From Neolewinella agarilytica (GTDB lineage Bacteria; Bacteroidota; Bacteroidia; Chitinophagales; Saprospiraceae): 64,000 bases of DNA. The translations under genes were made by a program, and so were the position numbers. The stretch lies in the NCBI RefSeq assembly GCF_900110645.1, contig NZ_FOFB01000001.1, positions 372,001 to 436,000 of the forward strand, read 5' to 3'. The notes beneath the pieces are model-generated. The model saw nothing but the letters and a program-made list of their open reading frames with translations. It did not search any database and was not told the origin of the DNA. Within the stretch, counting starts at the first letter, position 1. Each line of letters opens with the position of its first letter. Positions 1 to 64,000 of the stretch are shown here, one piece after another.

Positions 1-1
1 C

Positions 2-1111
2 TTTCTCTGTTTCAATCTGCAAAGTGCTTACCTGGGGAAAAATGAATTTGAGATGGCCACCTTCTATCTGGACCGAGGGTGTGAAATGGCTGATGAAGTA
101 GGGTTTGTTTACGCTCAAATGTTTTGTGAGAAATACCGAACGGAACTCTTAAAAGCACAAGGTTTATATAGCCAGGCTTTAGCTGCCATGGAGAAAGTAA
201 ACCAGATCCAGACCAAATTGATGGGAATAGAACAAACCAGGTCCGTTCAATCTATGAAAACCCGGCTAAAATTATTAGATAAAGATATTGAGATTGAAAA
301 AAGGAAGGAGCAGGAAAAATTTTACCAAATACGACTAAGGGGCTCCGCTGCGATAAGTGCCTTTTTAGCCTTATTCATTCCAGGCATCTACTTTTTCATG
401 CGCAATCGGCAAAAGCGAAAAACCGCCGAACAACAAAAACTAATTGCTGAAACAAAGTTACAGGCTCTTCAGTCTCAGATGCACCCCCATTTTATCTTCA
501 ACGCATTAGGAGGTGTTCAGAATTACATCTTAAAATCAGAAAAAATTGAAGCTTACAAATACTTAGGAAAGTTTGCGACATTATTGCGTTCCATTACCAA
601 AAGTACGACTCAGGTCCACATTGAACTTGACCAGGAAATCGAATTCATTCAATCTTATCTTGACATGGAAAAACTTAGGTTCAGGGAGGATTTCACCTAT
701 TCTCTTTCAGTAGCCCCTTCCCTGATTAATTCCAAGGAGGAAATTCCAAGTATGGTCATTCAACCCGCAGTGGAAAACGCAATCCTTCATGGCTTAGCCG
801 GGCTTACCCGGCAGGGTGAGTTAACCGTAGAGTTCAAGCCTGATGAAAACGGAAAGGGAATTTGGTGTGTGGTCACGGATAACGGGCGGGGGCGAGTAGC
901 CGCCAAAAAAAATTCGCAAGACCAACAGGTTCAGGGTCACCTATCCATCGCGACGATCAACACCAGTGAAAGAATAGCCTGCCTTCGCCTTTTAGGCTAC
1001 GATAATGTTGACGCCAGCATTGAAGACCTGTATGAGCATGGAGAAGCTTCCGGAACAAGAGTCACCATTTTCTTACCTTTTATGCATGCGGATCAACTGG
1101 TTACACCATAA
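2..1111 (+). CDS. LytS-type sensor histidine kinase, 5' truncated
   Basis: The frame is open to the left window edge, so the N-terminus is missing; the first Met in view is at 53. The visible part has helical, TPR-like sequence, a coiled coil with many Lys/Glu, and one membrane segment (about residues 98-116 from that Met). A His_kinase (PF06580) domain follows with the phospho-acceptor motif SQMHPHFIFNAL (His146) and the N-box PAVENAILHGL, then an HATPase with a DNGRGR-type G-box. In this family the kinase signals to a LytTR response regulator, which would lie left of the window. The TPR-TM-kinase layout is common in Bacteroidota. Family certain, ligand unknown. Confidence 0.9.
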   Translation, partial: FLCFNLQSAYLGKNEFEMATFYLDRGCEMADEVGFVYAQMFCEKYRTELLKAQGLYSQALAAMEKVNQIQTKLMGIEQTRSVQSMKTRLKLLDKDIEIEKRKEQEKFYQIRLRGSAAISAFLALFIPGIYFFMRNRQKRKTAEQQKLIAETKLQALQSQMHPHFIFNALGGVQNYILKSEKIEAYKYLGKFATLLRSITKSTTQVHIELDQEIEFIQSYLDMEKLRFREDFTYSLSVAPSLINSKEEIPSMVIQPAVENAILHGLAGLTRQGELTVEFKPDENGKGIWCVVTDNGRGRVAAKKNSQDQQVQGHLSIATINTSERIACLRLLGYDNVDASIEDLYEHGEASGTRVTIFLPFMHADQLVTP

Positions 1112-1137
1112 GTCAATCGCCATCTAATCAGCACTGC

Positions 1138-2091
1138 TCATTCTAGCCACCCTACCCTTTTCTTCCATTCTTCTATTTCTTTCTCCCGACTGGCGAAGCT
1201 AACCGGTGCGGACTCCTTCTCCGCTACAGCTCGTTTTCTCATGACCTCCGTCTGCTGCTCCAGCGTGTTGAGTCCAATCGATTTTCGTCTTTGGTCAACC
1301 TTCACCAAATTATCACAGGGTTTTGGGCTGAGTTGCCCGTGTTCATCCCAATCGAACTGGGTTCCGTATAGCTGCGGCTTGCCTTCGAAGGTGGCGATAC
1401 GGTCCGTCAGGTAAGCAAGGCTGACGGCGCTGGCCTCCTTTCGCCCAACGGCATGCTCGAGGAGTTGGGCGCATTTCTTCATAAAAGCTGGCCGGCTAAT
1501 CGCGTGTTGGATCACTAACCAGGCCGCTTCACTCCCCTCTTCCCCGACCTTGTCTAGGGTCGGATAACCGATCTCGTTGATGATTACGTCAAGTGCCGCA
1601 GCATTACGATTATGCAGCGCCTCCATTTCTTCATCATAGCCCTTGCCCAGTTGACCGTTTTGAATGAGTTCCTGTCGTCGTTGCAAGTCCGCCTTCTTTA
1701 AGGCGATAATTCTTTGAGCGAGGATAGGATGCGTCCCGCTGTTATTTTCGCCTAAAACCCGAAGGCTCTCCCTCACTTTAGGGTCAAGCTCTCTGATTAG
1801 TTCATCCTGCCAATAAGTATATACATCCGGTACGCCCAGGACCACCATTTTGCTATTGTAGCTAAATGCTGTTGCCTCATTAATCAAATTTAGATGATGC
1901 GTTTCCATTACATAAACAACGGAGGCCCACTCAAGCATTTCTTCCGACAAAAAGGTAGTCTTGTGCTTTGTACAGCTCTTCTGGTTGGTACCTGCTGATT
2001 GGAATTGACAGCCGGAGAATTCTTGTTTACAATAGTCCTGTGCTGTTTTTGACCGATGAAGATTAGAGGAGCAAACGAATAATACATTCAT
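1138..2091 (-). CDS. LMW protein tyrosine phosphatase-like domain fused to DUF6624
   Basis: Residues 1-107 resemble the small predicted tyrosine phosphatases of COG4551. The P-loop reads VCSSNLHRSKTAQ (Cys7, Arg13, Ser14, fitting C-x5-R-S), VYVMETHHLNLI follows, and Asp89 in VLGVPDVYTY fits the general acid. Residues from about 110 to the C-terminus resemble DUF6624, including GEEGSEAAWLVIQHA and YGTQFDWDE. The phosphatase half implies dephosphorylation of a small or protein phospho-substrate; the role of DUF6624 is not established. The frame is continuous, with no sign of an assembly join. It stands alone, convergent with the kinase on its left. The fusion call rests on motif reading. Confidence 0.8.
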   Translation of the reverse strand: MNVLFVCSSNLHRSKTAQDYCKQEFSGCQFQSAGTNQKSCTKHKTTFLSEEMLEWASVVYVMETHHLNLINEATAFSYNSKMVVLGVPDVYTYWQDELIRELDPKVRESLRVLGENNSGTHPILAQRIIALKKADLQRRQELIQNGQLGKGYDEEMEALHNRNAAALDVIINEIGYPTLDKVGEEGSEAAWLVIQHAISRPAFMKKCAQLLEHAVGRKEASAVSLAYLTDRIATFEGKPQLYGTQFDWDEHGQLSPKPCDNLVKVDQRRKSIGLNTLEQQTEVMRKRAVAEKESAPVSFASREKEIEEWKKRVGWLE

Positions 2092-2290
2092 AACATCTTT
2101 TTTCGTCCTCCTGAAAGGGAAGGAAAATTAAGGGTGGAAAAGCCTGCAGCTTTTGGCAGAAAGATAAACTTATGGCGTAAAAAGATCTCCCCGCCACTTT
2201 TCATTCGTGGCTACAGCCATTGGCCTACGGTAGCACCATTGACCTTACGAATACTCACCACCTCTCCACGGATTCTAGATCCCCTCACCC

Positions 2291-2300
2291 TGCACCTGCG
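2291..2300 (+). repeat. TGCACCTGCG motif, copy 1
   Basis: Exact 10-mer followed by GTT then GCGCCC. Intergenic, 256 nt upstream of murA. Confidence 0.8.
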
Positions 2301-2542
2301 GTTGCGCCCACCTTTGCAATAGAGCGTGTTTAAAATTAACCCATTGGGCTACCTGCGCCTAATATCGTTCTGGATTACGTTGCTTCATCAGTCACTTGGC
2401 TACGGCCAAGCTCCTTCTTCGCGCCTTATCCAAAACGATATCAGTCAGCAGTCGCCTCAAAAGTCAATTTCAATCACGCTCTTGAACAAACCCACCGTAC
2501 TATGCTCCTTGAAAAAATCAAGAATCGAGAATCGAATTTAAC

Positions 2543-2550
2543 TACCTTCG
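2543..2550 (+). promoter_or_regulatory. -7 box of murA
   Basis: TACCTTCG matches the Bacteroidota -7 consensus TAnnTTTG in 7 of 8 positions. It ends 5 nt before the ATG at 2556, so transcription is predicted to start at or next to the start codon. Confidence 0.6.
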
Positions 2551-2555
2551 CGCCT

Positions 2556-3869
2556 ATGACCGACAATGGAACCTTCATCGTTGAAGGAGGGCATAAGCTC
2601 TCCGGCGAAATCATCCCACAGGGCGCTAAGAACGAAGCGCTACAGATCATCAGCTGCTGTCTGATGACGCCCGAGCCCGTATTACTTGAGAACCTACCTG
2701 ACATCCTAGACGTCAATAAACTACTCGACCTGCTGGCGGGCCTAGGCGCAGAGGTTGATCGAATAGACCGGCAAACGGTGCGCATCACGGCTAAGAACAT
2801 CGACGTAGAGTACATGCTGAGCAAGGAATACGTGAGTGATGCCCAGCGCATTCGTGGCTCCGTCATGCTCATTGCGCCCATGCTGAACCGCTACGGCCGC
2901 GCTACCCTGCCCAAACCTGGCGGCGATAAGATTGGCCGCCGCCGACTGGACACCCACCTGCTCGGCCTGCAGGCCCTCGGCGGAGACTTTCAGTACGACG
3001 CCGACCGCCACATCTATACCTTCACCACCAAGGGGTTAAAGGGCACGTACATCCACATGGATGAGATCAGCGTCACCGGCACCGCCAATGTCGTAATGGC
3101 AGCGGCCCTGGCCGATGGCGAAACCACGATCTACAACGCCGCCTGCGAACCTTACCTGCAACAGCTCTGTAAGATGCTGAACCGGATGGGCGCTAAGATT
3201 GAAGGCATCGGCTCTAACCTCCTGAAAATCCAGGGCGTCGACAGCCTCGGCGGCACCGAACACCGGATGCTGCCCGACATGATCGAGATCGGCTCCTTCA
3301 TCGGTATGGCCGCCATGACGGGCTCGGACATTACGATCAAAGACTGCTCCATACAGAACCTCGGCATCATCCCCCGCACCTTTGAACGGATGGGGATTAC
3401 CCTGAACATGAAGGGCGACGACATTCACATTCCCGCCCACGACCATTACGAAATTCAGAGCTTCATTGACGGTGGACTGATGACCATCTACGATGCTCCC
3501 TGGCCCGGCTTCACGCCGGACCTGATGAGTATCTGTCTCGTCACGGCCATTCAGGCTCGCGGCTCCGTACTCATCCACCAGAAGATGTTCGAGAGTCGGC
3601 TCTTCTTCGTCGATAAGCTCATCGACATGGGTGCTCAGATCATCCTCTGTGACCCGCACCGAGCCACCGTGATCGGGATGGATCGCCGGGCGCCGCTGCG
3701 CGGCATCTCGATGTCCAGCCCCGACATTCGTGCCGGTGTCTCTCTCCTCATTGCCGCCCTCTCCGCTGAAGGCACCAGCCGGATCGATAACATCCATCAG
3801 ATCGACCGGGGGTACCAGGATATTGACGGGCGACTGCGGGCTTTGGGAGCTTCTATAGTAAGGGAGTAA
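2556..3869 (+). CDS. murA: UDP-N-acetylglucosamine 1-carboxyvinyltransferase
   Basis: MurA transfers enolpyruvate from PEP to UDP-GlcNAc, the first committed step of peptidoglycan synthesis, in the cytosol. The 437-residue product has the family length and starts with FIVEGGHKLSG and PQGAKNEALQ. The ATG at 2556 is chosen over one at 2502 because the family starts here and a -7 box lies just upstream. The active-site loop reads PKPGGDKIGRRRLDTH: the usual catalytic Cys (Cys115 in E. coli) is Asp124. Asp at this position is known to give fosfomycin insensitivity in other MurA enzymes. The last codons and the stop lie inside the left arm of a word-array element. Confidence 0.97.
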   Translation: MTDNGTFIVEGGHKLSGEIIPQGAKNEALQIISCCLMTPEPVLLENLPDILDVNKLLDLLAGLGAEVDRIDRQTVRITAKNIDVEYMLSKEYVSDAQRIRGSVMLIAPMLNRYGRATLPKPGGDKIGRRRLDTHLLGLQALGGDFQYDADRHIYTFTTKGLKGTYIHMDEISVTGTANVVMAAALADGETTIYNAACEPYLQQLCKMLNRMGAKIEGIGSNLLKIQGVDSLGGTEHRMLPDMIEIGSFIGMAAMTGSDITIKDCSIQNLGIIPRTFERMGITLNMKGDDIHIPAHDHYEIQSFIDGGLMTIYDAPWPGFTPDLMSICLVTAIQARGSVLIHQKMFESRLFFVDKLIDMGAQIILCDPHRATVIGMDRRAPLRGISMSSPDIRAGVSLLIAALSAEGTSRIDNIHQIDRGYQDIDGRLRALGASIVRE

Positions 3870-4040
3870 GGGAGTAAGGGAGTTAAAGGGAGTAAGGGCA
3901 ATGCAAACTCGAAACCGGACGCTCTCCGCTCAGCAGCCCCATGAAAGGGTGAAAAGAGAATAAGAGATCTATTTTACCTTTACGCTCCGGTTTCTTTAGC
4001 CTCCTTTACTCCCTTAATCATTTATTCCTTTAATCCCCTT
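3857..4040. repeat. Mirror word-array element, AGTAAGGG type
   Basis: The left arm (3857-3898) repeats AGTAAGGG-like 8-9-mers and contains the murA stop codon. The right arm (4002-4040) carries the reverse complement words (CCCTTAATC, CCTTTACTCC) and runs to 5 nt before the DUF4286 start. Between them an inner inverted repeat pairs GAAACCGGA (about 3914) with TCCGGTTTC (about 3985), so the whole unit can fold as one long stem. Confidence 0.7.
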
Positions 4041-4045
4041 CCCCT

Positions 4046-4357
4046 TTGCTCATCTACAACGTCACCTCCAAAATCGACCACCGCATCCACGCCGAATGGC
4101 TAAAGTGGATGGAACGCGCCTACCTGCCCGCCGTTATGGAAACAGGGACGGTGGAGCGCTACCAGCTGACCCGCTTACTGGGCGTTGACGAGACTGACGG
4201 ACCAACTTATGCCTTGTTGCTAACCTTCAACTCCCGGCTGGTCTTCAATATCTATCAGGAAAAGCATCTCCTGAGTAATCAGAAAGCCATTAAGGATAGG
4301 TGGGGAGATTCCGTTCTTAGCTTTCCGAGTATGCTGGACGTGGTGCTGAAGGGATAA
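4046..4357 (+). CDS. DUF4286 family protein
   Basis: A 103-residue protein starting LIYNVTSKIDHRIHAEW, typical of the small Bacteroidota family DUF4286 (dimeric alpha/beta-barrel-like, function unknown). The start is TTG: no ATG or GTG fits the family N-terminus, and a word array runs up to this codon. No signal peptide or membrane segment is seen, so it is probably cytosolic. It follows murA across a repeat element, so co-transcription is uncertain. Confidence 0.8.
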   Translation: MLIYNVTSKIDHRIHAEWLKWMERAYLPAVMETGTVERYQLTRLLGVDETDGPTYALLLTFNSRLVFNIYQEKHLLSNQKAIKDRWGDSVLSFPSMLDVVLKG

Positions 4358-4369
4358 TTCTTTAGTTCG

Positions 4370-4416
4370 CCGGTCTTTTGGTATGTTGGGCCTCCAAATC
4401 GCCCATGCATTAAAAG
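4370..4416. repeat. Imperfect hairpin with GGTCTTTTGG words
   Basis: GGTCTTTTGGTATGTTGGGC faces GCCCATGCATTAAAAGATC across a loop containing CTCCAAATC. It looks like a short, degraded member of the mirror word-array family (the TTTGGT/ACCAAA word), filling the gap between DUF4286 and the permease. Confidence 0.5.
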
Positions 4417-4422
4417 ATCGAC

Positions 4423-5748
4423 ATGCCTATACTCATTACTTTCCTCGCCGTTTTGGCCCTGTTGGTGCTCATCATCTGGCTGAAATGGCACCCTTTTATT
4501 GCGCTCATTCTGGTTGCCATTGGTGCGGGCCTGGCGCTTGGTATGGGAACGACGGGAACCATGGAGGCCATTAAGGGCGGCGTTGGAGGTACGCTGGGAG
4601 GCCTGGCGATCATTCTGGGTTTAGGAGCTGTCTTGGGCGGCGTCATTGCCGAAACCGGCGCGGCGCAGGTCATCACCAACCGGCTGGTGGAAGGACGAAA
4701 AGGGATGGCGGTCCTCTGGGGCCTTTGTCTGGTGGGTTTTCTGGTCGGCATCCCTTTGTTCTACTCGGTGGCTTTCGTGATGATGGCCCCGATCATCATC
4801 AGTGCTTCTGAGAAAACGGGGCTTCCGCTGGCGATGGTGGCCGTGGCTACGGTGGCCTCGCTGTCGGTTACCCACGGTTTTTTACCGCCGCATCCGGCAC
4901 CAGTATTGATTTCAGACACCTACGGGGCCGACATTGGCAAAGTGCTTTTGTATGGTCTCATCCTGGCCATTCCGTCGGTCATTCTGGCTGGTCCGTTACT
5001 GGCCCGGACGCTTAAGAATATGCCGCAAACGAAGGGCGCCTTAGCCTTCGACAAAGTGAAACTCCCCGAGCAGCTTCCCGGCTTTGGAACCAGCCTTTTG
5101 TGCGCCTTACTCCCTGTGTTGTTATTGGGGGCGGGGACGCTGGTGCAAAGCTTTGTTGGAGGAGCAGCGGACGGCAGCACGGCGGGCTTCAGCCCGCTCA
5201 GCCTCATCACCGATGCCACCTTCGCCCTGCTGGTCGGGGTACTGTTTGCCATGTTCGTGCTCGGCCGGCAGACAGACATCTCCATGGCTCACCTCATGAA
5301 GCGGGTCGGCAAACAACTCGCGCCCATGGCGGCGGTTTTGCTCATCATTGCCGGAGGTGGTGCCTTCAAGCAGGTACTCGTTAATAGCGGTACGAGCGAC
5401 TACATCGTCCAGTCCCTCGAAGGCTTCAACGCTAACCCTATCCTCATCGCCTGGCTGATTGCGGCGGCGCTGCGCGTCACCCTCGGCTCTGCCACCCTGG
5501 CGGCCATCACCGCCGCCGGCATTGCCCTGCCCCTGGCGCAGAGCGGCGCTGCCAGCCCGGAACTCCTCGTGCTCGCTACCGGTGCCGGCAGCCTTACCCT
5601 GAGCCACGTCAACGATACCGGCTTCTGGCTATTCAAGGAATACTTCGGCCTCACCGTCCCGCAAACGCTGAAGAGCTGGACGATGATGGAGACGATTGTG
5701 TCCGTTATTGGGCTGGTGGGGTGTTTGGGGCTTTCTTATCTGGTGTAG
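4423..5748 (+). CDS. GntP family gluconate-type permease
   Basis: A 441-residue, very hydrophobic protein with roughly a dozen membrane segments. Family signatures include the Gly-rich stretch around residues 58-75 (LGGLAIILGLGAVLGG), THGFLPPHPAPV, and the C-terminal SLTLSHVNDTGFWLFKEYFG. GntP proteins are inner-membrane proton symporters for gluconate and related sugar acids. No kinase or dehydratase neighbour indicates which acid is used here. Family assignment is secure, substrate is not. Confidence 0.93.
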   Translation: MPILITFLAVLALLVLIIWLKWHPFIALILVAIGAGLALGMGTTGTMEAIKGGVGGTLGGLAIILGLGAVLGGVIAETGAAQVITNRLVEGRKGMAVLWGLCLVGFLVGIPLFYSVAFVMMAPIIISASEKTGLPLAMVAVATVASLSVTHGFLPPHPAPVLISDTYGADIGKVLLYGLILAIPSVILAGPLLARTLKNMPQTKGALAFDKVKLPEQLPGFGTSLLCALLPVLLLGAGTLVQSFVGGAADGSTAGFSPLSLITDATFALLVGVLFAMFVLGRQTDISMAHLMKRVGKQLAPMAAVLLIIAGGGAFKQVLVNSGTSDYIVQSLEGFNANPILIAWLIAAALRVTLGSATLAAITAAGIALPLAQSGAASPELLVLATGAGSLTLSHVNDTGFWLFKEYFGLTVPQTLKSWTMMETIVSVIGLVGCLGLSYLV

Positions 5749-5770
5749 CCACGGCTTTAGCCGTGCGCTA
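5746..5770. terminator. Hairpin between convergent genes
   Basis: CACGGC-TTTA-GCCGTG extended by TAGC/GCTA with one bulged C, beginning at the permease stop codon. There is no T-run, so it is a possible bidirectional 3'-end hairpin, not a classical intrinsic terminator. Confidence 0.45.
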
Positions 5771-5775
5771 ATAAC

Positions 5776-8382
5776 CTACTCCACAATCTGCAAAACCAAA
5801 GGCGCATGGTCTATCTCCGTCCAGGTGCCCATCTGCACGTAGCTATCGGCACCTCCTACGTAGTTGCCAAATTCTCCGATATCCACCGGCCGCTCCCCAA
5901 TAAAAAAGACCATTTCGTGATCACTGTATCCATGTTTATCTCGCATAGCGAACAAGTCATCCATCATTTCCGGACCAGTCGACCGGTAGATATACGACCA
6001 AAATCCACGATTAAAAAAGGAAGGTAGCGTATTGGATTTGCATTTGAGCGATACTTGTGCCGGAGGAGGATCGAGCGTAGCTTTATTATAAGGTTCCACC
6101 GAAGATTCATGAACCCCCACGTAAACGCCATCCACAATCAAAATAATTTCGGCGTTACCAATATCGCTGTCTGGAACTTCGGGTTTAAACATCTCCACGT
6201 CTACCGCCCCGGAATTACTGCGCTTAAGCTTAAACCGGAGTGGCTTCTCAAAAGACTCACCAACGGTAACCTTGGAAAATCCTTTCATCGATCCATGAGC
6301 ATCACCTAGATACAGGGTATAATTGCCGAAGGGGTAATTACAATCCTGGAAAACCCTCAGGTCATAGCCAGGGAAACCAGCAAGATAGCTCCGGATGCTT
6401 TCCACTTCAGCCGGTGTTGGTAGCCTCTTGAAATAAAAGTCGATTTCCTCAATGCCAGAAAGATCCATTGGGTCCTCGACCGTTGGCACCTTTATCTCAA
6501 CCAAAGTCACCTGATCATACGGACTATCATCAATCACCTGCACCGCATAGCGTCCCATATGCGTATCGTAGACGACCCCGGTACTTAGGAAAGCTTCTGG
6601 CCCAAACTCCGTGTCCAGCAAAAAGTCAAGGCTTACCTTACGATCATTATAATAGGCAACTATTGATTGCCCTGGAGGCCAGTCTATGTCTTCGAAAGCT
6701 TGGCGAAACGTGCCCGTTTCAACGGTGTGTGTGAGGAACGAACTCCCAACACCCTCAAACGAATCCTCCCCAAGTATTTTTCTTAATCTATCCACTGGGC
6801 GGGGCATCTGCCGGCCTTCAACTACGATTTTGGGCCAGTCTTCTACTCCTAACTCATTGAGAGGATAGCCGTTTACAGTAAAACCATCGGTAGGCCCATC
6901 TTCGCCTGCAATGAAATTTGTACCAGGAGGCAATAACTCCAACGGCTCCTGATTGACGAGTACGCGTAATTTACCTTCAGATAATTCTGGAAGGGTGGCT
7001 TCTAATACTCGGCTAAAATAACCTCCGGAGATTATGGGATGTTTAATCTTATCCCCAATCATTGTTTCTACAATTTTTTTCTCCACATCATAAGTTACAG
7101 ATAGGGGAATAAAGCCTTTTACCTTCTCTTCCAAAGAACTATTTCGGTCCAAGCCAATCATACGAACCATTTTATGATCCGGCACAGGCGGTAAATAATT
7201 CACCCTAGCAGGACTATTTTGGCCGTACTGCAACTCCAGCGAATAGTTTTTATCAAATGGTGCTTTGTATAGATACAAGCGAGTACCGGGAACTTTACTT
7301 AAAATGGCCCGTAATTGCAGATACTCATCTACCGTAACCATCCTGTCTGTATATACCTCAATGCTCGTTATCTCCTGCGGCAATATCCCCTGATAATAAT
7401 CATAGTAGGGGTCTCCCTTTTCCGCATAAGCGGCCAGATAGCTACCGGAGGAAGGATGTGTTAGGTCCGTCATCGTCCCATTCAACGTCACCATTGCAAT
7501 ACCCAACCATAACAGTAGGCCAAGAGCGGCAGCAACGCCCACCAGTCGGTATTCCGGCATCCCACTCAGGCGAACGATGCGGCTTTTCAGGCTGGGCTCG
7601 GAGAAAGGCAGCGCGAGTGCCAGCCCCTGGGCAGCCTGGCTTTGGCGGACGAGCGCCAGCTGGTAACTGCGACGGTCAGAGCCGCGCTTGACGACTTCCT
7701 TATCGACGAGATATTCCAGGTTAGCGCGCATTTTGGTGCGCAGCCACCAGGCCGTCGGGTGAAACCAAAACAGGCAGAGGAAGACCTCGCTGATCAGGAT
7801 ATCCACGGTGTGAAACTGCCGGGCGTGGACCCGCTCGTGGGCCAGGATATGCTCGAAGTCACCGTCATCCGGCACGTCAATGCTGAAGTAGAGCAGATGA
7901 CCGAAGGTGAAGGCCTGGCCGGGTTTCGCCGAGGGGTGCAGCAGTCGGTAGCTTCCATCACCATTTGGGCGCGAACGCAGGTGCAGACGCAGGATAAAGG
8001 CGAGGCGGAGACCGAGCAGGAGAAAGGACAGCAAGCTCACAACTCCGTAAATCAGGTACAATTTGGGCACCGGAGCCTTGGTCACCGGAACGTGTATTTC
8101 CGGCTGCACGGAATCATCAACAAAGAATGTCTCCGAGGTGGCTGGGGGCAATGCTTCTATTGGCGCAATGGTTTCTTCCATTAACGTAATCGTTCCCTGC
8201 ACCGACTGGGTTACCACCGGCGCCGGACTCTCCAACTCCACAAAGGGTAAGGCGCAAACCGCCACCATGGCCAGAAGCAGCAACAGGCGATTCAGGGAGT
8301 ATCGCTCTGAATAGCGCAGCAACAGGTAGTAGGCAGGCCACAGGGCGAAGAGGAGAATGGTGGCGGTTAAGAGGTAATTCAT
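5776..8382 (-). CDS. BlaR1/MecR1-like M56 antirepressor peptidase with a long C-terminal region
   Basis: An 868-residue membrane sensor-protease. Membrane segments lie near residues 4-20, 32-47 and 108-132, with the M56 zinc motif HERVH at 182-186 followed by another helix (LGLLLWLGIAMV). In the family the cytosolic protease domain inactivates the cognate BlaI repressor. Unusually, about 550 residues follow the last membrane segment, with no penicillin-binding sensor motif seen. Two stretches in this part look alike: ITSIEVYTDRMVTVDEYLQL and IEEIDFYFKRLPTPAEVESI, each followed by a Pro-Gly turn and strand. It lies 85 nt downstream of blaI. A TGCACCTGCG copy encodes part of the LHLRSRPN segment at about 133-140. 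Confidence 0.9.
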   Translation of the reverse strand: MNYLLTATILLFALWPAYYLLLRYSERYSLNRLLLLLAMVAVCALPFVELESPAPVVTQSVQGTITLMEETIAPIEALPPATSETFFVDDSVQPEIHVPVTKAPVPKLYLIYGVVSLLSFLLLGLRLAFILRLHLRSRPNGDGSYRLLHPSAKPGQAFTFGHLLYFSIDVPDDGDFEHILAHERVHARQFHTVDILISEVFLCLFWFHPTAWWLRTKMRANLEYLVDKEVVKRGSDRRSYQLALVRQSQAAQGLALALPFSEPSLKSRIVRLSGMPEYRLVGVAAALGLLLWLGIAMVTLNGTMTDLTHPSSGSYLAAYAEKGDPYYDYYQGILPQEITSIEVYTDRMVTVDEYLQLRAILSKVPGTRLYLYKAPFDKNYSLELQYGQNSPARVNYLPPVPDHKMVRMIGLDRNSSLEEKVKGFIPLSVTYDVEKKIVETMIGDKIKHPIISGGYFSRVLEATLPELSEGKLRVLVNQEPLELLPPGTNFIAGEDGPTDGFTVNGYPLNELGVEDWPKIVVEGRQMPRPVDRLRKILGEDSFEGVGSSFLTHTVETGTFRQAFEDIDWPPGQSIVAYYNDRKVSLDFLLDTEFGPEAFLSTGVVYDTHMGRYAVQVIDDSPYDQVTLVEIKVPTVEDPMDLSGIEEIDFYFKRLPTPAEVESIRSYLAGFPGYDLRVFQDCNYPFGNYTLYLGDAHGSMKGFSKVTVGESFEKPLRFKLKRSNSGAVDVEMFKPEVPDSDIGNAEIILIVDGVYVGVHESSVEPYNKATLDPPPAQVSLKCKSNTLPSFFNRGFWSYIYRSTGPEMMDDLFAMRDKHGYSDHEMVFFIGERPVDIGEFGNYVGGADSYVQMGTWTEIDHAPLVLQIVE
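7976..7985 (-). repeat. TGCACCTGCG motif, copy 2
   Basis: On the minus strand it is followed by TTC then GCGCCC. It lies inside blaR and encodes Leu-His-Leu-Arg in the coding strand. Confidence 0.8.
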
Positions 8383-8422
8383 AAGGCGTTAGTTTTAAGG
8401 TGGGTGTTTATTGCTGAACCTG

Positions 8423-8464
8423 GACCTTGAAGCGTCCCGCAGTATTGCGGGACGCTTCGAGGTC
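8423..8464. other. Intercistronic hairpin between blaI and blaR
   Basis: A perfect 13-bp stem (GAAGCGTCCCGCA paired with TGCGGGACGCTTC, loop GTAT) is extended by five more pairs (GACCT/AGGTC) after one mismatch. No T-run follows on either strand. In the blaI-blaR transcript it could shape relative expression or protect a processed end. Confidence 0.6.
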
Positions 8465-8467
8465 GGC

Positions 8468-8827
8468 TTATTCCTGCTCGTCAATCATTTTCAGGATATC
8501 CTCCAGGTCTTCACGGCTGAGCTTCTTGTTGCGGGCGAAGTGGGATACGAGGGCTTTGTGGCTGTCGTCAAAAAAGTCAGCGACAACACGCTTGATGTCA
8601 CGCCCAAAGAACTGCTCCTTCGGGATAGCCGGGAAATAGCGGTAGGTCGGCCCGAAGTCTTCATGGTCGACGTAGCCTTTTTCCTCCAGCTTTCGAATGA
8701 CGGTAGATACCGTAGTGTAGGCGGGCTTCTTGCCCTCCATCTCAGCAATGATCTCCTTGACGAAGGCTCGCTCCAGGCGAAACAGAATGCGGAGAACTTC
8801 TTCTTCTTTGCGGGTTAATGGTTCCAT
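8468..8827 (-). CDS. blaI: BlaI/MecI family transcriptional repressor
   Basis: A 119-residue winged-helix repressor starting MEPLTRKEEEVLRILFRL, with the family pattern AYTTVSTVIRKLEEKGYV (recognition helix and wing). The ATG at 8827 is chosen over an ATG 36 nt upstream because the family starts here and a full TAGCTTTG -7 box lies 5 nt upstream. In the family the dimer binds palindromes and is removed when BlaR is activated. It is followed by blaR on the same strand and diverges from a beta-lactamase-like gene, the usual arrangement for control of that gene. Confidence 0.93.
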   Translation of the reverse strand: MEPLTRKEEEVLRILFRLERAFVKEIIAEMEGKKPAYTTVSTVIRKLEEKGYVDHEDFGPTYRYFPAIPKEQFFGRDIKRVVADFFDDSHKALVSHFARNKKLSREDLEDILKMIDEQE

Positions 8828-8832
8828 ACCGA

Positions 8833-8840
8833 CAAAGCTA
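8833..8840 (-). promoter_or_regulatory. -7 box of blaI
   Basis: TAGCTTTG on the minus strand is a perfect TAnnTTTG. A TTG (-33 box) lies 20 nt further upstream, within the palindrome at 8861-8878. Confidence 0.7.
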
Positions 8841-8860
8841 TGCCTAAAAATATCGTCGTG

Positions 8861-8878
8861 CAACTATTTTTATAGTTG
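8861..8878. promoter_or_regulatory. Probable BlaI operator
   Basis: CAACTAT-TTTT-ATAGTTG is a perfect 18-bp palindrome between blaI and the divergent hydrolase gene. It overlaps the -33 box of blaI. A looser pair, TGAAC...GTTCA at 8877-8899, may be a second half-conserved site. The BlaI assignment is inferred from position and symmetry. Confidence 0.65.
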
Positions 8879-8918
8879 AACAGCTATTTTAACAGTTCAC
8901 TGCTCCTCCAACTCCCCC

Positions 8919-8928
8919 TGCACCTGCG
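8919..8928 (+). repeat. TGCACCTGCG motif, copy 3
   Basis: Followed by ATT then GCGCCC. Intergenic, 44 nt before the start of the serine hydrolase gene. Confidence 0.8.
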
Positions 8929-8972
8929 ATTGCGCCCTAAAATATTCAGCTCCGCAATAGTAACTTAGCCCC

Positions 8973-10475
8973 ATGAAGCATCTACTTCCCCTCTGCCTGT
9001 TCCTGCTGCTGGGCTCAGTCGCATTAAATGCCCAATCCAGTGAGCAAATCACCAGCGACGCCCAAAAAGCACTTGCTGCGTTCGACACCCCCGGCTTCGC
9101 CATTGGCGTCATCAAAGACGGTAAAGTCCTCCTTTCCGAAGGCTTCGGCACCCGCACGGCCGGCAAAGAAGAGACCGTTGACGGCAACACCCTCTTCGCC
9201 ATTGCCTCCAACAGCAAAGCCTTTATTTCCACGGCCATCGTCAAATTACACGAAGAAGGGAAGCTGGACCTGGACGCTCCGGTCCAGACCTACCTCCCCT
9301 ACTTCCAGCTCTATGACGAGTATGTGAGCCAGCACACCACCGTCCGCGACCTACTCTGTCACCGGGTTGGGCTGGGTACTTTCAGCGGCGACGCCATCTG
9401 GTACAAAAGTGATAAGAGCGCGGAGGAGATTGTCCGTCAGATTCGTCATTTGCCGCAGGCTTACGGCTGGCGCGCGGGCTATGGCTACACCAATCTGATG
9501 TTCATCACGGCCGGAGAAGTGATCCGCTCCGTCACGGGCCAAAGCTGGGCGGAATACGTGCGGGAGAACTTCCTCACCCCTCTTGGGATGAGCCGCACCC
9601 AAACCTCTGTCCTCCCCCTATCAAAAATGGACAATGTTGCTACGCCCCACGTCACCCATCGCAACAACCTTCCGCTCAAGATGGCGCCCTGGGAGGCTTC
9701 CGGTGCCGCCGGCGGCATCATCTCCAGCACCAACGACATGCTGCAATGGATGCGGGCACAACTTGGCGAAGGAACGATTGAGGGCAAAGAGATTTTCCCG
9801 GACAAAGTACAGGATCAGACCTTCAAGGTTCACAATGCCTACGGCGGCCAGCTATCTTTCTCCGCCACTGGTTTAGGCTGGTTCATCTACGAGCGGGAGG
9901 GCAAAGCCATCGTTACCCACGGCGGTGGCTACGACGGGATGTATTCCCGGGTACTGATGATCCCTGAGCTGGAGCTGGGCATCGTCGTTTTATCGAACAG
10001 CATGACTGGTTTGTCGTCAGCCCTGGCGAGCCGGGCCCGCGATCTGGCCCTGGGCCTGGATGATGCCAACTGGCTGGCAAAAGCCACTGAAGGGGAGATG
10101 ATCGGACGGGAAAACTGGGATCAGAAATTCGAAGAGCCGAAAGCAAGTCGGGTGTCAGGCACCAGTCCATCCCTAAAGGAAGAAGACATGATCGGCACTT
10201 ACACTGATCCCTTGTTCGGAGAATTTGAAGTAGCCAAAAGCGGTAGCGGCGAGCTGGAACTCCGCTTTGCCGGCAGCCCCCGCCTCAACGCCAACCTCAG
10301 CCACTGGCACTACGACAGCTGGAAGCTCGAATGGCACGAGCCACACGCCTGGTTTGACTTTGGCACGGTGCAATTCCTGAAAAACAACCGGCAGCAGGTA
10401 ACGGGGCTTCGCTTTGATGTGCCGAATGATGATATTTTCTTTGAGGAGCTGGAGCCGGTGAAGGAAAGGAAGTGA
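8973..10475 (+). CDS. Class C beta-lactamase-like serine hydrolase
   Basis: A 500-residue exported protein with an N-terminal signal peptide ending near ALNAQ. Residues of about 30-370 form a beta-lactamase/transpeptidase fold: SNSK (S-x-x-K nucleophile motif) in ASNSKAFISTAI, YTN (Y-x-N) in GYGYTNLMF, and HGGG near the third motif. The C-terminal ~100 residues resemble DUF3471. Members include esterases, D-aminopeptidases and PBP-like proteins, so drug hydrolysis is not implied by sequence alone. It diverges from blaI across a palindromic operator, so BlaI/BlaR control is likely. A TAACTTAG -7-like box ends 4 nt before the ATG. Confidence 0.92.
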   Translation: MKHLLPLCLFLLLGSVALNAQSSEQITSDAQKALAAFDTPGFAIGVIKDGKVLLSEGFGTRTAGKEETVDGNTLFAIASNSKAFISTAIVKLHEEGKLDLDAPVQTYLPYFQLYDEYVSQHTTVRDLLCHRVGLGTFSGDAIWYKSDKSAEEIVRQIRHLPQAYGWRAGYGYTNLMFITAGEVIRSVTGQSWAEYVRENFLTPLGMSRTQTSVLPLSKMDNVATPHVTHRNNLPLKMAPWEASGAAGGIISSTNDMLQWMRAQLGEGTIEGKEIFPDKVQDQTFKVHNAYGGQLSFSATGLGWFIYEREGKAIVTHGGGYDGMYSRVLMIPELELGIVVLSNSMTGLSSALASRARDLALGLDDANWLAKATEGEMIGRENWDQKFEEPKASRVSGTSPSLKEEDMIGTYTDPLFGEFEVAKSGSGELELRFAGSPRLNANLSHWHYDSWKLEWHEPHAWFDFGTVQFLKNNRQQVTGLRFDVPNDDIFFEELEPVKERK

Positions 10476-10560
10476 TGTAGTCGGTAGTGATGTAGTCGGT
10501 AGTAATGTAGTCGGTAGTGCTGTAGTAATGTAGTATTGTAGGCGGTAGTGCTGTTGGGCT
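10476..10560 (+). repeat. One-sided GTAGTCG word array
   Basis: It starts directly after the stop codon of the serine hydrolase and repeats GATGTAGTCGGTAGT-like words with TAATGTAG variants. It has the G-rich polarity seen at other 3' gene ends in this window. No reverse-complement arm follows before the next gene. Confidence 0.6.
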
Positions 10561-10605
10561 AGCAATGCCAGAGCAAGGTTATCTTACTGCCGAAAAAGAA
10601 CTTCT

Positions 10606-11151
10606 ATGAAACAACGTTATTCCCTTCTCCTTTTCGCCCTTTTCCTCCCTTTACTCAGTTTCGCCCAGGATACCGCTTTGCCTATTTTCCCCGACGACTT
10701 CGTCGGCGACTGGGCCGGCGAACTGGAGATTTTCAATGCGGAGGGCAAACGAATGTCCGTCTCGATGGAATTAATCATCCAGCCGATCAACGACACGAGC
10801 TACACCTACACCATCATCTACGGCGAAGATAAAGTGGCGGGTAAGCGCGACTATATCATCGTCCGGGGGGCTGACGGCCCGCACCATTGGGTTTGTGATG
10901 AGCAGAATACCATCTTGCTGGACGGCTACTACCTCGGTGGCGTATACCAGAGTGTATTCACCGTAGCGGGCAACTATTTGACCTCTGACCTGGAATTCCG
11001 GAGAGACCAGCTCCTTTACTCTATCCGCAGTGGAGAAGAAGCCCCGGTCAGAACCACAGGCGACAGCGGTAGCGGTGAGGAAAAAATACCCGCTGTTAAC
11101 TCTTTTTCGGTGAAAGGATTTCAACGTGCCCGCCTGAGTAAATTAGACTAG
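10606..11151 (+). CDS. Secreted protein of unknown function
   Basis: A 181-residue protein with a signal peptide (MKQRYSLLLFALFLPLLSFAQ) and a beta-rich body starting FPDDFVGDWAGELEIF. This resembles small lipocalin-like proteins that begin with a G-x-W strand, but the match is too weak to name a family. The last ~25 residues are basic and low-complexity. A TATCTTAC -7-like box lies about 20 nt upstream. Probably periplasmic or on the outer surface. Confidence 0.75.
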   Translation: MKQRYSLLLFALFLPLLSFAQDTALPIFPDDFVGDWAGELEIFNAEGKRMSVSMELIIQPINDTSYTYTIIYGEDKVAGKRDYIIVRGADGPHHWVCDEQNTILLDGYYLGGVYQSVFTVAGNYLTSDLEFRRDQLLYSIRSGEEAPVRTTGDSGSGEEKIPAVNSFSVKGFQRARLSKLD

Positions 11152-11208
11152 TCAAGACCGAACATTCGCCAGAAGGCCATGCGTTACAGGGAAAACCAAA
11201 TAACGATC

Positions 11209-11883
11209 ATGACCAAATTCTTCCTGGCTTCTGCCATTCTCCTTCTGGCTACCACTATTTCCTATGCGCAGGTAAACGCTTCAGTCGGTGAGGCCTCTGA
11301 CCGTCCGGCCACCACCTACCAGAATGCTCCTGCCTTGCAGAACTTCGTGGCAGGTTTCCCTGAGATCAACGTAGGCTTTCTGCACGTCTACGCCAACCCC
11401 TCCATTGACCCCGAAGAAACCTACCTGATGCGGGGAACAGAAGCCAGCAGCACCCTGAAGGCGCTTCTGCCCGTAGACTTTCAGAAAATGGCCAGAAATA
11501 TGGACGCTAAAGTGTACGGCGCGGCGGCCATTCGTGGCATCAACGAAAATATGTACATCGTAAGGATGGACGGCGCAGAGCAGGACCGCCTGGAATTGTT
11601 TGCCATCCGGGGAAACAAAGTGGTACACTTAAAAACCCTCGCTTACCAGTTCTGTGAAAGCGGAAAGTGTGAACAACTCGACAGCTATATCACTGATGTT
11701 GACGGCGATACCAATCTGGACCTTGTCCAGATTTCCCGCGTTATGCGTAACAGCGGAGTGACCGCGGAAACCAAAAAAGTATTTACCCTTCAGGAGCGGA
11801 ACCGGGAGTGGAAAAAAACAAACCAACTGGAGGTGCCGTGGGAGAGTATCAAATTTTACGACTCCCGCACGGACGACAAGTAA
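11209..11883 (+). CDS. Exported protein of unknown function
   Basis: A 224-residue product whose start is set at ATG 11209 because MTKFFLASAILLLATTISYAQ is a clean signal peptide; an ATG 30 nt upstream would bury it. The body is not recognised. The C-terminal half contains DVDGDTNLDLVQISR, similar to one FG-GAP/EF-like calcium loop, and two Cys residues (FCESGKCEQ). It follows the 10606 gene by 57 nt on the same strand, so they may be co-transcribed, and both end at the strong terminator at 11910. Confidence 0.75.
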   Translation: MTKFFLASAILLLATTISYAQVNASVGEASDRPATTYQNAPALQNFVAGFPEINVGFLHVYANPSIDPEETYLMRGTEASSTLKALLPVDFQKMARNMDAKVYGAAAIRGINENMYIVRMDGAEQDRLELFAIRGNKVVHLKTLAYQFCESGKCEQLDSYITDVDGDTNLDLVQISRVMRNSGVTAETKKVFTLQERNREWKKTNQLEVPWESIKFYDSRTDDK

Positions 11884-11909
11884 GCAACTTCCCCTTTAGG
11901 GTCAGTACG

Positions 11910-11955
11910 ACCGGTGATCCTCCCTTAAAAGCGGGAGGATCACCGGTCTTTTTTT
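11910..11955 (+). terminator. Intrinsic terminator
   Basis: A perfect 15-bp stem (ACCGGTGATCCTCCC and its complement) with an 8-nt loop, followed by a C and seven T residues on the plus strand. It ends the 11209 gene; the next gene is convergent. Confidence 0.95.
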
Positions 11956-11960
11956 AGCCC

Positions 11961-12254
11961 CTACTCTTCTTCCGGGTCTTTTATGCCCAGAAACGGCTTC
12001 AACTCTTTCCAGAGTTTTTCGGAAGGTTCGCTCAGTTGAGGACTCTCTTTGCCTGCCCGATAATTGCTTAGAATATCAAGCAGTACGTTAATGCGTCCTT
12101 CCGTATCGAAGAACTTATTAACGATAGCTACCCGCCGGCTTTCCACCAGGCAATAGCCGGATTGGAAGTTGCCCTTTTCGTAACGGACGGTATAGCCCAA
12201 CTCTTTGGAGAGGGTTTCTAGCTTCTTGAGGCTGTGTTTGGTCATGGATACCAT
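11961..12254 (-). CDS. Small conserved-type protein of unknown function
   Basis: A 97-residue cytosolic protein; the core KKLETLSKELGYTVRYEKGN is followed by a strand with SGYCLVESRRVAIVNKFF. It looks like a compact alpha/beta protein of the kind seen widely in Bacteroidota, but I cannot name the family. The open frame extends 33 codons further, but that part is encoded by a word array (Tyr/Pro/Ile-rich). The start at 12254 is preferred because a TATCTTCG -7 box ends 5 nt before it; ATG 12245 is an alternative. Confidence 0.75.
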   Translation of the reverse strand: MVSMTKHSLKKLETLSKELGYTVRYEKGNFQSGYCLVESRRVAIVNKFFDTEGRINVLLDILSNYRAGKESPQLSEPSEKLWKELKPFLGIKDPEEE

Positions 12255-12259
12255 GGGGG

Positions 12260-12267
12260 CGAAGATA
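12260..12267 (-). promoter_or_regulatory. -7 box of the 11961-12254 gene
   Basis: TATCTTCG on the minus strand, 5 nt before the ATG at 12254, predicting a leaderless transcript. Confidence 0.55.
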
Positions 12268-12312
12268 GTAATGATAGTAGGATAGTAGGGATAGTATGGT
12301 AGTAGACTGTAG
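12262..12312 (-). repeat. One-sided CTACTATC word array
   Basis: On the minus strand this repeats CTACCATACTATCC- and TACTATCATTAC-like words right up to the start of the small gene. It belongs to the same CTACC/ACTAC word group as 27220-27319, 44863-44930 and 48800-48840, with the G-poor strand leading into the start codon. Confidence 0.6.
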
Positions 12313-12404
12313 GGCAGGGTCAGCGGGTTGTTTCTTGTAGAAGTGGGGTTCACTCCATCTTTTTCCTTTGTGGGATTAAGGAGACGGCGTACCTGGGCGC
12401 AGCA

Positions 12405-12414
12405 CGCAGGTGCA
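12405..12414 (-). repeat. TGCACCTGCG motif, copy 4
   Basis: On the minus strand it is followed by TGCT then GCGCCC. Intergenic, about 100 nt upstream of the PorT-like gene. Confidence 0.8.
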
Positions 12415-12503
12415 GAGAAGGTTAAGAAAGCAATGTAGTGGCATTGTCAAGCGTATTACTAAGGTTGGGCCTCTACAACAAGCCCGGTTATTTTTTACCA
12501 AAC

Positions 12504-12511
12504 TATCTTTG
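12504..12511 (+). promoter_or_regulatory. -7 box of the PorT-like gene
   Basis: TATCTTTG is a perfect TAnnTTTG, separated from the ATG at 12516 only by CCCC. Confidence 0.7.
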
Positions 12512-12515
12512 CCCC

Positions 12516-13136
12516 ATGCAAAAGTGGATAATCGTACTACTTGTTTTTCTGGCGGGCACCGGCCTCTCCGCCCAGACCTTCCGGGGTTCGGTGGTGGCGG
12601 GGATGAACATCAGCCAGATCGACGGAGACGCGCTCTTCGGCTTTCACCAGCCAGGTGTCAACGCAGGCCTAAGGGTAGTAGCGATCCTGAACGACCGTTG
12701 GCGGGTCGGGCCGGAGATACTGTTCAGTCAGCAGGGCGCCCAGCGCCCTAACACGAGCGCCAACATCAGTATTTACGACAGCTTCCGGCTCAACACCCTG
12801 GAAGTACCGCTGATGGCTTACTACAAAGACTGGCGCCTCACGGCCGAAGGCGGCTTCAGCTACCAGCGATTGATCAACTATGAGGTTATTGGCGACAATG
12901 GCGAAGACGTAACGGCGCAGACGGATTTGCAGGACAATCTCTTCGCTCTCAAACTCGGGGCAACGATCTACTTTTCGCCCAATTGGGGCTTGAACGTCCG
13001 CTGGTCAAAGCATATTCTGGATATTGACGTAGACAACGGCATCAATACTTCTTTCAAGGGGCGTTCGGTAAGTGTCCGCGCAGTATATACCTTTGGCGCT
13101 GGTGAATCCTTGCCCAAACCAATTGATCCGGAATGA
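12516..13136 (+). CDS. PorT-family outer-membrane beta-barrel protein
   Basis: A 206-residue protein with a signal peptide (ends GTGLSAQ) and alternating hydrophobic strands typical of OMP_b-brl_2/PorT-like barrels: VVAGMNISQIDGD, VGPEILFSQQGA, LEVPLMAYYKDWRL, and a final RSVSVRAVYTFGA strand. It is predicted to sit in the outer membrane; the role is unknown. ATG 12516 is chosen from the signal peptide and the adjoining -7 box. Its stop overlaps the next start (ATGA), so it is translationally coupled to the 13133 lipoprotein. Confidence 0.88.
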   Translation: MQKWIIVLLVFLAGTGLSAQTFRGSVVAGMNISQIDGDALFGFHQPGVNAGLRVVAILNDRWRVGPEILFSQQGAQRPNTSANISIYDSFRLNTLEVPLMAYYKDWRLTAEGGFSYQRLINYEVIGDNGEDVTAQTDLQDNLFALKLGATIYFSPNWGLNVRWSKHILDIDVDNGINTSFKGRSVSVRAVYTFGAGESLPKPIDPE

Positions 13137-13627
13137 TACAACGATGTCTTGCCTCTCTGCTTTTTATAAGCCTTCTTTGCACCTGCGGTCCCTCGCCCGA
13201 AAACGAAACGGTGGCTGCTGATCCGGTGGCTGCTCCTACAAGCGCAACCTCGTCACAAACCGCCTTCCCCTCCATTCCCCTGGAACGCCTGCAGTACATT
13301 TTCGAGAACGCGACCTATATGGATGCGACTTTTTACAATCTCCCCATCTCGATTAACCAAAGCGAGCTGCCCCAGATTCAGGCCACCATCGGAGGTATTG
13401 CCGAGGCGACCATGCCACTGGAAGCCGGCTGTACCGCCATCGGCCACATCTGGTTTCAGGTGAATGGCAAGAATATTGAAGAGGCCGATATTTTCTACAA
13501 CGAAAAGTGCGTCGGTTATCTGTGGTACGAGAATGGCAAGCCTGCTTATTCGAATATGATGACCGAGGAAGGCTTCAACTTTTATGCGAATATTTTCGCG
13601 CAGGTGCAATCACAAACGCCGCAGTAG
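13133..13627 (+). CDS. Lipoprotein of unknown function
   Basis: A 164-residue protein with a lipoprotein signal (LLFISLLCTCG) and a low-complexity Ala/Pro/Thr linker, then a soluble domain with one Cys pair candidate (AGCTAIGH and NEKCVGY). It overlaps the PorT-like gene by 4 nt, so the two products may work together at the outer membrane. The lipobox is itself encoded by a TGCACCTGCG copy. Family not recognised. Confidence 0.8.
   Translation: MIQRCLASLLFISLLCTCGPSPENETVAADPVAAPTSATSSQTAFPSIPLERLQYIFENATYMDATFYNLPISINQSELPQIQATIGGIAEATMPLEAGCTAIGHIWFQVNGKNIEEADIFYNEKCVGYLWYENGKPAYSNMMTEEGFNFYANIFAQVQSQTPQ
13178..13187 (+). repeat. TGCACCTGCG motif, copy 5
   Basis: Followed by GTCCCT then CGCCC. 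It encodes the Cys-Thr-Cys lipobox region of the lipoprotein. Confidence 0.8.
13599..13608 (-). repeat. TGCACCTGCG motif, copy 6
   Basis: Inside the 3' end of the lipoprotein gene, on the minus strand. The GCGCC tail is absent in this copy. Confidence 0.7.
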
Positions 13628-13640
13628 AACTTTGGCATGT

Positions 13641-13738
13641 TGGTATTTTGGTTCTTTGGGCTGCCGCCTACAAAATGCGGCAGCCCAAAGAACCAAAATA
13701 CCAAAGAACCAAAACACCAACTGACCAAAGAACCAAAC
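13641..13738. repeat. Mirror word-array element, ACCAAAGA type, with perfect 27-bp stem
   Basis: 13641-13667 is the exact reverse complement of 13677-13703, around the 9-nt loop CTACAAAAT. The stem holds the core GGGCTGCCGC/GCGGCAGCCC plus flanking words. The right arm continues to 13738 as an 8-nt periodic array (ACCAAAAT, ACCAAAGA, ACCAAAAC, ACCAACTG, ACCAAAGA), ending directly at the ppx ATG. Confidence 0.9.
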
Positions 13739-14644
13739 ATGCCCACCCGCCGCGCCGTAATTGACCTCGGCAGTAACACCTTCCACTTATTGATTGCCGA
13801 CCTCGATGAGGAAGGCGTTCTACGGGATGTATATCGCGAACGGATTTACGTTAAACTTGCCTCGGAGGGTATTGCCACCATCGGAGATACTCCTTTCGCG
13901 CGCGGAATTGCTGCGCTCCAGCATTTCCGCCGGGTCCTTGACAAATACGGCGTCAGCCAGCTGAAAGCAATCGGCACAGCGGCGTTGCGGACGGCCTCCA
14001 ACGGGCCCGCCTTCATTCTCTTAGCCAGGCGCGAAGCCAATATTTCCATTGAATTGATCTCGGGCGACGAAGAGGCCCGCCTGATTACCCAAGGGGTGCT
14101 GGCGGCCATTCCTCCGGTTCAGGAGCGGGTGTTGATTATGGACATCGGTGGTGGATCTACGGAGTTCATCATCGCCGGCCCGGCCGGCGTGCACTGGCAA
14201 CAGTCTTTCCCCATCGGGGTGTCCGTGCTGCATAATGGTTTTCACCATTCCGACCCCATATCGGCGGGAGAAATCTATCAGCTTGAGGACTTCCTGCTGG
14301 AGCAAACTGCCCCGCTCGCTGCCGCACTGCGGCAGTTCCCGACCCATCACCTGATCGGTGCAGCGGGCACCTTTGACGTATTAGCCGAGGCCCTCAAAGA
14401 CCCTGACGCCCCACTCCACCCCAGCAGTCATCAACTTAATCTTTCGGGGCTGGACGAGCTCTCCGACCGCATCATTGCCGCCAACATGGCAGAGCGCCTG
14501 GCCATGGAGGGTATTCCCGATCAGCGGGCCGACCTGGTCGTAGTAGCCATGATTCTGCTACGGTTTACTTTCAAGCTCGCGAGCATTGACCGGGTGACGG
14601 TGAGTGACTGGGCGATGAAGGAAGGGGTGTTGTTGGGTGGGTAG
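13739..14644 (+). CDS. Ppx/GppA family phosphatase
   Basis: A 301-residue cytosolic protein with the ASKHA motifs VIDLGSNTFHLLIADL (phosphate 1) and IMDIGGGSTEFI (phosphate 2). The family hydrolyses polyphosphate and/or pppGpp; at ~300 residues it is the short form without the C-terminal HD domain of E. coli GppA. The frame extends upstream through the hairpin element (Lys/Pro/Asn-rich), but homology begins at MPTRRAVIDLG, so ATG 13739 is used. No polyphosphate kinase gene is nearby. Confidence 0.9.
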   Translation: MPTRRAVIDLGSNTFHLLIADLDEEGVLRDVYRERIYVKLASEGIATIGDTPFARGIAALQHFRRVLDKYGVSQLKAIGTAALRTASNGPAFILLARREANISIELISGDEEARLITQGVLAAIPPVQERVLIMDIGGGSTEFIIAGPAGVHWQQSFPIGVSVLHNGFHHSDPISAGEIYQLEDFLLEQTAPLAAALRQFPTHHLIGAAGTFDVLAEALKDPDAPLHPSSHQLNLSGLDELSDRIIAANMAERLAMEGIPDQRADLVVVAMILLRFTFKLASIDRVTVSDWAMKEGVLLGG

Positions 14645-14760
14645 AGGCAGGACCGGACGCTCGAAGGTCCCGGAATCATCATTACCTCAAGATATTTTTT
14701 AGTTCCCAGCAACCCTATTACCACGGTGGCGCGTTACTCAAAAGCAAAGAACCCCGTTAC

Positions 14761-16071
14761 ATGGCAACTGAAAACGAATTAAACGAACTGCGAAGAGCAT
14801 TGGAGGCATCACCGGACAATGTGTACCTCCGCCGTCTTCTCATCAATAAACTAAGGGGAGTAGCTGGCTACGAGCAGGAACTGGAAGGACACTTGAACGT
14901 CCTTATCCGCAAAGAACCCCGGGATCTGGAGCTGAAGGAAGCCCTGATCGAGGTCTACTTCGCCCAAAAGAAATACTCTACCTGCCTGATCATCTTCGAA
15001 GAGATTGGCAATCCGGATTACATCAGTCCGGAAACCCGGTTACTCGTTGCCAAAAGCTACCTCAAAGACGGAGACCAGGGCCGCGCCGGAGAGGTCTACC
15101 GCTCCGCCATTGAGGAAGACCCTACGCTGGAAGACGAGGAGCTCGACAAAGAATTTCGCCTCAGCGGAGACTTCGATTTGGGAGAGCTGGAGCTCGAAGA
15201 AGACGACCTGCGTGTAATGGACAAGCCTACGACCAAGTTTGCCGACGTTGGCGGCATGGACGGCGTGAAGCGGGAAATTGACCTGAAGATCATTCAGCCG
15301 CTGCAACATACGGAGCTGTATAAAAGCTACGGTAAAAAGGTGGGCGGCGGCATTTTACTGTACGGGCCTCCGGGATGCGGGAAGACTTTCATTGCCCGGG
15401 CTACCGCCGGGCAGATCGACGCCAACTTCATCAACGTTGGCCTGAACGACATCCTCGACATGTGGGTCGGCAACAGCGAGAAACAGCTGGCCGGATACTT
15501 TGAATTAGCCCGGGAGAAAAAGCCCTGTGTACTCTTCTTCGACGAAGTGGATGCCCTGGGAGCTAAGCGCAGCGATATGCGGCAGAGCGCCGGGCGCAAC
15601 GTCATCAATCAGTTTTTGTCGGAGCTTGACGGCGTAGACAAAGACAACGACGGCATCCTCGTTATCGGCGCCACGAACGTACCCTGGCACCTGGACACGG
15701 CCTTCCGCCGGCCGGGACGCTTCGACCGGATCATCTTCGTCCCGCCGCCCGATGAGGCCGGCCGGGAAGCGATCTTCAGACTCAAGATGGAGGGTAAGCC
15801 ACAGGATAAAATCGACTACGCGAAGCTGGCCAAAAAAGCCAAAGACTTCAGTGGTGCTGACATCAACGCCGTAATCGACATTGCCGTAGAGGGAATCCTC
15901 GAAGAGGCCATCCGCACCGGAGCTCCCCGCCCCGTAGGCACCAAAGACCTGTTGGGAGGCATCGAAAAGCACCGCCCCTCAACGGCCGAATGGTTTACTA
16001 CTGCCCGGAATTACGCTATGTTTGCCAACAAAGGCGGGCTATATGACGATATTCTTAAATACATGAAATAG
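14761..16071 (+). CDS. AAA+ ATPase with N-terminal TPR-like region
   Basis: 436 residues. About 1-130 are helical TPR-like repeats and 130-155 is a very acidic linker. The rest is one AAA module of the p97/FtsH-like class: DVGGMDGVKREI, Walker A GPPGCGKTF, Walker B VLFFDEVDA, and the SRH with GATNVPWHLDTAFRRPGRFDR (Arg finger). No protease or membrane segment is seen. A TPR membrane protein follows on the same strand, so a TPR-guided unfoldase acting at the membrane is a reasonable guess. Exact role unknown. Confidence 0.9.
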   Translation: MATENELNELRRALEASPDNVYLRRLLINKLRGVAGYEQELEGHLNVLIRKEPRDLELKEALIEVYFAQKKYSTCLIIFEEIGNPDYISPETRLLVAKSYLKDGDQGRAGEVYRSAIEEDPTLEDEELDKEFRLSGDFDLGELELEEDDLRVMDKPTTKFADVGGMDGVKREIDLKIIQPLQHTELYKSYGKKVGGGILLYGPPGCGKTFIARATAGQIDANFINVGLNDILDMWVGNSEKQLAGYFELAREKKPCVLFFDEVDALGAKRSDMRQSAGRNVINQFLSELDGVDKDNDGILVIGATNVPWHLDTAFRRPGRFDRIIFVPPPDEAGREAIFRLKMEGKPQDKIDYAKLAKKAKDFSGADINAVIDIAVEGILEEAIRTGAPRPVGTKDLLGGIEKHRPSTAEWFTTARNYAMFANKGGLYDDILKYMK

Positions 16072-16076
16072 CTTTT

Positions 16077-16218
16077 TGGTTCGTTGGTCTTTTGGTTCTT
16101 TGGGCTACCGCACGTGGAAGACGTGACAGGCGTACTAATGAACCGTCCATTGCCGCCTACAAAATGCGGTAGCCCGAAAGACCAACAGACTAAAAGACCA
16201 ACGAACCAACAGACCAAA
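16077..16218. repeat. Mirror word-array element with extended core
   Basis: The left arm (GGTTCGTTGGTCTTTTGG words) ends in GGGCTACCGCA. The right arm begins TGCGGTAGCCC (16165) and continues as GACCAAC-, AAAAGACCAAC- and GAACCAAC-like words. Between them a ~52-nt insert ends in CCGCCTACAAAA, the same sequence that forms the loop side of the 13641 element. Same word set as 13641-13738 and 47542-47677. Confidence 0.85.
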
Positions 16219-16227
16219 TCCTCCCCC

Positions 16228-17487
16228 TTGCCCCTCTCCTTCCCCGCTCTAATTGAACGCCTCAACATCCTGCAACAGCAATCCCGCTGGCAGGACTGCA
16301 AGGAATTGCTGGAATCCTACCTGGCGGACTCTCCGGATGACAGCATAGCACAACTCTACTACGTCAATACCCTGACCAATCTCGGCGAGAAAAAACTGGC
16401 GCGGGAGCTCATTGAGCCGATGCTGGAAGAAAGCCCTGATGACCCGCACGTATTGCGATTGGCGGCGATCATTGAGTTGAATGACGACAAGCCTAAAGTG
16501 GCCGAAAAGTTCGCCGCCCTGCTGGTGGAAATGAACCCGGAGGACGACGATGCCCACACGCTGATGGCGAAGGTTAAGCTAGACCAGCGGAACTACGACG
16601 CCGCCCTGCAGTATATCGATCAGGCACTCGCGCTCGACCCCGAAAACCAGGAAGCACTCAACTTCAAAATATACATCAGTGGTTTCCTCGGTAAATCCGA
16701 CACGCATCAGGCCCTGCAGGACGCGTTAAACCTCAACCCGGAAGACAGCGGTACGGTGGCCAACCATGGCTATCAGCTGCTGCGGGAAGGAAAAGTAAAG
16801 GAAGCGCTCGAGCGGGTTAAATATGCCCTCAGCCTCAACCCGGAAAACCAGCTGGCGAAATACGTCATGGTGGAGGCGCTGAAGGCCCGCTTCTGGCCCT
16901 ACCGGATGTACTTCAAATACAAAGAAGCGATGGCCAAGTTGTCGGGTGGTGCCAGTTTTGGCGTCATGATTGGTCTGTGGTTTGGAGTCAACTGGCTCAA
17001 CCGCCTGGGCGCGAACAACCCGGATCTGGCTCCCTTCACGACGCCGGTGGTTTACTTCATGGTGGCACTCTTTTTACTGACCTGGATCATTGATCCAATC
17101 ATGAACTTCTACCTGCTAACCAACCCCTACGGCCGGTTTTTGCTGGACGACGATGACAAGCTAATGGCCCGGTTGGTAGGTGGCTCGCTGGGGCTTGCTC
17201 TCCTGTCTTTAGCCGCCTGGTTTGGCACAGGTCTTTTCACCTTTCAGGCGCTGGCTTTTGCCTTCCTGGTGCTTACCATTCCCCTGGGCAGTTTCCTGCG
17301 GCCCATCCGCAAGAATCAGCGGATGATTCTAACGGTTTACACCATCGCCCTGGCGGTGACGGGCATCAGCGCCATCCTGCTGGAGCAAGGTTTCCTGATC
17401 AACGTCGCGCTCTTCGGCCTGCTGGCCTACCAGTTCATCATCAACGGAATGATGGCGCGGGAAGGAGGACGGACGTTCGGGGAGTAA
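16228..17487 (+). CDS. TPR membrane protein
   Basis: About 419 residues: N-terminal TPR repeats (about 1-210; AALQYIDQALALDPENQEAL is typical), then roughly six membrane segments to the C-terminus (VMIGLWFGVNWL, VVYFMVALFLLTWII and so on). The family is not recognised; the C-terminal part recalls Yip1-like membrane domains only in general shape. The start is proposed as TTG 16228, because the frame upstream is encoded by the repeat element. Cytosolic TPRs on a membrane anchor next to a TPR-AAA+ ATPase suggest the two proteins interact. Confidence 0.75.
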   Translation: MPLSFPALIERLNILQQQSRWQDCKELLESYLADSPDDSIAQLYYVNTLTNLGEKKLARELIEPMLEESPDDPHVLRLAAIIELNDDKPKVAEKFAALLVEMNPEDDDAHTLMAKVKLDQRNYDAALQYIDQALALDPENQEALNFKIYISGFLGKSDTHQALQDALNLNPEDSGTVANHGYQLLREGKVKEALERVKYALSLNPENQLAKYVMVEALKARFWPYRMYFKYKEAMAKLSGGASFGVMIGLWFGVNWLNRLGANNPDLAPFTTPVVYFMVALFLLTWIIDPIMNFYLLTNPYGRFLLDDDDKLMARLVGGSLGLALLSLAAWFGTGLFTFQALAFAFLVLTIPLGSFLRPIRKNQRMILTVYTIALAVTGISAILLEQGFLINVALFGLLAYQFIINGMMAREGGRTFGE

Positions 17488-17505
17488 AGAACGTGGGCGA
17501 CGGAG

Positions 17506-17515
17506 CGCAGGTGCA
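17506..17515 (-). repeat. TGCACCTGCG motif, copy 7
   Basis: Followed on the minus strand by CTCCGT then CGCCC, identical over 21 nt to the copy at 22840. Intergenic, downstream of the TPR membrane protein gene. Confidence 0.8.
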
Positions 17516-17554
17516 ATGAACGCCCGGCGAACGCTGCTTCCAGCAGCGACCGGA

Positions 17555-17633
17555 CAAAGCGGCTTCCAGACGCGCTACCCGCTTACCGCGCGTACAGAGT
17601 ACGCTTCGGGCCGATGCGTGCGGAGCGTACGCC
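17555..17633 (+). repeat. Direct repeat, left copy
   Basis: About 80 bp starting CAAAGCGGCTTCCAG and containing GCGCTACCC, a GTAC-rich palindrome (GCGTAC-AGA-GTACGC) and GCGGAGCG...TACGCC. It is repeated in the same orientation at 18267-18350; together they bracket the 17641 lipoprotein gene. Confidence 0.75.
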
Positions 17634-17640
17634 GGGCACG

Positions 17641-18153
17641 TTACCTTTCAAAGAGGTACATCCTGCAGTTAATATCGTCAATAATACTCCTTCTGGAGAT
17701 TTGAAAATTCATAAAACCGTCCCAGCGGATATTGAGGCTTTTAGTCGGTCGGGTGAAGGAGTTCAGCACAAGCTGCCCTTCTACGTAAAAGAAGGTAAAT
17801 CGGCGATTAAACCTACCCCGGGTATCACAGTTAAAGGCAAAGGTTCCTTCGTCTTCGTAAAAAATGGTTTCCGTGGAATCCGCACTAACTACGAAGTAGG
17901 TCGATTCGATGTGATAGGTACTGTCTTCTCTGAGTTCGAGCAAAAACTGAAAACAATTGTCCCCGATACATTCCGGTGTGTCATCGCAGGTCAGACCAGC
18001 TGTATACCAGCTATTGATTAATACTTCAGGTAATTCACCAGCACAGGGAGTCGAGGAGTTTTCATTAATCGTCATCTCTTCCTCTTCCTGAAAGAGGCTG
18101 CAGGAGATTAAGGAAAGCAGCAGGACGCCCAAAGAAATACGAATAATGCTCAT
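17641..18153 (-). CDS. Lipoprotein of unknown function
   Basis: A 170-residue product; ATG 18153 is chosen because MSIIRISLGVLLLSLISCS is a lipoprotein signal, and TATCTTAC (a -7-like box) lies 4 nt upstream. The mature part has several Cys residues (LTCDDTPECIGDNC; NINCRMYL-type ends) and beta strands reading like a lipocalin-type 'stress description' protein (LLELREDSTYHIEST), but I cannot assign a family. The gene sits alone between two ~80-bp direct repeats, opposite in strand to its neighbours, suggesting an inserted cassette. Confidence 0.75.
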   Translation of the reverse strand: MSIIRISLGVLLLSLISCSLFQEEEEMTINENSSTPCAGELPEVLINSWYTAGLTCDDTPECIGDNCFQFLLELREDSTYHIESTYFVVSADSTETIFYEDEGTFAFNCDTRGRFNRRFTFFYVEGQLVLNSFTRPTKSLNIRWDGFMNFQISRRSIIDDINCRMYLFER

Positions 18154-18266
18154 TCCTGTAAGATAAGCCCACGGTTCGCTTATAGTAGAAAGATTAAAGT
18201 GTCCGAAACTAATTTGTCGGTTATTCGACAATGATAAGTCAACGGGTAGTCAGGGCTTATCCTCGC

Positions 18267-18350
18267 CAAAGCGGCTTCCAGCTGCGCTACCCATTTACAG
18301 CGTGTACGGAATACGCTTTGGCCCGTCGCGCGCGGAGCGGCGCGTACGCC
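18267..18350 (+). repeat. Direct repeat, right copy
   Basis: Matches 17555-17633 with scattered substitutions and one 4-nt difference (GCGGAGCG then GCGC before GTACGCC). The conserved blocks are CAAAGCGGCTTCCAG, GCGCTACCC, TACGCTT and GCGGAGCG. Confidence 0.75.
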
Positions 18351-18412
18351 AGACCAACCTTTCCCCGCCAGAACCGTTCCCTTCTCGTAACTCCACGGAA
18401 TCAATTATCCTC

Positions 18413-19450
18413 ATGCGTATTTCTTTTTTCTCTCTGCTTTTTGTCCTCCTCTGTATTAGCTGTAGCCCTAAGACGGCAACTGTGGCTAAAGCAGCCGAAA
18501 AAGCTCCTCAGCAGACGACTTCCACTGCACCTGCGCCAGCGCCTCCAACCACCTCGGCCGCTACGGCACCTATTCTCTCAGGTCTCGCCCCTGGCGTCAA
18601 TGACACCTCCCTGCTTTGGAAAATCAGCACTCCGGGCATCGCCCAGCCCAGCTATCTCTTTGGCACCATTCACATCATTCCGGAAGAGGACTACTTCCTG
18701 CCCAACCGGGTAGTGGCCGCCATCAACGACAGCGAAGAGTTGATCTTCGAAATTGATCCGCGTGACATGCAGAACCCCGCCAAACTGATGGGGCTGATGA
18801 CCAAGATTAACATGCGCGGAGACACTAGTCTGGAAGATCTGTTACCCGCAGAACAATACGCAGAAGTGGAAGCCTACTTTACGGAATCCGGCCTGCCCTT
18901 TTTCATCTTCAAGCGGATGAAACCTTTATTCCTCTCCGCCATGGTCGGGCAGGACATGGCCGCCATGGCCGAAGGCGGCGGTATGGAAGGTGGCGGCATG
19001 AAAAGCTACGAGATGGAGCTTACCAAGCTGGCGGAAGCCGGAAGTAAGGAAATCGGCGGACTGGAAACGATGGAATTCCAACTTAGTCTCTTTGACTCCA
19101 TTCCCTACGGTGCTCAGGCGACTATGCTTTACCAGGCCATTCAATCCGAATCCGCAGGTAAAGCGGGAGATGCACCTAACGAAATGGACGAACTCGTCTC
19201 CCTCTACCGTCGCCAGGCTATTGCCGAGATGGCCAGCACCATCTCCGACGAAAGTGCGGGCGTTGCCCGCTTTGAGGAGCTGTTGCTGACCAAGCGAAAC
19301 GAAAACTGGGTGCCGCAGATTCGCGACAACATCAACGCCGCCAATGCCGGCGGCAAGTTCTACGCCGTCGGTGCCGGCCACCTGGGCGGAGCCCGGGGCG
19401 TAATTGCGCTGTTGCGGGGAGCAGGGATTACGGTGGAGCCGGTTTATTGA
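18413..19450 (+). CDS. TraB/GumN family lipoprotein
   Basis: A 345-residue protein with a lipobox (VLLCISC, Cys17), an Ala/Pro/Thr linker to about residue 55, then a TraB/GumN domain. Family marks are YLFGTIHIIPEEDYFLP near the start (Gly-x-x-His pair) and GAGHLGGARGVIALL near the end. TraB-fold proteins are predicted metal-dependent hydrolases or peptidases; the substrate is unknown. ATG 18413 is set by the signal peptide. The linker codons APAPAPP come from a TGCACCTGCG copy. Confidence 0.88.
   Translation: MRISFFSLLFVLLCISCSPKTATVAKAAEKAPQQTTSTAPAPAPPTTSAATAPILSGLAPGVNDTSLLWKISTPGIAQPSYLFGTIHIIPEEDYFLPNRVVAAINDSEELIFEIDPRDMQNPAKLMGLMTKINMRGDTSLEDLLPAEQYAEVEAYFTESGLPFFIFKRMKPLFLSAMVGQDMAAMAEGGGMEGGGMKSYEMELTKLAEAGSKEIGGLETMEFQLSLFDSIPYGAQATMLYQAIQSESAGKAGDAPNEMDELVSLYRRQAIAEMASTISDESAGVARFEELLLTKRNENWVPQIRDNINAANAGGKFYAVGAGHLGGARGVIALLRGAGITVEPVY
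18526..18535 (+). repeat. TGCACCTGCG motif, copy 8
   Basis: Followed by CCA then GCGCC. In the linker of the TraB/GumN lipoprotein, read in the Ala-Pro-Ala frame. Confidence 0.8.
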
Positions 19451-19455
19451 GTAGG

Positions 19456-19590
19456 GTATCAGGGTGCAAGTTGCAGGGTGCAGGTTGCAGGTTGCAGGTT
19501 GCAGACGTTGCAGGTTAATCTTGCAACCTGCAACCTGTACCTTGCAACCCGCAACCCGTACCTTGCAACCTGCAACCCGCAACCTGATAC
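19456..19590. repeat. Mirror word-array element, TGCAACC type
   Basis: Outer ends pair exactly (GTATCAGG and its complement). The left arm is AGGTTGC-type words; the right arm has 7-nt periodic units TGCAACC, CGCAACC and, at about every third unit, TGTACCT/CGTACCT/TGATACT. It fills almost the whole gap: 5 nt after the TraB/GumN stop and 8 nt before the argB start. The same words recur at 37559-37727. Confidence 0.9.
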
Positions 19591-19598
19591 TTGACCCC

Positions 19599-20372
19599 AT
19601 GAACCTATCCGTAATAAAAATCGGCGGCAACATCATCAACAACCCCGCCGCCCTTCACGAAGCCCTGGACTATTTTGCCAGTCTGGTGGAACCTGCCATT
19701 CTCGTCCACGGCGGCGGCCGCAAGGCCAGCCAGGTTATTACCGAAATGGGCCGGGAACCGGTTATGATCGACGGGCGGCGTATTACGGATGAGGCTACGC
19801 TGGAGATTGTCACCATGGTCTACGCGGGCTTATTGAACAAGAATGTGGTGGCTCAGCTGCAGCACCGTGGCACTAATGCTATTGGGCTTAGCGGGGCGGA
19901 TGCCAACGCCATCCTGGCCGAGAAGCGGCCGGTTAAAGACATTGACTATGGATTTGCGGGCGACGTAAAGGCCGTTAACGCTCCCCTACTCGATGGTCTG
20001 CTCCGCCTTGGGCTCAGACCGGTAATGTGCCCCATCACCCACAATCATAAAGGCCAGCTGCTGAATACTAATGCGGACACCATCGCCAACGAAACAGCTA
20101 CCGCAATGGCTGCTCACGGATACGAAGTCTCCCTGCAGTATTGCTTTGAGTTCCCCGGCGTAATGCGGGACATTAAAGACTCCGATTCTGCCATCCCTTC
20201 ATTGACTCCCGGGAGTTACGCCGACTTTAAAGCCGATGGAACTATTGTGGGCGGGATGATCCCAAAACTGGACAATGCCTTCGCCGCTGTGGGAGCAGGG
20301 GTGAAAGAGGTGGTCATTGGTGACCTGGCAGCTTTGCGCGCCGGCAAAGGTACCCGGTGTACGCGTGCATAG
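19599..20372 (+). CDS. argB: Acetylglutamate kinase
   Basis: A 257-residue amino acid kinase that phosphorylates N-acetylglutamate in arginine synthesis. Motifs: SVIKIGGNIINN at the N-terminus, LVHGGGRKASQV (substrate loop), LNTNADTIANETA, and GGMIPKLDNA with Lys near the C-terminus. Some Bacteroidota use N-succinyl instead of N-acetyl intermediates; sequence alone does not settle that here. No other arg gene is adjacent. The start is the ATG just after the word array. Confidence 0.93.
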   Translation: MNLSVIKIGGNIINNPAALHEALDYFASLVEPAILVHGGGRKASQVITEMGREPVMIDGRRITDEATLEIVTMVYAGLLNKNVVAQLQHRGTNAIGLSGADANAILAEKRPVKDIDYGFAGDVKAVNAPLLDGLLRLGLRPVMCPITHNHKGQLLNTNADTIANETATAMAAHGYEVSLQYCFEFPGVMRDIKDSDSAIPSLTPGSYADFKADGTIVGGMIPKLDNAFAAVGAGVKEVVIGDLAALRAGKGTRCTRA

Positions 20373-20468
20373 CCAGGAAGCGGAAGAGTTGGGTTTTCAG
20401 GAGACCGTTTTTCCAGCCCGGAAACTTCTCATTCTGCCTTTCTCGTCCCGCACCCGTTCTTTCTAACA

Positions 20469-20499
20469 CAAAAAAGGGCCGCCACTTTCGCGACGACCC
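20469..20499 (-). terminator. Intrinsic terminator, minus strand
   Basis: On the minus strand a 10-bp stem (with three G-T pairs) closes a GAAA tetraloop and is followed by six T residues. It lies 53 nt past the stop of the 20552-22618 gene. Confidence 0.85.
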
Positions 20500-20551
20500 T
20501 GGGGACAAAACCAAATGTGTCTAAGGTGTATTCTAAAAGGATAACCTTCTC

Positions 20552-22618
20552 TTAGCGAAGAACGATGCGGGATATACCGTTTGCTCCATTGGCGGAGGTA
20601 AAACGTAACTGATAAACACCCGCCGGCAAGCCCTGAATGTCCATTTGGTGCGTTGCTTCCGCAAAGCGAATGGACTCAGCCCGGAGCATGCGACCGGAGG
20701 CATCGAAAAGCTCTATTGTCCCTTCGGTGGTGTTAGTGGGAAGTTCTACAGTTACTAAGCCGCTCGTCGGGTTGGGGTAAACTTTGAGGTGACTTACGTT
20801 GAGTGTTCGCGGGCTAAGCAGGGAGGTGGTAATTGCCTCCAGATCATGGCGAACAATGTAGCCGCCGTCGCCCCCCGTAAAGTAGTATTTACCGTCAGGG
20901 GTCATCTCTCCCGAGCGGTGGCCAAAACAGGTTCTGGCGGGTGTCGTCCAGGTTTGTCCATTGTCCGTGCTACGCATCAAGAGTCCGTCGTTGCCACTCC
21001 ATTCACTAACGTAGATATCTCCGTTACTGCGGCGGCGGTAATCGTACCCTCCGGCGATAGAATTACCAGTACCCCAGGTCATTCCACCATCGGAAGTAAT
21101 ATAACGGGTAGAGGCATTAGAAGCCCACCCATTTAGCTTATCGGCAAAGAAAATGCCCCGCAAATTTCTGCCAGGTGAGGCCGTCATTGTCCAGGTAGCG
21201 CCTCCATCCTGTGTGATCGCCGCTTCAGCGGTGGTAATTAAGGCTCCGAAGTTATTGTCCAGAAAGAAAAGCTCGGAAGCAGAAAGCCCAAGGTCATGCT
21301 GAACAGGATTAAAGCTGTTTCCGTCCGCAGAAACCGTTACGGAATAATTGGTTCCGTGGAGGTAAAGCTCTCCGTTGGGCTTAAGGTAGAAATCCGAGAT
21401 ACTTTCTCCGTCCGGAATGACGCCAATGGGGAGCAGGTCAACAAAAGAGTCTCCACCGTCCCGACTAATTCGGACATCACCATTTACAATAATGATCAAT
21501 TCATTAGCGGAGAGTGCCAGTAATCTGAAGGTACGGATTTGTTGCCCCGTAGGTATCCAGGTTTGGCCTGCGTCGGTTGTTTTGATGAGATTAGGGGTGC
21601 CGTTCGCGGCTGCATATCCAACGGTGGGAGTAGCGAAGCTGATTTCCTCAATAGTGCCACGGGGATGTTCATTTACGTCTATCCATTCAGCGGCGCCTTC
21701 GGCGAGGTACATAATCTGATTGTAAGAGTTGGCCGCGAAGAGGTCATTGCCCCGGCGGTGAACGCCTCTGTTGAATCGTTCTGCTCCGGAGGGAGAAGTA
21801 CGCGCCCAGGTAACTCCTCCGTCGAGGGTTTCCTGAATAACACTGACGACGGCTCCGCCGAGAACACGATCCGCCGAAAGGGCTTCCATCCAGACGAAAC
21901 TGGCTGGTAATCTTTCGGTGTTACGCTTGGTGAAGGTCTGACCTCCGTCCGTAGTACCATAAAAGTCTCTGGGAGAGTCGAAAATAAAGCCGGTATTTTC
22001 GTCTAACCAGGTGATCAGACGAATACTTGCGGGGTGATCGTAGCCCGTAGCGGTCCAGGTCACGCCACCATCGGTGGTTTTATAGAGTCGTTCGTTAGTT
22101 CCGTAGAAGCCGATGTTGCTATCGAGGAAATAGAAGTTGCTGGAAGCAAATTCAGGCAGAGTGATGTTTACCCAGGTATTCCCGCCATCGGTAGACCGTA
22201 AGGCATTAGAAGAGTTTCCGGACGCGAAGACGGTAGTATTCGTCAGCCAGTGCAAATTTCCGGCTTCAACCTCTGTTTCAATGGATCTCCAGGCTCCGCC
22301 GTTTTGCTGGCGGTAGAGGTCAATGCCACCAACCACTACCAAAGCGGCGGTAGCACAACCACCGGGAGGACAGGCTACGGAAGAATACTGCTCATCACCG
22401 CCGGCAGGGCCATCAACCAGTTGCCAGTCAGCAGCATTGCCGCTGGAGTAAAGGAGAACACCACAGCTGCCGCCGGCGTAGCCGGCGCCCATGTCATCGA
22501 CGTGTACATCCTGTAGTTTAGAGGCATAGCCTACCGGATAAACGGATGGATCTATTTGAGAGGATAATGAAGTAGAGAACAACAGGATTCCCACAAGAGC
22601 AAATAAAGGAGACTTCAT
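20552..22618 (-). CDS. Secreted Asp-box propeller protein with T9SS sorting domain
   Basis: 688 residues: a signal peptide, then about nine BNR/Asp-box turns (STDGGNTW, KTTDGGVTW, GTTDGGQTF, KTTDAGQTW, ITSDGGMTW, RSTDNGQTW). This is the Ycf48/sortilin-like propeller layout. The last ~75 residues are a type A T9SS sorting domain (KVYPNPTSGLVTVELP ... GLPAGVYQLRF). It is predicted to be exported through the outer membrane and attached to or released from the surface. Function unknown; such propellers often bind partners or glycans. It is downstream of the LRR gene on the same strand, 142 nt apart. Confidence 0.9.
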   Translation of the reverse strand: MKSPLFALVGILLFSTSLSSQIDPSVYPVGYASKLQDVHVDDMGAGYAGGSCGVLLYSSGNAADWQLVDGPAGGDEQYSSVACPPGGCATAALVVVGGIDLYRQQNGGAWRSIETEVEAGNLHWLTNTTVFASGNSSNALRSTDGGNTWVNITLPEFASSNFYFLDSNIGFYGTNERLYKTTDGGVTWTATGYDHPASIRLITWLDENTGFIFDSPRDFYGTTDGGQTFTKRNTERLPASFVWMEALSADRVLGGAVVSVIQETLDGGVTWARTSPSGAERFNRGVHRRGNDLFAANSYNQIMYLAEGAAEWIDVNEHPRGTIEEISFATPTVGYAAANGTPNLIKTTDAGQTWIPTGQQIRTFRLLALSANELIIIVNGDVRISRDGGDSFVDLLPIGVIPDGESISDFYLKPNGELYLHGTNYSVTVSADGNSFNPVQHDLGLSASELFFLDNNFGALITTAEAAITQDGGATWTMTASPGRNLRGIFFADKLNGWASNASTRYITSDGGMTWGTGNSIAGGYDYRRRSNGDIYVSEWSGNDGLLMRSTDNGQTWTTPARTCFGHRSGEMTPDGKYYFTGGDGGYIVRHDLEAITTSLLSPRTLNVSHLKVYPNPTSGLVTVELPTNTTEGTIELFDASGRMLRAESIRFAEATHQMDIQGLPAGVYQLRFTSANGANGISRIVLR

Positions 22619-22760
22619 AATAATTGAGTTGATAGGTTATAAAAAAGAGCGATAAAACGAATAAAATGAGGCGGGGTAAGCGGACATCCGATTTAGCGCG
22701 TCCGAACCGGTTTTCCCTTCTATTTGAAAAGACGTTCCTGACGGTCTAAATCCATATATG

Positions 22761-25700
22761 TTAGCGGGCGACGACCCGCAGAACGGCACCAGACGCAAGC
22801 ATCCGGAGGGTGTACACCCCGCTCTTCAAATCCAGATTCTGCACCTGCGCTCCGTCGCCCAAATGTTGGAAACGTGCAACTTCCCGCCCCTGAAGGTCCA
22901 GTACCTGCACCTCGTCCGCGACGGCGGAATACACGGTCAGCGCCCCGGAGAACGGATTGGGGTAAGCCCGCTCCTGACCGAAGGCAACATCGACTAACAG
23001 CACTTCGCTAAAGCTGAAAGTCCCGTTAAAATCGACCTGACGGATCCGGTAATAATTGCTCCCCGGCAGCGGGCTTTCGTCCAATAAGGTGTAGGTGTTT
23101 TCTCCGGACCCACTATCAGCCATTATTTCGCCAATGGAAGCCCAGTTGCGGGCATCCGCACTTCTCTCCACCAGAAATTTTTCGTTATTGATTTCTTCGA
23201 CTGTCACCCAATCGAGGCGAACGGTCTTACCGTCCGGCGTGGCCACAAAGCTTTTCCAACTCAGGGGTAGTAATGAACAGGCAGCTTCTACCTCTGCGTT
23301 GCTGGAACAATCGAAACCATTATTGGCAAAAGAAGTCGATACGGAAGGGTCAGCGACTGCATTACAAAAGCTCTCGATGGCACAATCAGACAGATCGGTG
23401 TTGCCGGAAACAATCAATTCATCGAGCACGGTTTTGTCCTCCAGCCCGCTCAGGTTGGCCAGCGCGGTATTATTTTCCATCTGCATATTAACGACCGAGC
23501 CACCGCTCGCCAGTCGCCCTCCGCTGGGCGGGCCAAGAGCACTGATATCCGTAAGCAGATTATTATTATCAATTGCCAGATTCTGCAAATCTCCCACTAC
23601 GTTGTCAAGTCCATCCAATGAGGTTACTGATAGATTATCAATGATCAGACTTCCCGTTGCAGCCTCACCACTACCGCTACCGATTGTGGTCAGGTTAAAA
23701 AACGGGGTAAGCGACCTGACGCCCGCGAGGTTTTGCAGCATCAAACTCTCTACGGATTCCAGATTAAAGAAAGGCGAAAGCGTGAGGAGGTCAGCCGCAT
23801 CGACAATATTTAGCGAAGCGGGCAGGTTGACACAATTAGGGTAATTCTGAAGGAACTCATCAGCATCCGCCTGGCTGCCGATCATCACATCCTCCTCCGG
23901 GCAGATGGTACCACAGGGATTTCCGTTCGAGCAGAATTCTGTTTGAAAAGAAGCAGCGGATCCCCCCAGCGGTAAGCCGTCATTTCCAGAAAAATTGGTA
24001 GTTACCCCGGAACAAAGCGAGGAGTAGGCTGCCGGATAGCACCCCGTCAGTGCATTATCGTTGAGAAAGAGTTCCGACAGAGATGAAAGATTCCCCAGGA
24101 AGGCGGGCAGCGGCCCGTCGAAGGAATTCCCCGCAGCCCGGTATTCGGTCAGGTCCGGGGCATTCAACACGGGTAAGGGGCCGGCGAAATCATTGTCAGA
24201 GATGTTGAACTCCTCCAGATTCACCAGATTACTGACGTTAGTCGTCACCAGGCCCGTCAGGTTATTCCCATCCAGGCGTAAGAAACGGAGCGTTGTTGTA
24301 GCCGCAATACTCACCTGGAACGGTCCGATAAAGTTATTCTCTCCCAGCAAGAGGCGGTTAAGCACACCATTATCATCAAAAGTACCGGGCAGTAAGCCAT
24401 TCATGTTATTGTTCTGCAGGTTGAGGGACTCGAGCGCAGGGATCGTTAACAGCTCTGCAGGGATGGCCCCCGTAACATTAGTATTAGAAATTTCGATGGA
24501 CCGAAGCTTCACCATTGCCTGCATGCCCAGGGGTAAATTTCCGGTGATTTCATTTCCACTCAGCCCAAGTAACTCCAGGTTGACCAGATTAATAATAGAA
24601 GCGGGAATCGTACCCTCAAGTAATGAGTTAGAATTCAGGTTGAGCCCAATCAGTTGGGTAGCGTTACCAACGTTAGTCGGAATGGAACCCGTGAGGTTAT
24701 TGGTGAAGAGCGAAAGCCCCTCCAGATTGGGCAGATCAAATATTTCAGCAGGGATTGGTCCGGTAAGGTCCGGATTCAGGGTGATACTTATGGTGCGCAG
24801 GCCCGTTAGTTGGCCAATCTCGGGAGCGATTGTACCCACCAGGTTATTATTGCCAAAGGTCCTGATCTCCGTTACCTGGCCATCGGTACAGCTGATGCCA
24901 AACCAGGTGCCGTCGCAGGGGGTGCAGTTGGTGCCGGCAGCACCGGCCGCCCAGCCGGTATTATTAGTCCAGTTGGGTCCGCCGGCGGCGTTGTAGAAGG
25001 CTAACAGAGGAGCCAGTTCAGACGCACACTCAGCCTTGATTTCCGCTTCAGAATTGCATCCGGTAGCGTTATTCGTGAATGCATTTAAAGGCAATAAAAT
25101 CGCAGGGTCCAAAATGGCAGTACAGATCGACGAAATACTACACTCGGAAAGATTTGTGTTCCCCTGAAAATTGATGAAGGGGCCGACAATAACTATATCA
25201 TCAACTTCGCTAATATCCTCCAGCAGAGGGTTATTTAATATGAGAAGTGTATTAAAAACATTCCCCTCTTTATCAAATGGAGAAAGAAAATCAAGGGTTT
25301 CAATAGTAGAACAACCGGTTATGCTAATTGAGCCATTTAGCTCTGCACCAGCCATGGCGCTGAGATCATAGACTTCACTGGTAAAAGATATCGAAATGCC
25401 TCCAAGCGAGGTGACGGAGTTAAAGGGCACGAAGTTCACTCCGGTCAGGCTGGCTAAAACCAACTTCCCGCCTACGGTCTCCAGTGGGAGAAATCCATTA
25501 GCCATTGTTGATTCCAGGTTATGAAGGCGCTGAAAAAGGAGGTCTCCCCCGACAGAAACCAGTCCAAAACCATCAATGTTCTGCAAGCTTGAAATGTCAC
25601 GGTATATTGCATTCCCCCCTACGGTGACTAAGTCCAGTGCTTGCAAATTATTGGCATCATCTTCCACGAGCAGATCCCCTGGCAGGTTTACGCAGTTGGG

Positions 25701-26423
25701 ATAGGCGGCCACAAAATCAGCAATTTCCTGATTAGTGGTAAGTGTCAGGTTAGTGGGGCAATCCGGATTACCGAGGCAGGCCGCCTGGGCTTCGAAAAAG
25801 TTAGCGCAGTTGCCCGTGTTCCCGGAGATGGTCAGGCTGGCTACCGGGGCGGTGATGGCAGCACAGATGCCCGAGGCGGCACAGTCGGACAATACGGCGT
25901 TATCGGCAATAGTCAGGGCGGTGGAAACAGCTACGTTTGCCAGGCCATCCAGGTTTTCCAGATTGGGGTTATCGGAGATGACAAGTGAGCCGGCCGACTC
26001 AACATTGTCCAGCACGTTAATCGTTTTCAGGCCGGGGTGGTTGCGAATAAGAAATTGATTGCCAACTGTTTCCAGGGAAAGGGCGACAGAGGCCAGGTCG
26101 CTGGTAAAATCGAGGTCAGAAAGGCCGAAGGAGCCATCAACTACCTGCAGTTGGGCCAGGCCCTCCAGGTTATCAATGGGGGTGCTGCGGATGGTCAGGT
26201 CGCCGGCTACGTAGACGACGTCTTTGAAGGGGATCAAGTCCGTGACGTTATTCTGAATATTCAGGTCGCCGTTGAATTCGGTACAATCAGGGTAAGTGGC
26301 GAAGAAGGCAGCCACTTCAGCGTCGGTTTCCAGCACCACGTTTCCGGCAGGACATTGGGCGCGGCCGCTGGTGCAAAGGAAGGCTAAAAGGCAGAGGAGG
26401 AAAAGGAGTCGGACTAACTTCAT
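22761..26423 (-). CDS. Secreted leucine-rich-repeat protein with T9SS sorting domain
   Basis: 1220 residues. After a signal peptide come three receptor-L-domain-like modules that start alike (CPxx..., then FATYPDC, VAAYPNCVNLPGDL, LQNYPNCVNLPASL). Between the second and third lies a plant-type LRR block (about residues 490-840) with a GGPNWTNNTGW cap and repeats of the NNLTGSIP type. The end is a T9SS type A domain (AYPNPFSGALTVYS ... SGVYTLRML). It is probably a surface adhesin or recognition protein. A TGCACCTGCG copy (22840, minus strand GAQVQ) falls in the sorting domain. Large but intact. Confidence 0.9.
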   Translation of the reverse strand: MKLVRLLFLLCLLAFLCTSGRAQCPAGNVVLETDAEVAAFFATYPDCTEFNGDLNIQNNVTDLIPFKDVVYVAGDLTIRSTPIDNLEGLAQLQVVDGSFGLSDLDFTSDLASVALSLETVGNQFLIRNHPGLKTINVLDNVESAGSLVISDNPNLENLDGLANVAVSTALTIADNAVLSDCAASGICAAITAPVASLTISGNTGNCANFFEAQAACLGNPDCPTNLTLTTNQEIADFVAAYPNCVNLPGDLLVEDDANNLQALDLVTVGGNAIYRDISSLQNIDGFGLVSVGGDLLFQRLHNLESTMANGFLPLETVGGKLVLASLTGVNFVPFNSVTSLGGISISFTSEVYDLSAMAGAELNGSISITGCSTIETLDFLSPFDKEGNVFNTLLILNNPLLEDISEVDDIVIVGPFINFQGNTNLSECSISSICTAILDPAILLPLNAFTNNATGCNSEAEIKAECASELAPLLAFYNAAGGPNWTNNTGWAAGAAGTNCTPCDGTWFGISCTDGQVTEIRTFGNNNLVGTIAPEIGQLTGLRTISITLNPDLTGPIPAEIFDLPNLEGLSLFTNNLTGSIPTNVGNATQLIGLNLNSNSLLEGTIPASIINLVNLELLGLSGNEITGNLPLGMQAMVKLRSIEISNTNVTGAIPAELLTIPALESLNLQNNNMNGLLPGTFDDNGVLNRLLLGENNFIGPFQVSIAATTTLRFLRLDGNNLTGLVTTNVSNLVNLEEFNISDNDFAGPLPVLNAPDLTEYRAAGNSFDGPLPAFLGNLSSLSELFLNDNALTGCYPAAYSSLCSGVTTNFSGNDGLPLGGSAASFQTEFCSNGNPCGTICPEEDVMIGSQADADEFLQNYPNCVNLPASLNIVDAADLLTLSPFFNLESVESLMLQNLAGVRSLTPFFNLTTIGSGSGEAATGSLIIDNLSVTSLDGLDNVVGDLQNLAIDNNNLLTDISALGPPSGGRLASGGSVVNMQMENNTALANLSGLEDKTVLDELIVSGNTDLSDCAIESFCNAVADPSVSTSFANNGFDCSSNAEVEAACSLLPLSWKSFVATPDGKTVRLDWVTVEEINNEKFLVERSADARNWASIGEIMADSGSGENTYTLLDESPLPGSNYYRIRQVDFNGTFSFSEVLLVDVAFGQERAYPNPFSGALTVYSAVADEVQVLDLQGREVARFQHLGDGAQVQNLDLKSGVYTLRMLASGAVLRVVAR
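22840..22849 (+). repeat. TGCACCTGCG motif, copy 9
   Basis: Followed by CTCCGT then CGCCC, as at 17495-17515. It lies antisense in the sorting-domain codons of the LRR protein. Confidence 0.8.
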
Positions 26424-26492
26424 AGCAGGTTAGATTATGGGATGTTGGTTTGTGTCTACGGCAAAGTTGGGCCCACCCTCACCTCCTTTTCC

Positions 26493-26508
26493 TCACCCAA
26501 ATGGGTGA
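26493..26508. promoter_or_regulatory. Palindromic operator candidate 1
   Basis: TCACCC-AAAT-GGGTGA, perfect 16-bp dyad between the divergent LRR gene and the response regulator gene. Confidence 0.65.
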
Positions 26509-26555
26509 TTCCGGCACCATCCGCTGTCTTTTGTGCAAATGGAGGCTTTATTAAT

Positions 26556-26571
26556 TCACCCATTCGGGTGA
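26556..26571. promoter_or_regulatory. Palindromic operator candidate 2
   Basis: TCACCC-ATTC-GGGTGA, same arms as the site at 26493, with dyad centres exactly 63 bp apart (six helical turns). It ends 24 nt before the -7-like box of the response regulator. Confidence 0.65.
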
Positions 26572-26607
26572 GTTGTTTATCCCTGTTAGCGGGCTTACTT
26601 TGTGACC

Positions 26608-27225
26608 ATGACTCCTTCACCTAAGAGTATATTAATTATTGAAGACGAGGCAGTTATTGCCATGGAGATTGAAGCCGCCCTGCGGTCTCTCGGTTATCGC
26701 ATCGCGGGTAAGGCCCGTAATGGCGACAAAGCTCTCGACCTGCTGGCCAGCACAAAGCCCGATCTTGCGCTGCTGGACATTGAACTTAAGGGCACCCTCA
26801 ACGGCATTGACCTGGCGCGCATTATCCGGGAGAAGTACAACTTCCCCTTTGTTTTCCTGACCGCTTTCTCTGACCGGGCAACACTGGACTCCTTGCGGGA
26901 CACCCTACCCTACGGCTATATCGTCAAGCCCTTCAACGAAAGCGACCTGTACACCACCATTGAAATCGCCCTGGATAAATTTGCCGCTGAGCAAGCCCCC
27001 GTTTTCCCTACTATCCTTTCTCTCAACGAGCGGCTTAAGGAGCCGCTCACCGAACGGGAATACGAAACACTTCAACTACTCGACGAAGGTCTCTCCTACC
27101 GTGAAATCGGCGAGCGGCTCTTCCTGAGCGTCAACACCGTAAAATCTTACCAGAAAAATCTGTTTGCCAAAATCGGGGCTTCTTCCCGCCATCAGGCAGT
27201 CAGTTGGGTGAGAGGGGGGCGGTAG
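26608..27225 (+). CDS. Response regulator, REC plus LuxR-type HTH
   Basis: 205 residues: a receiver domain (ILIIEDEAVIAMEIEAAL; phospho-acceptor Asp in LALLDIELKG; Lys in YIVKPF), then a linker and a GerE/LuxR helix-turn-helix (LTEREYETLQLLDEGLSYREIG ... VNTVKSYQKNLFAKIG). ATG 26608 is preferred over GTG 26602; TTACTTTG (-7-like) ends 5 nt before it. A histidine kinase follows, separated only by a word-array element, and is the probable partner. Two TCACCC-N4-GGGTGA dyads upstream suggest autoregulation and control of the divergent LRR gene. Confidence 0.92.
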   Translation: MTPSPKSILIIEDEAVIAMEIEAALRSLGYRIAGKARNGDKALDLLASTKPDLALLDIELKGTLNGIDLARIIREKYNFPFVFLTAFSDRATLDSLRDTLPYGYIVKPFNESDLYTTIEIALDKFAAEQAPVFPTILSLNERLKEPLTEREYETLQLLDEGLSYREIGERLFLSVNTVKSYQKNLFAKIGASSRHQAVSWVRGGR

Positions 27226-27319
27226 TATGGTAGACGGTAGTGTTGTAAGTGCAAATGCGGGACTGGACTATTCATCCAGGTCTCTACCGTTCTACCGTCT
27301 ACAGTTCTACCGTCTACCG
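27220..27319. repeat. Mirror word-array element, CTACCGT type
   Basis: The left arm (27220-27240, GGTAGTATGGTAGACGGTAG) contains the response regulator stop codon. The right arm (27284-27319) repeats CTACCGT-type words. Inner CTGGA...TCCAG pairs at about 27262-27279. It ends 29 nt before the kinase start. Confidence 0.8.
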
Positions 27320-27348
27320 AATCCAAATTCATCTTCTATATTCTAGTC

Positions 27349-29301
27349 ATGTCCGCCATCTTCACCCACCGGGGTCTCTTCCACTGCTCTGTTATCCTCT
27401 TACTCTGCACCTGCGGCAGCGCCTCTTTATTCGCTCAGCTGAACAAGGATCCGCTAAAGATATTTCGGGACAGCGTGCACCTGCGCATCAGCACGCTGGA
27501 AAGTGATTCCTCTATTCTGGTAGAATACATCACGCTGGCCGCTCGCCACCGCAACCCGGATACGGCCCGTGCCCGGGCATACCTTGACACCGCTGCGCAG
27601 ATGGTTAACCGCAATCCAAATCCTTTTGACATCGGTGGCCTGGAATACGAAAGAACCCGTTTTTTACGCCGGGTGAATGAAGCCGGGAAGGCCAGAGCAT
27701 CCATTAACAAGGCCATTGAGGCTTACGCCCAGATTGATTCGACGAAGTTTTTATCTCAGTGTTACGGAGTATCCGCCGAGATGCACCTGCGGGCCGGAGA
27801 AGTTGATAAATCGATTGAACAATACCAAAAATCCATTGAGCTGGCCCGCAGCATTAATGACCCGCGGCAGGAGGCTACGATGCTCAATTCACTGGGGTTG
27901 CTACACCGGCGGGTTGGCAACCTGGATGAAGCCTTAGAATACCTTGTTGTAGCCGGTGAAAAAGCGGAAGAATTGGGAGAATCACGTGTTGTGGCTTCTG
28001 CCATTAATAACCGGGCCATTATTCATAAAACCAGGCGGGAATTCCCGGAAGCCCTGCTACTTTATAAAAGAGCGATGGAACTGGCGCTGGCCGAGACACC
28101 GCTCGATGAAATGGGGGTTGGTTATGTCCACAACAATCTCTCCGGGGTTTACAAGGAAATGGGACAACCAGAACGTGCGTTGGTAGAGTCCCGCCTGGCC
28201 TACGATATCTTCTCCCGCCTCGGGGGGCCGAGGGAGCAGTGTGCTGCCCTCATCGGTATGGGAGTGAACCTGGCGGATCTGGATCGGTTTCAGGAGGCCA
28301 TTCCCAGCTACCAAAAAGCCATTACTATTGGCAAAGACTACAATATGTTTCAGGTGGCGGCCCTGAAGGGTATTGCTCAGGCCTACAAGGGTTTACGCCA
28401 ATTGGACAGCACGGTACACTACCTGGAACTGGAAGCCAATCTACGACAGGAGATCAAGGAAAAAGAGCGTATCAAGGTACTGGCCGATATGGAAGGCAAA
28501 TACCAGACCGCAGAAAAACAACGGGAAATTGATAAACTCGAATATGAGGAAAAACTCAGCCAGGCCCGCATTCAACGGCAGGGATGGATCATTGGCCTTG
28601 GTCTTTTGGCGCTCAGTATTGTTTCCTTCCTGCTCTACCGGGTGTTTCAGCAAAGGCAACGAATTTCGGAACAGCGCCAGCAGTTGTCCAAATCACTGAA
28701 GGATAAAGAGACGCTGCTAAAAGAGATCCACCATCGCGTGAAGAACAACCTTCAGATGGTGAGCAGTCTGCTCTCTCTGCAAAGTCGGTATGTTTCGGAT
28801 GACACCGCCGTAGCGGCCCTGAAGATGGGCAACAGCCGGGTACGGAGTATGGCTCTGATTCACCAAAAGCTTTACATGAGTGATGAGGTGAGTACTACCG
28901 TAAAAGCAGGAGAGTATCTGCAAAAATTGCTGGATGAGTTGGTGGGGAATCTCACCCCTCCCGGATTAGCCTTAACCACCAGTACGGATTTAGAAGACCT
29001 TGAGTTAGACATTGATACTATGATTCCGATGGGCTTAATTGCCAATGAGCTGGTAACGAACTCCTTGAAGTACGCTTTCAAGGATCGTCAAAAAGGAACG
29101 ATTAGTTTATCCCTGAAAAGGCTTGACGGCAAGATCACACTCCATCTGTCAGACGATGGCATTGGCACTGCTAAAAACCCCGCCGAAGCGCCTGAGTCTT
29201 TTGGCTACCTTCTCATTAATTCTCTCAGCGAACAGCTGGAGGGTGAACTTGCGGTAGACGGAAACGACGGTATGAAAGTGACGCTTACCGTCCCTGATTA
29301 A
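27349..29301 (+). CDS. TPR sensor histidine kinase (HisKA_2 type)
   Basis: 650 residues: a signal-peptide-like start (its LLCTCGSAS part encoded by a TGCACCTGCG copy), about seven TPR repeats (residues ~60-360), a coiled coil and one membrane segment ([17 protein letters not shown], ~415-432). The HisKA_2 domain has [20 protein letters not shown] and the HATPase has [16 protein letters not shown] and LSDDGIG. The TPRs would lie in the periplasm and sense a peptide or protein signal. Partner: the response regulator at 26608, same strand. Confidence 0.93.
27406..27415 (+). repeat. TGCACCTGCG motif, copy 10
   Basis: Followed by GCA then GCGCC. In the signal region of the histidine kinase, read as Cys-Thr-Cys-Gly. 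Confidence 0.8.
27476..27485 (+). repeat. TGCACCTGCG motif, copy 11
   Basis: In the same kinase gene, read as Val-His-Leu-Arg; the tail is degenerate. Confidence 0.7.
27782..27791 (+). repeat. TGCACCTGCG motif, copy 12
   Basis: In the first TPR region of the kinase, read as Met-His-Leu-Arg; the GCGCC tail is not conserved. Confidence 0.7.
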
Positions 29302-29335
29302 AGAATTTAGAAATGGATACTTTAAGGCAATGAGA

Positions 29336-30199
29336 TTAGTGTACCCCTTTCTTCTTCACCATTCCGCCGTAAGTATCATTGATACTGCTCATGGTAAAGA
29401 AAGCAGACTCATCGACGCTGCGAACGAGCCTCGTCAGTTTACTTATTTCCAATCGGGTAATCACGGTATAAATGATATCTATTTCATGGCCTTCTTTACT
29501 GCTGCGATAACCTCCCCGCCCGCGGTAGATAGTCACGCCGCTTCCTAATTCCTCCACGAGGATACGGCGCACCTCTTCTGACTGCTGACTAATGATGGTT
29601 ACTCCCGTGTATTCTTCGATTCCATCGATTACGAAGTCAAGGGTCTTGGAAGCTACGATGTAAGTAAGTAAGGAGTACAGCGCCTGTTCAACGGAAAGCA
29701 GGTAGGCAGCAGCTCCGAAAATGACGATGTTAATCAGGATGACCCAGTCGCTCACCTTCAGCCCCAGTTTTCTGCTCAGAAAAATGGCCAACACCTCGGT
29801 TCCGTCCAGCACACTGCCCCCACGCATGGACAAGCCGATTCCCGCTCCCAGAAAAAAGCCACCAAAAACGGCAACCAATAATTTATCATCAGTCACCTCC
29901 GGGAAGTGGACCGTGTAAATGGTAATCGCCAACAGGGTAATGGCGATGGCTGTTTTCACCGCAAAACGCTTTCCAATAACCCAACGGGCCAGCACCAAAA
30001 AGGGTAAATTAATGGCCACCAGTAATACGGAAAGTCGCCAGCCAGTCAGGTTGGCTACCAAAAGAGAAATCCCCGTTACGCCACCATCAATAAATTGATT
30101 GGGCAACAACAAACTTTCCAGCCCGAAGGCAGCGGAGGCGACGCCAAGGATTATAAAAATCAGATCCTTCAGGTTGTTAAGAAGATGGGTTTTACTCAT
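29336..30199 (-). CDS. YitT family membrane protein (DUF2179 tail)
   Basis: 287 residues: five or six membrane segments in the first ~190 residues, including LLLPNQFIDGGVTGISLL and the Gly-rich GGFFLGAGIGLSMRGGSVLDGTEV typical of YitT. A cytosolic DUF2179 follows (ISQQSEEVRRILVEELGSGVTIYRGRGGY). Transport function is suspected for the family but not established. ATG 30199 is preferred over an upstream TTG; GTTCTTTG (-7-like) ends 3 nt before it. Confidence 0.9.
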   Translation of the reverse strand: MSKTHLLNNLKDLIFIILGVASAAFGLESLLLPNQFIDGGVTGISLLVANLTGWRLSVLLVAINLPFLVLARWVIGKRFAVKTAIAITLLAITIYTVHFPEVTDDKLLVAVFGGFFLGAGIGLSMRGGSVLDGTEVLAIFLSRKLGLKVSDWVILINIVIFGAAAYLLSVEQALYSLLTYIVASKTLDFVIDGIEEYTGVTIISQQSEEVRRILVEELGSGVTIYRGRGGYRSSKEGHEIDIIYTVITRLEISKLTRLVRSVDESAFFTMSSINDTYGGMVKKKGVH

Positions 30200-30322
30200 G
30201 CGCAAAGAACGCGATACTATGGTGAACAGTTCTTACCAATCGTTAAAGGTTTCAACTACAATCATACCCGGCAGATATGTTTTGTAACTTTCCTCTTATC
30301 CCAAAAACACCCCTCCGATTTA

Positions 30323-33300
30323 ATGCTATCTCCCTTTCGTTTTCTCACGACGCTCTTCGTTCTTGCTTTTTGTCTCCCCCTGTTTGGTCAGTCCGGAGAA
30401 GAGCACCTTAATTGTGCTACCGATGAGCTCCACCAAAAGCTTCGGGCGACTGCCCCTGCTTACGGTGAGGACCTCGACGACCTGGAAGCAGCGTGGTCCC
30501 GGGAAGCCCGAAAGGCAAGGCTCCAAAAGTCCAGCCCGCCCCCGTTCGTCCTTCCCATTGTTTTTCACATCGTCCACCAGAACGGGACGGAGAATATATC
30601 TAACGCAGACATTCAGCGTAGCCTTGACTTTACGAATCAGGCCTTTGCCAATACGGGCTACTACGATCAGGGCACAGGTTCCCCTACCAACATTGAGTTC
30701 TGCCTGGCGCGAAGAGACCCTGACAACCAGGCCACCAACGGCATCAACCGCATTGTGTCCCCGCTAACCGATCTGGATAGTGATAACGATCGGGACCTGA
30801 AAGACCTAAGCCGTTGGGAACCCCGCGACTATGTCAACGTCTGGGTCGTCAAAGAAATCTGCGGGCTGGGGCTGGGCTGTGGCGTGGCGGGCTACGCCTA
30901 CTACCCCAGCGCACATGGCGGCCGGGTGGACGGCATCGTCGTAGAAGCCCGCTGGCTGGCGGGCGATGAAGCCAAAGTCGGTGTCCTCATTCATGAGCTC
31001 GGTCACTACCTGGGCCTGCGCCACACCTTTGACGGCGGCTGCACGAATGATGACTGCACGACCGACGGAGACCGGGTTTGTGACACGCCTCCGGATCAGT
31101 CTAAAGTAGCCGTCCCTTGCTCCGGAACGTCCAATAGCTGTACGACGGATACTGACTCCGGGTTCGCTACTGACCAGAACGACATGTTCATCAATTATAT
31201 GGACTACGGCTTCTTCAGCTGCTACTCAGCCTTCACCGCCGGACAGCGTGACCGGATGCACTTTTTCCTCGACGGCAGAAGAAATAGCCTGCTGGAAAGC
31301 CTTGGCTGCCTCAATCCCTGCCCGGCCGTAGTCGACGCCAGCTTCAACGGTGGAGACGTGACGGTAGAAGCGGGTACTACCCTCAACTTCACTAACCTGA
31401 ACAGCAACGGCGACAGCTATGAGTGGAGCAGCAACGGAACGACCTTCTCCACCAGCTTTAATGCCAGTCGGCTGTTTGACCAGACGGGCACTTTCATCAT
31501 TCGTCTCAGGGCAGAGAGTAATGACAATCTCTGCCTCTCCGATGAGTTTGAGCAGCGGGTCACCGTTATCTGCAGCGTTACCGCTGGCTTCACCCCCCCG
31601 GATACGCTGGAGGTCGGCAGAGAACTCCTTTTCATCAATACCTCCAGTACACAAATGAATACAAGTTGGACGGTCGACAACAGCTCTGCGGGCAATGACC
31701 CCGACCTCGTTCAGACTTTCGACAGTCCGGGATTATACAATATCTGCGCGGAGGTTGACAATGGCTTTTGTGATGACCGGTTCTGCCGGCTGATTTTCGT
31801 CCGGGAACCTCCATGTACCGGCCCGGGGTGCCCCGGGCAGGGAGCGGACACCTGTACGGCAGCTTTTGTCCAATCGTACATCCGCCCGGACGATGAAACG
31901 GAGGGTACATTCACTACTGTACTCCCTCGTAAAGACGGGCAGTTTGTTGGTGGCAGGCTCTTTAATTCTCCCATCGTGCTTTCCCTTGCGGAAGACGGAA
32001 CACCGCTTTGGCAGACGCAGCTTTTCCCGGGAGGGGACCAGGGCACGATCATCGAAATGATGCTCGATGGAGAAGGAATGCTGGCCGGAATAGGTCGAAC
32101 GGAAGAAAGAGAGGGAGGATCAACGAGCACCAGAAACGCCTTTGTCTTCAGGATTGACCCGGCTAACGGAAACCTGTTGTGGGGCCGTAGTTTTTCGTTC
32201 TTTGAAGGAGCCGATTTCAGGGCAATCCTTCAGCCAGGCCTGATGGAAGATTATACACTTATCGGCAATCATGCCACCCCAAACAGCGGCACAGAAAGTG
32301 GTCTCTTCCTTCGTATCGACCCCGCTACAGGAACCATCACTGATCTGCCTAAACTCTTCAGGTCTAATGGAGTCACCTTCGAGCGTGCCCTGTATGATTC
32401 CGCCGCCGGATTATACCAGGTGGTGGGTGATGCGGCTGTTTCCAGTATGAGCGCCGGGCTGCTATACGTGACACTGGACCTGGGCGGAGAAGTTTTCTCT
32501 TCGGGTATATTAGACAACGTAACCGCCCGTGGCTTTTTCTACGATCTGATTCAGGAGGGTAATCACCTGGTGGCAGCCACCGATCGGTTCCCCGCCGGGG
32601 TGAATGGGTTTACTACTCACTTATATAAGATTGGTCCGGAAAACGAGCTCCTCTGGAATCGTTTTTATACTGAAGGAGGTAGCCCACTCCCCATACTTGA
32701 CCTTGACCAAAACGGTATCGGATACCTGCTGCTGGCCAGGGGCCTTGGCGCTACGCTGGTGCTTATTCAGACGGATCGGGATGGAAACGTCGTCTGGGCC
32801 AGACGATACTCCGGGGTCAATTTCAACAATGCGTTACGCTCTGAACTCATGGCGGTGGCCGGAGAGAATATTTACCTGGCCACCCAAAGTGGTGGGCAGC
32901 TGCCTACCCTGCTACGCCTGGAGGCAGACGGGAGCAGCGCCAGCGACTGTGTACCCGATGAGCTGATTGACGTTAGTAGTCAGCGAGTGGAAGTTCAGGG
33001 AAGCAATCTGGACCTTTCCACGATCGATCTGCAAGCACAGGGGCAACGGTTTTTTTCGGAGCCTTTCAGCCTGGTGGTCAATGGGGAGAGTTGCCGGGAG
33101 CCCTGTGACACGATAATGGTAACTGAGCCCGAAATCTGCGACAATCAAATCGACGACGACGGCAACGGCTTCACCGACTGCGAAGACCCCGCCCTGATTA
33201 ATACCTGTTGCTGTATCGACGGGCCAAGGCTGGGCCTCGGTCCGGACACCCTGCTGTGCCGGGGCGATACGCTGCGGGTAGCCATCGACAGTTCCATCGT

Positions 33301-35311
33301 CAACTACCTCTGGAGTAACGGTGATACAACGGCAACAACTGAGATCACGGAGCCCGGGAGGCTCTGGCTGACGGTTACCGACAGCTGCGGTCGCACGGCT
33401 ACTGACACCATCACCCTGCACCTGCGGCAGCGCCCCCAACTGCTACTTGGCCCGGACACTACGCTGTGCAGCAACGCCGTCATTCCGCTGCTCGCACAAG
33501 ACGGTTTTGCCAGCTACCAATGGGTGGATGGCAGCGATGAAAAGAGCTTCACGGCCTACGATGCGGGCAGCTACTGGGTCATCGCGACTGACTCCTGTGG
33601 CGGCGTACAGACCGACACCGTAAACGTGACGATTGACCCCGTCACCGTGATTGATTTGGGGCAAGACACCACCATCTGCCCCGGCGATACTCTGACCTTT
33701 TCGGTGAGTGGGTTCAGTAATTACCAATGGTCACAGAGCAGCTTTATTGACTGTACGGACTGCCCGGAAGTTCGCTTTGCCCCCACCAGCGATACGCTAC
33801 TGCTCGTAGCGGCTGATGCCGGCCCCGGTTGCTTCAGTTCTGACAGTATTCGTATCCGGATGGCACCAACCGCCGGCCGCCGCGACAGCCTCTTTATCTG
33901 CGCGGGCGACAGCACGATTTTTGCGGGAGACACACTTACTACTGAGGGGCAATATTATGGTGCGAACCAAAGTCTGACCTGCGCCATCACCGATACGCTC
34001 GACCTGTTTTTGCTCGATACCTTCTATCGGCTGGATACCCAATTCATCTGTGCGGGCAGTTCCACCATGCTCTTCGGCGAAATGGTCAGCGAAGCGGGAA
34101 TTTATTCCCAAACCTTGCCCGCCATCAACGGATGTGACAGTACACTGGCCATCGAACTCCTGCTGCGGCCCACCTTCGAAAGCTTCGACACCCTGCGTAT
34201 TTGCCCGGGAGATTCGGCCCGCATTTTCGGAGCCTTTGAACGGGAAACCAATGATTTTTCCCGGACCTTACCCAGTCAGTTTTTATGCGACAGCACGGTG
34301 AACATCCGATTGGAGGTGAGTGGAATTGACTTCAGTGTCCGGCAGACCAGCAGCAGTTGTGAGGGCGCGGCCGCAGGTGTAGGGGAGGTTATTATCAGCA
34401 ATGGATTACCGCCTTATCGCATCCGCTGGAGCAGCGGAGACAGCAGCCTCCGCGTCGAAGGGTTGGCAGCCGGTGATTACACCCTTACCGTCACCGACGC
34501 CGCCGGCTGCGCCGCGGCCAGCACACTTTCCATCACCGCCTCCTCTTCCGCGCAACTCAGCCTCTCCCCCACCGCCGAAAGCTGCCCGGGCGAGAACGAC
34601 GGCTCACTGCGCATCACGGGTACCCAGGCCGGGCTCAGCTTCAGTCTGGATGCTCAATCTTTTAGCCCGGACTCCACCCTTCAGAACCTTGCTCCGGGCG
34701 ATTACACCCTCTTCGTCAATGACACCACCGGCTGCGATCAACAGCTGACTTTTACCATTGATGCCGCCACCGGGTTTTTCCTTGATTTGCCACCGGATCA
34801 AAGCATCCGTTTTGGGGACTCCCTTACCCTGACTCCGAATACGAATCTTCCCGCCGAAGTCCCCATCCTCTGGCTCACCTCCGAAGGAGCCGGCTGCCCC
34901 GGCTGTGATGAGCTCACGCTCCGTCCCCTGGAAACCGTGACGGTCTTTGCCTCTGCCAATGGTGGCAGTTGCCCCGTTGCGGACTCTACCACCATTAGCG
35001 TTGTGCGCGGAGAACTCTTCTACGTGCCCAATGCCTTCAGCCCCAACGGCGATGGTGTCAATGATGAATTCCGGCTTTTCCCCGGCCCGGCGGTAGACCG
35101 AATCCTGTCCTTCAGCGTCTTTGATCGATGGGGAGGACGCGTCTTCTTTCGGGAGGACCTCGATCCCGCGGCAGCCCTCGCTGGCTGGGATGGTAGCCGC
35201 GAAAACGGTGGCACCGCACCGCAGACGGGCGTCTTTGTCTACCTCGTCGAAGTCCGCCTCCTCAACGGAGAGATCGTCAAAAAAGCCGGGGATGTTACGA
35301 TGATGCGGTAG
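30323..35311 (+). CDS. Secreted M43 metalloprotease with Ig/PKD-like repeats and T9SS type B domain
   Basis: 1662 residues: signal peptide (ends LPLFGQ); a pappalysin-like M43 domain with zinc motif HELGHYLGLRH and Met-turn NYMDYGF; PKD-like domains; a region of repeated secreted-protein motifs; then repeats of the LGPDTLLCRGDTLR / LGQDTTICPGDTLTF type. The end is a gliding-motility type C-terminal domain (VPNAFSPNGDGVNDEF ... KKAGDVTMMR), the type B sorting signal. Probably a surface or released protease. ATG 30323 is set by the signal peptide; the frame upstream overlaps the divergent YitT gene. A TGCACCTGCG copy encodes the LHLRQRPQ linker between two repeats. Confidence 0.93.
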   Translation: MLSPFRFLTTLFVLAFCLPLFGQSGEEHLNCATDELHQKLRATAPAYGEDLDDLEAAWSREARKARLQKSSPPPFVLPIVFHIVHQNGTENISNADIQRSLDFTNQAFANTGYYDQGTGSPTNIEFCLARRDPDNQATNGINRIVSPLTDLDSDNDRDLKDLSRWEPRDYVNVWVVKEICGLGLGCGVAGYAYYPSAHGGRVDGIVVEARWLAGDEAKVGVLIHELGHYLGLRHTFDGGCTNDDCTTDGDRVCDTPPDQSKVAVPCSGTSNSCTTDTDSGFATDQNDMFINYMDYGFFSCYSAFTAGQRDRMHFFLDGRRNSLLESLGCLNPCPAVVDASFNGGDVTVEAGTTLNFTNLNSNGDSYEWSSNGTTFSTSFNASRLFDQTGTFIIRLRAESNDNLCLSDEFEQRVTVICSVTAGFTPPDTLEVGRELLFINTSSTQMNTSWTVDNSSAGNDPDLVQTFDSPGLYNICAEVDNGFCDDRFCRLIFVREPPCTGPGCPGQGADTCTAAFVQSYIRPDDETEGTFTTVLPRKDGQFVGGRLFNSPIVLSLAEDGTPLWQTQLFPGGDQGTIIEMMLDGEGMLAGIGRTEEREGGSTSTRNAFVFRIDPANGNLLWGRSFSFFEGADFRAILQPGLMEDYTLIGNHATPNSGTESGLFLRIDPATGTITDLPKLFRSNGVTFERALYDSAAGLYQVVGDAAVSSMSAGLLYVTLDLGGEVFSSGILDNVTARGFFYDLIQEGNHLVAATDRFPAGVNGFTTHLYKIGPENELLWNRFYTEGGSPLPILDLDQNGIGYLLLARGLGATLVLIQTDRDGNVVWARRYSGVNFNNALRSELMAVAGENIYLATQSGGQLPTLLRLEADGSSASDCVPDELIDVSSQRVEVQGSNLDLSTIDLQAQGQRFFSEPFSLVVNGESCREPCDTIMVTEPEICDNQIDDDGNGFTDCEDPALINTCCCIDGPRLGLGPDTLLCRGDTLRVAIDSSIVNYLWSNGDTTATTEITEPGRLWLTVTDSCGRTATDTITLHLRQRPQLLLGPDTTLCSNAVIPLLAQDGFASYQWVDGSDEKSFTAYDAGSYWVIATDSCGGVQTDTVNVTIDPVTVIDLGQDTTICPGDTLTFSVSGFSNYQWSQSSFIDCTDCPEVRFAPTSDTLLLVAADAGPGCFSSDSIRIRMAPTAGRRDSLFICAGDSTIFAGDTLTTEGQYYGANQSLTCAITDTLDLFLLDTFYRLDTQFICAGSSTMLFGEMVSEAGIYSQTLPAINGCDSTLAIELLLRPTFESFDTLRICPGDSARIFGAFERETNDFSRTLPSQFLCDSTVNIRLEVSGIDFSVRQTSSSCEGAAAGVGEVIISNGLPPYRIRWSSGDSSLRVEGLAAGDYTLTVTDAAGCAAASTLSITASSSAQLSLSPTAESCPGENDGSLRITGTQAGLSFSLDAQSFSPDSTLQNLAPGDYTLFVNDTTGCDQQLTFTIDAATGFFLDLPPDQSIRFGDSLTLTPNTNLPAEVPILWLTSEGAGCPGCDELTLRPLETVTVFASANGGSCPVADSTTISVVRGELFYVPNAFSPNGDGVNDEFRLFPGPAVDRILSFSVFDRWGGRVFFREDLDPAAALAGWDGSRENGGTAPQTGVFVYLVEVRLLNGEIVKKAGDVTMMR
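33417..33426 (+). repeat. TGCACCTGCG motif, copy 13
   Basis: Followed by GCA then GCGCCCC. In frame in a linker between two Ig-like repeats of the M43 protein (Leu-His-Leu-Arg). Confidence 0.8.
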
Positions 35312-35455
35312 TGGTTCCTGGGCCGACACGAACGAGGCCAAAGGTTCCCGGTTTGTGAATCAGCGGTAGCTGCCTTAACCGTAAAGGTTTCACAGCCAAA
35401 GTCGCTGCACTCCCTTGCCCAGATCGGAGCTGGAGCTCCTCCTCCCAAGGAAAAA

Positions 35456-35872
35456 TCAAACGTTAGTGGTAGCAAATATCCGCCGCAGCCGGTATTTACC
35501 GGAAACGTGGGTGGCTGCGATGAGCAGGCCGCCCATAATGGCAATATTCTTCATAAAAAGAATGCTTTGCAGCCGGTACTCCGTGGAATCTGCCGGTTCT
35601 GTCCAGAAATCGTGTACGACAAAAGTGAGCGGAATCCAGTAAATCAGTAGCAAGACCGCACCTGTCCGCATCCGGTAGCCCAATAGTAGCGTAATGGCCC
35701 CCACCAGCAATAAGAATATGGCACCGTAAAGAAAAAAGTCCTGGTTCCAGGTCAACCCGTAAATGGTCATCGCTTCCTTATTCAATCTCTCATAGGCAAA
35801 GTAATCATATGCCTCAAAAAAGAAAATGAAGGAGAGAAGGATCCGGCCAAGGAGATCGAAGATGTCTTTCAT
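35456..35872 (-). CDS. DoxX-like membrane protein
   Basis: A 138-residue protein with four membrane segments: LLGRILLSFIFFFEAYDYF, LYGAIFLLLVGAITLLL, AVLLLIYWIPLTFVV and SILFMKNIAIMGGLLIAA. The R-I-x2-S-x-I-F start and the K-N-I-A-x-M-G-G-L-L motif of the last helix are typical of DoxX-type proteins. Function is unclear in this branch. A TACCTTCG -7 box ends 5 nt before the ATG. Confidence 0.85.
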   Translation of the reverse strand: MKDIFDLLGRILLSFIFFFEAYDYFAYERLNKEAMTIYGLTWNQDFFLYGAIFLLLVGAITLLLGYRMRTGAVLLLIYWIPLTFVVHDFWTEPADSTEYRLQSILFMKNIAIMGGLLIAATHVSGKYRLRRIFATTNV

Positions 35873-35877
35873 TGTGG

Positions 35878-35885
35878 CGAAGGTA
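35878..35885 (-). promoter_or_regulatory. -7 box of the DoxX-like gene
   Basis: TACCTTCG on the minus strand, identical to the murA box, 5 nt before the ATG. Confidence 0.55.
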
Positions 35886-35996
35886 CGACGGGGGAATCAG
35901 ACGATGAATTGATCGTCCGTAATGCGAAGCCATTTTCAGTTTGCCATAGCCCTGCTTATGGTATGCTTCCTCTCTAAATCTCTCCTCCTAAACCCT

Positions 35997-36004
35997 TACC
36001 TTTG
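35997..36004 (+). promoter_or_regulatory. -7 box of the aldehyde dehydrogenase gene
   Basis: TACCTTTG, a perfect match; 25 nt separate it from the ATG, so this transcript would carry a ~20-nt leader. Confidence 0.65.
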
Positions 36005-36029
36005 CGCCCTCTAACCAACCACCACGATC

Positions 36030-37559
36030 ATGAACTTGGATTTCCTTCAGGAACTAGGCCTCAAAGCTGACAACGACGGCACCAGCACCGGCCAAACCAG
36101 CCACCACAATTCTGCAGAGCACATTGCTTCTTACAGCCCCGTTGACGGTAAGCTGATTGGCAAAGCAAGCGTTACGACTAAAGATCAGTACGAAGCGGTC
36201 ATTCAGACGGCTCAGACCGCCTTCAAACACTGGCGCACGGTACCGGCTCCTCAGCGGGGGGAAATCGTTCGTCAATATGGTGATGCACTACGCCAACACA
36301 AGGATGCTCTTGGCCGCCTGGTTTCCTACGAAATGGGCAAAAGCCTGCAGGAAGGTTGGGGTGAAGTACAGGAAATGATTGACATCTGCGACTTTGCCGT
36401 AGGCCTGAGCCGCCAGCTGTACGGTCTGACGATGCATTCCGAACGTCCTATGCACCGCATGTATGAGCAGTGGCACCCGCTGGGCATTGTTGGTATCATT
36501 TCTGCCTTCAACTTCCCCGTTGCCGTATGGAGCTGGAACAGCATGATTGCCCTGGTTTGTGGCGACGTGACCGTTTGGAAGCCTTCCGAAAAAGCCCCCA
36601 TGTGTGGCATTGCCTGCCAGAACATCTGGGCGAAGGTGGCTAAAGACAACGACCTGCCCGAAGGCATTAGCAGCCTCGTGAATGGCGATTACAAAATCGG
36701 CGAATACATGACCAAAGACGGCCGGGTTCCGCTGGTCTCTGCCACCGGCTCTACCCGAATGGGTAAGATCGTAGCACAGACTGTTGGCGCACGCCTCGGA
36801 AAGTCTCTTCTCGAATTGGGCGGTAATAACGCAATCATCATCACGGAGACGGCGGATATGGACCTCGTCCTGACCGGCGCGCTCTTCGGCGCCGTAGGTA
36901 CTTGTGGTCAGCGTTGTACTTCCACCCGCCGCCTCATTGTTCACGAAAGCCGCTACAACGAAGTTCGCGACAAACTCAAGGCTGCCTACGGTCAGCTTCG
37001 CATTGGAGATCCGCTGGACACCAACAATCACGTGGGCCCGCTGATCGATAAAGACAGTGTCAATACTTACCTCAAAGCCATTGAAAGCATTAAGGCCGAA
37101 GGCGGCAAAACGGTCGTCGATGGTGGTGTATTGGAAGGCCCCGGTTACGAGAGTGGCTGCTACGTAAAGCCCTGCTTCTTCGAAGTAAAGGCTGACAGCA
37201 AAATGGCTCAGCACGAAACCTTCGCTCCCATTCTGTACATCATGCCTTACTCTACACTGGAGGAAGCCATCGAGATCCAGAACAGTGTGCCCCAGGGGCT
37301 CAGCTCTGCGATCATGACGACCAACATGCGGGAGAGCGAACTCTTCCTCAGCACGGCTGGCTCTGACTGCGGAATTGCCAATGTTAACATCGGCACTTCC
37401 GGTGCCGAGATTGGCGGTGCCTTCGGTGGTGAAAAGGAAACTGGTGGTGGCCGCGAGTCCGGCTCCGATAGCTGGAAGGCTTACATGCGCCGGCAGACGA
37501 ATACCATCAACTACTCAACGACCCTGCCATTGGCGCAGGGGATTAAGTTTGATTTGTAG
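36030..37559 (+). CDS. Aldehyde dehydrogenase, ALDH7 (aminoadipate semialdehyde) type
   Basis: 509 residues. NAD-dependent oxidation of an aldehyde to the acid, cytosolic. Motifs: GIISAFNFPVAVWSWNS (cofactor site), ELGGNNAIII (catalytic Glu) and GTCGQRCTSTRRL with the catalytic Cys. The ELGGNN and QRCTSTRR forms are typical of the ALDH7/alpha-aminoadipic semialdehyde group, pointing to lysine breakdown. No lysine-degradation neighbours are present, so the substrate is inferred. The TGCAACC-type word array starts at its stop codon. Confidence 0.93.
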   Translation: MNLDFLQELGLKADNDGTSTGQTSHHNSAEHIASYSPVDGKLIGKASVTTKDQYEAVIQTAQTAFKHWRTVPAPQRGEIVRQYGDALRQHKDALGRLVSYEMGKSLQEGWGEVQEMIDICDFAVGLSRQLYGLTMHSERPMHRMYEQWHPLGIVGIISAFNFPVAVWSWNSMIALVCGDVTVWKPSEKAPMCGIACQNIWAKVAKDNDLPEGISSLVNGDYKIGEYMTKDGRVPLVSATGSTRMGKIVAQTVGARLGKSLLELGGNNAIIITETADMDLVLTGALFGAVGTCGQRCTSTRRLIVHESRYNEVRDKLKAAYGQLRIGDPLDTNNHVGPLIDKDSVNTYLKAIESIKAEGGKTVVDGGVLEGPGYESGCYVKPCFFEVKADSKMAQHETFAPILYIMPYSTLEEAIEIQNSVPQGLSSAIMTTNMRESELFLSTAGSDCGIANVNIGTSGAEIGGAFGGEKETGGGRESGSDSWKAYMRRQTNTINYSTTLPLAQGIKFDL

Positions 37560-37727
37560 CAGGTTGCAGGGTGCAGGGTGCAGGTTGCAGGTTGCAAAAT
37601 TTACGGGTTGTAGTGCTACAAAGGCATTACAACCCGTCTTTTTTTTGCTTAACTCTCCTCAAATAAAACAATGCTCAAAAGGTGAGTAACAGTGGCAACC
37701 TGCGAACTCGCAACCTCCCACCTGCCC
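37559..37727. repeat. Mirror word-array element, TGCAACC type, split
   Basis: The left arm (37559-37597) has AGGTTGCAGGGTGC words directly after the dehydrogenase stop. The right arm (about 37695-37727) has GGCAACCTGCGAACTCGCAACC. An intrinsic terminator sits between them. Same word group as 19456-19590. Confidence 0.75.
37603..37646 (+). terminator. Intrinsic terminator
   Basis: ACGGGTTGTA...TACAACCCGT, a perfect 10-bp stem with a 15-nt loop, then C and eight T residues on the plus strand. It ends the aldehyde dehydrogenase transcript. Confidence 0.92.
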
Positions 37728-37732
37728 CCCCT

Positions 37733-37775
37733 AAAAAAAACTGCCCCGGTCATCGTAGAAACGACGCCGGGACAG
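37733..37775 (-). terminator. Intrinsic terminator, minus strand, without an upstream gene
   Basis: On the minus strand CTGTCCCGGCGTCG pairs with CGATGACCGGGGCAG (14 bp, one bulged A, loop TTTCTA) and is followed by eight T residues. The nearest minus-strand gene to its right is several kilobases away, so it should end a short RNA. Confidence 0.85.
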
Positions 37776-37873
37776 TCCACACACTATGAGAACACCCATT
37801 AAGTCTTGAAGCGGCGGGCACGTTAAACCGGAGTAGCTCCGTGCGTTCCCGCTTTCGTTAGTATAGACGCTTA
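37733..37873 (-). ncRNA. Candidate structured small RNA
   Basis: About 140 nt upstream of the minus-strand terminator. It contains a nested stem at 37814-37852 (GCGGGCACG with CGTG/CCCGC, inner CGGAG/CTCCG) and no coding frame. TACTTTTC at 37880-37887 on the minus strand is a near -7 box that would start the RNA at about 37873. I do not recognise a known RNA class. Boundaries are inferred. Confidence 0.35.
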
Positions 37874-38558
37874 AAACGCGAAAAGTATGCGTCGCAGAAC
37901 GTTAAAGAAAGTTAAAAGGAGCTGAAAGCCCCGTAAACATTAGGCCTGCGAAAAAAGACTTTCACTTAATTGACGTGGAGGTGACAGTCGATAAAGGACA
38001 ATCTGCTGCGTAAGCGAGCGCAGAGCCTACCTCTGAATCTGTATAAGACCTGGCTAATTGGGGAGTCATTCAATTGGAGAGATTAGATATTCAGAAACGT
38101 TGAGCACTTTATTCTTAGCTCCACCCGCAAAATTGCTGGTGTTGTAGCTATTTGGCAATTTCCAGTCGCATTCTACTCTGCCATTACCAACGGCAATACT
38201 TCCCGATTTTTGCCAGAACCAATGGGCTAACGCCCGAAACTTCCGTTTTCCTGCAACACTGTCTTTTTCCAGCGAATCCATTCGAAGGTCATACTATACC
38301 ATATCCGCTTTTGGCCGATCACAAATCAGTGCTCAACGGACATCGGTAGTCAATCCGTGTACTGCCCTTAAAATTTGATAACAGGTCACATAGCTACAAA
38401 ACGTAGAGGCCGTTTCTCATTGAGGCCTCTTTCGGCTCAATTTTCATAACAAATGAGCAAATCAGCCACTGTCGGTTGCTTCCCGGTAAAGAAATGCACT
38501 ACTTAAGGTCCTCAAATCTCTTTACTCAAGCAATAGTAAATTCAATGCGACCTGTCTT
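37874..38558. other. Gene-poor region, about 680 nt
   Basis: No recognisable gene. An inverted pair GACGC...GCGTC lies at about 37866-37894. Two short overlapping frames on opposite strands at 38066-38349 show no family motif; they may be remnants of a lost gene. The last ~200 nt are AT-rich and lead into the DUF1800 gene. Confidence 0.5.
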
Positions 38559-40181
38559 ATGGTAAACATAACTACTGATCTGACCTTGCGGGGCCTCACT
38601 ACTTATAACGGTGAATGGACTACTACCCAGGCCAGTCACTTACTACGCCGAACAGGGTTTGGCTTACGCCCGGAAGAAGTGACTCAACTGACGGGTATGG
38701 ACATGGAAGCAGCGGTGGACTTACTATTAGAAGAACGCCCGCTCCCCTCTCAACCCATTAACTATAACTTCGAAGGTGACCCCAACGTAGGAATAGGGGA
38801 GTCATGGATTGGGAAGCCTCTGATTGCCGGAGTTAATGTAAATCAGTACCGCTTACAATCTTTACGGGCCTGGGTCTATGACAACATCCGTAAAGAACGA
38901 CTCTCGGTGAGAGAACGAATGTGCGAATTCTGGGTCAATCATTTCGGAATTGCAGGCGGTGGGCAGGCGCAGGTTCGCTATGACTTTCATATTCTATTGA
39001 AGGAGTTTGCGCTCGGCAACTTCAAAGAACTGATGAAGAGAGTTACCATTGATAAAGCCATGTTGGTGTTCCTTAATGGAAACCAAAGTTTTGCAGCTTC
39101 TCCCAATGAGAACTACGCACGTGAGTTACTTGAGCTTTTTACTGTTGGCAAAGGACCTCAAATTGCTCCGGGAGACTACAGCAATTACACCGAGCAGGAT
39201 GTGCGGGCGCTTGCACGGGCACTGACGGGATGGCAAACCAGGCAGTTGTTCAGTACTAACCCAATTCACTCCCCCGAAGCATATTTTGATCTTAGTCGAC
39301 ATGACATTTCGGATAAAGAATTGAGCTACCACTTCAATGGAGATGTGATCACTAATGGGGGTATTGATGAGTACAAGCACGTAATTGATCGAATTTTCGA
39401 ACAGTCAGCCGTTGCAAGGTTCATCTGCCGGAAACTATACCGGCATTTTGTCTACTACAAGATTTCTGACGTCGTAGAGACTGAAATTATTGAAGGTCTG
39501 GCCCAGATATTTGAAGAGAACAACTTTGAGATCAGACCCGTATTACGCGCTCTGTTCACCTCTGACCATTTCTACTCTACTGATTATTTGGGGCCAATGA
39601 TCAAAAATCCTTTACAAATGGTGGCGGGAACCATGAGGACTTTTAATCATGACCATCAATTTGAAGCCTTACAAACAGATCAGAAGCGACGACTCTTCAT
39701 CTACTACTATTACCGGGCAGCCGTAATGGATATGGATTACTTCAACCCGCCTTCCGTAGCAGGTTGGGAAGCGTACTACCAACAACCTGGTTTTTACCGC
39801 ATCTGGATTAATAGTAGCACCCTGCAGGAACGAACTCGTTTTACCCAGACTATGACAAGTCTGAACGGAGTAGGCATAGGAGAAGGTGGCTTTGGTTATT
39901 ACGATTACCTAGAGTGGATAGAGCAGATTGAAGAATCTACTAATCCGGACCAACTGATAAAGGGGATATCGGATATCCTATTACCCATACCACTTTCAGA
40001 CGAACAGCGGGTCATTCTTAAAGAGGCTCTCATTCCTGGGCTACCAGACTTTGAATGGACCGTTGAATACGGGAACTATTTAGCTAACCCTAATAACGGG
40101 GATGTTAAAAACAGTGTAGCGGCCAAGCTTCGCAATTTGTTTAGAGCCTTTTTCGGCCTGGCAGAATTTCAATTAGTTTAA
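38559..40181 (+). CDS. DUF1800 family protein
   Basis: 540 residues with DUF1800 motifs: ASHLLRRTGFGLRPEEV at the start, RERMCEFWVNHFGI, NENYARELLELFTVG and DVRALARALTGWQ. These proteins are almost always encoded with a DUF1501 protein, as here (48 nt downstream, same strand). The function is unknown; an exported redox or polymer-related role has been suggested. No signal peptide is visible at this start, which is unusual if the partner is exported. Confidence 0.93.
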   Translation: MVNITTDLTLRGLTTYNGEWTTTQASHLLRRTGFGLRPEEVTQLTGMDMEAAVDLLLEERPLPSQPINYNFEGDPNVGIGESWIGKPLIAGVNVNQYRLQSLRAWVYDNIRKERLSVRERMCEFWVNHFGIAGGGQAQVRYDFHILLKEFALGNFKELMKRVTIDKAMLVFLNGNQSFAASPNENYARELLELFTVGKGPQIAPGDYSNYTEQDVRALARALTGWQTRQLFSTNPIHSPEAYFDLSRHDISDKELSYHFNGDVITNGGIDEYKHVIDRIFEQSAVARFICRKLYRHFVYYKISDVVETEIIEGLAQIFEENNFEIRPVLRALFTSDHFYSTDYLGPMIKNPLQMVAGTMRTFNHDHQFEALQTDQKRRLFIYYYYRAAVMDMDYFNPPSVAGWEAYYQQPGFYRIWINSSTLQERTRFTQTMTSLNGVGIGEGGFGYYDYLEWIEQIEESTNPDQLIKGISDILLPIPLSDEQRVILKEALIPGLPDFEWTVEYGNYLANPNNGDVKNSVAAKLRNLFRAFFGLAEFQLV

Positions 40182-40229
40182 ACACAACGTATTCCAGGAG
40201 TAGGCTCCAGAATAGGCAAACAAACATCA

Positions 40230-41780
40230 ATGAATCGTCGCAATTTTCTTCGAACTGGCGCAGCTCTGGGTATTCCTGTTTTAGCGGGAGCCCCACTTAG
40301 TGCTTCTCTGACCAATGGATTACGTTCCTTAGTAAATCCGGATTCAGACCGTGTCCTGGTCCTCATCCAACTGAATGGAGGAAATGACGGGCTAAGTACC
40401 CTGGTACCCGTCAATCAATTTGACAAATTGATGCGGGTAAGAAGCAACCTGATGGTTCCCCAAAACCAACTCCTTGGCATTGATGGTGACCTGGCTTTTC
40501 ACCCGGCTGCCGTAGGAATGCAACGAATCTATCAGGATGGAAAGATGACCGCCATTCAGGGTGTTGCTTATCCTGACCAAAACAGATCCCATTTCCGGTC
40601 TACAGACATTTGGACGTCCGCATCCGACGCTAATGAACTGGTGACCAGTGGCTGGATCGGACGCAACTTTGAATATGACAATCCCGGATTTCCGGAAGGC
40701 TATCCTAACGAGGAAGCACCCCACCCATTTGCCATTGCCATGGGGAGTCAGGTTAGCCAAACCTGTCAGGGAATAGGCACCAATTTCAGTATGGCCGTTA
40801 CGGACCCGTTCAACCTACTGACTCTGGCAGGTGGAGGTAATGCTCCATTACCCGATAACTTTTACGGAGATGAATTAAGCTTTCTCAGAACCAGCATTGT
40901 ACAGGCCAACGCCTACGGAGACGTGGTTCAGCAAATAGCCGAACGGGGCCAAAGCACCGCGACTTACCCGGACACCAGATTCGCCCGTGAACTAAAAAAC
41001 GTTGCTCAACTCATTAGCGGAGGCTTGCAAACGAAGGTATACGTAGTTAGCCTTGGCGGCTTCGATACACACGCCAATCAAGTAGTCGGAGGCAACCCTG
41101 CCAATGGGATCTACAGCGATCTTTTAACCACATTAAGTGAAGGGCTTGCAGCCTTCCATCAGGATATTCGCGCGTTAGACCTTGAAAACCGGGTGTTATC
41201 CATGACTTTCTCTGAGTTTGGTCGCAGAATTCGGTCTAACCAAAGCATGGGCTCTGACCATGGTACGGCAGCGCCACTATTTCTCATGGGGGCCTGTGTT
41301 AAGGCGGGCATCCTTGGTAACAATGCAGAGATCGGAGACGCTGTAACCACCGACGAAGGAGTTGCCATGCAGTACGATTTCCGTGACATCTATGGTACTG
41401 TCTTCCAGGATTGGTTTGAGCTCGACCCCGAAAGAGTCCGAGAGCTTCTGTCACACGACTACGTTCACCTGCCGATACTGGGCGGCTGTGGCGCCACCAG
41501 TACGGAAGACAATAGCTCTCCGACAAACCTGGAAGTCCGATTATGGCCAAACCCTACAGCAAATAACGCTCAAATAAGGTTTGCAATTCCGGGCGGAGAG
41601 ACTGTCGACTTGAGTATCAGTACCTCCTCCGGCCGGTTGCTTAAAACTATCTTTAAAAGAAAGCTGGCAGCGGGGAATCATCAGTTCTCGTTGGATATCA
41701 GTAGCTATCCGGCGGGGGTGTATTTCGTTCGCCTGCAATCTGGTGCAACAGTGACAACGCAACGGATGGTTAAGCTCTAA
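40230..41780 (+). CDS. DUF1501 protein with Tat-like signal and T9SS sorting domain
   Basis: 516 residues. The N-terminus MNRRNFLRTGAALGIPVLAG matches a twin-arginine signal (RRNFL). The body has DUF1501/sulfatase-like marks: LVLIQLNGGNDGLSTLVP, SLGGFDTHANQ and FSEFGRRIRSNQSMGSDHGTAAP. The last ~75 residues are a T9SS type A domain (VRLWPNPTANNAQIRF ... SYPAGVYFVRLQ). This implies folded export by Tat, then outer-membrane passage by T9SS. Paired with the DUF1800 gene upstream. Confidence 0.93.
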   Translation: MNRRNFLRTGAALGIPVLAGAPLSASLTNGLRSLVNPDSDRVLVLIQLNGGNDGLSTLVPVNQFDKLMRVRSNLMVPQNQLLGIDGDLAFHPAAVGMQRIYQDGKMTAIQGVAYPDQNRSHFRSTDIWTSASDANELVTSGWIGRNFEYDNPGFPEGYPNEEAPHPFAIAMGSQVSQTCQGIGTNFSMAVTDPFNLLTLAGGGNAPLPDNFYGDELSFLRTSIVQANAYGDVVQQIAERGQSTATYPDTRFARELKNVAQLISGGLQTKVYVVSLGGFDTHANQVVGGNPANGIYSDLLTTLSEGLAAFHQDIRALDLENRVLSMTFSEFGRRIRSNQSMGSDHGTAAPLFLMGACVKAGILGNNAEIGDAVTTDEGVAMQYDFRDIYGTVFQDWFELDPERVRELLSHDYVHLPILGGCGATSTEDNSSPTNLEVRLWPNPTANNAQIRFAIPGGETVDLSISTSSGRLLKTIFKRKLAAGNHQFSLDISSYPAGVYFVRLQSGATVTTQRMVKL

Positions 41781-41890
41781 GACGCACAAAAATTGCGGTA
41801 AGCTTAAGGAAGGAGCACCTTTCCTGAAGGTTTGATCCCATGATGGATTTTATTTGGGGCATCATTTCCCATCCTTCAGGTTCAGACCCG

Positions 41891-41898
41891 TATCTTGG
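41891..41898 (+). promoter_or_regulatory. -7 box of dnaG
   Basis: TATCTTGG, 7 nt before the ATG at 41906. Confidence 0.5.
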
Positions 41899-41905
41899 GC
41901 CGAGC

Positions 41906-44056
41906 ATGATTACCGACGAAAGCATTCAATTGGTCAAAGACACCGCCCGCATCGAAGATGTGGTGGGTGACTACGTGAACCTAAAGCGACGGGGACAAAA
42001 CATGCTGGGCTTATGCCCCTTTCATAATGAGAAGACCCCAAGCTTCAACGTTAACCCTGCCCGTAACATTTACAAGTGCTTTGGCTGCGGGGAGGGAGGT
42101 GATCCGATCAAGTTTTTGATGACCCTGGAGCAACTCTCCTACCCCGACGCCATCCGTAAAATTGCCGCCCGCTACAACATTAAGCTGGAGGAAAAAGAAG
42201 TAAGTCAGGAAGTTCGGGAAGAACGGCAGGAGAAGGAAGCCCTTATTCTGGTCAATGAATTTGCGCAGCAATGGTTCGCAGACCAGCTGTACAACACGGA
42301 CGAGGGAAAGAGTATCGCCCTGAGCTATTTCAAAAGCCGCGGCTTCCGCCGCGAGGTTATGGATAAGTTTGGCCTCGGCTACGCCCCGAACGCCCGTAAC
42401 GGTCTGCTGAAAGCCGCCGTTGCGGCGGGCTACAAAGAAGAGCAACTCGACAAGCTTGGACTTACCCGGAATAAGAAAGACTTCTTCTGGGACCGGGTAA
42501 TGTTTACCATTCACAACCTGAGTGGTAAGCCAATTGCTTTTGCCGGGCGTATCCTGAAAAAGGACGTCAAAGCGCCGAAGTACGTCAACAGTCCGGAATC
42601 AGAAATTTACTACAAGTCAGAGGTGCTCTACGGCCTGCACCAGGCAAGGCAGTCGGTGCGAAAGCTCGATAACGTCTATATGGTGGAAGGGTACACCGAC
42701 GTGATCAGCCTGCACCAGAATGGCATCGAAAACGTAGTGGCTACATCGGGCACCAGCCTGACGCCGGGCCAGGCCCGGCTGGTGAAACGGCAGACCGAGA
42801 ACGTCACCTTGCTCTATGACGGGGATAAGGCCGGCATCAAGGCCGCGCTGCGTGGCGTGGACGTACTGCTGCTGGAGGGGCTCAACGTCCGGGTAGTCAT
42901 CCTGCCCGACGGCGAAGACCCTGACAGCTATATGCAGCAGGTGGGCACAACGGCCTTTCAGGAATTTCTGGAGAAAAAGCGGCGAGACTTCCTCTTTTTC
43001 AAAGCAGATCTTTTACTGGAAGAAGCCGGGGACGACGTGGCGGCGCGCAGCGACGCGATCCGGTCAAGCATCGCTACCCTTGCTCTGGTGGAAGACCCGC
43101 TGAAACGAGCGGGCTACCTACAGCAGTTCACCGGTCGGCTTGGGCTGGAGGAGAGCTTACTCGTCAACCTGGTCAACCAGGCCATCGCGGATCGTCGTGT
43201 GCAGGCCCAGAAAGAAATGGAGCGGGAGGAGCGCCGCCGGGAACGCAACGCCCGTGCGGAGCGGCAGCAGCTGCCGCCGGTTCGCCCACAGCGCCCGCCA
43301 ACTCCAACGGAGTCCACTCCTCCGCCGCCAAAAGCAGACCCAACGGACGACGAATGGGCCGGCCTCCAGGAACCTTCCTGGGACGGTATGGAAGAGCCCT
43401 CCTGGGGAGGAATGGACGTAGCTGAAATGCCACCGCCGGATTTACCGGATGTACTTCCAGAACGAGAAGAAGACACTGCTTCCGCTGGTGGAGACTTACT
43501 GATGTCCGGTCATTCTTATCTGGAACGAGACCTGGCCAAACTGCTCATCAATCATGGCAGTAAGATTTACGAGAAAGAAAAAAATCAGTCCATAGCCGCT
43601 TTTCTGACGGCAAACGTGGCTGACGTACTGAATGACTTTGACAACGATCGGTTTAAGAAACTGGTGGTGCTGGTAACCGACTACGTAGGCCAGCATAAAA
43701 ACGGACCTGCCCCCGAATGGTATCTCAACCATCCGGAAGAGTACGTTCGTATTCTGGCGCAGGAGTTCATGAAAACAGCGCACACCCTGAGCCCGAACTG
43801 GAAAGACAAATATGGTCTTCGCCTAAGTCAGAAGCCCCCCGAGGAGAATCATAAGCTGGCCGCTGAGATATTCCTGCGGATACTCCGCATGGCCAAGGTT
43901 GACCGGAAGCTACGGGAGAACACCCGCAAGATTGCAGATTTTCAACGGCAGGGAGACGAAGCGAACATCATACGGCATATTCGTTTGCAGGATAAACTCA
44001 ATCAGATAAAAAAGGAACTGGCAGCGGGTCTTGGCACGGTGGTGATCACGAAGTAG
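41906..44056 (+). CDS. dnaG: DNA primase
   Basis: 716 residues; synthesises RNA primers at the replication fork. Zinc-binding domain CPFHNEKTPSF ... YKCFGCGEGG; TOPRIM core with VEGYTDVISLHQNGI and LLYDGDKAG; the C-terminal ~200 residues would contact DnaB helicase. Between them (about residues 425-545) is a Pro/Glu/Trp-rich linker with a short tandem (EPSWDGM, EPSWGGM). ATG 41906 is chosen: homology starts at MITDESIQLVKDTARIEDVV and a -7 box lies just upstream; an ATG at 41840 would add 22 unrelated residues. Confidence 0.96.
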   Translation: MITDESIQLVKDTARIEDVVGDYVNLKRRGQNMLGLCPFHNEKTPSFNVNPARNIYKCFGCGEGGDPIKFLMTLEQLSYPDAIRKIAARYNIKLEEKEVSQEVREERQEKEALILVNEFAQQWFADQLYNTDEGKSIALSYFKSRGFRREVMDKFGLGYAPNARNGLLKAAVAAGYKEEQLDKLGLTRNKKDFFWDRVMFTIHNLSGKPIAFAGRILKKDVKAPKYVNSPESEIYYKSEVLYGLHQARQSVRKLDNVYMVEGYTDVISLHQNGIENVVATSGTSLTPGQARLVKRQTENVTLLYDGDKAGIKAALRGVDVLLLEGLNVRVVILPDGEDPDSYMQQVGTTAFQEFLEKKRRDFLFFKADLLLEEAGDDVAARSDAIRSSIATLALVEDPLKRAGYLQQFTGRLGLEESLLVNLVNQAIADRRVQAQKEMEREERRRERNARAERQQLPPVRPQRPPTPTESTPPPPKADPTDDEWAGLQEPSWDGMEEPSWGGMDVAEMPPPDLPDVLPEREEDTASAGGDLLMSGHSYLERDLAKLLINHGSKIYEKEKNQSIAAFLTANVADVLNDFDNDRFKKLVVLVTDYVGQHKNGPAPEWYLNHPEEYVRILAQEFMKTAHTLSPNWKDKYGLRLSQKPPEENHKLAAEIFLRILRMAKVDRKLRENTRKIADFQRQGDEANIIRHIRLQDKLNQIKKELAAGLGTVVITK

Positions 44057-44227
44057 CCCTCTACCCTGCATTCATCAACTTTCCATTGCATCCTGCGGCC
44101 CCGCGCCTGATGAACTGTCGATGTCCTGCTTCATCCAACGCACAGCGTCTCCTTCATTGCCAACAAAAATATTTCGGGCTAAACCACTACCTTGCCGCGA
44201 AGGTTAACACAATAGCTCCGGCCGGCA

Positions 44228-44270
44228 AAATGCAGCAGCGCCAAAAGGCCAACAAACCAAAAGACCAAGC
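44228..44270 (+). repeat. Half element, ACCAAAGA type
   Basis: CAAAATGCAGCAGCGCC followed by AAAAGGCC, AACAAACC, AAAAGACC words, ending at the nitroreductase ATG. It matches the right half of the 13641 element (CAAAATGCGGCAGCCC then ACCAAA words). No left half is present. Confidence 0.7.
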
Positions 44271-44831
44271 ATGCTTTCCCACATTAAGAATCGTCGCTCC
44301 GTATATACCCAGTTTTTCACGGATAAGCCCGTTGACAAAGCCATTATCAGTGCGCTCCTTGACGCGGCTAATCACGCCCCTAACCACAAGAAAACGGAAC
44401 CCTGGCGTTTTCGGGTGTATACTGGTGATGGAAAGAAGCAACTGCACCAGGAGGTCGTTTCTGTCTTTGAAACCTTGCGCGGCCCGGATACCTGGAGTGA
44501 AAAACTGGAGAAAAAGTTTAGCGGTTTCTTTACCAAAGCACCAGTAGTAATCGCCATTTTCCTCCACCGGGACCCGGCGGAGTCTTTACCCGAGTGGGAA
44601 GAGGTCGCTGCGGTTGGCTGCGCCGTTGAAAACCTCTGGACCAGCCTCGACTCCTACAACCTTGGCGGTTATTGGTCAAGCCCCACCTTCCTGTGTGACA
44701 GCTACGGGCAATGGCCTTCTGCCGCCGATAACGAAAAATGCCTTGGCCTCTTCTACCTGGGCTACCATGAAGCTCCCGAACTACCACGGCAGCGCGGAGA
44801 CTGGGAGGAGAAGGTTACCTGGATCGAGTAA
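44271..44831 (+). CDS. Nitroreductase family protein
   Basis: 186 residues, FMN-binding fold. NRRSVYTQFFTDKPVD (the R-R-S motif), DAANHAPNHKKTEPWRFRV and AVGCAVENLWTSLDSYNLGGYW (the A-V-x-N-x-x-L helix) are typical of the small Bacteroidota nitroreductases. They reduce nitro compounds or other acceptors with NAD(P)H; the true substrate is unknown. A half word-array element runs directly up to the ATG. Confidence 0.9.
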   Translation: MLSHIKNRRSVYTQFFTDKPVDKAIISALLDAANHAPNHKKTEPWRFRVYTGDGKKQLHQEVVSVFETLRGPDTWSEKLEKKFSGFFTKAPVVIAIFLHRDPAESLPEWEEVAAVGCAVENLWTSLDSYNLGGYWSSPTFLCDSYGQWPSAADNEKCLGLFYLGYHEAPELPRQRGDWEEKVTWIE

Positions 44832-44862
44832 GCATTAAACGACAGCCCTCAATTCCAGCCTC

Positions 44863-44930
44863 GTAGCAGTATACCGCTCTCTTTGGCGGTAACTACTACA
44901 ATACTACCGGACTACATTACTACACTACTA
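44863..44930. repeat. Word-array element, CTACTAC type, short left arm
   Basis: GTAGCAGTATACCGC pairs with GCGGTAACTACTAC around an 8-nt loop, giving a TACCGC/GCGGTA core as in the other elements. The right arm continues as ACTACTACAATACTACCGG-type words to 4 nt before the GNAT start. Confidence 0.7.
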
Positions 44931-44934
44931 AAGA

Positions 44935-45513
44935 ATGCGCCCTCAACTTTTCAACATCGATACTGCCCTGCTTACGAGTAACTGCGTGGTCCGCCGTTTC
45001 CGGGAAAATGAGGGAGGAGTATTCCGGAATCTCATTGAGCAAAACAAGGACTATCTGCAAGATCATTTCCCGATCCTGGTAGCGGAGGTCGGGGCCGATG
45101 ACGATAGCGCCGAGTGTTTCCTGCGCGAACGAATTGCTGCCTGGCTGTTGCAGCAGGATTATGCTTTCGGCATCTGGCACAATGAGTCAACGGAGCTGAT
45201 TGGTTATGTACACATCTTCGACATTAATTGGGAAGTCCCCATGGCGGAAATCAGCTACTTCATTGATAAAGACCACATGAAACAAGGGCTTATGACTGAA
45301 GTACTCGCCCGGGTGCTTCGCTTTGTTTTCCGCCAGCTGGAGCTCGAAAAAATTTACCTGAAGACCCTGTCAGACAACTTTGCCAGCCAGCGGCTGGCCC
45401 GCCGGGTAGGTTTCAGCCGGGAAGGAGATCTCCGCAACGAGTTTCGTAAACCCGGTGGCATGATTGCCGATCTGGTGCGCTTCGGCTTTAGCCGGGAGAC
45501 TTATGGAGAGTGA
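44935..45513 (+). CDS. GNAT family acetyltransferase (RimJ/RimL type)
   Basis: 192 residues. Acetyl-CoA binding fold with YVHIFDINWEVPMAEISYFID, KQGLMTEVLARVLRFVF and SQRLARRVGFSREGDLRNEF, as in ribosomal-protein N-acetyltransferases. RimJ/RimL-like enzymes modify protein N-termini or small amines; the target here is unknown. Cytosolic, single gene, framed by word-array elements on both sides. Confidence 0.88.
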   Translation: MRPQLFNIDTALLTSNCVVRRFRENEGGVFRNLIEQNKDYLQDHFPILVAEVGADDDSAECFLRERIAAWLLQQDYAFGIWHNESTELIGYVHIFDINWEVPMAEISYFIDKDHMKQGLMTEVLARVLRFVFRQLELEKIYLKTLSDNFASQRLARRVGFSREGDLRNEFRKPGGMIADLVRFGFSRETYGE

Positions 45514-45516
45514 GGG

Positions 45517-45750
45517 GTGGTCTTGTAGTCTTGTAGGCCTGTAAGCTACCGCACGTGGGAGGCCTTGGAGGGTACCGCTCATTGGAGGCGATCAAATTTA
45601 CTGATTCGGGCAATCAACATGAGATTTGCTCAAGGGATAAAACATCCTCTGCGTCCTCCCCTACCTCTGCGTACATCTGCGTGAAAACATCCCGTCGCGA
45701 AGCGACAAAAATCTCGCTTCCAAAATGCGGCAGCCCACAAGCCTACTCCT
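45517..45750. repeat. Mirror word-array element with long insert
   Basis: The left arm (CTTGTAGTCTTGTAGGCCTG words) starts after the GNAT stop and ends in GCTACCGCACG. The right arm AAAATGCGGCAGCCC then ACAAGCCTAC contains the stop codon of the convergent ybbR gene (45743-45745). The ~165-nt insert shares GAGGCCTTGGAGG with the 47542 element and has a small TCGC-GAA-GCGA hairpin near 45700. Confidence 0.75.
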
Positions 45751-46714
45751 TGATCAGGTAATACTCTACCGACCGCGTCTCAAAAAACACGCTAATAACT
45801 TCATCAGGTTGTTCCTGTAAAATCACGGGCACACTGTTCCGACCATCCTCGTTTCGGAGGTTCTCCAGGTCAGCCACCAGGCTAAAATCACTGGCATTAA
45901 TACTTTCGTAAGCCGTTTGGGGTACGCTTACCCGCAAGCTCACGGTGGAGGGGTTGATACGATAGCTATCCACTTCAGGGGCATGAACGACCGTTACGGG
46001 AACCTCGATATCTTTCTGAATAAAGGCCTCAACGTTCAGGGTGTAGTTGATTTCATTCCGGCTCAGGGTCAATCCTTCAGCGGGTTTGGCCAGGGTAACA
46101 ATTCTTTTGATAGAGTTATTTACCCCCGTCAGGGTTAGCTCTTCAGTGGGCCAGTACGCAATGTCGTCCAGTTCATCCGTTGAGCCGCTAACGGTTACAC
46201 TGTCAGGCTCCAGAATAGGTAGGTCGGCCGCCAGGAAACCGTTGGCGAAGGACAGAGATACCTGCGACCGGACGGGGACGCGCTTGCCTTCCTTCGGGGT
46301 GGTTAAAATGGTCACTGATTCAAAGCCGAGGTTGTCTACCGCCAGGGCTCCGCTGGAGAGTCGGCGCTGTACCTGTTGCCGGAGTTCTGCGTTGGTGAGG
46401 CGTAGGTTATCCCGGTTACGAATATCGATCGTTACGGGCAGAGGACCGGGCACGAGACTTTCCCAAACGAGGTTCCAGCCGGTGCCACTGACGTCCGCTT
46501 CCAGTGTTTCGGGCATTCGCCCGACCAGCACTCTTTCCGGATCAACGATATACTCCAGGGTAACCTCACGCCGGATGCTGTACTCCTGCGAAAGATTCAA
46601 AATAAGCCAGAAAACAAAAGCGGCCGTCATACAAATAGCGAGCACCTTGCGGTCCGTATCGGCCATTTGTTTCAGCGGGTTTCTACTAATCAGTCGCCGG
46701 AGGGTAGATAGCAT
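45743..46714 (-). CDS. YbbR-like domain protein
   Basis: 323 residues: one N-terminal membrane segment (VLAICMTAAFVFWLILNL), then repeated YbbR-type beta domains facing the periplasm (VTLEYIVDPERVLVG, PVRSQVSLSFANGFLAADLP, VTVSGSTDELDDI). YbbR (CdaR) proteins regulate diadenylate cyclase in Firmicutes; that is not shown in Bacteroidota. It overlaps yajC by 29 nt and forms the conserved DUF1573-yajC-ybbR order. Transcribed leftwards. Confidence 0.9.
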   Translation of the reverse strand: MLSTLRRLISRNPLKQMADTDRKVLAICMTAAFVFWLILNLSQEYSIRREVTLEYIVDPERVLVGRMPETLEADVSGTGWNLVWESLVPGPLPVTIDIRNRDNLRLTNAELRQQVQRRLSSGALAVDNLGFESVTILTTPKEGKRVPVRSQVSLSFANGFLAADLPILEPDSVTVSGSTDELDDIAYWPTEELTLTGVNNSIKRIVTLAKPAEGLTLSRNEINYTLNVEAFIQKDIEVPVTVVHAPEVDSYRINPSTVSLRVSVPQTAYESINASDFSLVADLENLRNEDGRNSVPVILQEQPDEVISVFFETRSVEYYLIKE

Positions 46715-47003
46715 CGGTAAGTTCCTTGGAGATCGCGTTTTTGGTCACCCGAATATAAGTTTTATTACCGACGTTGATGGTGACGATCTTATCCTCTATT
46801 TTATCGATCCGCCCCAGAATTCCGCTGGCGGTAACGATCTCTTTACCCTTTTCGAGACTATCCATGAAGGAAGCCTGCTCTTTAGCTTTTTTACGCTGCG
46901 GGATAATCATAAAGAAGATCAGCACCACCAGCATGGCAATCATGAAAAAGCCGTTGGTGAATAGTGATCCGCCGCCAGCAGCTTGTAGGAGAATAGAAGG
47001 CAT
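46686..47003 (-). CDS. yajC: Preprotein translocase subunit YajC
   Basis: A 105-residue accessory subunit of SecDF-YajC. One membrane segment (FFMIAMLVVLIFFMIIPQRKK) is followed by a short cytosolic domain with GKEIVTASGILGRIDKIEDK, the standard YajC signature. The order DUF1573-yajC-ybbR is conserved in Bacteroidota. The DUF1573 stop lies 2 nt upstream. Confidence 0.95.
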   Translation of the reverse strand: MPSILLQAAGGGSLFTNGFFMIAMLVVLIFFMIIPQRKKAKEQASFMDSLEKGKEIVTASGILGRIDKIEDKIVTINVGNKTYIRVTKNAISKELTDAIYPPATD

Positions 47004-47005
47004 AA

Positions 47006-47500
47006 TTATTTTTTTTCGTTGATGACGGTTCCGTCCATGTAGATCGTCGTCATAGCCGGATAGGTATTGGCAATGATGGTGACGGGCTTACGCTGGCGGC
47101 CGTATTTATTTTTGGTATCAAAAGCAACACTGACGATGCCTCCCTCGCCGGGGGCGATGGGCTCTTCGGGGTAACTGGGTACCGTGCAGCCGCAGGTACT
47201 GCGGGCTTTAGTGATCAATAAAGGAGTTTTGCCCGTGTTGACGAAAGCGAAATCATGCTTGACGATAGTGCCTTCTTTCACTTCTCCGAACGCGTGCTCG
47301 ACAAGCTCAAACTCAATTCTTGCGGTAGTAACGGTATCCGGCTCTTCGGCGCTTTCAGCAACGGGGCTGCGAATAATGGACGCATTAGGGCCGAGTTCTT
47401 CCGGAGCTTCATATCCAGGCGCGGACGCAGGTTCAGAGGAACAGCTCAAGAGCAATGACCAACAAAGAAGCGCGGCCAACGGCCGCCAGGAAACACGCAT
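47006..47500 (-). CDS. DUF1573 lipoprotein
   Basis: 164 residues with a lipoprotein signal (LLCWSLLLSCSS) and a DUF1573 domain, an Ig-like fold: FELVEHAFGEVKEGTIVKHDFAF, NTGKTPLLITKARSTCGCTVP (the STCGC motif) and PGEGGIVSVAFDTKNKYG. ATG 47500 is preferred because the frame upstream is encoded by the word array. First gene of the yajC-ybbR operon. Periplasmic or lipid-anchored; role unknown. Confidence 0.92.
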   Translation of the reverse strand: MRVSWRPLAALLCWSLLLSCSSEPASAPGYEAPEELGPNASIIRSPVAESAEEPDTVTTARIEFELVEHAFGEVKEGTIVKHDFAFVNTGKTPLLITKARSTCGCTVPSYPEEPIAPGEGGIVSVAFDTKNKYGRQRKPVTIIANTYPAMTTIYMDGTVINEKK

Positions 47501-47541
47501 CAAATGGGGTAGAATTTTGCTTTGGGGCAAATGTAGGGAGG

Positions 47542-47677
47542 TTTTTGGTTCTTTAGTTCGTTGGCTCGTTAGTATTTTGGAGCTACCGCACATTGAGGCC
47601 TTGGAGGCCATTACGCCTGTAGCACCCAGCCTCCTACAAAATGCGGTAGCTCCAAAGACCAAAGAACCAGAGTACCA
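47542..47677. repeat. Mirror word-array element with extended core
   Basis: Left arm GGTTCTTTAGTTCGTTGGC words, then GGAGCTACCGCA. The insert has GAGGCCTTGGAGG. Right side CCTACAAAATGCGGTAGCTCC then AAAGACCAAAGAACC words, ending 3 nt from the stop codon of the 47681 gene. Same word set and core as 13641-13738 and 16077-16218. Confidence 0.85.
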
Positions 47678-47680
47678 AAT

Positions 47681-48790
47681 CTACTCTTCGTACGGCCGTG
47701 CCCCTGAGCTCCGGATATTGACCAGCTTCTTGAGCAGATCAAACCAGAAAGGTGCGCCAAGGCTGACGGCTAGTGCGGTGAGAATGTAGCCGAAGAATTT
47801 TGAGATCAGATCAAAAAGGGACAGTTCCCGCAGGCTTACCCCTTCCCAGCCAAGGCCCAGAGGTCGGCGGATTTCGGCGATCTCGTTGTTGAGCAGGCCC
47901 TTGAGCTCTTCGAGGGAGGTTTTAAAGTCCTTATCCGATACATCCTCTCCGGAATAGAGGTAAGTTGCCGGAGCGGGCTGTTCCACCGTAGTGGGGGGCT
48001 GAACGGTGGTGGAAGTTCCGAAGGGGTCAGCCGGGGCACGATCTCCGAAACTGGGGTCAGCGCTGTTTGGGTCAGTTGAAACCGGATCCACCGGGTCGGT
48101 CGTTGTTGGAGCGGGGCTTACCGGTTCCGGAGCAGTGGTTTCCTGTGGTAACTGATTGACCCGTTCACGGGCAGCGACGTACTGCTCAGCGGCATTGGCG
48201 AGTTGTTCCAGCGTTTCTGGGTCATTGCTCAGGCGGTCGTAGAGGGAAAGAGTGTCAGCATTGAATACCACGGCAATGCCGAGGCCCATAAAGAGGAGAA
48301 TCTTTTGGGTGTAGCGTTTGTACCAGCCGGCGGCACGGTCCATAACACTGTTGTACCAGTTTTGTACTTCCAGGCGGAAGAGATCCAACTGGCCGCCGCT
48401 TTCCCGCAGAAGTTGCTTTAACACATTGCGAAGGTCTTCATCCGGCAGGGCATCAAGGCGGGCCTCCAGATTACTGATATCATCTCCCTTCAGGATCACA
48501 TCAAACAGGATACTTTGAAAGGTTTCTGCGTTCATGTAACTCGGGCCCACTGAACTCGTCCGCCTGCGCCCATACTGCTGGGTCAGATGACGATAGAGGC
48601 TGTTACGTTGGAATTCATCTACTAGCACTTCGTTCGGGTCGGAACTGGCCAGCATATTGCGCAGGGCCTTGATCAGGTTGCGCGACCGCAAACTAAAGAG
48701 TGAAGACAAAAGCTCCATCATAGTAGTAGCCAGCAAGCTGAGTAGCAAGAGGACAAAGATGATGCCAATGACGATGGTGAGAATTTGCAT
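47681..48790 (-). CDS. Membrane protein of unknown function
   Basis: 369 residues with membrane segments at the N-terminus (ILTIVIGIIFVLLLLSLLA), the middle (ILLFMGLGIAVVFNADTLSL) and the C-terminus (GYILTALAVSLGAPFWFDLL). A long Pro/Thr/Asp-rich linker lies between the second and third. LDALPDEDLRNVLKQLLRE suggests a helical cytosolic part. Family not recognised. ATG 48790 is chosen from the membrane start and a TATATTCG -7 box 4 nt upstream; the longer frame upstream is word-array sequence. Confidence 0.78.
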   Translation of the reverse strand: MQILTIVIGIIFVLLLLSLLATTMMELLSSLFSLRSRNLIKALRNMLASSDPNEVLVDEFQRNSLYRHLTQQYGRRRTSSVGPSYMNAETFQSILFDVILKGDDISNLEARLDALPDEDLRNVLKQLLRESGGQLDLFRLEVQNWYNSVMDRAAGWYKRYTQKILLFMGLGIAVVFNADTLSLYDRLSNDPETLEQLANAAEQYVAARERVNQLPQETTAPEPVSPAPTTTDPVDPVSTDPNSADPSFGDRAPADPFGTSTTVQPPTTVEQPAPATYLYSGEDVSDKDFKTSLEELKGLLNNEIAEIRRPLGLGWEGVSLRELSLFDLISKFFGYILTALAVSLGAPFWFDLLKKLVNIRSSGARPYEE

Positions 48791-48794
48791 AGGG

Positions 48795-48802
48795 CGAATA
48801 TA
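48795..48802 (-). promoter_or_regulatory. -7 box of the 47681-48790 gene
   Basis: TATATTCG on the minus strand, 4 nt before the ATG. Confidence 0.5.
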
Positions 48803-48890
48803 GTACGGTAGTATGGTAGTGTGGTAGTATGGTGGTAGGATAGTCAGGGCAGGCGTAAGCTCATCAGACACCCGAGCTTACGATTGCCCT
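48800..48890. repeat. CTACC-type word array plus hairpin
   Basis: On the minus strand, CTACCATACTACC-type words lead to the gene start. Behind them AGGGCA-GG-CGTAAGCTC pairs with GAGCTTACG-AT-TGCCCT (48846-48890; 15 pairs around one 2x2 mismatch). The array words match 12262-12312 and 27220-27319. Confidence 0.65.
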
Positions 48891-49084
48891 AGAGTATACC
48901 CTACCGATAGACTCCATTATCCTCGTCCCGCCATCCTCTAAATGCAAGAAATGCTCGCACCCCGGCGCCTTCTCCCTGCTTTTCAGGCCCCTCCTTTGCA
49001 CCCCGCAGGAGCGGGACCATTAGCCTGCGTTTGCGCCAGAACAAAGACGCAATTCTAATCATTCTGTTTTTACTCCTTTCCCAT

Positions 49085-49092
49085 TATCTTTG
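49085..49092 (+). promoter_or_regulatory. -7 box of yebC
   Basis: TATCTTTG, perfect TAnnTTTG, 26 nt before the ATG. Confidence 0.65.
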
Positions 49093-49118
49093 CCGACCAA
49101 TCTATAAATTACAATTCC

Positions 49119-49844
49119 ATGGGACGCGCATTTGAATATCGCAAAGCGGCAAAAATGAAACGTTGGGCCGGCATGGCCAAGGCCTTCACTAAAGTAGGTC
49201 GTGAGATCAACATCGCCATCAAGGAAGGCGGCCCTGACCCTGACTATAACCCCCGCCTCCGCCTGGCAATGAACAACGCCAAGGCCGTTAACATGCCTAA
49301 GGCCAACATCGAGGCTGCCATTAAACGAGCTACCGACAAAGACACCTCCAACTACGACGAGGTGACCTTTGAAGGCTACGGCCCACACGGTATTGCCGTC
49401 TTTGTGGAAGCCACTACGGACAACAACAACCGAACCGTGGCCAGCATTCGCCATGCCTTCTCCAAGTACGGCGGCAACCTGGGCACGAATGGCTCCGTGG
49501 ACTATATGTTTGAGCGCAAAGGGCAGTTCATTGTCAAAAGTGAAGACCTGGAAGGAAAGGACCTCGAAGAACTGGAACTGGAACTCATCGACGCAGGGCT
49601 GGACAGCATCGTGCAGGAAGACGATGAAGTATCCTTTTATACTTCTTTCGAAGACTTCGCCGGCTTTGGCCCCGCAATGGAAAAACTGGAGATTACGGTC
49701 AGTAAGGCCGAGCTCGTCCGTATTCCTACCCACACAAAAAAACTATCCGACTCGGAGGTAGAAGAAGTGCTTGCCCTCGTAGAAAAGCTGGAAGAAGACG
49801 ATGATGTCTCCAGCGTTTTTCATACCATGGACGAAAGTGAGTAA
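49119..49844 (+). CDS. yebC: YebC/PmpR family protein
   Basis: 241 residues. Conserved start MGRAFEYRKAAKMKRWAGMAK, then ARE-like blocks with DPDYNPRLRLAMNNAKAVNMP and VTFEGYGPHGIAVFVEATTDN. YebC/TACO1 proteins act on translation (relief of ribosome stalling at proline tracts) and some were described as transcription regulators. Cytosolic. Followed by galK with a 17-nt gap, probably one transcript. Confidence 0.95.
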   Translation: MGRAFEYRKAAKMKRWAGMAKAFTKVGREINIAIKEGGPDPDYNPRLRLAMNNAKAVNMPKANIEAAIKRATDKDTSNYDEVTFEGYGPHGIAVFVEATTDNNNRTVASIRHAFSKYGGNLGTNGSVDYMFERKGQFIVKSEDLEGKDLEELELELIDAGLDSIVQEDDEVSFYTSFEDFAGFGPAMEKLEITVSKAELVRIPTHTKKLSDSEVEEVLALVEKLEEDDDVSSVFHTMDESE

Positions 49845-49861
49845 ATACTAACCTCCAGCCC

Positions 49862-51022
49862 ATGCTCTCCCACATCGTTGATTACCTGGCTACGAATAGT
49901 ATGTCAGACGATTCTTTTTCGCTTCGCCTCCATTCCCCCGGTCGGATCAACATTATCGGTGAGCACACAGACTACACCGGCGGCTGGGTAATGCCCGCCG
50001 CCATTGACAAGGGCATCGAGTTCTATGCCCGTAGAATCGAAGGAAGTTCCCTGATCCTCCACGCTGTGGATCTGGATAAAAGTCAGCAGCTCCCCCTGCC
50101 CGTCACCGGTAAAACGGGCGAACTCTGGGTGGATTATCTTGCTGGCATCGTGGAGCAATTTCAGCAATTGGGGCATGAGATCCCCGGGCTGGAAATTGTC
50201 TTCGGCGGCAACGTGCCCCGTGGCTCCGGCATGAGTAGCTCCGCCGCGCTGGAAGGCGGCATGGCCTTTCTCCTGAACGAAGTACTCGCCGCCGGGCTAA
50301 GCCGCCCGGAGCTCGCCCGGCTAAGCCAGCGAAGCAGTAATGAGTTCATCGGTGTCCCGACTGGCATCATGGATCAGTTTGCCAGCCTTAACGGCTCACC
50401 CGACGGCCCCATTTTGCTTAATTGCGACAGCCTCGACTTCCAGCCCATCTCCGCCGACTTACCCGGCTACCGCTGGTTATTGGTCAATTCCATGGTCACC
50501 CACGAGCTGGGGAGCAGTGAATACCCCGTCCGCGTGGCCGAATGCCAGGAAGCCCTGGAAGCGCTGCAAAAAATATTCCCGGACCTGGCAAAACTCAGCC
50601 ATGCCTCTCAGGATCAACTCGAAGCCGTCATTGATGACCTTCGCCCGATTGTCCGGAAGCGCGCCAGCTACGTCGTCGGTGAAAACATCCGGGTACGGCA
50701 AATGGCGCAGGCGCTGAAGGCTGGAGACGTCAACACCGTTGGTAAATTACTCAACAAGACCCATCAGGGCCTCCGCGACGATTTCCAGGTGAGCTGCGAA
50801 GAGGTTGACCTGCTGCAATTTTTGGCCAGCGAAAATTTCAGAGGTGCCGTGGCCGGCTCCCGTATCATGGGTGGCGGGTTTGGCGGCTGTACCATCAATT
50901 TGGTCAAAGCGAGGGAAGTCAACTTCCTCAAAGCCTTTCTCAAAAGATCCTACCGGGAGGCTTACGATAAAACACCGGAGTTTTATGAAGTCAATATTGG
51001 GCCGGGGACGCGGTTGATTTAG
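49862..51022 (+). CDS. galK: Galactokinase
   Basis: 386 residues, GHMP kinase that phosphorylates galactose at C1. Motifs: SPGRINIIGEHTDYTGGWVMP (substrate signature), PRGSGMSSSAALEGG (ATP loop) and GGGFGGCTINLV. The N-terminal 13 residues before MSDDSF are kept because GalK proteins have a short helix there. No galT or galM is adjacent, so it is not part of a local Leloir cluster. Confidence 0.94.
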   Translation: MLSHIVDYLATNSMSDDSFSLRLHSPGRINIIGEHTDYTGGWVMPAAIDKGIEFYARRIEGSSLILHAVDLDKSQQLPLPVTGKTGELWVDYLAGIVEQFQQLGHEIPGLEIVFGGNVPRGSGMSSSAALEGGMAFLLNEVLAAGLSRPELARLSQRSSNEFIGVPTGIMDQFASLNGSPDGPILLNCDSLDFQPISADLPGYRWLLVNSMVTHELGSSEYPVRVAECQEALEALQKIFPDLAKLSHASQDQLEAVIDDLRPIVRKRASYVVGENIRVRQMAQALKAGDVNTVGKLLNKTHQGLRDDFQVSCEEVDLLQFLASENFRGAVAGSRIMGGGFGGCTINLVKAREVNFLKAFLKRSYREAYDKTPEFYEVNIGPGTRLI

Positions 51023-51099
51023 AGAAACTAAGAACTTGTCTGGTGCGACCAGCAAGCTAAATTAACCATCATTAACCACCCCACCCGCCCCCAATCCCT

Positions 51100-51107
51100 T
51101 ACTTTTG
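51100..51107 (+). promoter_or_regulatory. -7 box of ftsX
   Basis: TACTTTTG, perfect TAnnTTTG, 27 nt before the TTG start. It would drive the ftsX-DUF3098-uppP genes. Confidence 0.6.
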
Positions 51108-51134
51108 TGGCAGCACTAAAGAAAAACGCTCCCC

Positions 51135-51992
51135 TTGGCACAGCCCCGTCCTAATCAAATCTACGTCGTCTTCAGCCTGGCCCTCGTGCTGTTCCTGCTG
51201 GGACTGGTAGGCTTATGGACTTTCCAGGCGAGCTATCTGACCCGGCAGCTGCAGGAAAATCTGGACATCATCGTGGAGCTCGAAGCGGATCACACAGAGA
51301 CACAACGGAGTGAACTGGTCAGCTATCTTGAGTCGGCTGACTTTCACAAAGCCGGCAGCCCGGTCAATTACATCAGTAAAGCTGACGCACTGGCGGATAT
51401 GGGCGAAGACCTTCGCGAAGACCTCAGTGACCTCGGCCTCAATAACCCCTTGCTGGACGTGATAACCTTTAATGTTCCACTGGAAGAAATGCAGGAAGAG
51501 CGCCTGGCCGCCATTGCTGCCGAAGTGCAGGCCGTGCCCGGTGTATCCGGCGTTTTCTATCAGGAAAACTTCGTTGACCGCATCGCGGCTAACGCCCGCA
51601 AGCTCGGTTACCTGCTCCTGGGCCTTGCCGCCCTCTTTGCACTGGTGGCCGGGCTCCTGATCCACAATACCGTTCGCCTCTCCCTGTACGCTAACCGTTT
51701 TACGATTAAAACCCAGGAGTTGGTAGGAGCCAGTTGGGGCTTCATCAGCCGCCCTTACCTCTGGCGGGCCGTGGGCCAGGGCTTGCTAAGTGGTCTGCTG
51801 GCCATTGGGGCGGTAGCGGGCCTCTTGTTCTGGCTCAACAGCGTATTACCGGAATTACAATTACTGGGGCAGCCACTGCCCCTGCTTTACCTGGCTGGTG
51901 GCCTCCTGCTGCTGGGGGTTATCATTAACTTCCTGAGCCACTATGTCGTGGTTCGTCGCTACCTTCGCCTTAGACTCGACGATTTATACTAA
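51135..51992 (+). CDS. ftsX: Cell division protein FtsX
   Basis: 285 residues: a cytosolic N-terminus, a membrane segment (VVFSLALVLFLLGLVGLWTF), a periplasmic domain with DLRTQL-like helices, then three membrane segments (LGYLLLGLAALFALVAGLLI; GLLSGLLAIGAVAGLLFWL; LLYLAGGLLLLGVIINFLS). With FtsE it links division to peptidoglycan hydrolysis. The start is TTG 51135: an in-frame stop lies only 18 nt upstream with no ATG between. First of a conserved order ftsX-DUF3098-uppP-truB. No ftsE is adjacent. Confidence 0.92.
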   Translation: MAQPRPNQIYVVFSLALVLFLLGLVGLWTFQASYLTRQLQENLDIIVELEADHTETQRSELVSYLESADFHKAGSPVNYISKADALADMGEDLREDLSDLGLNNPLLDVITFNVPLEEMQEERLAAIAAEVQAVPGVSGVFYQENFVDRIAANARKLGYLLLGLAALFALVAGLLIHNTVRLSLYANRFTIKTQELVGASWGFISRPYLWRAVGQGLLSGLLAIGAVAGLLFWLNSVLPELQLLGQPLPLLYLAGGLLLLGVIINFLSHYVVVRRYLRLRLDDLY

Positions 51993-52000
51993 GTGATATT

Positions 52001-52351
52001 ATGAGTAAACGCAAATCCAAAGCCGACCAGAAGAAGGCACAGAAAGCCGCCGCACGCGATAACACCCGCGTTGCCGCTACGCCCGTAAAGACCGCCACTC
52101 CACGAGCAGCTGCCAGCAGCAAGTCCAGTGGTCCGGCCAGAGCCATGACTTTTGGGCCCGAAACCTTTAAGTGGATGGGCATCGGCTTCGCACTCGTCCT
52201 CATCGGGCTCCTGCTGATGGCTGGTGGCCGTGGCACGGAGTACAATGAGTTTGACATCGACAAAATTTACAGCTTTCGCCGGATTACCCTGGCGCCCATC
52301 GTTATCCTCAGTGGTTTGGGCGTAGTTATATTTGCCATCCTCAAGAAATAA
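52001..52351 (+). CDS. DUF3098 family membrane protein
   Basis: 116 residues: a Lys/Ala-rich basic N-terminal half, then MTFGPETFKWMGIGFALVLI and ITLAPIVILSGLGVVIFAIL, two membrane segments with the family sequence. DUF3098 is nearly confined to Bacteroidota, between ftsX and uppP as here. Role unknown; position suggests envelope or division. It lies 8 nt after ftsX and 3 nt before uppP. Confidence 0.93.
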   Translation: MSKRKSKADQKKAQKAAARDNTRVAATPVKTATPRAAASSKSSGPARAMTFGPETFKWMGIGFALVLIGLLLMAGGRGTEYNEFDIDKIYSFRRITLAPIVILSGLGVVIFAILKK

Positions 52352-52354
52352 TTC

Positions 52355-53155
52355 ATGACGGACATTTTGCGTTCGCTGATCCTGGGTATCGTCCAGGGTC
52401 TTACCGAGTTTTTGCCCGTGAGCAGCAGCGGCCACCTGGAACTGGCTAAATGGTTGCTCAATGACGATAGCCTCGCCGCTGAGTCGATGCTCATGACCGT
52501 CACGCTGCACGCCGCTACGGCGCTGGCTACACTGGTGGTCTTCCGCAAAGACGTACTGGAGATCATTCGCGATCTGTTCAAATTCCAGTGGAACGACGGA
52601 ACCAAGTTTGCGGCGCTCATCGTGGTCAGTATGATCCCTGCCGCAATCGTTGGGGTACTCTTTGATGATCTGCTGGAAGCACTGTTTGATCGCCAGATCG
52701 TCCTCGTTGCGGCCATGCTCATCATCACGGGCCTGCTGCTCTTTCTGGCGGACCGCGCCAGGAGTACGGAGAAAGCCGTAGACTGGAAAGACGCCGTCAT
52801 TATCGGTCTGGCACAGGCCGTGGCCATCCTGCCGGGCATCAGCCGTTCCGGAGCAACGATTTCCACCAGCGTTTTGCTGGGCATCGACCGGGAAAAAGCC
52901 GCGCGCTTCAGCTTCCTGATGGTCGTTCCGCTCATTCTCGGGAAGATGGCAAAGGACCTGCTGGACGGTGAATTCACGGCGAATACCGTATCGGTTACGG
53001 AGCTGGGAATCGGTTTTGTCGCGGCCTTCGTTACGGGTATCCTGGCTTGCGTCTGGATGATCAGCCTCGTGAAAAAAGCCAAGCTTCGCTGGTTCGCTTA
53101 CTACTGCTTTGCGGTGGCGGGGCTCGTGCTGGCCTGGAAGGCGATTAATGGGTAA
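52355..53155 (+). CDS. uppP: Undecaprenyl-diphosphatase
   Basis: 266 residues, about eight membrane segments. It dephosphorylates undecaprenyl-PP to recycle the lipid carrier of cell-wall synthesis. Motifs: QGLTEFLPVSSSGHLELAKW and LPGISRSGATISTSVLLG, the two active-site signatures of BacA/UppP. It gives basal bacitracin tolerance in other bacteria. Third gene of the ftsX group, 3 nt after DUF3098. Confidence 0.96.
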   Translation: MTDILRSLILGIVQGLTEFLPVSSSGHLELAKWLLNDDSLAAESMLMTVTLHAATALATLVVFRKDVLEIIRDLFKFQWNDGTKFAALIVVSMIPAAIVGVLFDDLLEALFDRQIVLVAAMLIITGLLLFLADRARSTEKAVDWKDAVIIGLAQAVAILPGISRSGATISTSVLLGIDREKAARFSFLMVVPLILGKMAKDLLDGEFTANTVSVTELGIGFVAAFVTGILACVWMISLVKKAKLRWFAYYCFAVAGLVLAWKAING

Positions 53156-53175
53156 TGGAACATTTGGGCGCTTAC

Positions 53176-53185
53176 CGCAGGTGCA
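53176..53185 (-). repeat. TGCACCTGCG motif, copy 14
   Basis: On the minus strand it is followed by GTAA then GCGCCC. Intergenic, 21 nt after uppP. Confidence 0.8.
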
Positions 53186-53262
53186 AGGGAAAGAATAAAG
53201 GAGCAAAGGAAAAAGGGAGTAAAGGCATTGCTCGTTTAACATTGCACCTAAAAACCGTTCTT

Positions 53263-53272
53263 TGCACCTGCG
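53263..53272 (+). repeat. TGCACCTGCG motif, copy 15
   Basis: Followed by CACCG then GCGCCCC. Intergenic, inverted relative to copy 14 and 78 nt from it, upstream of truB. Confidence 0.8.
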
Positions 53273-53359
53273 CACCGGCGCCCCTGCGGCAGTCCAATCA
53301 AGAGCACGAAGTACTGCGCAGCAAATCGCCAATTCAAAATCGAGAATCGAGAATCAAAT

Positions 53360-54076
53360 ATGCTCCCTCCCACCACCACCCCACCCTTCACCTTTCAGGA
53401 CGGTTGCCTGCTGCTCGTTGACAAGCCAAAGGGCTGGACGAGTTTCGACGTCGTCAACAAAGTACGTTGGGCGATCCGTAAGCATCTGGGCGTAAAGAAA
53501 ATCAAGGTCGGCCACGCCGGCACGCTGGACCCCATGGCGACCGGCATGCTCAATATCTGCACCGGCAAGTGGACCAAGCGCCTGCAGGAGCTGCAGGGCA
53601 TGGACAAAACCTACACCGGCACCATTACCCTGGGCGCCACCACGGCCAGCTACGACGCAGAGGAACCCATCAACGCTACTTTCCCAACCGAGCATATTAC
53701 CGAAGAGATGATCCGGGCGGCGGCCGAATCTCTGACCGGCGATCTGGAGCAACTACCGCCCATTTTCTCCGCCATCAAGGTTGACGGACAACCGCTCTAC
53801 AAAAAAGCCCGCCGGGGTGAGATGGTTGAAGTAAAAGCCCGTCCCGTCACCGTCCATGAATTTAACATCACCCGCATTGAGCTGCCAGAGGTGGACTTTA
53901 TCATCAGTTGCTCCAAAGGCACCTATATTCGCTCGCTGGCTTATGATATGGGTAAGGCGCTCAACTCCGGTGGGTATCTGACGGCGCTGCGGCGGACAAC
54001 GGTGGGGCCTTTTGAGGAGAAAGATATGTGGAATCTGGAAGCACTCTTGAAAGTAATTCCCGAAAAAGAGGCGTGA
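53360..54076 (+). CDS. truB: tRNA pseudouridine(55) synthase
   Basis: 238 residues; converts U55 of tRNA to pseudouridine. VDKPKGWTSFDVVNKVR, the catalytic Asp in GHAGTLDPMATGML, and SCSKGTYIRSLAYDMGKAL are TruB signatures. About normal length without a PUA domain, as in other Bacteroidota. In related genomes ribF often follows; here an AT-rich gene in the opposite direction comes next. Confidence 0.96.
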   Translation: MLPPTTTPPFTFQDGCLLLVDKPKGWTSFDVVNKVRWAIRKHLGVKKIKVGHAGTLDPMATGMLNICTGKWTKRLQELQGMDKTYTGTITLGATTASYDAEEPINATFPTEHITEEMIRAAAESLTGDLEQLPPIFSAIKVDGQPLYKKARRGEMVEVKARPVTVHEFNITRIELPEVDFIISCSKGTYIRSLAYDMGKALNSGGYLTALRRTTVGPFEEKDMWNLEALLKVIPEKEA

Positions 54077-54098
54077 GTGTACACTTATTGTAAGAAAA

Positions 54099-54980
54099 TC
54101 AATCCCAGTTCCCCAGAAAAAACCTATAATAATAATCTTTGGTCTCGAAAATAAGACAGTATTGTCCAAAGGTAGAATTGCCTAAAAAATCATTAAGCGG
54201 CAATCGGTGAACGGCATCAAACCCTTCATAAGCTATCGCATCGATTGCACGAACTATTCGCGAAATTGAACGCTTGAGGCAACACCCCCATTCTTCTTCT
54301 TCGCTAAAACCATGCTTCTTTATATGCTCACCAAAGTCTGAGTTAATTGTTAAAATCTGAACCAACTTCTCCTCCAGATTTTCTTGCCATTTCTCCAGAT
54401 TAGTCAGAGAACTAACATTGTTTTCTCCATTCCAATAAGGATTAAATGAAATATTAGCCAACTCCAGTAATCCAATATTTCTCTTTCCGTGTTTGTCAAA
54501 CCTAAAATGGAACTGATCATCAGAACAGCCAGAGAAGAAGTTTCCTATGGATAAAAACAAGGCGCTCATTTCTGCCCGCACATAAGTGATCTTTGCTAGG
54601 TCTTTGAACGCGATCATCTTAAACTCATCACAAACTTCAATTCCTGCAGCCAAGAGTTTGTGAGAAAATTCAGTTACGGCCCAGCACCTCTTCAGCATAA
54701 AATCAGCGTAAGTATATTCTTTATCGAACTTCAGGTAATTAGGTAGTAAGGGAGGAATTTCTAAATCAATTTCTTCAATGTTGAATTCTACCTTGTCAGG
54801 GCTACAAAACATTGTCTCAGAATCAAGTAACAAACTTTCTTTTTCTTTAACTATAACGTTTACAGGATATTTATCATCGTTCAGAATAAAATAGGATTCG
54901 TTCTCTTTTGAAATGACTTCATAGTTTTTTCCCTTCTTAATTTTCCGTCCTTTTATGTCTCTATCGAAAACTATCTTCAT
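54099..54980 (-). CDS. AT-rich gene of unknown function
   Basis: 293 residues, soluble, acidic, rich in Lys, Ile, Phe and Asn, unlike its neighbours in codon and base use. It ends in a Tyr/Phe-rich tail (YCLIFETKDYYYRFFLGNWD) and contains FSEEEEWGCCLKRSISRIVR. No signal peptide or membrane segment. I do not recognise a family. The AT-rich composition, lone position and insertion beside a conserved operon suggest recent transfer. An immunity-type role would fit such orphans, but nothing in the sequence proves it. Confidence 0.75.
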   Translation of the reverse strand: MKIVFDRDIKGRKIKKGKNYEVISKENESYFILNDDKYPVNVIVKEKESLLLDSETMFCSPDKVEFNIEEIDLEIPPLLPNYLKFDKEYTYADFMLKRCWAVTEFSHKLLAAGIEVCDEFKMIAFKDLAKITYVRAEMSALFLSIGNFFSGCSDDQFHFRFDKHGKRNIGLLELANISFNPYWNGENNVSSLTNLEKWQENLEEKLVQILTINSDFGEHIKKHGFSEEEEWGCCLKRSISRIVRAIDAIAYEGFDAVHRLPLNDFLGNSTFGQYCLIFETKDYYYRFFLGNWD

Positions 54981-55059
54981 AAGATGCTCTGTTTATTTCT
55001 AGTAACTTACTGCGCTAAAAACTAGTGTAAACGTTTCAAAGATATTCATTTAATAATTA

Positions 55060-56538
55060 CTAATGTGGCTCCCACAAACTAAGGTCCAAATAATTAAATA
55101 CGCGTCGCTCACTTACTTGCTGAGAAAGGTTACTTAGCTCAGCGTTGAAGCCAGACAATAGTTCTCGTCGTTCTTTTCTGCCGGGCGTATTCAACAATTT
55201 CCCTAATAAGCGGAACAAGGCCTTCTCGGTAGTATATATCGGTCGCCTAGACTTCAGGTATTTGGGCGTAGACAATAGCAGAGAGCCCAGCAAGTCCTCG
55301 TTTCCTAACTCGAAGTGGATCAACAAATTCAGTACCCGAGCGAAGTAGTAAATCTCCTTAACCACGTCTTCTTTAGCATCGTTGAGGATAAGATTATTCC
55401 ACCTAACAGCTTCGTCGCTACGCTTATTCAAGAAGAGTAAGTAAGCCAGCAGGTAGTAAAAAGTAATGCGATGATGCTTCTCAATTTTATCTCCGAACTT
55501 TTGGAGACCTGCTTCAATTTCCGGAATCCACGCCAGCACTTTTCCGTAATCCTTTTGGCTCAGACTCCAGTTAATGAGCAATAGATAACGCTGCCGGAAA
55601 ACACGAGACTCCATGTTTTTCATGGACTTGAATTCGGGTCTCTTAAGCGTCATTTCCAGCCGGTGAATCCCCTGCTCCAGTACATCATACTCCTTAATGA
55701 TCAGGCTATCGATCAACATATTATTCAGCGTAGCCAGGTAGTTCTCCGTATAAAGACTCAGGAAATGAGGGTTTGCCTCCAGGAGGTCCAGAAACTGACT
55801 ATTGATTTCGTAGGCTTTTTTCACCTCTCCATTCATAAACTGAAAGGTAGCGTTGGCCTGATAGAAATAGAGTTTGCTCCTGAAGTTAGTCGCCAGCTCC
55901 GGGTTGACGAATGGTGCGGACTGAGACAGTTCCACCAGGTGTTGCTGTTGCTCCTCATTCTGGCTTTTCTGAAATTTCATTTGGAAGCGGGCCACCCGCT
56001 GAGCCAGATACCAGTATTCATTGATGTTGGCTAGCTGTTTCAGAGCATTCGTTTCCAGCTCAAAGAGTTGCTGCAGGTCATCCTCCCTTAGCATCACCCT
56101 CTTCTGTTTATTGCTGAGTTTTTTCTGTAAGCCACAAAGCGAGATTTGCAGTTCGAATAGCTCATACTGGGTAGCTAGCTTTTGTCCTTTTTTCAACTCT
56201 TTCAGCGCTGCGGGGAATAGGCCCTTTTTCATCAACACCCTGGCAGCATCCAAGGTAGTACGGACCTGGTCTTCCACTGTTTTCTGCCCATACTGAGCCA
56301 ACAGCCGGAGTAAAAGTGCATAGAGGTATCGCTTATTTACCGCCAGGTACTTCAGAAAATTAGCCCCTTCGTTGTCTTTGATCAGCTTAGCCTCATCATA
56401 GGTCTTCTGCGCAAGCAGGGCCTCCAGCAACCCCAGGTAGTCTTTGTTCCTCCCCCCCGCCTGCACTTTGATGTAACGCTTTTCTGACTTTGTCAGCCCT
56501 AAGACCAAGTCATGCAAAAACGTTGAGGGGATTTTCAT
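55060..56538 (-). CDS. Helical TPR-like protein of the 'TKSEKRYIK' type
   Basis: 492 residues, all-helical, soluble. The N-terminal pattern LVLGLTKSEKRYIKVQAGG and YLAVNKRYLYALLLRLL is typical of a group of unnamed Bacteroidota proteins with TPR-like repeats. Later blocks such as ALKELKKGQKLATQYELFELQISLCGL read like TPR hairpins. Lower GC than most neighbours. Role unknown; possibly a scaffold. Confidence 0.78.
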   Translation of the reverse strand: MKIPSTFLHDLVLGLTKSEKRYIKVQAGGRNKDYLGLLEALLAQKTYDEAKLIKDNEGANFLKYLAVNKRYLYALLLRLLAQYGQKTVEDQVRTTLDAARVLMKKGLFPAALKELKKGQKLATQYELFELQISLCGLQKKLSNKQKRVMLREDDLQQLFELETNALKQLANINEYWYLAQRVARFQMKFQKSQNEEQQQHLVELSQSAPFVNPELATNFRSKLYFYQANATFQFMNGEVKKAYEINSQFLDLLEANPHFLSLYTENYLATLNNMLIDSLIIKEYDVLEQGIHRLEMTLKRPEFKSMKNMESRVFRQRYLLLINWSLSQKDYGKVLAWIPEIEAGLQKFGDKIEKHHRITFYYLLAYLLFLNKRSDEAVRWNNLILNDAKEDVVKEIYYFARVLNLLIHFELGNEDLLGSLLLSTPKYLKSRRPIYTTEKALFRLLGKLLNTPGRKERRELLSGFNAELSNLSQQVSERRVFNYLDLSLWEPH

Positions 56539-56735
56539 TTAGCTTTTTTGAATTCTTATTTATTCTCTTCAAAAATAAGCTATTAAATGCCATTTATATT
56601 AAAAATAAATTTTAGAAAACTTATTTACGGCTTTACCTCTACTTGTCCTCCCATGAATGTACCGGTAAATTTGAGCATACTTAAGGGCAAGAGTGCCAAC
56701 ATAAGCCCCCATGACATCCCTAACGATCCCCTTCA
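56539..56735. other. AT-rich divergent intergenic region
   Basis: About 200 nt, A/T-rich near the 55060-56538 gene start, with no clear element. No word array is present here, unlike most gaps in the window. Confidence 0.5.
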
Positions 56736-58865
56736 ATGACTGCTATGACATTTTCAAAATTCTCCCTTCTTCTCCTGACTGCCCTCTTTTTCCAGGGTTT
56801 TCTTTCTGCGCAGGAGTGGACTTCTTACCAAAGCGCTAACCAGGTCAATGATCTGGTGGACACCGGCACCGAATTACTGCTGGCCACCGACAACGGGCTA
56901 ATCGTCGTTGACAAATCTACGCTGGAGCGCACCATATTTACCAAGGATAATTCCAGCCTCAGCAACAACCACATTCAATCCATCACCAGAGGGCAGAACG
57001 GTAGTGTCTGGATCGGAACCTACGACATTGTTTTATCTACATTTGATGGTTCCGACTTTCAAAATTCTACTTCCCTGGACGAGTCAATCGTTCTGCCTAA
57101 TACCGAGATGTACGACCTTAAGGTCGCCCCGAATGGTGATTTATGGGTCGGGACGACTAAGGGACTTTTTCACCGGACGGGCGAGAGCTGGTCGCGCTAT
57201 GCCGAGGCGGAGTTCGGCCCCGATTACTTTGAGACCTGGGACGTGGAAGTAATGGACAATGGAGATGTTTTCGCAGCGGGAACAGACCTACATCAACTGA
57301 TGGATGGGCAGTGGGTCAACCTCACCGAAGGCACCCAACTTTCAGGTTACCGCAGTGCAGACTTGTTTACCAGTAGCGCCGGAGACCTTTACCTTGCCGG
57401 AGACCTGGAACAGATCGGCAGGTATGATGGAGAAAACTGGCAAGAATACAACATCGACTTCAACGGTTCTGAAGTCCTTCAGTTTACGGAAGACACTGAC
57501 GGCAACGTTTACTTTTCCACCATAAAAAACGGCATTTTCAAACTGGAAAACGACAGCTGGCTACTGCAATCAGACTTACAGACCGAAGCTGTAAACAACA
57601 ATATGGCCTACTTCCATATTGACGAGCAGAACAATCGGTGGCTGAACACTAACATTCACCTTTCGGTAAACGAAAGCGGGAACATTCGGTCAACGCTGAT
57701 TACTGACAATACCCTGGAGAGTAATAGCATACAAGACGTCCATAAAGGCGCTAATGGTAAGATGTATTTCATTACCGGGTCTCAGGAAAACTTCTCGGTC
57801 TTGGACATGGAAGGCAACTGGTCCTTCCTGCCCAAACCACCCACAGCAATGCCCTTTGAGTTGATGTATGACATTCTCGTTCTTGCGGATGACAATATCT
57901 GGCTGGCTTCCCAGCGTGGGATTTACCAATACGATGGCAATGAATGGGCCTTTACTAATCTGGATGCCTGCTACAAGCTGGACATTGACAGCCAGGGTAA
58001 ACTCTACGCTATGTCCATCGATAAAATCTACCTGATCGACAACGGAATGCTAAGTGAGTTCAATACCACCAACTCAGCGCTATCCCCCAACACCGTAGTT
58101 GGCCTGGGCGTAGACAGCGATGACAACTTATGGATATCCACTGGAGATTTTGAACTACCCAATGTTGTTCAGACCGTTACTCCTGAGGGCACCTGGACCA
58201 CCTACACCGCAGCAGACCACCCCGTAATTGGTCGCTTAGGCAGAGATTTTCATTTCGATAAAGAAGGAAATGTTTGGGCTGTGAACCATCCATCGGGGGC
58301 ACTAAAGTTTGATGGCACCTCATGGACGAATCCATTGCAAGAGAACAGGGACGAGATTACCAATATCGCCGTACACACCATCAAAAGCGACGAAGAAGGA
58401 AAAGTATATTTCGCCCACGAATACGGTATCACCACCCTTCTGGATGGTGAGTGGGAGAACTTCATCAATGAGGAAGTGACTACTAACAACACTCAGGATA
58501 CTAGCATCGACTTTGATCCGCAAGGGACTCTCTGGTGGGGAAATGCCCGTACCGGTTTATTCTCCTTTATGCCGGAACCGACGACTTCCAGTTCTTCTCC
58601 ATTTGAAATAGTAGCGGACTTCAAGGTTTTCCCCAATCCCGCTCAGACCTACACGACCGTTGATTTCACTACCCAGCAGAACGCGAACGTAGCCGTAGCC
58701 ATTTATAATCAGATCGGGCAACTGGCCTCCACCATTAACCTGGGTCAATTCTCCGAGGGCACTTATCAACGGGAGATCAACCTGGATCGCTTAGCTGCTG
58801 GCTTTTATACACTTCAACTACGAGTTAATAAAAGCATTAGCACAAGAAAATTAATTATCGACTAA
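56736..58865 (+). CDS. Secreted two-component-type propeller protein with T9SS sorting domain
   Basis: 709 residues: signal peptide (ends GFLSAQ), then repeated propeller turns as in periplasmic sensor Y_Y_Y/reg_prop proteins (NGSVWIGTYDIVLSTFDG, NGDLWVGTTKGLFH, DDNLWISTGDFE, GTLWWGNARTGLFSF). The final ~75 residues are a T9SS type A domain (KVFPNPAQTYTTVDF ... RLAAGFYTLQLR). There is no kinase domain, so it is a stand-alone secreted propeller. ATG 56745 is an alternative start. It ends at the strong terminator at 58921. Confidence 0.9.
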   Translation: MTAMTFSKFSLLLLTALFFQGFLSAQEWTSYQSANQVNDLVDTGTELLLATDNGLIVVDKSTLERTIFTKDNSSLSNNHIQSITRGQNGSVWIGTYDIVLSTFDGSDFQNSTSLDESIVLPNTEMYDLKVAPNGDLWVGTTKGLFHRTGESWSRYAEAEFGPDYFETWDVEVMDNGDVFAAGTDLHQLMDGQWVNLTEGTQLSGYRSADLFTSSAGDLYLAGDLEQIGRYDGENWQEYNIDFNGSEVLQFTEDTDGNVYFSTIKNGIFKLENDSWLLQSDLQTEAVNNNMAYFHIDEQNNRWLNTNIHLSVNESGNIRSTLITDNTLESNSIQDVHKGANGKMYFITGSQENFSVLDMEGNWSFLPKPPTAMPFELMYDILVLADDNIWLASQRGIYQYDGNEWAFTNLDACYKLDIDSQGKLYAMSIDKIYLIDNGMLSEFNTTNSALSPNTVVGLGVDSDDNLWISTGDFELPNVVQTVTPEGTWTTYTAADHPVIGRLGRDFHFDKEGNVWAVNHPSGALKFDGTSWTNPLQENRDEITNIAVHTIKSDEEGKVYFAHEYGITTLLDGEWENFINEEVTTNNTQDTSIDFDPQGTLWWGNARTGLFSFMPEPTTSSSSPFEIVADFKVFPNPAQTYTTVDFTTQQNANVAVAIYNQIGQLASTINLGQFSEGTYQREINLDRLAAGFYTLQLRVNKSISTRKLIID

Positions 58866-58920
58866 TTTTTCGGACTTACCGAACTGGGATTTACAACCTT
58901 TTAGATTGACACCCAAACGA

Positions 58921-58955
58921 CGCCCCGCTCCGCTCAATGTGGGGCGGGGTTTTTA
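58921..58955 (+). terminator. Intrinsic terminator
   Basis: CGCCCCGC pairs with GTGGGGCG (one G-T) across a 10-nt loop, followed by GGG and a run of T residues on the plus strand. Confidence 0.85.
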
Positions 58956-58981
58956 GTTGTAATTGGCATGGTGACAGGTCC

Positions 58982-60508
<1,527 letters not shown>

Positions 60509-60550
60509 CTACAAGTTGTAAGTTCCGTAAAATGTCCGTAGTCTTCTGTG

Positions 60551-61780
60551 CTATAAGGCGTCATTCCGCCAAATGTGGACGAAGCGGTGCTCGTCCCAAC
60601 CGATGCTGACGATGTCAAGGTCTCCGTCTCCGTCCAGATCATAGGCCTGGGTGCCGAGGTGAGATTCTTTGCCACGATCAATTTCCTGTTTCGTGAAATG
60701 CCCCTCTCCATCGTTGAGCCATAGCTGAAGGGCCAGATCAGGGCCTTTGTGCTCAGCGGTGAGCAGATCCTGATCGCCATCCTTATCTATGTCTGCGACA
60801 TCGAGATTATTCATAGAGTATTGGGTGACGATTTTTTGACGGACAAAACCAGTGTCTGACTGCATAAAGACCCAAAGGGACGCATCGGGCTCCAGGCCGG
60901 GATAGCGTTCTTCGGCGACGACTACGTCTGGCCGGCCATCTCCATTAAGATCGGCGGCTTCCACCCGGTCCGTAGCGTATACGGAATGACCAACGGGATG
61001 TCGGGCCCAGTCTTCGGTAAGTGCACCCGGGTTTTCAAACCAGACAACTACGGTTGGAACTTCAGCATCCGCTCCGGGGGCACGGTAGCCGGAGATGAGG
61101 TCGAGGTCTCCGTCACGGTCCATATCCGCCACGCCAAAGCCTTCATCGCTGGCGTCTTTGCCGACCAGAGTAACGGGCCAGGGTTGACCGCCAGCGGGGT
61201 CAATAAGGTAGAGCCCACCCTGGCTGGCGTAGATAACTTCCTCTCCGCCGTGGTCCGGCAGCAGATCAGCCGTTTTATAGCCCTGACCGTTATGGTGCCC
61301 GGTGGGGGGCACCTGGGCCACAACCTCACTTTTGTAGCCAGCTGAAGGGTCAAAGGCGAAGCGAATAACATCGGGCAGGCTTTCTGCCAGTACAGAGGGG
61401 AATGGGGTATCTTCCAACTGAATGACCAGGTTAGCGTCCACATTCTGGCCCAGATCGAGCTTACCCCAACTCTGGCTCATGTCTCCCTTCGGGTTAAAAT
61501 AGACGTTTCGTCCGCTGATGATTTCCATAAATCCGTCTCCGTCCAGATCGGCGGCAGCGAGACCAAAATAGCGGAGCCACTCCGGCTCATCGTAATCGCC
61601 CCACATGGCTTTAGCGGAGTCCACTTCAATGTAGGTCCATTCGGTGGTGCTAAGGGGGGAGTTTTCAGTTGAAGACATTTTCCTGGCAGATTTATCCCTG
61701 GTCGGACCTCCACAGCTCATCAGGATAAACATTGCACCTGCGGCCGCGGCTAACAAGCCGGCTACTGATCGGATACGCAT
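60551..61780 (-). CDS. FG-GAP/VCBS repeat lipoprotein, second of a pair
   Basis: 409 residues with a lipobox (LMSCGG) and five or more calcium-loop repeats of the D-x-D-x-D-G form (DLDGDGFMEIISG, DMDRDGDLDLISGY, DLNGDGRPDVVVAEE, DIDKDGDQDLLTAE, DLDGDGDLDIVSIG), forming an integrin-like propeller. Its ATG overlaps the stop of the paralogous 61780 gene by one base, so translation is coupled. Probably outer-surface. The signal codons AAAAGAM come from a TGCACCTGCG copy. Confidence 0.9.
   Translation of the reverse strand: MRIRSVAGLLAAAAGAMFILMSCGGPTRDKSARKMSSTENSPLSTTEWTYIEVDSAKAMWGDYDEPEWLRYFGLAAADLDGDGFMEIISGRNVYFNPKGDMSQSWGKLDLGQNVDANLVIQLEDTPFPSVLAESLPDVIRFAFDPSAGYKSEVVAQVPPTGHHNGQGYKTADLLPDHGGEEVIYASQGGLYLIDPAGGQPWPVTLVGKDASDEGFGVADMDRDGDLDLISGYRAPGADAEVPTVVVWFENPGALTEDWARHPVGHSVYATDRVEAADLNGDGRPDVVVAEERYPGLEPDASLWVFMQSDTGFVRQKIVTQYSMNNLDVADIDKDGDQDLLTAEHKGPDLALQLWLNDGEGHFTKQEIDRGKESHLGTQAYDLDGDGDLDIVSIGWDEHRFVHIWRNDAL
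61733..61742 (+). repeat. TGCACCTGCG motif, copy 16
   Basis: Followed by GCCGCGGC. It lies antisense to the signal peptide codons of the 60551 lipoprotein. Confidence 0.75.
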
Positions 61781-63021
61781 TACTTCGTCTGGTTTTCAAT
61801 GAAGAATAGCTCTTTCGCCTCATGGTTGGGATAGCGGAAGATGTCATAGTCTCCGTCTCCCTCAAAATCCGCCACCCGGCCGTTGTAAATTCCCTCGTTA
61901 TCGATCACTTTGCTTGTCCACTTATTATTGCCTTCATTGAGTAGAACCATCACTTCATAGTGCTCTACTTTGGGCTCCAGGTTAACCGCCCGGGCAAAGT
62001 TTATGCCCGTAACCACGTCCAGGTCTCCGTCCAGATCCATGTCAAAAACCTGCAGGGTATGCGCGGCCGGCAATTCCTTCAGGATGACGTGCTCCGTATA
62101 CGTTCCATCTTCATTTCGGGAGTAATAACTCAGGGGATAACCAGCTCGCTCACTGTGCGAAATGAAGATTTCCGGCGTACCGTCTTCGTTCAGGTCAGCG
62201 ATGAACTCCTTAGTGCCGTTAGCACTCCAGTCTCCTTCCTGATTGTGCCATTTATCGTCAATGCTCGTCATCGTCCAGGGCGCGGTCAGGTCTCCGCCCG
62301 GATTATCAAAAATGAAGCCATTGGCTACAATATCTGCATCACCGTCGCCGTCGAGATCGCCAACATCCATACCCTCGTGTAAGCCTTTCTGCGTGATGTC
62401 CTGTACCATGACGAAGCTGCCATCCTTTTGCTGCTGATGGATGCGGAGGTTGGATTCATCAAAGGTCAGAACGGCCAGATCGGCCAGTCCGTCACCGTCA
62501 AAATCACCGATACTCATGTCCTTCACGGCATCTTTGGCTTCGCCGATGGCGTGAGCCTCCCAACCGGGGTTTTCGTAGTAGAATATTTCGGCGGCCTCTC
62601 CTGCATTGTCCCATTCACCAGTGTGTTTTACGGCCAGAATGTCAATGTCGCCGTCTCCATCCATGTCTCCGGCTTCCAGATCTCCGGCGGCGAAAGTGCC
62701 GCCGGCAGGCGGCGCAGTGGCTACGATGGTCTCCTGCCAAAGCCCCCCTTCCTTGCTTCCGGCCCGGAAACCGAGATGGCCGCCATTCGCGTTGTTATTG
62801 ATGTAAATGATATCCTGAAGACCGTCATTGGTTACGTCACCGATGGTAAGTGCCCACCACCATTTGGCATCATCGACCACCCGGTGGGCGGTGAACTCCA
62901 TGGCTTTCCTGACGGCTACAGCCTCTGGCTTGGGTTCTGTCTCTGCGGCCTGGTCAGCATCGCCGGAACAGGAAAAGAGAAAAAACAGGGGAAACAGGAA
63001 AAGGTATTGTTGGCAGCTCAT
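61780..63021 (-). CDS. FG-GAP/VCBS repeat lipoprotein, first of a pair
   Basis: 413 residues; ATG 63021 (preferred over a TTG six nt upstream) starts a lipoprotein signal (FLFSCSGDAD). The body has FG-GAP repeats: GDVTNDGLQDIIYIN, DLEAGDMDGDGDIDILAVK, DFDGDGLADLAVLTF, DLDGDGDADIVANG, DMDLDGDLDVVTGI. Similar overall to the 60551 product, consistent with tandem duplication and divergence. Function unknown; such propellers bind ligands or cap secreted assemblies. Confidence 0.9.
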   Translation of the reverse strand: MSCQQYLFLFPLFFLFSCSGDADQAAETEPKPEAVAVRKAMEFTAHRVVDDAKWWWALTIGDVTNDGLQDIIYINNNANGGHLGFRAGSKEGGLWQETIVATAPPAGGTFAAGDLEAGDMDGDGDIDILAVKHTGEWDNAGEAAEIFYYENPGWEAHAIGEAKDAVKDMSIGDFDGDGLADLAVLTFDESNLRIHQQQKDGSFVMVQDITQKGLHEGMDVGDLDGDGDADIVANGFIFDNPGGDLTAPWTMTSIDDKWHNQEGDWSANGTKEFIADLNEDGTPEIFISHSERAGYPLSYYSRNEDGTYTEHVILKELPAAHTLQVFDMDLDGDLDVVTGINFARAVNLEPKVEHYEVMVLLNEGNNKWTSKVIDNEGIYNGRVADFEGDGDYDIFRYPNHEAKELFFIENQTK

Positions 63022-63209
63022 TGACAAAAGATTGATCGATCGGGAGTAAACTTAAGGCTTTGGCACTCAGCACTCTCTTTATTCAGGTGCATAATTAGCA
63101 TAAAGCGCTAAATCTCCAGCCAAAAGTCCGGCCCCGGATTCATTCAGAGCGGCTAAGGGAGCTAAGGGCGTTTCTGAAATTTAGCGCTCAACGTGGGGCA
63201 AGTTCAACC

Positions 63210-63217
63210 TAAGTTTG
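63210..63217 (+). promoter_or_regulatory. -7 box of pabB
   Basis: TAAGTTTG, perfect TAnnTTTG, 23 nt before the ATG at 63241. Confidence 0.6.
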
Positions 63218-63240
63218 GGCGAGGCGTTCCCTGTGAAGAA

Positions 63241-64000
63241 ATGTCAGCAATCACCTCCTGGGCCCAACGGCTCAACGATCTTGGCCGCCGGTCTTGTCCT
63301 TGCTTTTTCCTGATGGATTTTGAGCAAGAGTTTCCTCGCGTATGGGAGTTGGCCGAACGGGAGTGGGATATGCCCCGTTTTTCTTTTCCCCGACATCCGG
63401 AGACGGGTACTCCACCCATCGGGCTGCGCGCGCCCAAGTTACTGGCCGACCACATTGACGCCAAAACGTTCGAGCGGGCTTTTTCTGTCGTGCAGGCAGG
63501 TCTCCGACGGGGAGACAGCTTTCTGACCAACCTCACCTTTCCGGTGCCCGTGCAGCTAACCACTGCCCTGGAAGAAATCTACTGGCAGAGTGATGCGAAG
63601 TATCGCATTCTTTGGGAAGGCCACTTCGTTTGCTTTAGCCCGGAGACCTTCATCACCATTGATAAAGAAGGCTACATCGAAAGCCGGCCAATGAAAGGTA
63701 CAGCACTGGACACCCCCGCCGCCCGGAATGCCCTGCTTAACAGCCAAAAAGAAATTGCGGAACACGCCACCATCGTTGACCTGATTCGTAACGATCTCAG
63801 CCAGGTAGCCAGGAAGGTACGGGTTACGGATTACCGCTATTTCCATAAGATCGCAACCAGTCGGCGGGGACTGGTGCAAACGAGTAGTAAAATCGGCGGG
63901 CAGCTACCGGAAGACTGGAAATCCGGACTGGGCGATATTCTGACCAAACTCCTGCCAGCAGGCTCCGTCAGCGGTGCCCCTAAGCCCGCCACATTAGACA
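63241..64000 (+). CDS. pabB: Aminodeoxychorismate synthase component I, 3' truncated
   Basis: The frame runs off the right window edge; 253 residues are visible. Anthranilate/aminodeoxychorismate synthase I family: QAGLRRGDSFLTNLTFPVPV (chorismate-binding domain start), SPETFITIDKEGYIESRPMKGT, EIAEHATIVDLIRNDLSQVA and PAGSVSGAPKPATLD (active-site loop). The short N-terminal domain favours PabB over TrpE. It makes the precursor of p-aminobenzoate for folate. First ATG in the frame, with a -7 box upstream. Confidence 0.92.
   Translation, partial: MSAITSWAQRLNDLGRRSCPCFFLMDFEQEFPRVWELAEREWDMPRFSFPRHPETGTPPIGLRAPKLLADHIDAKTFERAFSVVQAGLRRGDSFLTNLTFPVPVQLTTALEEIYWQSDAKYRILWEGHFVCFSPETFITIDKEGYIESRPMKGTALDTPAARNALLNSQKEIAEHATIVDLIRNDLSQVARKVRVTDYRYFHKIATSRRGLVQTSSKIGGQLPEDWKSGLGDILTKLLPAGSVSGAPKPATLD

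Follow-up and report, generated by a model that had tools for sequence, protein, structure and literature searches.

Tandem heptamers that are mostly noncoding, G-rich and polarised have been described in Xanthomonas and Nostoc (Rehm et al. 2015; PMC4692102). According to the parts of that paper drawn on here, they lie almost exclusively nearer the 5' neighbouring ORF, in either orientation, and are under-represented between divergent ORFs; inverted pairs number 70 and 75 in two Xanthomonas genomes and only a few in Nostoc, and sister species mostly carry the heptamers at the same gene borders with differing lengths. A second account, likewise drawn on in part, places arrays of the word TAACTGA in Beggiatoaceae, cyanobacteria and Bacteroidetes (five Bacteroidetes; MacGregor 2015; PMC4679880). 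In the open-access literature we found no account of such repeats for Lewinella or Saprospiraceae and none of intergenic octamers, and earlier descriptions could exist. Here we analyse a gene border of Neolewinella agarilytica, lying in a 64,000-nt stretch of its genome (hereafter the window), together with similar elements elsewhere in this genome and in its relatives.

The element at the ppx border

A gene of 164 aa with no Pfam match (13133..13627, stop TAG at 13625-13627) is separated by a spacer of 111 nt from the start at 13739 of a Ppx/GppA phosphatase gene (13739..14644; PF02541, E 4.7e-48); both genes, and all window features below, are given on the forward strand. The spacer is almost wholly one element. 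It opens with TTGG-type 8-mers (13632..13659; TTGGTATT, TTGGTTCT and TTGG on the outward strand), recognised from the sequence and the inverted repeat and absent from the TRF list, and continues with a left core half, GCTGCCGC (13660..13667), a 9-nt hairpin loop, CTACAAAAT (13668..13676), which lies within TACAAAATGCGGYAGC, and a right core half, GCGGCAGC (13677..13684). CCAA-type 8-mers then run from 13685 to 13738, directly before the ATG (TRF periods 8/16/24 over 13685-13737). The original prediction had described 8-mer words reaching the ppx start and a 27-bp stem; the words are present as stated and 13641-13667 is the exact reverse complement of 13677-13703, while the inverted-repeat scan and the RNA fold add one further pair, giving a perfect stem of 28 bp (13640..13667 with 13677..13704). 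The left arm falls below the TRF threshold and the element is therefore counted as unpaired below, such that TRF-based pairing is an undercount.

As RNA, 13625-13741 folds with a minimum free energy of -57.1 kcal/mol (z -10.98), and 0 of 200 dinucleotide shuffles reached so low a value. A terminator scan of 13400-16400, a region that includes a similar element at 16.1 kb, listed no intrinsic terminator at 13640-13738, and the sequence 3' of the stem is A/C-rich. An Rfam search of 13000-20500 returned nothing over the gathering score, the sub-threshold matches being to microRNA precursors only and falling on long stems. The ppx frame is open through the right array to an in-frame ATG at 13637 in the left arm (ORF 13637-14644). 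The start at 13739 is nonetheless the likelier one, judged from alignments, because full-length homologues align from residue 1-5 of that start. Read on the opposite strand, the left arm (13632-13659) ends in CCAACATGCC and resembles an array that enters a start codon elsewhere in the genome (contig C30 at ~55.1 kb, also CCAACATGCC); it looks as if this half had been copied along with a start codon.

Other borders in the window carry related features, as had been proposed, and the window contains 14 merged TRF arrays that belong to the 7/8 type (defined below). Two further TTGG elements have a core variant, GCTACCGC/GCGGTAGC, unlike that of the ppx site. One (16075..16218) consists of a TTGG array, a core half at 16104-16111, a 54-nt insert, a core half at 16166-16173 and a CCAA array; the other (47543..47676; core halves at 47582-47589 and 47643-47650) is found at the same place in a sister genome (G009). 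A core pair with left words GTAGTCTT occupies 45545..45734. Inverted pairs were found by TRF and inverted-repeat scanning for the GGTTGCA family (19454..19598, without a core) and for the GTAGACG family (27220..27319). TRF also gave left and right arrays of the GTAAGGGA family (3857..4035), a GTAGTCGGTAGTAATG array 3' of a stop codon (10471..10554) and a GGTTGCA array immediately 3' of a stop codon (37559..37596; counted as unpaired). A ACTACAAT-type array lies immediately 5' of a start codon (44892..44930) and a GTAGTATG array upstream of a minus-strand gene (48801..48844), and G009 has arrays at the same places. Separately, a TGCACCTGCGTTTGCGCCC-like motif recurs by eye in spacers of this genome and its relatives, for example at 8912-8940 and 12392-12421.

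Word families, polarity and pairing across the genome

The sample read comprises 2.015 Mb including the window, or 32% of the 6.22-Mb genome (G000), with genes taken from our own codon-usage calls, in which stops are surer than starts. Here 413 TRF rows merged into 269 noncoding arrays within 297 kb of noncoding DNA, 226 of them of the 7/8 type (period divisible by 7 or 8, or equal to 9, 15, 17, 22 or 23), as compared with 209 merged arrays, 110 of this type, in 1718 kb of coding DNA. One dinucleotide shuffle of 1097 spacers gave 15 TRF rows versus the 413 observed (spacers of <40 or >2500 nt are excluded from spacer counts). By extrapolation the whole genome would hold approximately 700 such arrays. 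In 851 kb, inverted repeats scoring at least 14 were present in 80 of 436 intergenic regions, a count that also takes in other palindrome families and ordinary hairpins, versus a single one of the 436 when each had been dinucleotide-shuffled once.

At least eight word families are present, the main outward words being GGTTGCA, TTGGTTCT, GTAGTCTG, GTAGTATG, GTAGACG, AATGAGGG, AGTCAAGC and GATTCTC. Several are built from a nearly constant block followed by a variable one, as in AGTCA (92-100% constant) plus three variable letters. GGG is absent from the commonest words of the GGTTGCA, TTGGTTCT, GTAGTCTG and GTAGACG families and present in AATGAGGG, GTAAGGGA and AGTCAGGG words. Mismatches concentrate in some word columns (1496 versus 1196 +/- 25 after permutation, in 50 arrays), which could mean recognition by something, although duplicated variant units give the same signal. 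Arrays are more regular in their gene-proximal third than in their loop-side third (0.743 versus 0.676, p 4e-4; 127 of the 150 classified arrays), a pattern that fits either growth or constraint at the gene end.

Two repeats of other kinds were met in the same genome. One, with perfect 23-bp stems, AGCGATCAGCGGACAGCATTCAG, and an 11-nt loop, is dispersed over the 851 kb scanned as six copies with identical stems (C27:111865-111921, C27:152142-152198, C30:163504-163560, C55:115234-115290, C41:207861-207917 and C37:171769-171825) plus one diverged copy, and has a relative in G009 (L019; ~90% identity over 139 nt). The other, at C27:220399-221058, is a cluster of 22-nt repeats around CTCCGTGCACCTCTGTG and is not of the 7/8-nt word kind.

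The arrays are polarised. Each family has an outward strand, directed away from the gene that flanks the array, as seen for 131 of 150 classified arrays, where the word lists were drawn up after the arrays had been seen, the sign of each family is a free choice and the remaining 76 of the 226 arrays, which fitted no word list, are excluded. The outward strand is the G-richer one in most listed families (though not in GATTCTC, and AGTCAAGC is balanced), and polarity is alike in co-directional, convergent and divergent spacers. The arrays are also anchored to gene edges: 63 of 78 stop-side arrays have their outer end no more than 10 nt from the stop codon (mean 10.4 and maximum 21 in 2000 random placements) and 31 of 72 start-side arrays have it equally close to the start codon (mean 10.3, maximum 18), and only 5 of the 150 come as close to the opposite gene edge. 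Array-bearing spacers make up 62/358 and 54/355 of the two co-directional sets, 32/161 of the convergent and 21/223 of the divergent spacers (divergent 21/223 versus other 148/874, Fisher p 0.005). In array-free spacers, C exceeds G before starts (GC skew -0.35 in the last 10 nt) and the skew is near zero after stops.

Where two arrays lie within 300 nt of each other they generally form an inverted pair: 25 of 29 such pairs are of the same family in outward..inward order, one is of the same family on the same strand, three are mixed and none is reversed. Core pairs of the form GCTRCCGC..GCGGYAGC number 17 (in 16 elements), with none in the opposite order; their inserts range from 9 to 281 nt, and a core pattern with a fixed gap gave 0 matches. 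The genome-wide arrangement that had been anticipated, in which words, core, insert, core and complementary words follow one another at gene borders, is supported, with 16 paired-core elements in 2.015 Mb. Nor is this a matter of few copies with no conserved core, since the whole genome contains 12 copies of TACAAAATGCGGYAGC and 0 of its reversed control. Arrays without a core also exist, including many of the GGTTGCA family, as do core halves with arrays that have no partner. Arrays with no listed partner (99) outnumber those with one (51) and keep the outward polarity in 90 of 99 cases; for 67 of the 91 that have room, the spacer holds no complementary stretch (score at least 12). Spacers with a classified pair are not significantly enriched among non-divergent ones (23/874 versus 1/223 divergent, Fisher p 0.067).

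The arms of a locus match at the level of the family. Arm similarity is 0.54 within a locus, 0.568 with another locus of the same family and 0.131 with another family. Permuting arms within families gave p 0.48 for 25 array pairs and p 0.92 for 16 GGTTGCA pairs, and for the core elements 0.46 at 12 nt, 0.57 at 16, 0.38 at 20, 0.63 at 24 and 0.93 at 32, in a test that used the nine of 16 elements with both arms of TTGG type. By eye, two of the 16 core elements have arms from different word families. Correction of one arm by the other through within-locus template switching was considered and is unsupported by these permutations. The ppx hairpin had been singled out as the cleanest member of its kind, but its perfect stem is not special: since same-locus arms match no better than arms of the same words elsewhere, the stem at 13640 is a lucky draw from a small common lexicon and not a product of arm-to-arm correction.

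The same borders in related genomes

A homologue of the 164-aa gene stands beside ppx in 11 of the 19 other genus genomes that have a full-length ppx match, and no such array is present in any of those 11 spacers (eight measured at -4 to 149 nt, three read). Different species have different words at one and the same gene border. Between the AAA and TPR genes there are TTGG words in G000, GTTGCAG words in G004 and AACTCAGT words in G007. At the G004 border GTTGCAG words follow the AAA stop immediately, CAACCTG words immediately precede the TPR gene and ~450 nt separate the two, and the G007 border combines its words with GCTGCCG..GCGGTAGC. The AAA-TPR spacers of six further loci (L102, L105, L106, L107, L108 and L111) hold no 7/8 array, those of L106 and L107 holding other repeats. 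TRF also detects related GGTTGCA-type arrays in loci of G002 and G004. An exact 26-mer from a GGTTGCA array was found in 1 of 295 class genomes, namely its own, in a sample with just eight others of the same order and none of the genus. The 18-nt core is present in ten named stretches of other genomes, from Neolewinella aurantiaca, five Lewinella-labelled MAGs and four others (Shewanella, a saccharibacterium, an oscillospiraceous MAG and an opitutalean MAG); the matches in these last four may be due to chance.

The sister genome G009 is 55% complete, and most of its aligned blocks are 82-89% identical to G000. Same-family arrays stand at several of the same borders in the two genomes, with lengths changed. 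One array pair was found only in G009 (L167), in a block of 68-76% identity that makes its orthology less sure. At C41:226808-226988 (aligned to L163), the AACCTGC array of G009 is broken in G000 by the palindrome TCCCGCAGTACTGCGGGA. Searching G009 with window positions 3001-23000 gave short dispersed-repeat matches only, and this region seems to be absent from the incomplete assembly. As regards MITEs, for which terminal inverted repeats and a target-site duplication are expected, the core halves are inverted but the arrays blur the ends, and no duplication was noticed in a non-systematic look at the sister alignments.

At one locus a half has been replaced between the sister species. In the alignment at C30:55.1-55.3 kb (L024 6795-7060 with C30:55081-55340), CTAC words stand before the start codon in G009 and CCAA words before that same codon in G000, with the second halves of the 8-mers largely retained (xAGA, CGAA, AAGA). 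The CTAC half of G009 is 98% identical over 49 nt to a half at another G000 locus (L012), and the order xAGA-xGAA-xAGA is frequent in both word types. Because of this match elsewhere and the order common to both, copying of a half-element from another locus would be a simpler reading of the alignment than a concerted change of the constant block.

Possible origins and relation to described repeats

Our preferred reading, held tentatively and at a little under an even chance, is that the ppx hairpin is one member of a set of directional repeats that occupy spacers throughout the genome, grew by slippage and spread as half-elements, its RNA hairpin being a by-product or secondary. The unit would be a half-element, comprising a degenerate array of 7-8-nt words with its outer end at the gene edge and an inner end that may carry a core half GCGGYAGC; two halves of the same family facing each other would make an inverted pair. 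Arrays would grow and shrink through polymerase slippage, halves would pass from spacer to spacer through templated copying, whether as gene conversion or as insertion, and selection would purge arrays from coding sequence and partly from promoters. Transcribed with co-directional or convergent genes, the two halves of such a pair would form a stem-loop immediately 3' of the stop codon, which may hinder 3' decay or read-through, an effect that we treat as secondary. This copying model has the weakness that no copying enzyme emerged from the candidates checked (Y1 transposase and RVT_1). Neutral copying alone also leaves unexplained why the same strand faces outward at gene edges, including in the 90 of 99 partnerless arrays, and none of the readings offered here fully explains that rule at arrays lacking a partner. 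For reverse transcriptase as the copying candidate, which was rejected, G000 has one RVT_1 match, and such matches are scattered over 12 of 21 genus genomes with none in the array-bearing G007.

A possible but less probable alternative is that the elements are selected mRNA stem-loops, in which a long hairpin right after the stop shields the mRNA upstream of it against 3' exonucleases and keeps co-directional genes insulated from one another. The very stable fold of the ppx element, the rarity of arrays in divergent spacers (21/223) and the common family of both arms would all follow, but arms match no better within loci than within families (p 0.46 for core elements at 12 nt, p 0.92 for GGTTGCA pairs), partnerless arrays predominate, mostly with no complementary stretch in the spacer, and the enrichment of classified pairs in non-divergent spacers is not significant. 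If the hairpins were instead ordinary intrinsic terminators plus chance, their position 3' of stop codons would be natural; this is hardly credible given the terminator scan at 13640-13738, the A/C-rich sequence after the stem and start-side arrays (72) about as frequent as stop-side ones (78). It is unlikely that the gene-ward strand is the functional one, its G-poor regular words giving an unstructured leader before starts and a Rho-loading or protein site against antisense entry at stops. Such an inward signal accounts for the mirrored polarity of gene starts and stops in each of the four gene contexts, is in line with the excess of C over G before starts in array-free spacers, and suits the constant-plus-variable words of several families. 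Against it, the skew after stops in those spacers is about zero, GATTCTC-family arrays read GAGAATC on their inward strand, which is not C-rich, arms of the same family are not required, and a literature search gave no direct support for the role of Rho.

The nearest analogy offered at the outset was with REP/BIME elements mobilised by a RAYT, and the palindromic core, the intergenic sites, the inverted pairs and the GTAG words that abut the core in one word family do point that way. The genome has five Y1_Tnp genes (L030-L034), and in none of the five loci is a core half accompanied by a word array in the 1.5 kb on either side of the match. A AGTCAGGG array lies ~0.27 kb from the Y1_Tnp frame of L032 and a ATTCACTC array ~1.3 kb from that of L031, but two stray arrays in 16 kb around these genes are about what chance would give from the genome-wide density. 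L033 has two GCTACCGC 8-mers, inside that locus's own different repeats. A tag of the GTAG/CGTC kind at the palindrome foot is present in GTAG-word elements and missing in TTGG-word elements, and core pairs occur in a single order, 17 to 0. Membership of the RAYT-REP system is not supported, because 0 of 5 Y1 transposase genes are flanked by core-plus-array elements, and the proposed kinship through a tyrosine transposase is very unlikely. As a separate observation, several Y1_Tnp genes adjoin their own, different palindromic repeats (e.g. GACGCTATGCGTCGA near L033 and GCGGCTTCCAGCCGC near L034). A quite improbable further possibility is directional rewriting, in which new spacer DNA is synthesised starting at the gene edges and working inward, as short words in which one constant block can give way to another throughout an array, for instance if 3' ends at broken spacers were extended from a short repeat template and then joined. 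If true, it would explain the outward strand at edges, the same-family pairs, the edge anchoring and the species-specific words at one border. A general rule is left needing a cause, namely that one strand faces away from the gene; growth, loss and word exchange can be measured directly in sister species that differ at orthologous borders.

Set against the described systems, in each case from the parts of the source drawn on here, the arrays differ in several ways. TAACTGA arrays are likewise intergenic heptamers near start codons and are sometimes missing from the same spacer of a close relative, but involve one fixed word, with one inverted repeat in the main genome and no core reported in those parts (PMC4679880). 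The P6b stem-loop of Nostoc trnL shares degenerate 7-nt words and a word class that is replaced while the stem persists, although at a single site in a group I intron as opposed to the dispersed gene-border elements seen here (PMC4476775). GTAG/CGTC REPs and REPtrons are also intergenic palindromes, often in opposite pairs and mostly between co-directional or convergent ORFs, whereas arrays of 7-8-nt words are no part of them as described there, and no RAYT association was found for the elements here (PMC3733652).

The nearest described kind is the polarised heptamer array of Xanthomonas and Nostoc, with which the arrays share noncoding concentration, polarity, edge preference, inverted pairs, depletion between divergent genes and length change between species (PMC4692102). 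The original prediction that the structure matches no known element class was thus too strong, and because the heptamers of Rehm et al. are, in the parts drawn on, polarised and placed at gene edges in nearly the same way, form inverted pairs and change in length between species, we do not regard it as a separate class. Those heptamers are of a single motif type with GGG tracts that forms quadruplexes in vitro, four units being preferred, whereas the present genome has at least eight families of 7 or 8 nt, four of them without GGG in their commonest words, with tighter edge anchoring and a common core in some loops (PMC4692102). Polarised 7-8-nt edge arrays are thereby found in a lineage unrelated to Xanthomonas and Nostoc, with many parallel word sets in one genome, which argues against single-motif explanations such as one quadruplex sequence. 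What is new here relative to those systems is the parallel word families, the species-specific words at one gene border and the core common to some of the loops.
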